DNA of 23,240 nucleotides from a virus. The notes below the pieces were generated by a model. That model was given only the letters and a program-made list of their open reading frames with translations. It was not told where the DNA came from and ran no database searches. This document shows, piece after piece, positions 1-23,240 of the stretch. The number at the start of each line of letters is the position of its first letter. Position 1 is the first letter of the stretch. The translations under genes were made by a program, and so were the position numbers. The stretch lies in the IMG/VR virus record IMGVR_UViG_3300029787_000347, positions 1 to 23,240 of that record; one strand, 5' to 3'.

Positions 1-1
1 G

Positions 2-88
2 CAAAAATTATTACTAAATGGTCATACAGAGAGTTTATGTTATGTTTTTGATTATAGTGAGATTAAATTATTATTAAAAGAGACATGA
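2..88 (+). CDS. 3' end of an unidentified gene (partial)
   Basis: An open frame enters from the left edge and runs for 28 codons to a TGA at 86-88. That stop overlaps the ATG of the next gene in an ATGA junction, the spacing seen between many gene pairs here. The visible tail ends in FDYSEIKLLLKET and gives no family signature. The start and most of the protein are outside the window. I call it real because of the junction and the open frame, not from similarity. Confidence 0.5.
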   Translation, partial: QKLLLNGHTESLCYVFDYSEIKLLLKET

Positions 89-681
89 ATGATTTAATAC
101 AAGTTATAAAAATTCTTAATCAAAATGAAGTTCAAGAATTGAATAGTTATATTGATACACTTAAATTTGAAAAAAACACTGTATTTGGTCAGAGTAAAAC
201 TGAAAATCCAAAATCTAATCCTGATATAAGAACCAGTTCTGGAACTTGTCTTTTAGAGAAACAGGAAATAACACTAAATTTCCATAATAAAATAAATCAG
301 GGTTTAGATGAATATAAGAGACGTTTGATTAATATTCATGAAAATTTTCAATACTATCCTGTGCCTGGTGGATATGATACTCACTCTTGGAGAGAGGGTA
401 TACAAGTTTTACAATATGAAAAAAATCAAGAATATAAGTTTCATCATGATGTTGCCAATTATAAAGAAAAACGGGAATTTTATAGAACAATATCGGTTAT
501 TGTTTATTTGACAAATGATTTTAAAGGAGGTGGAACTTCATTTCCACACACTTCGTTTAAACCAAAACCTGGTTATGCTTTAATATTTCCCTCAAATTGG
601 TGTTATCCTCACGCTGGTGAACCCGTAATTGAAGGAATTAAAAGGGTTGCTGTGACTTGGTATTATGTCGAACAAAATTAA
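85..681 (+). CDS. 2OG-Fe(II) oxygenase, prolyl 4-hydroxylase-like
   Basis: This 198-residue protein is a 2-oxoglutarate/Fe(II)-dependent dioxygenase of the prolyl 4-hydroxylase type. The iron ligands are visible: the HxD pair H120/D122 in YKFHHD and the distal H176 in the PHAGEPV segment. R187 ten residues later would bind 2-oxoglutarate. The GGGTSFP strand (148-154) between them is typical of the double-stranded beta-helix core. Length fits a single catalytic domain, and there is no signal peptide. It sits just upstream of the late promoter at 696-703 and the large structural gene. Cyanophages of this group carry several such enzymes beside tail genes; the substrate is unknown, with virion proline or another side chain as the usual guess. 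Confidence 0.9.
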   Translation: MNDLIQVIKILNQNEVQELNSYIDTLKFEKNTVFGQSKTENPKSNPDIRTSSGTCLLEKQEITLNFHNKINQGLDEYKRRLINIHENFQYYPVPGGYDTHSWREGIQVLQYEKNQEYKFHHDVANYKEKREFYRTISVIVYLTNDFKGGGTSFPHTSFKPKPGYALIFPSNWCYPHAGEPVIEGIKRVAVTWYYVEQN

Positions 682-695
682 CTCAAATTTGAATA

Positions 696-703
696 CATAA
701 ATA
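696..703 (+). promoter_or_regulatory. Late promoter, NATAAATA type (CATAAATA)
   Basis: CATAAATA matches the NATAAATA late-promoter motif known for T4-like cyanophages (T4 consensus TATAAATA). It lies between two genes, 32 bases before the last possible base upstream of the ATG at 735, so a start near 709 would leave a leader of about 25 bases. It would drive the fibre/structural block through to about 11596, because no other clear terminator appears before 11692. Confidence 0.7.
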
Positions 704-734
704 GAACATAGAATCATAGTAGAATTATTGTGTC

Positions 735-3700
735 ATGCCACTGAATAAGTTAGATAATTTCTTAAAAAACGTAGAAGGTCGTATTCTTTATGTAAGTCCA
801 AGTGATTTAGATGCAAGTGATGCGATGTCAAATCAGGGTAATTCCCAAGCAACACCATTTAAAACAGTTCAAAGGGCACTGATTGAGTCAGCAAGATTTT
901 CTTATGTTCAAGGTAATAATAACGATATAACAGAAAAAACAACAATATTATTAATGCCTGGTGAGCATATCATTGATAACAGACCAGGATATAAGATTAA
1001 AAAATCAGGAAATAATGCACAAGTTTTAAACCAAGCAGGTGGAGTTGTTTCAACAGATTCATTGTCTTTACAATTAGACTCTAAATTTGATTTGACGGTT
1101 GAGGATAATATTTTACATAAATTTAATAGTGCAGAGGGTGGAGTTATTGTTCCAAGAGGAACTTCAATTGTTGGACTTGACTTAAGAAAAACAAAAATTA
1201 TTCCAAAATATGTTCCAAACCCAACAGATCCATCTGTTCCTAGTTCTTCAATTTTTAAAATCACTGGTGCTTGTTATTTCTGGCAATTTTCAGTATTTGA
1301 TGGGAAAGAGAATGAATTAGTATACACTGATAACACAACATTTACTGGCAAATTAAGCACTCCTACTTTTTCACATCATAAATTAACAGTATTTGAATAT
1401 GCAGATGGAGTAAATTTAAATGAGCAAACAGACTTAACAGATTTAAACATGTATTACTATAAGCTTTCATTAGCTTATGGTACTGCTACTACAAATAGAA
1501 ATATAATAGATAAATTCCCTGCGAGCACTGAGGGTTTTGCTGCAAGAAGACCTGAATTTGAAATTGTTGGTGCATTTGCTGCGGATCCAATCACAATCAC
1601 AAGTCTTATATCAGGTGATGGATCAAATGTATCACCTGTTGTAACTGTAACAACACAACAGGATCATAATCTTGATGTGGGAACACCAATTAAAATATCT
1701 GGTATTATTCCCCTTGAATATAATATTTCAGCAAAAGTAACTAGTGTTAGCACAACTAATGCGAAAGTTTTTACATACACTCTTGATGATGTTCCTGATG
1801 AATTATTAGCAACCGCCTCTAATGTGAGTGGTGGAAGTGTGACAGTTGAAACTGATACAGTTGGAGGAGCATCACCTTATATCTTTAACATATCACTTCG
1901 ATCTGTTTATGGTATGAACGGTATGCACGCCGATGGATCAAAGGCAACTGGATTCCGTTCAATGGTTGTTGCACAATTTACTGGAGTTTCATTACAGAAA
2001 GATGATCGTGCTTTTGTAAAATATAGTAAAACAAGTAGAGAATACACTGGATTAAGTATAACTCCAGTTTTTGATGAAAGACTCTCTTCAGAATCATCTG
2101 CAATTGACACTGAAAAAGTATTTCACTTAGATTCTGATGCGATTTACAGAAGTGGTTGGGAAAGTAGACATGTAAAAATATCAAATGATTCTGTATTGCA
2201 AATTGTATCTGTTTTTGCAATTGGTTATCATATACATTTTGAAGCACAGTCAGGTTCTGATGCATCTATAACAAACTCTAACTCTAACTTTGGACAATTA
2301 GCTCTTGTAGCAGATGGATTTAAGAAAAATGCATTCCAAAAAGATGATCGAGCTTTTATTACCCATATAATACCACCAAAAGCAATAACTTCCTCTGAAG
2401 AAAATATTGATTGGGTTTCAATAGACATTGATAAAACAAAAACTGTTAATAATGATAAAAGATTATATCTATTTGGATTTACTTCTGAAGATATATTACC
2501 ACCATCAGTCACTCAAGGTTTCCGAGTTGGTGCCAAAGTCGATGATGTTTTATTTGTAGATATTGCTGGTGTGGAAAAATCAGCAAATATTTTGATGGAG
2601 GATGGCACTGCTACACCTTCATTGACAAGTGTTAAAACAATAAATGTTGGAGAACCATCTGAAAGTCAATTTACAACATCGGATGAATCAGCACACAAAC
2701 TATCAACAGGTGAAAAGGTAATTGTTATCAGTGACGATGGTGATTTACCAGAGAATTTAGATGAAAAAACAATCTACTTTGTAATTGATACAGGTAATTC
2801 TACATTTAAATTAGCATCCTCAAAAACTAACGCTGATAATTCCGAATTTATTAGTGTTTACAAGGGAACAAATTTAAAAGTATTAAGTCGTGTAAGTGAT
2901 AAAAATTCTGGTGACTTGGGACATCCTGTTCAATATGATAGTGGTCAAGGTCAATGGTTTATTAATGTTCAAACAGGAAACAATATATTTTCAAGTATCG
3001 CATCACTCACTGGTAGAACTGAACCATCATTTGTTAAAAGAATTTCTGATATAAGATCTATTGATGATAAAATTTATAAAGTCAGATTTTCGATACCAAA
3101 AGAAATTTCAAATTCAAAAAATCCAGAAAATGGTTTTGTAATTCAAGAATCAAGTTCAACTAGTGTTAGAGGATCTTCCGATTTCACTAAAAATGATGCT
3201 CTTACTAGATCAGATTTTGAGTTTGAAAGGAATCCCCGATTTATTAGTAGTTGCACATTTAATGATGCAACAGATATTATTACAATTCAAGCAGAAAGAC
3301 CTCATAATTTAAAAATTGGAGATCTAGTTACTGTCAAAAATATTAAAGATGGTGGTTCAGGTGGTAGTGCTACAGGTGAACTTAACAAAGGATATAATGG
3401 AGAATTTTCTGTTAAAAATATACCTAATAGTTTAACATTTCAGTATGAAACTACAAGAGATAATCTAGGTGCTTCTGCAACAAATGATTTTGGTGTAAAG
3501 GATACATCTCTTCCTAGATTTGAGAGAACTGATTTAAAATCAAATATCTACTTATTCAGAAATACACTAATTTCAGAATACATTGATGCTACACAAGATG
3601 GTGTTTATCAAGCATTTGCTCTTAATGCAAGTAATAATGTCCCAACTGAATACAATAATATTAACTATGGTCAAAATGTTGTTGATTTATATCCACAGTT

Positions 3701-6362
3701 AGATCGAGATAATGTAAATGAAAATCCTCAAGCATCAAAATCTTTTGCTCTAAGATCTCCATTAGGACAAGTTATTACAAATGATCCTCTCAAAAGTCTT
3801 ACAAGAGAAACAAACGACAAATTACTTAAATCGATTGGAATAGGTCAACCTTTATTTTCATTCACAGATAATACTACAACAGGAATAGTTTCATTTACCA
3901 CAGAGCATAATTTTGCTGGAATAATGACTGCTACTCTTCATTCTGGTGGTGCGAATTACACTCCAAATTCTGGTGTGGCAACATATCGTAATGTTAAAGT
4001 ATTTAATAGTACTACTCAAAACGACTCTACATGGAATGGAACACTATCTGATGTCATAGTCTCTAATGGTGCTGTAACATCATTTGAAATTACAAATACT
4101 GGATCTGGTTGGTCTGCAGGAAACAAAGGATATTTTGATACAACTCAAATTGGATCTGGTAATGGAGTGGCAATTTTGGATGGTAATGTTTCTGGTGCAG
4201 GTTTGACTGCAGGAAACATTGGAGTATCAAGTGATTTAGTTATTCAATTTACAGGTGTAGGAACAGCATCTGATTCATACTTTAGATTAAAAGAAGTAAA
4301 CGATAAGAAACAGATTACAATTCATAAAACAGGTGCAGATGTTGATCCTATATCAGATCAATACGCATTTACAGTTAGTTCATCATCTAAGGTAGATACT
4401 GAAAGTTTCTCAAGTGGGTTAAAAACTATCACAACATTTGAACCTCATGGACTTGTTGCTGGAAATAGATTCCAATTAAATAATTCATCAAATACCAATC
4501 AAGGTTCATATATTGTTAAAACAAAGGTTGGTGTCACAACATTTACATTTGAGTTAGCATCTGATATAAGTGTTGATAATGGATTCATACTTAAACATGG
4601 ATTATCAGCAAATGACGGTGTGTCAGACTCTGGTCAAGAAAATTTATCAATTCGTGGTGTAGAATTATTTGATAATGAACATGGAAAATTAAGTGCTCAG
4701 ATGGTATCAAGTGATGTTAAATTTAGCATTGATACTACAAATACACATAATTTACTTCAAAGATTCCCTTATGGATCATACTTGTTGATTGATGAGGAAA
4801 TACTTCGAGTATCTACAAATACTTTACTTGGAGTTAATAATGATCAAATTTCAGTAATTCGTGGAGTTTTTGGTACGGTTATTAAAACTCACGCAACTGG
4901 ATCACTTGTTAAGAAAATTAAACCGTTCCCAATTCAATTTAATCGACCATCAATTTTAAGAGCATCTGGACATACCTTTGAATATCTTGGTTATGGTCCT
5001 GGTAACTATTCAACTGCATTACCTCAAGTTCAAGTCAAGACTATTTCGGAGCAGGAAGAATTCTTATCACAGTCACAAGAGAGATCTAGTGGTGCTGTTG
5101 TTTACACTGGAATGAACAACAAAGGTGATTTCTATATTGGAAACCAGAAGAAGTCAGCACTTACTGGTGAGGAAACATCTTTTGATACTCCAATACCATC
5201 CGTCACAGGTGAAAATCCTGCTAGATTGAGTGTGGTATTTGATGAAACAACAATCAAAGAAAGACTTGTAGTTGAGGGTGGTAAATCTAAGACATCATTA
5301 TCTGAATTTGATGGTCCTGTTACATTTAATAATGAAGTTCAACTTAAGGATGCAGTTAAAATCAAAACAACAACGGATTCCACAAGTTCAACAACAGGAT
5401 CACTCATAATATCTGGTGGTGTAGGAATTGCAAAAACTGCTAATTTACCTGATGATGCTGCAATAAAATTTGGTAATAGTGGAGATTTAGAAATTTTCCA
5501 CGGTGGTGGTGGAAATTATACAAATACAAATACAATTAGAACGACAAATACAAACACGTTATTATTTGAAACGGCTCAGGGTGGATTTGCATTAAATAAT
5601 CGAGTAGGTAATGCTGCAAATAATTTCGAAAACATGATCACTGCGAGTCCTAATGATTCAGTTGATCTTTTCTTTAATGGTACACGTAGATTAAAAACCA
5701 CAAACACAGGAGCTATCGTAACTGGAATTTTAACTGCCACACAATTTAAAGGTGATGGATCTCAGTTAGATGGTCTTAACAATTCACAATTATTAGATAG
5801 TGGTGATACAGTCAGAGCAGCAGCTACCACATCTGGTTTAACTATCACTGGACAGTTAACAAACAATGGTAACATACAACTCACCTCTGCAACCCCAGAA
5901 ATAGAATTAAATAGTGGAGGTCCAAGATTTAGAGTTCCATCTGCAAATGTACTTACTATTCATATTGGTAGTGGATTTGGCAGTGACCAAAATGAAAGGT
6001 TGCGTGTTAACACAACTGGAATAACAGTAACTGGGTCAGGCACATTCACTGGTGATGTGATCGCATTTAGTTCATCTGATATGACACTTAAAAAAGATAT
6101 ATCACCCATACAAAATGCACTCGATATGGTTAATTCACTTAGTGGAAACACCTTTGCTTGGAAATCAGAAGCAGGTATTTTTGGTAATCAAGGTTTAGAT
6201 ACTGGTATCATCGCACAAGAGGTTGAGGCACTTGGACTACCTGGTATATCCAAGAAACGAGGTGATGGAACAATGGGTGTTCGTTATGACAGATTGATTC
6301 CTGTTCTGATTGAGGCAGTTAAGGAATTAACAGCAAAAGTCAACTCTCTTGAAAACAAATAA
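735..6362 (+). CDS. Giant virion structural/tail fibre protein with C-terminal S74 chaperone
   Basis: This 1875-residue protein is by far the largest in the window. Residues 17-50 (ILYVSPSDLDASD, then ATPFKTVQRAL) resemble the start of a right-handed beta-helix, pectin-lyase-like fold. The middle is a chain of beta-rich modules, six of which carry an HNL-like turn (H311, H654, H857, H1058, H1238, H1338), plus two copies of QKDDRAF at 421 and 535. Residues near 1584 carry a DLEIFHGG fibre module. The C-terminus from S1781 is a peptidase S74 intramolecular chaperone: S1781-D, K1786 five residues on, TGIIAQEV at 1823-1830 and a final coiled-coil-like KELTAKVNSLENK. In characterised S74 fibres this domain trimerises the fibre and then cuts itself off just before the serine. 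Expression is probably late, from 696-703. Assignment as virion structural is strong; its exact position in the tail is not visible. Confidence 0.88.
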   Translation: MPLNKLDNFLKNVEGRILYVSPSDLDASDAMSNQGNSQATPFKTVQRALIESARFSYVQGNNNDITEKTTILLMPGEHIIDNRPGYKIKKSGNNAQVLNQAGGVVSTDSLSLQLDSKFDLTVEDNILHKFNSAEGGVIVPRGTSIVGLDLRKTKIIPKYVPNPTDPSVPSSSIFKITGACYFWQFSVFDGKENELVYTDNTTFTGKLSTPTFSHHKLTVFEYADGVNLNEQTDLTDLNMYYYKLSLAYGTATTNRNIIDKFPASTEGFAARRPEFEIVGAFAADPITITSLISGDGSNVSPVVTVTTQQDHNLDVGTPIKISGIIPLEYNISAKVTSVSTTNAKVFTYTLDDVPDELLATASNVSGGSVTVETDTVGGASPYIFNISLRSVYGMNGMHADGSKATGFRSMVVAQFTGVSLQKDDRAFVKYSKTSREYTGLSITPVFDERLSSESSAIDTEKVFHLDSDAIYRSGWESRHVKISNDSVLQIVSVFAIGYHIHFEAQSGSDASITNSNSNFGQLALVADGFKKNAFQKDDRAFITHIIPPKAITSSEENIDWVSIDIDKTKTVNNDKRLYLFGFTSEDILPPSVTQGFRVGAKVDDVLFVDIAGVEKSANILMEDGTATPSLTSVKTINVGEPSESQFTTSDESAHKLSTGEKVIVISDDGDLPENLDEKTIYFVIDTGNSTFKLASSKTNADNSEFISVYKGTNLKVLSRVSDKNSGDLGHPVQYDSGQGQWFINVQTGNNIFSSIASLTGRTEPSFVKRISDIRSIDDKIYKVRFSIPKEISNSKNPENGFVIQESSSTSVRGSSDFTKNDALTRSDFEFERNPRFISSCTFNDATDIITIQAERPHNLKIGDLVTVKNIKDGGSGGSATGELNKGYNGEFSVKNIPNSLTFQYETTRDNLGASATNDFGVKDTSLPRFERTDLKSNIYLFRNTLISEYIDATQDGVYQAFALNASNNVPTEYNNINYGQNVVDLYPQLDRDNVNENPQASKSFALRSPLGQVITNDPLKSLTRETNDKLLKSIGIGQPLFSFTDNTTTGIVSFTTEHNFAGIMTATLHSGGANYTPNSGVATYRNVKVFNSTTQNDSTWNGTLSDVIVSNGAVTSFEITNTGSGWSAGNKGYFDTTQIGSGNGVAILDGNVSGAGLTAGNIGVSSDLVIQFTGVGTASDSYFRLKEVNDKKQITIHKTGADVDPISDQYAFTVSSSSKVDTESFSSGLKTITTFEPHGLVAGNRFQLNNSSNTNQGSYIVKTKVGVTTFTFELASDISVDNGFILKHGLSANDGVSDSGQENLSIRGVELFDNEHGKLSAQMVSSDVKFSIDTTNTHNLLQRFPYGSYLLIDEEILRVSTNTLLGVNNDQISVIRGVFGTVIKTHATGSLVKKIKPFPIQFNRPSILRASGHTFEYLGYGPGNYSTALPQVQVKTISEQEEFLSQSQERSSGAVVYTGMNNKGDFYIGNQKKSALTGEETSFDTPIPSVTGENPARLSVVFDETTIKERLVVEGGKSKTSLSEFDGPVTFNNEVQLKDAVKIKTTTDSTSSTTGSLIISGGVGIAKTANLPDDAAIKFGNSGDLEIFHGGGGNYTNTNTIRTTNTNTLLFETAQGGFALNNRVGNAANNFENMITASPNDSVDLFFNGTRRLKTTNTGAIVTGILTATQFKGDGSQLDGLNNSQLLDSGDTVRAAATTSGLTITGQLTNNGNIQLTSATPEIELNSGGPRFRVPSANVLTIHIGSGFGSDQNERLRVNTTGITVTGSGTFTGDVIAFSSSDMTLKKDISPIQNALDMVNSLSGNTFAWKSEAGIFGNQGLDTGIIAQEVEALGLPGISKKRGDGTMGVRYDRLIPVLIEAVKELTAKVNSLENK

Positions 6363-6365
6363 ATA
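6358..6365 (+). promoter_or_regulatory. Possible late promoter (AATAAATA)
   Basis: AATAAATA fits NATAAATA and lies 15 bases before the ATG of the 6380 fibre gene. It overlaps the TAA stop of the upstream gene, so it could be chance in AT-rich sequence. If used, the transcript would start near 6371 and carry the AAAGAAG sequence ahead of the start codon. Confidence 0.35.
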
Positions 6366-6379
6366 ACTAAAAAGAAGTA

Positions 6380-8359
6380 ATGTCTAATTATACTAAATCA
6401 TTTAATTTTAGAAACGGTGTTCAGGTCGATGACAGTAATTTTATTGTCAATTCAGTAGGTTTAGTTGGAATAGGAACAACACGACCAGAAAAACGTTTAG
6501 ATGTTCGTGGTAATGCAAGCATAACAGGAATAACAAATTTATCTGGAGCAATTATAAGTGGAGTAGTAACATCTGGTAATATAAAAATTGACTCAGTTTC
6601 AGGAATTGTTACTGCTACAAAATTTGTTGGTGATGCATCAGGTCTCACAAATATAGTTGCGATTGCAACAGGTGGATTTATTGCAAATGCTAGTGGACTA
6701 TCTACTACTTCAAATATTGGTATCGGTAGTGAGGCGCCAACAACTCAATTAGATGTTCTTGGAAACTCTATATTTACAGGCATTACTAGTTTCATTGGTC
6801 TTACAACAACAACTGATTTGATAGTACAGAAATTAGATGTAATCGGTGTTTCAACATTTGGAAATGCTGTAGATATTAATTCTAGTGTAGATGTTAGTGG
6901 ATCCGTAACTCTTCGTGATGATGTTAGTATAAGTGCTGATAATAAAACATTTAAAATAAAAACTGCTGGATCGGTTGATAAGTTTACTGTTGACACTGAT
7001 AATGGTAATACAGATATTAAAGGTACACTTGATGTAACAGGTGTTTCAACATTCGGTAATAACATTGATGCGAATGGTGATTTAGATGTAGATGGAAGAA
7101 CTGAATTAGATATCACCAATATTAGTGAGACTCTTAATGTCACTGGTGTTTCAACATTTAGTGGTAATGTAACCGTAGGAACTAGTGCGACAGTTGGATT
7201 TGGAACAACAGCATATTTTTCAGATAATGCGAGAGCAATTTTTGGTGATGATGAAGATCTTGAGATATTTCACTCAGGTACTAATAGTGTTGTTCGAGAT
7301 GTTGGCACTGGTAGTCTCATAATTGCTGGTAGTACAGTTGAAATAAAAAATCCTGTTGGTACTAAAGTAAACGCAAAGTTTCTTGAAAATTCTTCAGTAG
7401 AATTATATTTTAATGATAATCTTAAATTTGAAACAATCGGAACAGGAGCATCGGTTTATAATCAGTTAAATGTTGCAAGTTTGAATGGTGGTGCATCTGG
7501 TTTATCATCACACTTTGGATCATTGAGATATGGTAATGAGAGTGGTGGATCTCCATACAGCACAAGAAGGTCACTAGATTTAATTAATACTGATAGTGGA
7601 AATATTAACTATTATATTAATGCAAACGATTTATCAAATACAGGCAATTTCCATTGGCATAAGGGATTTAATACTAATCGATTAATGACATTGACTGGAA
7701 TTGGAGGAAGTTTAGGTATTGGTATAACACTTCCATCATCAACTCTTCATGTGTTGGGTGATGCCAATGTCTCAGCTGGTGCAACTTTTGGTGGAGATAT
7801 ATTTGTTGCTGGTGATGTATCAATAACTGGATCAATTGAAGGAAATGTTGCTGGTAATCTCACAGGTAATTTAACAGGTAATGTAAACGCAGCATCAGGA
7901 ATATCTACATTCACCAATATTTCTGCTGGAATTGTAACTGTAACTTCAATAAAAACAGATAACATAGGTATTCAGACAGTTGTTGGTTCTAATCCTATTG
8001 AACTAAATTCGGGTAATAATAAAGTTTTTATATCTGCTTCTGGTAATTTAGGAATTAAAACAGACGAGACATTTGGAAACTCCATATTTACTACTGGTGC
8101 ATCAGTCTCAACAATCGTTGCTGTAGGATCAACATTACCCAAATCAGCAGTTGATTTTGCTGACGCTGGAAAAAATATTCCGTCAGGAGCATTTGCAAAC
8201 AAAATGTTTATGCTGCCACCAAAAATCACTACCGCCCAGAGAGGTAATCTTACTGGTGTAGCAGATGGTGCTTTGATATACAATACAGATGGAAATCAGT
8301 TACAAGTTTATATTGGAGGATGGGTTGGAATCGGAACTACTACTAAGGTTGATTCATAA
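6380..8359 (+). CDS. Repeat-rich tail fibre-like structural protein
   Basis: This 659-residue protein is rich in G, S, T, N and V and built from repeated short beta modules. The pentapeptide GVSTF recurs at residues 156, 221 and 256, each time within DVxGVSTFxxN, and the DNA copies share the identical 14-mer GGTGTTTCAACATT. A GNLTGNLTGNV run follows near residue 495. A DLEIFHSG module starts at residue 293 and is related to one in the preceding 1875-residue protein. The C-terminal part ends with YNTDGNQLQVYIGGWVGIG, a pattern common at the ends of phage fibre proteins. There is no S74 domain. Its TAA overlaps the next ATG by one base, so the three large structural genes form one unit. Homology to fibre proteins is recognised by pattern; a distal fibre role is inference. 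Confidence 0.82.
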   Translation: MSNYTKSFNFRNGVQVDDSNFIVNSVGLVGIGTTRPEKRLDVRGNASITGITNLSGAIISGVVTSGNIKIDSVSGIVTATKFVGDASGLTNIVAIATGGFIANASGLSTTSNIGIGSEAPTTQLDVLGNSIFTGITSFIGLTTTTDLIVQKLDVIGVSTFGNAVDINSSVDVSGSVTLRDDVSISADNKTFKIKTAGSVDKFTVDTDNGNTDIKGTLDVTGVSTFGNNIDANGDLDVDGRTELDITNISETLNVTGVSTFSGNVTVGTSATVGFGTTAYFSDNARAIFGDDEDLEIFHSGTNSVVRDVGTGSLIIAGSTVEIKNPVGTKVNAKFLENSSVELYFNDNLKFETIGTGASVYNQLNVASLNGGASGLSSHFGSLRYGNESGGSPYSTRRSLDLINTDSGNINYYINANDLSNTGNFHWHKGFNTNRLMTLTGIGGSLGIGITLPSSTLHVLGDANVSAGATFGGDIFVAGDVSITGSIEGNVAGNLTGNLTGNVNAASGISTFTNISAGIVTVTSIKTDNIGIQTVVGSNPIELNSGNNKVFISASGNLGIKTDETFGNSIFTTGASVSTIVAVGSTLPKSAVDFADAGKNIPSGAFANKMFMLPPKITTAQRGNLTGVADGALIYNTDGNQLQVYIGGWVGIGTTTKVDS

Positions 8360-9507
8360 TGACATTACCAGGCGTCGGAAGTTCAATATCATTTGGTCAA
8401 ATTGAGGCAGAATTTGGTGGGAAGGGTGGTAGTCGTTTGGGAAAATACCGTAGAGATGATCCTAGTTTTGAAAATGCTTCACCATCTGGAGGTTCATTAA
8501 CAAATTTACCACTAGATACTGGTATACCAACATCTGGACAAATAAAATTTAGTGATTTTCGTGGTAAAAAATTAAATATGGTGGTTGAGTACTACAATGA
8601 TGAAGTAGGTTTAACTAAAGAAGCAAGAGGTTCTAATACAATGTCTGCAACTTGGAGATATTTAAATCAAGAGACTATGGTCAAGGTAGTAGGTGGATTT
8701 AGAGGAAAACCTGTTGGTTCGGTTGATGGTAATTACAATCTGACTTCGGGAGATTGGCAAGGTGGTAAAAAGATATTTGTAAACGTGAATCAAACTATCG
8801 GTGGTAAAAAAGATGGAGATGTGACTGATGTTGCACTCAGAACTGGAGTTTGGCCAAGTGGCACAGAATTACAAGTAGATATAGGAGCATCAGGGTATCT
8901 GACAGGTGCAGGTGGTAATGGTGGAGGTGCTGGTAGTGCTGGTGGATCTAGAGCTGGTGATGGTGGTCAAGGTACGAGTGCATTAGGAGTTGAATATGCT
9001 GCAACTATTAATAATAGTGGTGTGATTAGATGTGGATATGGTGGTGGAGGAGGTGGTAGTGGTGCTTCCAATGACCCATCAGACAAGAGTACTACTGACT
9101 TCGGACGATCTGGTGCTGGAGGAGGAGGTGGAGCTGGTAGACCTATTGGTGCTGGTGGTGCTGGAGGACTTGGTGGTTTTAACGGTCCTGCTCCTATAAA
9201 TGGTGGACCTGGTAACGATGGAATATTAAGTGCTGGTGGTGATGGTGGAAGTGGTATTTCACATGGTGGTGCAACTGGTGGTGCTGGTGGTGCTGGTGGT
9301 GACATAAATGATGCCCCTGTGGGTGGAACTAGTGGAACTAGAGCAGATAACAGAGCATATAGGCAAACTCCTGGCATACCTGGTAATGCAGGTTCTGATG
9401 GTAAAGCTATATATTTCAGTAGTGCAACTATTGCAAACAACAGTACTGTAACGGGAAATTCTGTTGGTGGTAGAAATGGAGGCACTGCAAACGGTTCGTT
9501 TAATTAA
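8359..9507 (+). CDS. Glycine-rich tail adhesin-like structural protein
   Basis: This 382-residue protein has a compact N-terminal part with FGQIEAEFGG (12-21) and SGQIKFSDFRG (59-69), a pairing seen in many phage tail proteins. The second half is glycine-dominated: runs around 183-207, 226-234, 251-273 and 281-323 consist largely of GG, GA and GGAGG. Such runs form packed polyglycine II helices in the gp38 receptor-binding adhesins of T4-like phages, so a host-recognition role is a reasonable guess. Residues 339-350 read as four collagen-like G-x-y triplets (GIP, GNA, GSD, GKA). The gene follows the fibre gene with a 1-base overlap and is followed 5 bases later by an oxygenase gene. Confidence 0.78.
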   Translation: MTLPGVGSSISFGQIEAEFGGKGGSRLGKYRRDDPSFENASPSGGSLTNLPLDTGIPTSGQIKFSDFRGKKLNMVVEYYNDEVGLTKEARGSNTMSATWRYLNQETMVKVVGGFRGKPVGSVDGNYNLTSGDWQGGKKIFVNVNQTIGGKKDGDVTDVALRTGVWPSGTELQVDIGASGYLTGAGGNGGGAGSAGGSRAGDGGQGTSALGVEYAATINNSGVIRCGYGGGGGGSGASNDPSDKSTTDFGRSGAGGGGGAGRPIGAGGAGGLGGFNGPAPINGGPGNDGILSAGGDGGSGISHGGATGGAGGAGGDINDAPVGGTSGTRADNRAYRQTPGIPGNAGSDGKAIYFSSATIANNSTVTGNSVGGRNGGTANGSFN

Positions 9508-9512
9508 TTATT

Positions 9513-10079
9513 ATGCTCACTGATTTTATTTCAATTTATGAAAATGCTTTATCGCCCGAATATTGTAAGAACTGGATAGAATATATTGATTATCTAAGAA
9601 AAGAGGGGTTAGTTTTACAGGAGAATGATAAATTACATGAGAGAGATCATGAAACCTTAAACTTTTCAAATGATGACGCTTTTGATTTAAATTCATCTGA
9701 TAAATTAGTAAGGAATTTTTTACCATCCATAAAAAAATGTGTAGATAATTACTTACAAGATTATAGTGTTTTAGGTCAATCTAACTTTTTGTTATATGAT
9801 GTAAAGGCAAAAAGAATTCCGATTGGTGGTGGTTTTCATAAATGGCATTATGAAAATGCTTCATTTGAAAGTGCTACGAGAAGATTTGTCGTTCAGGCAT
9901 ATCTTAATACGATTAAAGAGGGTGGTGAGACTGAGTTCTTATATCAAAATAAAAGAATTAAAGCAGTTCAAGGAACACTGCTTATATGGCCAGCAGGGTT
10001 TACACATGTTCATCGAGGTAATCCACCCATAGGACAAGACAAGTATATACTTACATCTTGGGGAATGTTGCAACAATGA
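9513..10079 (+). CDS. 2OG-Fe(II) oxygenase with HxE iron motif
   Basis: This 188-residue protein is a second 2-oxoglutarate/Fe(II) dioxygenase. The core is recognisable: a WHYE segment with H112 and E114 as proximal ligands, the strand GGETEFLY (137-144), the distal H167 in FTHVHRGNPP and K177 ten residues later as the likely 2-oxoglutarate contact. Most relatives have HxD at the first position; here it is HxE, which a minority of active dioxygenases also use. It begins 5 bases after the glycine-rich protein and ends in an ATGA overlap with the next gene, so it is translated with the fibre block. The substrate is unknown; its position suggests fibre or adhesin residues. Confidence 0.85.
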   Translation: MLTDFISIYENALSPEYCKNWIEYIDYLRKEGLVLQENDKLHERDHETLNFSNDDAFDLNSSDKLVRNFLPSIKKCVDNYLQDYSVLGQSNFLLYDVKAKRIPIGGGFHKWHYENASFESATRRFVVQAYLNTIKEGGETEFLYQNKRIKAVQGTLLIWPAGFTHVHRGNPPIGQDKYILTSWGMLQQ

Positions 10080-10432
10080 AAATGATATTTAAAATAGAGG
10101 AATATTTACCTGAAACAAAACAAGTTGTGATAAGATATTGTAGGCAAAATGCACCAAAACCTATTTCAGAATATCCAGCGAAGGCAGTCTCTACTGAAAT
10201 ATATGATGTTTCTTTTGATAGTCGAAACTTAGTAGAATCCATAGCACAATATGGATATGATAAAGTTTTGAGACAAGAAGATGAAGAAATTATACTACGA
10301 GAAAATATACCCGAAGATATACCCGATAGTTTGAATATCGATGATTATGTTGGTAAAATAATTTGTGTAGATGGTGAAAATGCGAAAGAAATGATGAGAT
10401 CAAGAAGAATGAGAAGAGTTGAAATAGAATGA
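10076..10432 (+). CDS. Small protein of unknown function in fibre locus
   Basis: This 118-residue protein starts at the ATG that overlaps the upstream TGA (ATGA); an in-frame ATG 18 bases earlier lies inside the oxygenase gene and is less likely. It opens with MKMIFKIEEYLPETKQ, continues with RQNAPKPISEYPAKAV and ends in a basic RSRRMRRVEIE tail. No catalytic motif, signal peptide or membrane segment is visible. I believe proteins of this shape recur next to tail fibre genes in T4-like cyanophages, but I cannot give a function. Its stop overlaps the next ATG by 4 bases. Confidence 0.7.
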   Translation: MKMIFKIEEYLPETKQVVIRYCRQNAPKPISEYPAKAVSTEIYDVSFDSRNLVESIAQYGYDKVLRQEDEEIILRENIPEDIPDSLNIDDYVGKIICVDGENAKEMMRSRRMRRVEIE

Positions 10433-10923
10433 GTACCTTTAACAGAACTTATCGAGCACCTAAATTCTTTTTATGTGTTCATACAACTGCTGAATATCAT
10501 ATTGAATTAGAAAAGGCAGAAAATAGACACACACATTATTGTGCTGTAATGAGAGGTGAAGGAACTTTGCATGTGCAAAGAGATGGAAAGTTTGAAAGAA
10601 TAAATTTACCTGTAAATGGAAAGAAAAAATTAGTTGATGTATCAGATAGTATTAATTGTAATGTCGTAGGTGAAAGTTTTGAAAATACAAAATTCATTTG
10701 TTTTAATTCTTGGAAAAAAACAAATGAATGGAACGCAAAAATGTTAGACACAGGTACTATTAAATCTGAAAAAGAATATTCTTGTATTATTGCATTTGAA
10801 GGTTCTTGTAGTATAAATGGTAAAAATATAAACGAGATGGAGTACGCAGACTTGAAAAAATCAAAAGAATATGATATAATAATATCAGATAATTCTTCTA
10901 TAGCATTTTTTGAATTAATATGA
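10429..10923 (+). CDS. Unknown protein, possible double cupin-like fold
   Basis: This 164-residue protein has two halves with a similar beta pattern: C38-AVMRGEG followed by LHVQRDGKF, and C119-IIAFEG followed by SINGKN. The repetition and the HTH at residues 34-36 suggest two cupin-like half-barrels, but the usual cupin metal-binding spacing is incomplete. It could be a binding protein rather than an enzyme. It is joined to the upstream gene by an ATGA overlap and sits between two oxygenase genes. Function is unknown; the fold call is inference only. Confidence 0.65.
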   Translation: MSTFNRTYRAPKFFLCVHTTAEYHIELEKAENRHTHYCAVMRGEGTLHVQRDGKFERINLPVNGKKKLVDVSDSINCNVVGESFENTKFICFNSWKKTNEWNAKMLDTGTIKSEKEYSCIIAFEGSCSINGKNINEMEYADLKKSKEYDIIISDNSSIAFFELI

Positions 10924-10935
10924 TTATCATTAATA

Positions 10936-11424
10936 ATGATTACAAGACAAGATTTACTAAAAATATTTAATTGGGCAAAACAGACAGAATTTCCTTTAAA
11001 AAAAGCACCCACAGTTCAAGGGTATTCAAATAAAAGCGTTTACATATCTTGGTTGAAAGGTGCTGGCAAAAAGGTTTTTATCCGTAAAAAAATTATGAGT
11101 GATGAAGTTGCTGACATATTTTTAAAAGACGAGATTATTTTTGCTACTTTTTCTATGTTTGAGTCTGGAACTATTCTTAATCCACATCGAGACCCCGATG
11201 TTTATCCTTGCAGATATAAAAGAATACAAGTGCCACTTAAAATACCTGATAGAACCCATTGCTTTATGATATGGGATGGTAAGAAAATAACTTGGAAGGA
11301 GGGTGTACCTCAAACATATCCTGTTATGGATGTGACACACGAGGGGTATAATCTATCGACAGAATCAATGGAATTTGTTATGATAGATGTAAAACTAGAT
11401 ACTGTTATCGAAGATGAAACTTAA
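10936..11424 (+). CDS. Aspartyl/asparaginyl beta-hydroxylase-like oxygenase
   Basis: This 162-residue protein looks like the aspartyl/asparaginyl beta-hydroxylase branch of 2OG oxygenases. H84 and D86 in NPHRDPDVY form the proximal iron motif. A strand RIQVPLKIPD follows, then the W-D-G-K turn (113-116) and the distal histidine H135 in THEGYNLSTES, in the order seen in that family. The protein is about the size of the catalytic domain alone. It starts 12 bases after the previous stop with no clear Shine-Dalgarno sequence and overlaps the next gene by 11 bases. With the enzymes at 85 and 9513 it makes three dioxygenases in 11 kb. The substrate is unknown. Confidence 0.78.
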   Translation: MITRQDLLKIFNWAKQTEFPLKKAPTVQGYSNKSVYISWLKGAGKKVFIRKKIMSDEVADIFLKDEIIFATFSMFESGTILNPHRDPDVYPCRYKRIQVPLKIPDRTHCFMIWDGKKITWKEGVPQTYPVMDVTHEGYNLSTESMEFVMIDVKLDTVIEDET

Positions 11425-11596
11425 TCGCAATGAGGTTATGTTATTGAGAGGTATTTTGCACACAAAGAAAATGTATAAGGGTATGAAGCACATACCACAT
11501 GGTGCTGTCATCTGGGAGGATTGGATGGAAGATAGTTTTCATAAAGTAAATAATTATATTAAGGAGCATTATCCTGATATACCTGATTGGAAATAA
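11414..11596 (+). CDS. Small unknown protein, end of fibre operon
   Basis: This 60-residue protein overlaps the preceding oxygenase gene by 11 bases and is the last gene before a terminator. It is rich in charged and aromatic residues (HIPHGAVIWEDWMEDSFHKV) and has no membrane segment or known motif. The overlap and the in-order position support it as a real gene; nothing in the sequence indicates a role. Confidence 0.6.
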   Translation: MKLNRNEVMLLRGILHTKKMYKGMKHIPHGAVIWEDWMEDSFHKVNNYIKEHYPDIPDWK

Positions 11597-11691
11597 TATA
11601 GATCAAATTCAATAAATTTATACATACCTTTGTATGGTTTGTTCGGAAGACTCTATAAATTTTTAGAAGGGATCAGTTGGGAAACTGTCAC

Positions 11692-11716
11692 AACCCTCTA
11701 CACAGAGGGTTTTTTT
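11692..11716 (+). terminator. Rho-independent terminator of the fibre block
   Basis: AACCCTCT (11692-11699) and AGAGGGTT (11704-11711) form a perfect 8-bp stem with a 4-base ACAC loop, followed by a run of seven T (11710-11716). This is the cleanest intrinsic terminator in the window and separates the late fibre block from the helicase gene. Confidence 0.85.
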
Positions 11717-11717
11717 G

Positions 11718-11726
11718 TGCTATGAT
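11718..11726 (+). promoter_or_regulatory. Extended -10 promoter for helicase gene
   Basis: TGC followed by TATGAT gives the TGn extended -10 arrangement with a hexamer one base from TATAAT. It lies directly after the terminator T run and 29 bases before the ATG at 11750. No good -35 is visible, which is usual for extended -10 promoters. Confidence 0.55.
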
Positions 11727-11749
11727 ATGTACATATCAATGAGTTTCCC

Positions 11750-12925
11750 ATGCAACTAAGACCCCACCAAGAGCAAGCAGTTAAAGCAATGCTTCGCAAT
11801 GACAAAGGACAAGTGATTGTTCCTACAGGTGGTGGTAAAACAATGTGTATGATTGATGATGCTATGAATGAATTTAGCAGATCATACATGGGTCAGACCA
11901 TTGTAGTTGTTGCACCTCGCATTTTACTTGCCAACCAATTATCATCAGAGTTTCTTGAGTTCATTGATAATGCAGAAGTATTACACGTTCATAGTGGAGA
12001 GACACATCATTATTCAACTACAAAGGCAAGCAGAATATCTGTATGGTCAACAAAAAATGCTGTAAGTAATCAGATAATCTTTACCACATATCATTCACTT
12101 CATAGAGTGCAAGAGAGTGGTATTCATGTAGATACAATATACTTTGATGAAGCACATAATTCAGTACAGAAAAACTTTATTCAATCTGTAGAGTATTTCT
12201 CAATGTATGCTGATCGTTCATACTTCTTTACTGCTACACCAAAGCACAGTCTAACACCACTCAAAGCGGGTATGAATGATAGTGATATATTTGGTAATGT
12301 GATATGTAATGTACCCGCACCACAACTTGTCAATCAAGGTTACATACTACCACCAAAGGTAGAAGTCTATCGGACAAGAATTTTGGAGAAAGATGAGTTA
12401 GTTGCTGACAGGGATTGTGAGCAAATGATTGATGCAATGGACAATCTCAAGAAGAGCAAGGTTCTTATATGTGCCAAATCTACAAAACAAATTGTCAACT
12501 TAATCTCTCATACAAAGTTTGTAAATGAGTTAGCATGGAGAGGTTATTCATACATGTTGATTACTTCAAAGACAGGTGCTATAATTGATGGAGAAAAAGT
12601 TAACAGAGAAGAGTTTTTCAATGTACTCAACGCATGGGGTCAAGACCCAGACAAAAGATTTGTTGTACTACACCACAGTATTCTATCTGAAGGTATCAAC
12701 GTAAAAGGTCTTGAAGCGGTCTTGTTTATGAGATCTATGGATTACGTTGGAATCTCACAAACCATTGGTAGAGTCATCCGTAAAGGTGCAGAGGACAAAG
12801 TATTTGGTCTTGTATGTATTCCAGTTTACTCTAAAGTTGGTATCTCAACCGCCAGAAAGGTCGAGGCAGTTGTTGATACTATATTCAACAAAGGCGAAGC
12901 AGCAACTTCAGTTATCACAAAATGA
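11750..12925 (+). CDS. SF2 DEAH-box helicase (UvsW-like)
   Basis: This 391-residue protein carries the ordered motifs of a superfamily 2 helicase: LRPHQEQAV (3-11), Walker A PTGGGKT (25-31), DEAH (133-136), TAT of motif III (161-163), motif V around SEGINVKG (313-320) and motif VI QTIGRVIRKG (337-346). It is shorter than T4 UvsW (about 500 residues) and lacks obvious accessory domains. T4 UvsW remodels replication and recombination intermediates; an equivalent role in phage DNA branch migration is likely, though it could be a separate helicase of the same family. No strong Shine-Dalgarno sequence precedes the ATG. It has its own promoter at 11718-11726 and its stop overlaps the next micro-ORF by 4 bases. 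Confidence 0.88.
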   Translation: MQLRPHQEQAVKAMLRNDKGQVIVPTGGGKTMCMIDDAMNEFSRSYMGQTIVVVAPRILLANQLSSEFLEFIDNAEVLHVHSGETHHYSTTKASRISVWSTKNAVSNQIIFTTYHSLHRVQESGIHVDTIYFDEAHNSVQKNFIQSVEYFSMYADRSYFFTATPKHSLTPLKAGMNDSDIFGNVICNVPAPQLVNQGYILPPKVEVYRTRILEKDELVADRDCEQMIDAMDNLKKSKVLICAKSTKQIVNLISHTKFVNELAWRGYSYMLITSKTGAIIDGEKVNREEFFNVLNAWGQDPDKRFVVLHHSILSEGINVKGLEAVLFMRSMDYVGISQTIGRVIRKGAEDKVFGLVCIPVYSKVGISTARKVEAVVDTIFNKGEAATSVITK

Positions 12926-13026
12926 AATCAGAAACACTATTAAGAATCCTTAAGGTGGTTAGGATAAAACCTACACCCAAGTATAAACCAGTTCGTAAAC
13001 ACTATAACATTCACACATACGGATGA
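12922..13026 (+). CDS. 34-residue basic micro-protein
   Basis: This short frame is joined to its neighbours by ATGA overlaps at both ends, with the helicase stop at 12923-12925 and the methyltransferase start at 13023. It exactly fills the gap between them. The peptide is strongly basic, with nine K/R and one E, and contains KPTPKYKPVRKH. A nucleic-acid-binding or partner-binding peptide is possible, but no family is recognised. The double overlap is the main evidence that it is translated. Confidence 0.6.
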   Translation: MKSETLLRILKVVRIKPTPKYKPVRKHYNIHTYG

Positions 13027-13988
13027 AAGATTTAATTTTATTTGGAGATTGTAAGAAAACTCTATCGGCATTTCTACCAAAGAGTGCGAGGATGTGTGTT
13101 ACATCCCCACCTTACTATGGATTGAGAGATTATGGTGGGGAAGATGAACAAATAGGTCAGGAGAATACACCAGAAGATTTTATTAATAATCTTGTAGATG
13201 TATTTAAAGAAGTTAGAAATGTACTAACTGATGATGGAACTCTATGGGTTAATCTTGGGGATAGTTATTATAACTATAGACCTGGTAAAGGTCAATCATA
13301 TCCTAAACAATCAGTATCTAAAACTAAACAAGATCTACCAGATAAATGTAATAAAAGAGGTAACAAATTAGAGGGATTAAAAGAGAAAGATTTAATTGGA
13401 ATCCCTTGGATGTTTGCATTTGCAATGAGAGCAGACGGATGGTATCTACGACAAGATATAATATGGCATAAACCAAATCCGATGCCAGAGAGTGTGAAGG
13501 ATAGGTGTACGAAGTCACACGAATATATATTTTTGTTTAGTAAAAATAAAAAATACTACTACGACAATGAAGCAATCAAAGAACCCGCAAAAGATTGGGG
13601 AACAAGAGACAGAACCAAAGGAAAATACCACAACGAAGGAACAGGACTCCAACCGCATAGTGGACTTACAAAATCATATCCAACAAAAAATAAACGATCT
13701 GTCTGGTCAGTAACAAACAAACCATATAAGGAAGCACATTTTGCCACATATCCACCAGACTTAATTGAACCTTGCATCAAAGCAGGGAGTCAGGAAGGAG
13801 ATATAATTCTTGATCCATTTATGGGATCAGGAACTACAGCAGCAGTAGCAAAGTCACTAGGTAGATATTATATTGGGTGTGAACTACATGAAGACTATGG
13901 TAACTTAATTCAAGAAAGAGTCAAGAGTTATCATCCAGTTCAAGAAGTGTCACAAGAACCCACCATAAACATCCTAGACATTATATAA
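13023..13988 (+). CDS. Beta-class DNA methyltransferase, probably N4-cytosine type
   Basis: This 321-residue SAM-dependent DNA methyltransferase has catalytic motif IV TSPPYYGLRDYG (27-38) near the N-terminus and the SAM-binding motif I DPFMGSGTT (264-272) near the C-terminus. That order defines the beta class. The SPPY form of motif IV is most often seen in N4-cytosine enzymes, although N6-adenine activity cannot be excluded. A target-recognition segment lies between them. No nuclease gene is adjacent, so it is probably an orphan that protects phage DNA or marks it for regulation. The C-terminal tail (PVQEVSQE) resembles that of the second methyltransferase at 16624. It overlaps the 34-residue ORF upstream. 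Confidence 0.9.
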   Translation: MKDLILFGDCKKTLSAFLPKSARMCVTSPPYYGLRDYGGEDEQIGQENTPEDFINNLVDVFKEVRNVLTDDGTLWVNLGDSYYNYRPGKGQSYPKQSVSKTKQDLPDKCNKRGNKLEGLKEKDLIGIPWMFAFAMRADGWYLRQDIIWHKPNPMPESVKDRCTKSHEYIFLFSKNKKYYYDNEAIKEPAKDWGTRDRTKGKYHNEGTGLQPHSGLTKSYPTKNKRSVWSVTNKPYKEAHFATYPPDLIEPCIKAGSQEGDIILDPFMGSGTTAAVAKSLGRYYIGCELHEDYGNLIQERVKSYHPVQEVSQEPTINILDII

Positions 13989-14010
13989 TAAAGATAGTTA
14001 AGGTATTACT

Positions 14011-14151
14011 ATGAAATGCGAAGTCCAGTTGTATGTTGCAGGTAAATTGTTTACCGAGCAAGTGTATGCTGTAGATTATGAGGAAGCAAGAAGAGTTGCT
14101 CTTGCTAGAAATCCTAATGCGAGAATCGTAAGTGTAAATGCGAAATTCTAA
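14011..14151 (+). CDS. Conserved 46-residue unknown protein
   Basis: This short gene encodes a protein with two beta-strand-like stretches, CEVQLYVAGKLF and ARIVSVNAKF, around a helix AVDYEEARRVALARN. I recognise the pattern as one that recurs as a small hypothetical protein in T4-like cyanophages, but no function is known to me. An AAGG precedes the ATG by about nine bases, and the gene overlaps the next by 14 bases. The pattern of strand, helix, strand suggests a small folded domain. Confidence 0.72.
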   Translation: MKCEVQLYVAGKLFTEQVYAVDYEEARRVALARNPNARIVSVNAKF

Positions 14152-14398
14152 TTATCAGACATTTTATCCTACTACGTTTCCCACATTACTAGACCCAAAA
14201 CCAGATCAACCAACTGGTTATGTAACAAAAGATGGTATGTGGGCAGCAGTTCCGTCTGATGGTCGTAAGTTTGCCATCGTACATAATGGTATCATTGAAC
14301 ACTTCTCAAAAAATTTTGAATGTGCTATGATATACATACAAAAAGGAATTAAAAAGGAGAAGAAGGATGCACGATCAAAACTCAATCGGAAAAAATGA
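14138..14398 (+). CDS. Unknown 86-residue protein
   Basis: This protein begins with a proline- and aromatic-rich segment (FYPTTFPTLLDPKPDQP) and ends in a strongly basic tail in which K and R make up most of the last 18 residues. The middle (KFAIVHNGIIEHFSKNFE) could form a small alpha/beta unit. No family is recognised. It overlaps both neighbours, by 14 bases upstream and 32 bases downstream, which suits the tight packing here. The large downstream overlap might mean that the basic tail is dispensable or that the two genes are translationally coupled. Confidence 0.62.
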   Translation: MRNSNYQTFYPTTFPTLLDPKPDQPTGYVTKDGMWAAVPSDGRKFAIVHNGIIEHFSKNFECAMIYIQKGIKKEKKDARSKLNRKK

Positions 14399-14669
14399 AA
14401 CACCCTCTGAAAGATACCAACGAGCGTTAGATCTTTTTACCGAGTCAGTAATGAAACCTGACCCTGATTTGCGTGGTTGTGCATATAATCAAGATTGCTT
14501 CAATGAGTTGATGGAGATACGAGAACACGTTTTAGAATATCTTAAAACTCTAAAGGAAGTTACCCATCATGCTTATGCAGACGAGAGTGACGAATTAGAG
14601 ACAGCAAAATTAATTGCAGTAAAAGATAAGATTGCTGTTGAGTCAAAACCATATACCAAATGGCGGTAG
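14367..14669 (+). CDS. Unknown 100-residue helical protein
   Basis: A strong Shine-Dalgarno region (AAAAGGAGAAGAAGG) sits directly before the ATG, which favours this start despite the 32-base overlap with the previous gene. The protein is mostly helical by composition, with SERYQRALDLFTESVM and FNELMEIREHVLEYLKTL as amphipathic segments and two cysteines near residues 38 and 44. No catalytic motif or membrane segment is seen. It is followed by about 65 bases without a gene, in which I see no clear signal. Confidence 0.68.
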   Translation: MHDQNSIGKNETPSERYQRALDLFTESVMKPDPDLRGCAYNQDCFNELMEIREHVLEYLKTLKEVTHHAYADESDELETAKLIAVKDKIAVESKPYTKWR

Positions 14670-14735
14670 GTATAAACTCGTAGGCATTTCTTTTTGTTAA
14701 ATTATTAGGAAATCAAGACATAATTCATCTAAATA

Positions 14736-14819
14736 ATGATAGAATTGAACGGAGAACAAGATGCACTAAAACTTATTTGTTATTTGTTTCTTATTGTAGT
14801 TTTATGGAGAAAAAATTAA
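14736..14819 (+). CDS. 27-residue single-pass membrane micro-protein
   Basis: The frame encodes a short polar start (MIELNGEQDAL), a hydrophobic helix of about 14 residues ending LFLIVVLW, and a basic RKN end, which suggests a positive-inside C-terminus. The stop overlaps the next ATG at 14819 in a TAATG junction. There is no clear Shine-Dalgarno sequence, so this call rests on the junction and the membrane segment. Phages often use such peptides at the membrane, but no role can be assigned. Confidence 0.48.
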   Translation: MIELNGEQDALKLICYLFLIVVLWRKN

Positions 14820-14968
14820 TGCACAACCTAATTTCTTTTAATCAATTATCGGGATCATATTCTGATCCACACGATGAATTAATCGCAGAGTACTACGAGT
14901 GTTTAATAGAGTGTGATGAAGATCAACATACATGTAAAAGAATATGTAAGGAGGTTCTAATAAGTTAG
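14819..14968 (+). CDS. 49-residue protein with twin CX3C motif
   Basis: The start at 14819 is chosen over upstream TTG and ATG codons because it has TGGAG eight to ten bases before it and a TAATG junction with the preceding micro-ORF. The protein has cysteines at 28, 32, 39 and 43, giving C-x3-C, six residues, C-x3-C on a helical background (EYYECLIECDEDQHTCKR). That layout could form a disulfide-linked or metal-bound helical hairpin, as in twin-CX3C proteins of other organisms. I believe related small proteins occur in other cyanophages, but the function is unknown. Confidence 0.65.
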   Translation: MHNLISFNQLSGSYSDPHDELIAEYYECLIECDEDQHTCKRICKEVLIS

Positions 14969-14989
14969 TCATAAAGTAAATTGTATAAA

Positions 14990-14997
14990 GATAAATA
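14990..14997 (+). promoter_or_regulatory. Late promoter (GATAAATA)
   Basis: GATAAATA fits the NATAAATA late motif. A start about six bases downstream (near 15003) would fall inside the loop of the hairpin at 14993-15019, so the late transcript would not contain the left arm. It would drive the 15022 gene and the small genes after it. Confidence 0.55.
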
Positions 14998-15019
14998 CCC
15001 TTGTCTTACAGGGGTATTT
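14993..15019 (+). promoter_or_regulatory. Hairpin masking the ribosome site of the 15022 gene
   Basis: AAATACCC (14993-15000) pairs perfectly with GGGTATTT (15012-15019). The right arm contains most of the AGGGG that serves as Shine-Dalgarno for the ATG at 15022. The stem followed by T could also act as a weak terminator. Confidence 0.6.
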
Positions 15020-15021
15020 TT

Positions 15022-15186
15022 ATGCAAATTCATGCAGGAGATCGAGTGGTATATAAAGGTGGTAATGATAAGTATATGTTGATTGTAGGTAAATTTTATG
15101 TTGTAGATCATATTAGAAGTGGGCAAAAGATTAAATTGTGTGGTATAATGAATTGGATGGACAGTAACTATTTCAGAGTAGCATAA
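15022..15186 (+). CDS. Unknown 54-residue protein, likely beta-barrel
   Basis: I start this gene at the ATG with AGGGG about eight bases upstream; a TTG 21 bases earlier lies inside the hairpin and is unlikely. The protein (MQIHAGDRVVYKGG, then MLIVGKFYVVDHI) has the alternating pattern of a small SH3-like or KOW-like barrel, a common RNA- or protein-binding shape, but no family is certain. Its stop overlaps the next ATG (TAATG). Translation from early read-through RNA is probably blocked by the hairpin over its ribosome site, with late expression from 14990-14997. Confidence 0.65.
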   Translation: MQIHAGDRVVYKGGNDKYMLIVGKFYVVDHIRSGQKIKLCGIMNWMDSNYFRVA

Positions 15187-15341
15187 TGGATTCTCTCAAA
15201 ATTAATCAAAACAAAGATGGAACTTATACAGTTGAGTGGGATAAGAAAGACCCAAATTGGAAATGGATGAACTCATTGACTTCAAAGGAGGTTCAAGGTA
15301 TAATAGAAAAAGCAATGAATTTTGAAAATGACAGACGATAG
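15186..15341 (+). CDS. Unknown 51-residue protein
   Basis: The ATG overlaps the stop of the previous gene (TAATG), and the frame runs 51 codons before overlapping the next gene by 14 bases. The protein has a beta-hairpin-like GTYTVEWDKKDP stretch, a tryptophan-rich NWKWMN and a helix SKEVQGIIEKAM. I recall similar proteins as conserved small hypotheticals in T4-like cyanophages, with no known role. The strand-then-helix layout suggests a compact folded domain. Confidence 0.65.
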   Translation: MDSLKINQNKDGTYTVEWDKKDPNWKWMNSLTSKEVQGIIEKAMNFENDRR

Positions 15342-15531
15342 ATCATTAAAAATTTTAAAGGAGTGGGTACAAGAGTGTCTTAATTCTGATTGCCGACCTT
15401 TAGAAATATACACCACAGTTATAGATGCTGTCAAGGAGAATACAAAATACCACGAGTTATGTGCAGCAGAGGGTAGAACTTTAGTGACTATGTTGACTAA
15501 TAATTTTAGTGAAGTTGAGAGTACAGAATAA
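15328..15531 (+). CDS. Unknown 67-residue helical protein
   Basis: The ATG at 15328 is preferred to a TTG six bases earlier. The protein is mainly helical and contains three cysteines (at ECLNSDCRP and HELCAAEG). The pattern of amphipathic helices (LKILKEWVQECL, then IDAVKENTKYHEL) suggests a small helical bundle. No enzyme motif or membrane segment is seen. It overlaps the upstream gene by 14 bases and the downstream gene by 1 base (TAATG). Confidence 0.65.
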   Translation: MTDDRSLKILKEWVQECLNSDCRPLEIYTTVIDAVKENTKYHELCAAEGRTLVTMLTNNFSEVESTE

Positions 15532-15707
15532 TGAAATACCATTTATATGATGAAAATTATAATCACAAAGGAGATTTCCAGACACTAGATGAAATGAGAA
15601 ATTTTTTATGTGAGAGAAAGTATGACAATGATGATAGGTCATATATGCACGATACATTTGATTATATCAAGTCTATTAGATGGCATTGGGATTTAACTGA
15701 ACATTAA
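15531..15707 (+). CDS. Unknown 58-residue protein
   Basis: This frame starts in a TAATG junction and ends 48 bases before cp12. The protein is aromatic-rich and charged (MKYHLYDENYNHKG, IRWHWDLTEH). It has no membrane segment and no motif I recognise. It is last in the small-gene group that begins at 15022, so it is probably co-transcribed with it. The gap that follows holds the late-type promoter at 15722-15729. Confidence 0.6.
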   Translation: MKYHLYDENYNHKGDFQTLDEMRNFLCERKYDNDDRSYMHDTFDYIKSIRWHWDLTEH

Positions 15708-15721
15708 ATCATCATTAAAAA

Positions 15722-15729
15722 CATAAATA
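15722..15729 (+). promoter_or_regulatory. Late-type promoter upstream of cp12 (CATAAATA)
   Basis: CATAAATA is identical to the box before the giant structural gene (696-703). It lies 34 bases before the cp12 ATG, nearly the same as the 39 bases at 696 to 735. A transcript would start near 15735 and leave a leader of about 20 bases. Confidence 0.6.
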
Positions 15730-15755
15730 GTATTAACACAAACAAAAAACACATT

Positions 15756-15983
15756 ATGAAATCAATAGAAGACCATATCGAGTTTGATAAAAAGAAACTA
15801 GAAGACCCAACAACTTCCCCCGCAGCGAAAAGACATCTTAAAGATGAACTTCAAGAACTACAGGAATATGTTGGACATCATGAAGAAGAGATTAAAGCGG
15901 GAGATCATCACGACCCCACCGCTCTAGAAGTATTTTGTGATTTGCACCCAGACGAACCAGAATGTCTAGTGTATGACGATTAA
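15756..15983 (+). CDS. cp12: CP12-like Calvin-cycle inhibitor
   Basis: CP12 is a small redox-controlled protein that, in cyanobacteria, links phosphoribulokinase and glyceraldehyde-3-phosphate dehydrogenase into an inactive complex. Cyanophages carry it to shut down carbon fixation and steer carbon toward the pentose phosphate pathway and nucleotide supply. This 75-residue protein has the C-terminal CP12 signature: DPTALEVFCDLHPDEPEC, with C61 and C70 spaced as CX8C, then LVYDD. The N-terminal cysteine pair of many cellular CP12 proteins is absent. The central AWD-VEEL motif is reduced to a degenerate ELQELQEYV. A late-type box stands 34 bases upstream. The restriction-modification genes follow after 68 bases with their own promoter. 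Confidence 0.88.
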   Translation: MKSIEDHIEFDKKKLEDPTTSPAAKRHLKDELQELQEYVGHHEEEIKAGDHHDPTALEVFCDLHPDEPECLVYDD

Positions 15984-16020
15984 ATAACTGACACATTCCT
16001 CTTGCATCTTTCATATAGAT

Positions 16021-16041
16021 TGATTATACTAGGTATAATCA
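16021..16041 (+). promoter_or_regulatory. Perfect palindrome containing the -10 of the nuclease-methyltransferase operon
   Basis: TGATTATAC, TAG, GTATAATCA is a perfect 9-3-9 inverted repeat. Its right arm contains TATAAT (16034-16039), 18 bases before the ATG at 16052. No -35 is convincing. The symmetry over the -10 is what an operator for a dimeric regulator looks like. A short AT-rich RNA hairpin is the alternative reading. Confidence 0.6.
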
Positions 16042-16051
16042 CAGTATTTTA

Positions 16052-16627
16052 ATGGATTTAACACCTATCATCGAGTTATATGATAAGGAACTTGATGCAC
16101 TTCCAAACATACACCAAAATGGTGGTGGTGGGGATGCAAGAAACGCATCAGGATTATTATATGAGAATTTAATCAAGAGAACTTGTGACATATTAGGATT
16201 TGATGCAAAGAAGAATGATTATGTAAAAACAGAGGAAGTAAATGGATATTGTTTAGAGAATTTACAAGTTGATTGGCACGTTTATAAAGACAATAGAATG
16301 ACAAAGTTGATAGAATCAAAAACATATTTGGATGCTTGTTATCTAAAACGTGCAATACTTGATTTTATTGAACTAGAACAATCCCCAGACGTACCTGATG
16401 ATGCAGAGTACGCAATTTTTGCGGGTCAAAATGCTTGTGGGGATGCAGCATTTCAATATTATCAACATTATTTCGAGAAGTTTACAGGAAAGAAAGTTAA
16501 TATATTCTTTGTAAATCCAACTTGTAAGAGATCATCATCAAAACCAATATACAAAGAAGAGTTTAGAGGACTTTTCAATCTTGATAATATGGTGTATAAT
16601 GAGTTTATACAATGGTTAATTAAATGA
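16052..16627 (+). CDS. PD-(D/E)XK endonuclease, probable type II restriction enzyme
   Basis: This 191-residue protein shows the layout of a PD-(D/E)XK nuclease. There is an N-terminal helix with E38 (GLLYENLIKR), an acidic residue D74 in LQVDWHVY and the E88-S-K90 pair in LIESKTYLD, followed by a helix ACYLKRAILDFIEL. The spacing from D74 to E88 is normal for the fold. Size and gene order fit an orthodox type II restriction endonuclease: it overlaps by 4 bases a methyltransferase gene that would protect its sites. The recognition sequence cannot be read from the protein. An alternative is a phage nuclease for host-DNA breakdown, but the linked methyltransferase favours restriction-modification. 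Confidence 0.72.
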   Translation: MDLTPIIELYDKELDALPNIHQNGGGGDARNASGLLYENLIKRTCDILGFDAKKNDYVKTEEVNGYCLENLQVDWHVYKDNRMTKLIESKTYLDACYLKRAILDFIELEQSPDVPDDAEYAIFAGQNACGDAAFQYYQHYFEKFTGKKVNIFFVNPTCKRSSSKPIYKEEFRGLFNLDNMVYNEFIQWLIK

Positions 16628-17403
16628 ATCTGTATCATAATGATATGTTTGATGTATTTCCAAACATTGAACCACAGAGCATAGATTTGCTACTGACAGA
16701 TTTTCCGTATGGAACATTAAATAAAAGACGTAATGAGTGGGATAAGATCATTGATTATGATAAATTTTGGTATTATGTGGACATAATATGTAAACCTAAT
16801 TGTGCGATTGTAAGTACAGCAGCACAACCTTTTACATCCGTACTCATATCAACTAACTATACTAATTTTAAGTATTGTTTAGTGTGGGAGAAATCAAAGT
16901 CAACTGGTTATCTCAATGCAAAGAAACAACCTATGAGATCTCATGAGGATATAGTTGTATTCTATAAGAAACAACCAACATACAATCCACAAATGACAGT
17001 AGGCAAACCATACGATAAAGGTAAAGCAGTTAGGGATGCAGTTCAGTATGGTAAGCAGACTAAAGCAGTTCATGTTAAGAATACTGAAGGAACAAGATAC
17101 CCACGAAGTGTACTATATTTTAAAACAGCAGAGGATGAGGGTAAACTACATCCAACACAAAAACCAATAGCATTATATGAGTATTTGGTAAGGACATATT
17201 CAAATGAAGGAGATACAATTCTTGATCCTTGCATGGGATCAGGAACTACTGGTATCGCTTGCCTTAATACCAACAGAGAATTTATTGGTATTGAAAGGGA
17301 TGAGAATTACTATACCATAGCAGAAGAAAGATTAAATAGTAGTGTGACAGTTCAAGAAGTTGCACAAGATGACTTGAATCCTCTTGTCAATGTGTTATAT
17401 TAA
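16624..17403 (+). CDS. Beta-class DNA methyltransferase, probable partner of the nuclease
   Basis: This 259-residue enzyme has motif IV TDFPYGT (25-31) near the N-terminus and SAM motif I DPCMGSGTTG (201-210) near the C-terminus, the beta-class order. The methylated base is most likely N6-adenine by family resemblance. Motif IV is DFPY, where DPPY is the usual form; the aspartate and tyrosine that matter most are kept. HPTQKP (about 177-182) is the conserved segment preceding motif I in this family. The start overlaps the nuclease stop by 4 bases, so the pair is translationally coupled. The C-terminal tail (TVQEVAQDD) resembles that of the methyltransferase at 13023. The most likely job is to protect phage DNA from the adjacent nuclease. 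Confidence 0.88.
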   Translation: MNLYHNDMFDVFPNIEPQSIDLLLTDFPYGTLNKRRNEWDKIIDYDKFWYYVDIICKPNCAIVSTAAQPFTSVLISTNYTNFKYCLVWEKSKSTGYLNAKKQPMRSHEDIVVFYKKQPTYNPQMTVGKPYDKGKAVRDAVQYGKQTKAVHVKNTEGTRYPRSVLYFKTAEDEGKLHPTQKPIALYEYLVRTYSNEGDTILDPCMGSGTTGIACLNTNREFIGIERDENYYTIAEERLNSSVTVQEVAQDDLNPLVNVLY

Positions 17404-17518
17404 TAATAGGGAAACAAAACAGGCAAGGATCTATGGTTGTCTTTGTTCAGCAGAGAAATTACGTCCTGTAAGTCCGAGTTTTTGTTTCTCGCACCCAATT
17501 TTAACCCCCTTATTGTAA
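17404..17518 (+). other. Non-coding stretch with possible RNA structure
   Basis: These 115 bases hold no convincing gene. GAAACAAAA (about 17411-17419) can pair with TTTTGTTTC (about 17481-17489). Inside, ACAGG (17419-17423) can pair with CCTGT (17465-17469). An alternative GAGAAA (17453-17458) with TTTCTC would compete for the same right arm. There is no poly-T run after it. It could be a leader element for the 17519 gene; no known RNA family is assigned. Confidence 0.4.
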
Positions 17519-17953
17519 ATGTCAACAAACGCAAGAATCGGACTAAAACTTGAAGATGGTTCAATACTTTCAGCATATCATCATTGGGATGGATACCCAG
17601 AGTGGTTAGGTGTAACTCTTAAGGAGCAGTATAATACAAAAGAGAAAATTGCTGAACTTATAGATGGTGGCAATATGTCATCTTGCTATTCTGATAGTGA
17701 GTATGATTATGAAAAGCAAGAGTTTGTAAAGACAGAACCAAAACCAAACTACTATGGTGGGAATGATGAAGCACCTCGCCTTGATGTAAACTTTGATGAG
17801 TTCGCAAAAAATTCAAACTCATGTGAAGAATTTTTGTATATCTACAATGGAGAGTGGGAAGCATTTGCGATTGACCAAAAGTATGATGAGAATTATAAGA
17901 TAGTTGATACTAACATCATTCCAGTAAAAATACCAGTAGCAGAGACAGTTTAA
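17519..17953 (+). CDS. Conserved phage protein with HHWDGYPEWLG motif
   Basis: This 144-residue protein opens with MSTNARIGLKLEDGS and the HHWDGYPEWLG motif (21-31). I recognise this combination from small phage proteins of unknown role found widely in T4-like and other phages. The fold appears beta-rich at the start with a helix KEKIAELIDGG, and the remainder is acidic. No Shine-Dalgarno sequence precedes the ATG, which is preceded by a CCCCC-containing leader. It is separated from the methyltransferase by the structured 115-base gap, which may control it. The function is unknown. Confidence 0.75.
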   Translation: MSTNARIGLKLEDGSILSAYHHWDGYPEWLGVTLKEQYNTKEKIAELIDGGNMSSCYSDSEYDYEKQEFVKTEPKPNYYGGNDEAPRLDVNFDEFAKNSNSCEEFLYIYNGEWEAFAIDQKYDENYKIVDTNIIPVKIPVAETV

Positions 17954-17967
17954 TTACTGTCACAACA

Positions 17968-17990
17968 CCCCTTACATTTTGTGTGAGGGG
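17968..17990 (+). terminator. Stem-loop between 17953 and the next promoter
   Basis: CCCCTTACA (17968-17976) pairs with TGTGAGGGG (17982-17990) as a 9-bp stem with one G-T wobble and a 5-base loop. It lacks a T run, so termination may be weak. It occupies the same place as the terminator before the helicase gene: both follow an ACTGTCACAAC box. Confidence 0.55.
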
Positions 17991-17999
17991 TACTATAAT
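17971..17999 (+). promoter_or_regulatory. Early-type promoter for the 18022 gene
   Basis: TATAAT (17994-17999) has CTTACA (17971-17976, four of six bases matching TTGACA) exactly 17 bases upstream. The -35 lies within the stem-loop. The -10 is 28 bases before the ATG at 18022, close to the helicase promoter (29). Confidence 0.6.
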
Positions 18000-18021
18000 A
18001 TAAACATACACCACAAACACT

Positions 18022-18486
18022 ATGGAAAAAGTAATCGGAGAATCAGTCAACAAAACAAATCAAGTATTTCTAGAGAGTTATGTTAATGACTATTGCAAGG
18101 CACTTGATGAGAATTACAAGATGGACACAATTAGAAGTTTAGAGCATAATCTAAAACGTGACCCAGAGTGTGCTTATTCAGCAAACAAACTTATGCAAAT
18201 TTATCAAGGTAAAGCAAACCTAGACAGATTTAGATATAGTGAAGGTAAGAAGTATTATAAAGTAACCAGAGAAGAGTATGATGAAAAAACTGGTTACTGG
18301 AGAGATACTACAGTTCACGCATTTGTAGGATTGACTAAAGAAAATCTTGGGGATGTATTTAAACCTGCATCTTGGAAAGCACCCGCAAAACACGTTAGAT
18401 TTAGTTTTTGCAACAAAAAAGATATGTTGTTCCTAACTGACCCTAGATGTGTAGGATGGGCGGGTGGATACTTATACTTGAGGTAA
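18022..18486 (+). CDS. Unknown phage protein with ASWKAPAKH motif
   Basis: This 154-residue protein has a helical first half and a beta-rich second half. The latter holds KKYYKVTREEYD and GDVFKPASWKAPAKHVRF (110-127). I associate the GDxxKxASWKAPAKHxR pattern with small phage proteins of unknown function. The end (DPRCVGWAGGYLYLR) is aromatic and glycine-rich. It has its own promoter within a stem-loop cassette like that of the helicase gene, so early expression is likely. No catalytic residues can be named. Confidence 0.68.
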   Translation: MEKVIGESVNKTNQVFLESYVNDYCKALDENYKMDTIRSLEHNLKRDPECAYSANKLMQIYQGKANLDRFRYSEGKKYYKVTREEYDEKTGYWRDTTVHAFVGLTKENLGDVFKPASWKAPAKHVRFSFCNKKDMLFLTDPRCVGWAGGYLYLR

Positions 18487-18488
18487 TT

Positions 18489-18572
18489 ATGATTGCATTT
18501 TTTAGTTTAGTTGTTATTGTTCTCATCGTGGTGGGTATAGTTTATATAAAGATATATAATCCACATGATTAA
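18489..18572 (+). CDS. 27-residue membrane micro-protein
   Basis: GAGG five bases before the ATG is a good ribosome site. The peptide is almost wholly a membrane helix (FFSLVVIVLIVVGIVYI) with a short polar IYNPHD end. The stop is followed immediately by the next possible start. No role can be assigned, though single-helix peptides of this size are common phage membrane factors. Confidence 0.58.
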   Translation: MIAFFSLVVIVLIVVGIVYIKIYNPHD

Positions 18573-18675
18573 AATGACAGTTCGTGAAAAGTTTATTTTC
18601 ATCCTATCTTTCGTTTACTTTCTACATTGGGGAGTAAACTTGTTTGATTTTCTTTTATTCAAATATGCACTATGA
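18565..18675 (+). CDS. 36-residue membrane-associated micro-protein
   Basis: Two starts are possible: 18565, or 18574 just after the upstream stop, which would give 33 residues. The peptide begins KMTVREKF and continues as two short hydrophobic stretches, IFILSFVYFLHWGVNL and FDFLLFKYAL. The TGA overlaps the next ATG in an ATGA junction, which supports translation. It follows another membrane peptide, so the two may work together; the function is unknown. Confidence 0.52.
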   Translation: MIKMTVREKFIFILSFVYFLHWGVNLFDFLLFKYAL

Positions 18676-19049
18676 CACTATACACATCAGGAGATTGGAA
18701 AGTTGACCCTAATAAGGACATAACATTTCCATTAGTAGATTGGATACTCAAACTATTTCCAGTATTAAAAAATAAAGAGATAGAAATTAATCAGGTCGAT
18801 CTTGATGGGGAGTTTGCAAGTGGATTCTGTCAGGACAATGACGGAGAATTTTTGATTCATGTTCATAATAGACTTGATTTGAGAGAGTATGTAAAGACAT
18901 TAATACATGAATTTACACACGTTAGACAGACAGTTGATGGCATTACAGACTCAAATGCCAGAGAAGATGAAGCATACCACTTGGAAGAGACATTAAGCAA
19001 GGCATTTTGGGACAATAATATTAGTGGCACACATGATGTAGAATCGTGA
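18672..19049 (+). CDS. HExxH metalloprotease-like protein
   Basis: This 125-residue protein carries a zincin motif HEFTH (79-83), where H79 and H83 would bind zinc and E80 would be the catalytic base. EDEAYHLE (98-105) seventeen or more residues later supplies E100 as a likely third ligand. The helix before the motif (LREYVKTLI) is typical of such enzymes. The protein is about the size of a minimal SprT-like or ImmA-like domain, but the exact family is not certain. A substrate cannot be named; candidate roles are processing of host or phage proteins early in infection. Its start overlaps the upstream membrane peptide by 4 bases. Confidence 0.75.
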   Translation: MTLYTSGDWKVDPNKDITFPLVDWILKLFPVLKNKEIEINQVDLDGEFASGFCQDNDGEFLIHVHNRLDLREYVKTLIHEFTHVRQTVDGITDSNAREDEAYHLEETLSKAFWDNNISGTHDVES

Positions 19050-19060
19050 CCAATATCCAT

Positions 19061-19066
19061 TATAAT
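19061..19066 (+). promoter_or_regulatory. -10 element for the 19090 gene
   Basis: TATAAT stands 29 bases before the ATG at 19090, the same spacing as the helicase promoter. There is no clear -35. AGAGG precedes the start codon by five bases. Confidence 0.5.
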
Positions 19067-19089
19067 AGTAATATACACAAAGAGGTACT

Positions 19090-19317
19090 ATGAACGAAAT
19101 CTTTGAAGACCTACAATTTTTGATCGAAGGTCTTGGTCTAAATGATGAACAAATTGAAGAAACTTTTGACATCACAAGAGGATTAGGTGTTAGACCAGAG
19201 TATTTTTCAGATGAGTTTATCTTTCGTACAGACAGAACATTTGAAGAGGATACTCAATTACATGACCCAGAGTATCTAAACATTGCTTTGTTCAATGCTA
19301 TGTACTGGGAGCAGTAG
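19090..19317 (+). CDS. Unknown acidic 75-residue protein
   Basis: This is an acidic, helix-rich protein (MNEIFEDLQFLIEGLGLND, then FEEDTQLHDPEYLNIALFN). No family is recognised. An AGAGG sequence lies close before the ATG, and a TATAAT at 19061 provides a likely early promoter. It is the first gene of a cluster of acidic small proteins. The next gene starts at 19319, immediately after its stop. Confidence 0.68.
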   Translation: MNEIFEDLQFLIEGLGLNDEQIEETFDITRGLGVRPEYFSDEFIFRTDRTFEEDTQLHDPEYLNIALFNAMYWEQ

Positions 19318-19318
19318 T

Positions 19319-19504
19319 ATGTCAAAAGAAATGTTATTCTTATGTGATGTTCTTACAGATTGGTGTAAGAAAAATAAGTTACCACATAGATGTGCGAGTG
19401 ATCTACTCTATAGTGAGGACACTAAAGGCAGACTTACAGGTAATCAAGTTTACTGGTTAGAAAACTTTATCTCTACATGGGATATTATCAATCAAACTAC
19501 TTAA
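19319..19504 (+). CDS. Unknown 61-residue protein
   Basis: I start at the ATG one base after the upstream stop; an earlier in-frame start at 19283 would lie inside the preceding gene and gives a cysteine-rich stretch unlike the rest. The protein includes VLTDWCKKNKLPHRCASDLLY and a tryptophan-containing helix. It resembles a small helical domain without a recognised function. It is followed by two related acidic genes. Confidence 0.65.
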   Translation: MSKEMLFLCDVLTDWCKKNKLPHRCASDLLYSEDTKGRLTGNQVYWLENFISTWDIINQTT

Positions 19505-19506
19505 TC

Positions 19507-19782
19507 ATGTTAAAATCATTATTTACAGCAGAGCAAATTCAAGACTTGAGAGAAGAGTTCGTTGAATTTTATATCAACGATATGACCACCGAACAAATGG
19601 CAGATTGGATTCGTACAACTTATCTTGGCGAATTGAACAAATGCACAGAGGATGAAATCAGGGATGAGATTGATGACTATGATGAAAACTTGTATGAAGT
19701 GCTTGCACCTATGGTATTAGATCAAGAGGGTGCATATGAAGAATTGCAAGAGTTCATACATGACAGGAGGGAGCAATTCTAA
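19507..19782 (+). CDS. Acidic 91-residue protein, tandem paralogue 1
   Basis: The ATG at 19507 follows the previous stop by two bases; an in-frame start 30 bases earlier lies within the upstream gene. The protein is strongly acidic, about 26 D/E against 7 K/R. It aligns with the next protein over FTAEQIQDLREEFVEFYINDM and beyond. The helical, acidic surface might mimic DNA, but that is inference. Its stop overlaps the next ATG (TAATG). Confidence 0.7.
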   Translation: MLKSLFTAEQIQDLREEFVEFYINDMTTEQMADWIRTTYLGELNKCTEDEIRDEIDDYDENLYEVLAPMVLDQEGAYEELQEFIHDRREQF

Positions 19783-20081
19783 TGACACAATTTGAATATT
19801 ACTCTCATAATAAAATGAGTGAAGTAAAAAAAGATTTTACACCCGCACTAATTAACGAACTCAAATCATTTTTGGTTGAGAGAGTGGTTGATAATATGTC
19901 AACCAAAGACTTGGTACAGTATGTCACAGATGACCTTGATGACCTATACAAAAATATGCCAGAAGCAGAATTTCTTGATGAAGCACAAAACTATTGGGAA
20001 GATAGTTTTGATGAGGTAGTAGAGGAAGTAGAAGAGTATGCTGATTGTGATTTTAAAAAAGACAGGAGGTTAGACTCATGA
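19782..20081 (+). CDS. Acidic 99-residue protein, tandem paralogue 2
   Basis: This gene begins in a TAATG junction; an alternative in-frame ATG at 19815 is less likely. The segment FTPALINELKSFLVERVVDNM matches the start of the upstream paralogue, and the similarity continues through the helix with DMS/TT-K/E-Q-L/M and a later DE-rich stretch. It has about 27 D/E against 11 K/R. The function is unknown. AGGAGGT within its 3' end serves as the ribosome site for the next gene, with which it overlaps by 4 bases. Confidence 0.7.
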   Translation: MTQFEYYSHNKMSEVKKDFTPALINELKSFLVERVVDNMSTKDLVQYVTDDLDDLYKNMPEAEFLDEAQNYWEDSFDEVVEEVEEYADCDFKKDRRLDS

Positions 20082-20245
20082 ACCAGTTTTCACAAATCTA
20101 CTATCCAAATCTTGACCCATATGAACAGCAGTATAATGACATTTGGTTTATGCGAATGTTATCAATGTTAAAAGATGATGGTATATTGTTCATACCTGAC
20201 CTTAACAAATCATTTAACAAATTGGGTCAAGAGGTGTGCCAATAA
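20078..20245 (+). CDS. Unknown 55-residue protein
   Basis: A strong AGGAGGT lies about nine bases before the ATG, and the start overlaps the upstream TGA (ATGA). The protein has an aromatic N-terminus (FSQIYYPNLDPYEQQYND) and a helix FMRMLSMLKDDG. No motif is recognised. It was too short to be obvious but the ribosome site and overlap support it. A promoter region for the next operon follows. Confidence 0.62.
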   Translation: MNQFSQIYYPNLDPYEQQYNDIWFMRMLSMLKDDGILFIPDLNKSFNKLGQEVCQ

Positions 20246-20253
20246 TATTTCCG

Positions 20254-20293
20254 CACACTAACTGTACAATTTTCACACTATTCAGACTATAAT
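20254..20293 (+). promoter_or_regulatory. Promoter with paired CACACTA boxes
   Basis: TATAAT (20288-20293) is 30 bases before the ATG at 20318. Two identical CACACTA boxes at 20254-20260 and 20274-20280 are spaced 20 bases apart, about two helical turns. No good -35 is present, so an activator could bind the boxes. Confidence 0.5.
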
Positions 20294-20317
20294 TAGTATA
20301 TAACGAACAGAGGTCTT

Positions 20318-20545
20318 ATGATTTTTCAAAACACATGGCAAGATGAGATCGTACTTCACGAAGCATTTATTGAAAATGGCGAAGTTTCAATCAGAGAGGT
20401 TACTCTCGGTGGAGATCCAGTAGAGGACTTTGTTGACTATCATCCAAGTATCGGTGCAAGTGATGATGAACTCACAAAGATATGTGATGACATCTATCAG
20501 ACACTTATGGGTGCATATGTAGCACAAATGATGGAGATAGCATAA
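20318..20545 (+). CDS. Unknown acidic 75-residue protein
   Basis: AGAGG precedes the ATG by a few bases. The protein starts with a beta-rich half (IVLHEAFIENGEVSIREVTL) and ends with a helical half (DELTKICDDIYQTLMGAYVA). It is acidic, and I see no known motif. It overlaps the next gene by one base (TAATG) and is probably the first gene of an operon driven from 20288-20293. Confidence 0.7.
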   Translation: MIFQNTWQDEIVLHEAFIENGEVSIREVTLGGDPVEDFVDYHPSIGASDDELTKICDDIYQTLMGAYVAQMMEIA

Positions 20546-20880
20546 TGAGAACATATATTTTCAAAGACTACCTAGAGGATAAGCATGGTAAGTTTTTACC
20601 TATGCAGACTATTGAATCAGAGGAGTTCGGTAGGCACTTCTTTATTGATATAGGATTCAATTTCATATCAGCACCAAGTTTTGAAGATGGTGGTTATGAT
20701 GAGTCACAGTTGGATTATGTGAGTAACTGGACAGATTTAGAGGGAGTTGACCTAAACAAATTATTTGACATCAATCGTCAATTAACTTGGAATCAATGGC
20801 AAGAGGACAAAGACAAAGCACATTCTGATATGTGTGAGTACATGGAAGCAGTAGAAACTGGGGAGATTCAATTCTTATGA
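20545..20880 (+). CDS. Unknown 111-residue protein
   Basis: This protein begins MRTYIFKDYLEDKHG and has several aromatic, acidic segments (FGRHFFIDIGFNF, then ESQLDYVSNWTDLEG). The end is a helix with DKAHSDMCEYMEAVETGE. No recognised family or membrane segment. It is linked to its neighbours by TAATG at the start and ATGA at the end, so it belongs in the same operon. The function is unknown. Confidence 0.7.
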   Translation: MRTYIFKDYLEDKHGKFLPMQTIESEEFGRHFFIDIGFNFISAPSFEDGGYDESQLDYVSNWTDLEGVDLNKLFDINRQLTWNQWQEDKDKAHSDMCEYMEAVETGEIQFL

Positions 20881-21194
20881 CCTACGACACAGAACACTAC
20901 TATGCACTTCAAACTTTCCTTGAAGATGATGAACTTCATGAAATTTGGAACATTGTGGAAAAAGCAATGAACAGAGAAGGTTTTGATGTATCAAATTCAG
21001 AACTTTCAATGAGACTATATGATAGTGAATTGGAAGAGAACATTGAGCATGACATGGAGAACTTGTTAGATAGTTTATCAGAGGGTAAAGACTTTGACTA
21101 TGGTAGCAAAGTTGATGCACTTGTGGATAGTATGAGTGTGACAGAAAAAGAGGTGTCCACTTCATACACACGCAAGGATATGGACTTGCTATAA
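20877..21194 (+). CDS. Unknown acidic helical 105-residue protein
   Basis: The frame starts in an ATGA junction. The protein is predominantly helical and acidic (YALQTFLEDDELHEIWNIVE, then EENIEHDMENLLDSL). No catalytic motif. Its last codons overlap the extended -10 promoter at 21187-21195, so the 3' end also serves as a promoter for the next gene. A role cannot be given. Confidence 0.7.
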   Translation: MTYDTEHYYALQTFLEDDELHEIWNIVEKAMNREGFDVSNSELSMRLYDSELEENIEHDMENLLDSLSEGKDFDYGSKVDALVDSMSVTEKEVSTSYTRKDMDLL

Positions 21195-21195
21195 T
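21187..21195 (+). promoter_or_regulatory. Extended -10 promoter inside gene end
   Basis: TGC followed by TATAAT is a perfect extended -10. Counting seven bases from the last T gives a start near 21202, which is the first ATG of the next frame. That would make the longer form leaderless and supports translation from 21250 instead. Confidence 0.55.
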
Positions 21196-21201
21196 AATAG
21201 T

Positions 21202-21537
21202 ATGAAAACAACAACTATCACAACAGATCAATTTATTCAAGGTAACTACATGAACTCTGGAACATCAAGCACAGAACTTAACGATTCTCTCACAGATTTT
21301 GTGAAGTATGTTGATTCATTCTATGGTGTTAATGACCCACTCTATCCTATGATGAGTAAAGAGACAGGTCAACCATTAAACACAGTTGACATCTATCGTG
21401 CAACAGAAAACTACCTACACAAGTGTAGTGACAAAAATGAAGAGTTATGCACATGGGGAGACGGAGATTCTCTTGATCGTGAGAGAGTCAGAGACATTCT
21501 ACTTGATGAGTACAATTACAAATTTGTAGGAGAGTAG
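21202..21537 (+). CDS. Unknown 111-residue protein, start uncertain
   Basis: The longest frame begins at 21202, but an ATG at 21250 has AAGG seven bases upstream and would give 95 residues. If the promoter at 21187-21195 is used, only the later start has a leader. The protein contains FVKYVDSFYGVNDPLYPMMS and a polar C-terminus with DRERVRDILLDEYNY, which looks like a small alpha/beta domain. No family is recognised. The next gene begins two bases after its stop. Confidence 0.65.
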   Translation: MKTTTITTDQFIQGNYMNSGTSSTELNDSLTDFVKYVDSFYGVNDPLYPMMSKETGQPLNTVDIYRATENYLHKCSDKNEELCTWGDGDSLDRERVRDILLDEYNYKFVGE

Positions 21538-21538
21538 A

Positions 21539-21745
21539 ATGAAATTCAATGTAACAGAAGTTGAGTTTGATTTTGATGACGATTATGCCAACGGATTCAA
21601 ACTCACATTTGAAGAAGAAATTACACTTCGTGACCTAGCACTTGGTGTATGGGAAGCAGACAATGAAGATGACCTAATTGAAGAGGTCACAGCAGCATCA
21701 GGTTGGTGCATTAAAAAAATTGATTATGAGGTTCAATTAAAATGA
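21539..21745 (+). CDS. Unknown acidic 68-residue protein
   Basis: The protein begins with a beta strand KFNVTEVEFDF and an acidic DDDYANG turn, then a strand GFKLTFEEE and a helix LRDLALGVWEADNEDD. It ends GWCIKKIDYEVQL. This shape of small protein is one I associate with T4-like cyanophages, without a known role. It ends in an ATGA overlap with the next gene. Confidence 0.7.
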   Translation: MKFNVTEVEFDFDDDYANGFKLTFEEEITLRDLALGVWEADNEDDLIEEVTAASGWCIKKIDYEVQLK

Positions 21746-21963
21746 GTTTAAGAATACCACACAGAGTGACTCTAACCGAAGCACAGATTTCAACAGTTCT
21801 CTTTTGTATGGAAGGTTATGTTCAAGAACATCCTGACAAAATGAACAATCCAGAGTTTGAAGAGGATGTTGAAAGTATATTTGAGGAATTAGAGGGAACA
21901 ATCGACAAATACTATGATAAAATTGATAAAGCACAGGAAAATCAACCAAAACATGAGTGGTAG
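21742..21963 (+). CDS. Unknown 73-residue helical protein
   Basis: The start overlaps the upstream TGA. The protein has a short basic start (MSLRIPHRVTLTEAQ), a helix with ISTVLFCMEGYVQEH, and a long acidic helix EDVESIFEELEGTIDKYYDK that may form a coiled coil. No enzyme motif is seen. It is followed by about 96 bases without a gene that hold a palindrome, a hairpin and a possible -10. Confidence 0.68.
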   Translation: MSLRIPHRVTLTEAQISTVLFCMEGYVQEHPDKMNNPEFEEDVESIFEELEGTIDKYYDKIDKAQENQPKHEW

Positions 21964-21971
21964 GCAGTTAT

Positions 21972-21985
21972 GTATCATATGATAC
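21972..21985. repeat. 14-bp perfect palindrome
   Basis: GTATCATATGATAC reads the same on both strands. It is in the gene-free gap, about 50 bases upstream of a possible -10 (22037-22042). A dimeric protein site is a reasonable guess. Confidence 0.45.
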
Positions 21986-22003
21986 CGAACTACTAGCGTC
22001 AGA

Positions 22004-22021
22004 ATCGCCTGTAAGGGCGAT
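22004..22021 (+). terminator. Possible stem-loop before the 22060 gene
   Basis: ATCGCC (22004-22009) pairs with GGCGAT (22016-22021) around a 6-base TGTAAG loop. It is more GC-rich than the surroundings but has no T run. It precedes a TACAAT hexamer at 22037-22042, so it may be a third stem-loop plus promoter arrangement. Confidence 0.4.
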
Positions 22022-22036
22022 GAAATTTACTTTAGG

Positions 22037-22042
22037 TACAAT
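22037..22042 (+). promoter_or_regulatory. Possible -10 (TACAAT) for the 22060 gene
   Basis: TACAAT differs from TATAAT by one base and stands 23 bases before the ATG. There is no clear -35. A CCCCC run between it and the ATG resembles the leader of the 17519 gene, which has the same feature. Confidence 0.35.
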
Positions 22043-22059
22043 AGTAACCCCCAAAAAAC

Positions 22060-22269
22060 ATGAAATTAGTACACAACACAAAAACCAGTTTAGGAGAACA
22101 GGCAAAAGAGTATTATCCACAAGTTAAGGAATTATATCCTTATTTGGATGAAATGCTATTGAATCGCATTTCCAAATATTGTGTGGTATATCTGGAGGAT
22201 AAAGAAGACGCAACCATACAGGATGCAATCTTAAAATTTGAACAAACGTTTTTAGAGGAGTTGACATAA
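22060..22269 (+). CDS. Unknown 69-residue protein
   Basis: The protein is helical with a tyrosine-rich middle (AKEYYPQVKELYPYLDEML) and an acidic end (ILKFEQTFLEELT). No Shine-Dalgarno sequence is visible, as with the 17519 gene, whose leader also carries a CCCCC run. Its last bases form the -35 of a perfect early promoter. No function can be given. Confidence 0.65.
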   Translation: MKLVHNTKTSLGEQAKEYYPQVKELYPYLDEMLLNRISKYCVVYLEDKEDATIQDAILKFEQTFLEELT

Positions 22270-22289
22270 TCGCACAGATTTATTATAAT
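22261..22289 (+). promoter_or_regulatory. Consensus sigma-70 promoter
   Basis: TTGACA (22261-22266) and TATAAT (22284-22289) are both exact with a 17-base spacer, the ideal sigma-70 arrangement. It overlaps the end of the 22060 gene and lies 33 bases before the ATG at 22317. It is the best host-type promoter in the window, which points to early expression by the host polymerase. Confidence 0.82.
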
Positions 22290-22316
22290 ATATGGTATAG
22301 AATAAACATCGAATAG

Positions 22317-22559
22317 ATGAAAAATCTTTACATAGTTGATTATTGGGTTCCGTTTCCTACAAGTGAATATGGAGGAATGGTGACTCTCATTGCTTCAAAT
22401 GACAGCGAAGCGTTCGAGTTGCTTGCCGAGCAGAGCGAGGTGAGCGGAGATTTTGAGAACAAATATATAAGTCGTATCATGCCGAATGTCGTAAAGGCAC
22501 AGAAGTTTCCACTTGTCGGGGAACATCAGTCAACAATTATTGAATCATTTACAACTTAA
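22317..22559 (+). CDS. Conserved small protein of unknown function, 80 residues
   Basis: This protein begins MKNLYIVDYWVPFPTSEYGG, a start I recognise from small hypothetical proteins in T4-like cyanophages. The core looks like a beta-alpha-beta unit (VTLIASNDSEAFELLAE) and ends IIESFTT. Bases about 22404-22450 are richer in G and C than the flanks and use codons such as GCG and GAG more. It follows the perfect sigma-70 promoter and overlaps the next gene by one base. Confidence 0.72.
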   Translation: MKNLYIVDYWVPFPTSEYGGMVTLIASNDSEAFELLAEQSEVSGDFENKYISRIMPNVVKAQKFPLVGEHQSTIIESFTT

Positions 22560-22726
22560 TGGAAGATCAAGAACTCTATCGTATCGAAGAACTCACTACA
22601 ACTGGATGGGAACTGGTAAATACCGAATACATCAAATTAACCAAACTAAATTGTCAAACAATTCTGAACACTCTAATTGAAAAGGGAGAAAATCCCAACA
22701 CATTAAGAGTACGCAGAGAAATATGA
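22559..22726 (+). CDS. Unknown 55-residue protein
   Basis: The start is in a TAATG junction, and the stop overlaps the next ATG (ATGA). The protein has the pattern YRIEELTTTGWELVNTEYIK, which recalls small proteins with a GW-containing beta hairpin, followed by a helix KLNCQTILNTLIEKG. It ends in TLRVRREI. The double junction gives good support for translation. The function is unknown. Confidence 0.65.
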   Translation: MEDQELYRIEELTTTGWELVNTEYIKLTKLNCQTILNTLIEKGENPNTLRVRREI

Positions 22727-22998
22727 TGTATGAACCAGAAGTAAACGACTATGTGGTATGGACTACAGAGTTGGGTATGGTTCATGAAGGATGGGTATAT
22801 TTCAAGGCAGACCCCACGATTGAGAAACGTGGATGGAAAAAACCACAGAGATATATCACAATAGAATTGGGTGTAAAAGAAAAACCCGATTATAATGAAG
22901 ATAATCCACATAAGTATGTTCATGTACTTCTATGTTGTTATGAACCACAATGGAAAGAGTTGAAATTTGTAAAGAAAAGAAAGAATCGGTATGAGTAA
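22723..22998 (+). CDS. Conserved small phage protein, 91 residues
   Basis: The frame begins in an ATGA junction. The beginning (NDYVVWTTELGMVHEGWVYF) and the middle (YITIELGVKEKP) suggest a beta-rich fold. HKYVHVLLCCYEPQWKEL precedes a basic KKRKNRYE tail. I recognise it as a recurring cyanophage protein without a known function. It overlaps the next gene by 8 bases. Confidence 0.7.
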   Translation: MMYEPEVNDYVVWTTELGMVHEGWVYFKADPTIEKRGWKKPQRYITIELGVKEKPDYNEDNPHKYVHVLLCCYEPQWKELKFVKKRKNRYE

Positions 22999-23240
22999 TG
23001 TAGTATTGGTTACAGGTGGATTTGACCCTATACATGGTGGACATATTCAATATTTTAATGATGCAAAGAAACTTGGAGATAAATTGATAGTTGGACTTAA
23101 TTCCGATCATTGGTTATCAAGGAAGAAAGGTAAACCATTTATGGATTTAGAGAATCGTGCAAGTATCATACAAAACTTAAAGATGGTAGATGAAGTGATT
23201 ATGTATAATGATGAGGATGATACGTCATGTCATGCAATCG
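22991..23240 (+). CDS. Nucleotidyltransferase, N-terminal part (partial)
   Basis: The window ends inside this gene; 83 codons are visible. GGFDPIHGGH (9-18) carries the HxGH signature of cytidylyltransferase-like nucleotidyltransferases, with H15 and H18 binding the nucleotide phosphates. The following LGDKLIVGLNSDHW stretch is typical of the family. Known members make CDP-glycerol, ADP-heptose or related activated sugars; phage versions may act on surface polysaccharide or modified sugars. The second signature (RTSTIS-like) lies outside. The reaction cannot be decided from this part. Confidence 0.85.
   Translation, partial: MSNVVLVTGGFDPIHGGHIQYFNDAKKLGDKLIVGLNSDHWLSRKKGKPFMDLENRASIIQNLKMVDEVIMYNDEDDTSCHAI

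Follow-up and report, generated by a model that had tools for sequence, protein, structure and literature searches.

The 23,240-nt stretch of viral DNA analysed here (the window) carries a putative nuclease gene that runs directly into a methyltransferase gene. The locus raises the question of whether these two genes form a complete type II restriction-modification cassette and, if so, which sequence it recognises and whose DNA it attacks. Bacteriophages are described as seldom carrying enzymes of this type (PMC4081073). We consider it quite probable that the window derives from a T4-like phage, probably of cyanobacteria, with a type II cassette that comprises a CTNAG-cutting nuclease and a CTNAG-shielding methyltransferase.

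Layout and recurrence of the gene pair

The coding part of the cassette begins at 16052. The ORF at 16052-16627 (+) would encode a PD-(D/E)XK endonuclease of 191 aa with predicted specificity CTNAG, and that at 16624-17403 (+) a beta-class DNA methyltransferase of 259 aa predicted to protect the same sequence. The preliminary description had claimed an overlap of four bases, and the two ORFs indeed share ATGA at 16624-16627 (+); a 4-nt overlap is also found in many related loci and suggests that translation of the two genes may be coupled.

The claim that the pair has its own promoter is less secure. Coordinate 16021, where the preliminary description placed the start of the cassette, lies inside a candidate promoter region (TTGCAT-17-TATACT, 16002-16030, +; weak against background), and diverged loci also have a TATACT or TATAAT box, 20-23 nt ahead of the start codon; however, promoter-like matches are common in AT-rich DNA such as that of the window (16 found versus 10 +/- 2.9 expected), and a dedicated promoter is best regarded as plausible. 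The candidate -10 box is overlapped by a perfect dyad, GATTATAC-TAG-GTATAATC (16022-16040), which is present in near relatives and largely retained in locus L012 with both arms changed, and which is possibly an operator.

Outside the pair, a ResIII-type helicase gene at 11750-12925, also found near MT1 in related loci, presumably encodes a T4 UvsW-like phage helicase. A second N6_N4 methyltransferase gene (13023-13988, +; 321 aa; PF01555, E = 4.9e-60; PADLOC MTase_II PDLC03387, E = 5.7e-108) resembles cyanophage genes annotated as dam or cytosine methyltransferases. The photosystem gene psbA is absent from the 23-kb window. It is present in the relatives G005 and G006, which have the pair, and in G008, which has only the methyltransferase, and this points to cyanobacterial hosts.

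The association of the two genes, proposed earlier for this locus, recurs with short overlaps in related viruses. Among 131 nuclease ORFs in the fetched viral loci, some of them from overlapping loci of one contig, 118 have a homologous methyltransferase within 150 nt, and the 13 unpaired ORFs include loci that end at the nuclease. Paired ORFs mostly overlap by 1, 4 or 16 nt, the exact overlap shifting with alternative longer start codons. At two methyltransferase loci (L037:3436-4017 and L043:3451-4020) a much diverged ORF, with about 20% identity and the motif ECKDYF, occupies the place of the nuclease, perhaps through replacement of that half of the pair.

The nuclease also occurs alone. 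The Synechococcus phages S-CAM1 and S-CAM3 and the marine virus AG-345-P14 encode nucleases 31-35% identical to that of the window, with the same catalytic residues, and no relative of the partner methyltransferase lies beside them. The complete S-CAM1 genome lacks any such relative; it encodes a PF02086 enzyme but none of PF01555 or PF00145. A single different PF01555 enzyme is encoded elsewhere in S-CAM3, and likewise in AG-345-P14.

Properties of the nuclease and the methyltransferase

The residues that had been read as a catalytic motif (E38, D74 and E88-x-K90) do occupy those positions in the 191-aa protein. An alignment of 46 nuclease homologues shows no variation at D74, E88 or K90 and at least 90% conservation of E38; all four are invariant in the 41 closer homologues. 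The gene has a dN/dS of 0.08-0.21, which corresponds to purifying selection. The protein belongs to phrog_10849 (E = 2.9e-19), a family whose function is not known, and searches of Pfam and NCBIfam returned no significant family. The match of the window nuclease to the PADLOC model for type II restriction enzymes is weak (E = 2.5e-5), and this REase_II model matches 37 of the 46 homologues with a best E of 1.4e-12.

An AlphaFold2 model of the nuclease (mean pLDDT 96.2) adopts a PD-(D/E)XK fold which, together with the conserved catalytic residues, bears out the nuclease call at the level of prediction. The preliminary description had suggested structure modelling as a check, and type II restriction enzymes match the model best: the nearest solved structure is BbvCI (Foldseek E = 1.7e-4; VIA Z = 13.6, rmsd 3.1 over 172 residues), with 13% identity in the structural alignment, followed by NucC (Z = 10.7), PspGI (10.3) and Bse634I (9.7). 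A phmmer search of the PDB with the nuclease gave two matches only, both with E = 1.5, and the A1 nuclease profile found no sequence match there at E up to 10; thus, the likeness to BbvCI is a resemblance of fold and not family membership. Two contig scans with short peptide patterns, which distant relatives could escape, found no bacterial relatives of the nuclease. The second-best viral fold match is a protein of Aureococcus anophagefferens virus, A0A076FM80; this virus also has a beta-class methyltransferase, AaV_128. Methylation at CTNAG is reported for an algal giant virus with a similar-fold protein (PMC12700378); this link to the cassette is suggestive only. The 191-aa nuclease probably works as a homodimer.

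The 259-aa protein is an N6_N4 methyltransferase (PF01555, E = 5.8e-33; PADLOC MTase_II) in which motif IV (DFPYG) precedes motif I (DPCMGSGTT). This is the beta order, and with the PF01555 match it upholds the earlier assignment to the beta class. Its site specificity was unreadable from solved relatives, the nearest of which include DpnA-annotated enzymes, CcrM and MboIIA.

Several of these features are those of a type II system. The methyltransferase is a separate protein that is genetically linked to the nuclease, both in the window and in the paired loci, and the predicted model of the nuclease combines a restriction-enzyme fold with a complete catalytic site. Unlike in types I and III, the nuclease is a single domain with neither an ATP-dependent motor nor a specificity subunit, and family searches found no helicase or specificity domain in it. 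The linked nuclease also sets this methyltransferase apart from orphan phage methyltransferases, which have no linked endonuclease. Of the two outcomes that the preliminary description would have counted against the pair, a structure or profile match to something other than a nuclease and a lack of pairing in relatives, neither appeared.

CTNAG content of carrier and control genomes

The palindrome scan took in half-sites 2 or 3 bases long, separated by 0-6 bases, in 20 genomes or genome parts; 505 patterns had enough expected counts under a second-order Markov expectation. We found that CTNAG is the outstanding loss, with 3 sites observed for 742 expected in S-CAM1, 3 for 722 in S-CAM3 and 1 for 215 in AG-345-P14, that is, 7 seen against about 1,680 expected in the three nuclease-only cyanophage genomes together. 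When long ORFs were compared with synonymous-codon shuffles, in which the encoded proteins stay unchanged, the corresponding values were 1/546, 1/538 and 0/103, and those for five controls were 0.89-1.12. Eleven further nuclease-only loci from IMG/VR have 3 sites for 424 expected. Among 18 control cyanophages CTNAG stands at 0.65-1.07 of expectation (the 12 of the initial scan span the same range). These controls include five phages that are related in sequence to S-CAM1 and S-CAM3 and in which tblastn found no nuclease; their values are 0.70-0.94. These results need to be read with the ancestry of the carriers in mind: S-CAM1, S-CAM3 and AG-345-P14 are mutually related in structural genes, and their losses are therefore not three fully independent events.

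Three of the seven surviving sites lie within tRNA genes and two at matching positions in one protein gene, which from the S-CAM1 sequence we take to encode 6-phosphogluconate dehydrogenase. Six of the seven are embedded in GCTNAGC, a context that may be constrained or may be a poor substrate for cutting. Surviving CTNAG at conserved positions outside ARAGORN tRNA genes was seen at about 61369 of S-CAM3 (L163:1369) and at L297:1277, and also, just downstream of the nuclease gene, at about 41279 of AG-345-P14 and at L303:10678.

The controls are also depleted in CCGG, AGCT, TGCA and further palindromes, which for this reason were dropped as candidate targets. CCGG has 0 or 1 sites for 34-158 expected in many cyanomyoviruses (S-CAM1, S-CAM3 and most of the 12 controls) and is normal in G005, G006 and S-CAM4. 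Among 444 overlapping 10-kb segments of the 12 controls, only one has CTNAG below 0.1 of expectation; this segment of S-PM2 (AJ630128, about 5001-15000; 3 seen versus 30.6 expected) was possibly acquired from a nuclease-bearing phage.

A strict rule that nuclease without methyltransferase means no CTNAG is broken by L095, L096 and L097, in which the nuclease is about 70% identical to that of the window and CTNAG is only mildly depleted (0.51-0.68); no partner methyltransferase was found in these records of 6 to 12 kb. A 193-aa ORF that weakly matches MvaI/BcnI restriction enzymes occurs in two copies (L097:4197-4778 and 7589-8170; record G002, L284), with E values of 1.8e-4 and 7.8e-5 that fall short of the Pfam cut-off. 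GATC in the same 12-kb record as the ORF pair is seen 2 times for 42 expected, and is perhaps another self-purged site.

Genomes or pools that bear the methyltransferase have CTNAG at 0.16-0.28 of expectation, and CTNAG with its extensions TCTNAGA and ACTNAGT are the sole patterns among 472 for which all methyltransferase sets fall below all 18 controls. In five sets, one of them methyltransferase-only, depletion was strongest near the cassette: 6 sites for 135 expected (0.045) within 5 kb, 0.19 of expectation at 5-12 kb and 0.23-0.30 farther away. The last CTNAG of the window is at 11756, and the stretch around the cassette (11757-23240) is free of the site (0 seen, 27.7 expected). Paired genomes retain many CTNAG (143 in G006, 38 in G005), and if their nucleases share the predicted specificity, these sites would need protection from cutting. 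On the fragments G008 and G010 the methyltransferase occurs without a nuclease, yet CTNAG is at 0.24 and 0.18; in G008 it is 0/23 within 5 kb of the methyltransferase, which would fit a nuclease once present and since lost.

With the exceptions of L095, L096, L097, G008 and G010, nuclease and methyltransferase both track depletion of CTNAG, and on this indirect evidence from the genomes CTNAG is the predicted recognition site of both enzymes. The fold match to BbvCI was made without reference to the palindrome scan, and both lead to a CTNAG core, as BbvCI cuts at CC|TCAGC and the related type IIT enzyme Bpu10I at CC|TNAGC (PMC4081073).

Possible roles and comparison with known systems

In the reading that we favour, the 191-aa endonuclease would cut the palindrome CTNAG and the 259-aa enzyme would methylate one of its bases, probably adenine, so that the phage DNA is shielded. 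Unmodified host DNA would then be broken up after infection, which would serve takeover and nucleotide supply, and relatives with the nuclease alone would survive their own enzyme through the loss of almost every CTNAG. Provided that the pair is a restriction-modification cassette, the breaking of unmodified host DNA is somewhat favoured as its main purpose; the pair may in addition serve to cut the DNA of rival phages that is not modified. A broader proposal, to which we give about an even chance, is that this restriction enzyme family serves across marine phages as their own scissors for host DNA at CTNAG, with two routes to self-protection: methylation of the sites, or the purging of almost every one from a 200-kb genome, which can then do without the partner methyltransferase.

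It is rather unlikely that a genuine CTNAG cassette has the destruction of competing phage DNA (superinfection exclusion), and not of host DNA, as its main job. Most control cyanophages, with their normal CTNAG counts, would be vulnerable if unmodified, and a virus-derived restriction enzyme reported from an archaeal virus is discussed in connection with the exclusion of other viruses (PMC10101028). However, host chromatin is believed to be what the best-studied viral restriction enzymes, those of chloroviruses, break down (PMC7019647). Host DNA is also the most abundant unmodified target. The genome evidence fits both roles alike, and host DNA is only somewhat favoured as the main substrate of the cassette.

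Less probable still is the explanation that CTNAG was lost through restriction by the hosts, that the phage nuclease has a different site and that the association is a coincidence of lineage. Phages commonly lose sites restricted by their hosts, and the loss of CCGG and other palindromes in many cyanophages irrespective of the nuclease fits this explanation, as does the shared ancestry of the three nuclease-only genomes; but Synechococcus WH7803 is the recorded host of S-CAM1 (0.004), S-PM2 (0.65) and ACG-2014h (0.70) alike, and such widely different CTNAG content on the same host strain speaks against host restriction as the cause. Neither does host restriction predict that depletion should be strongest within 5 kb of the cassette, and the fold match independently indicates a site containing CTNAG.

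That a PD-(D/E)XK repair or recombination nuclease merely neighbours an orphan methyltransferase directed against host restriction is very improbable: phages carry many genes of both kinds and some loci hold just one of the two, but the pairing is tight, recurrent and overlapping, the nearest fold is that of a type II enzyme, the REase_II model matches most homologues, and both genes track depletion of one palindrome.

The nuclease family, in about a hundred viral loci, acquires a concrete predicted site, and a function is proposed for the S-CAM1 and S-CAM3 proteins, which in these cultured phages bear only the annotation "hypothetical". If true, the CTNAG cassette would make it easy to test how host DNA is attacked by cyanophages that yet avoid self-harm, and a clear case of a virus rewriting its own genome to tolerate its own enzyme. 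Type II restriction-modification cassettes are already known in kind; what would be new is their presence in tailed phages of marine origin, the specificity predicted here and the existence of relatives that keep only the nuclease and have purged the site. The open literature searched, outside which most subscription papers fall, held no report of such a cassette and nothing on cyanophages with DdeI or on S-CAM1 with restriction.

Among known enzymes, DdeI recognises C|TNAG, which equals the predicted CTNAG, and it is likened to the window nuclease by site alone. BbvCI, whose B2 dimer is the best solved fold match, and Bpu10I share the predicted fold; the profile search of the PDB showed no sequence homology with their family, and they are heterodimers with two nuclease subunits and asymmetric 7-bp sites, whereas the cassette has one nuclease gene and a palindromic predicted site of 5 bp. 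A parallel in arrangement is offered by the chlorovirus restriction-modification systems CviAI and CviAII, in which the virus encodes a site-specific nuclease and the methyltransferase belonging to it side by side (PMC7019647, PMC12700378). Chloroviruses, however, infect eukaryotic algae, whereas the carriers of the cassette are tailed phages, and some relatives of the cassette differ further in that they retain the nuclease without the partner methyltransferase and have lost the sites. The phrog_10849 proteins of S-CAM1, S-CAM3 and AG-345-P14 belong to the same family as the window nuclease, with the partner methyltransferase absent alongside and CTNAG almost absent from the genomes.
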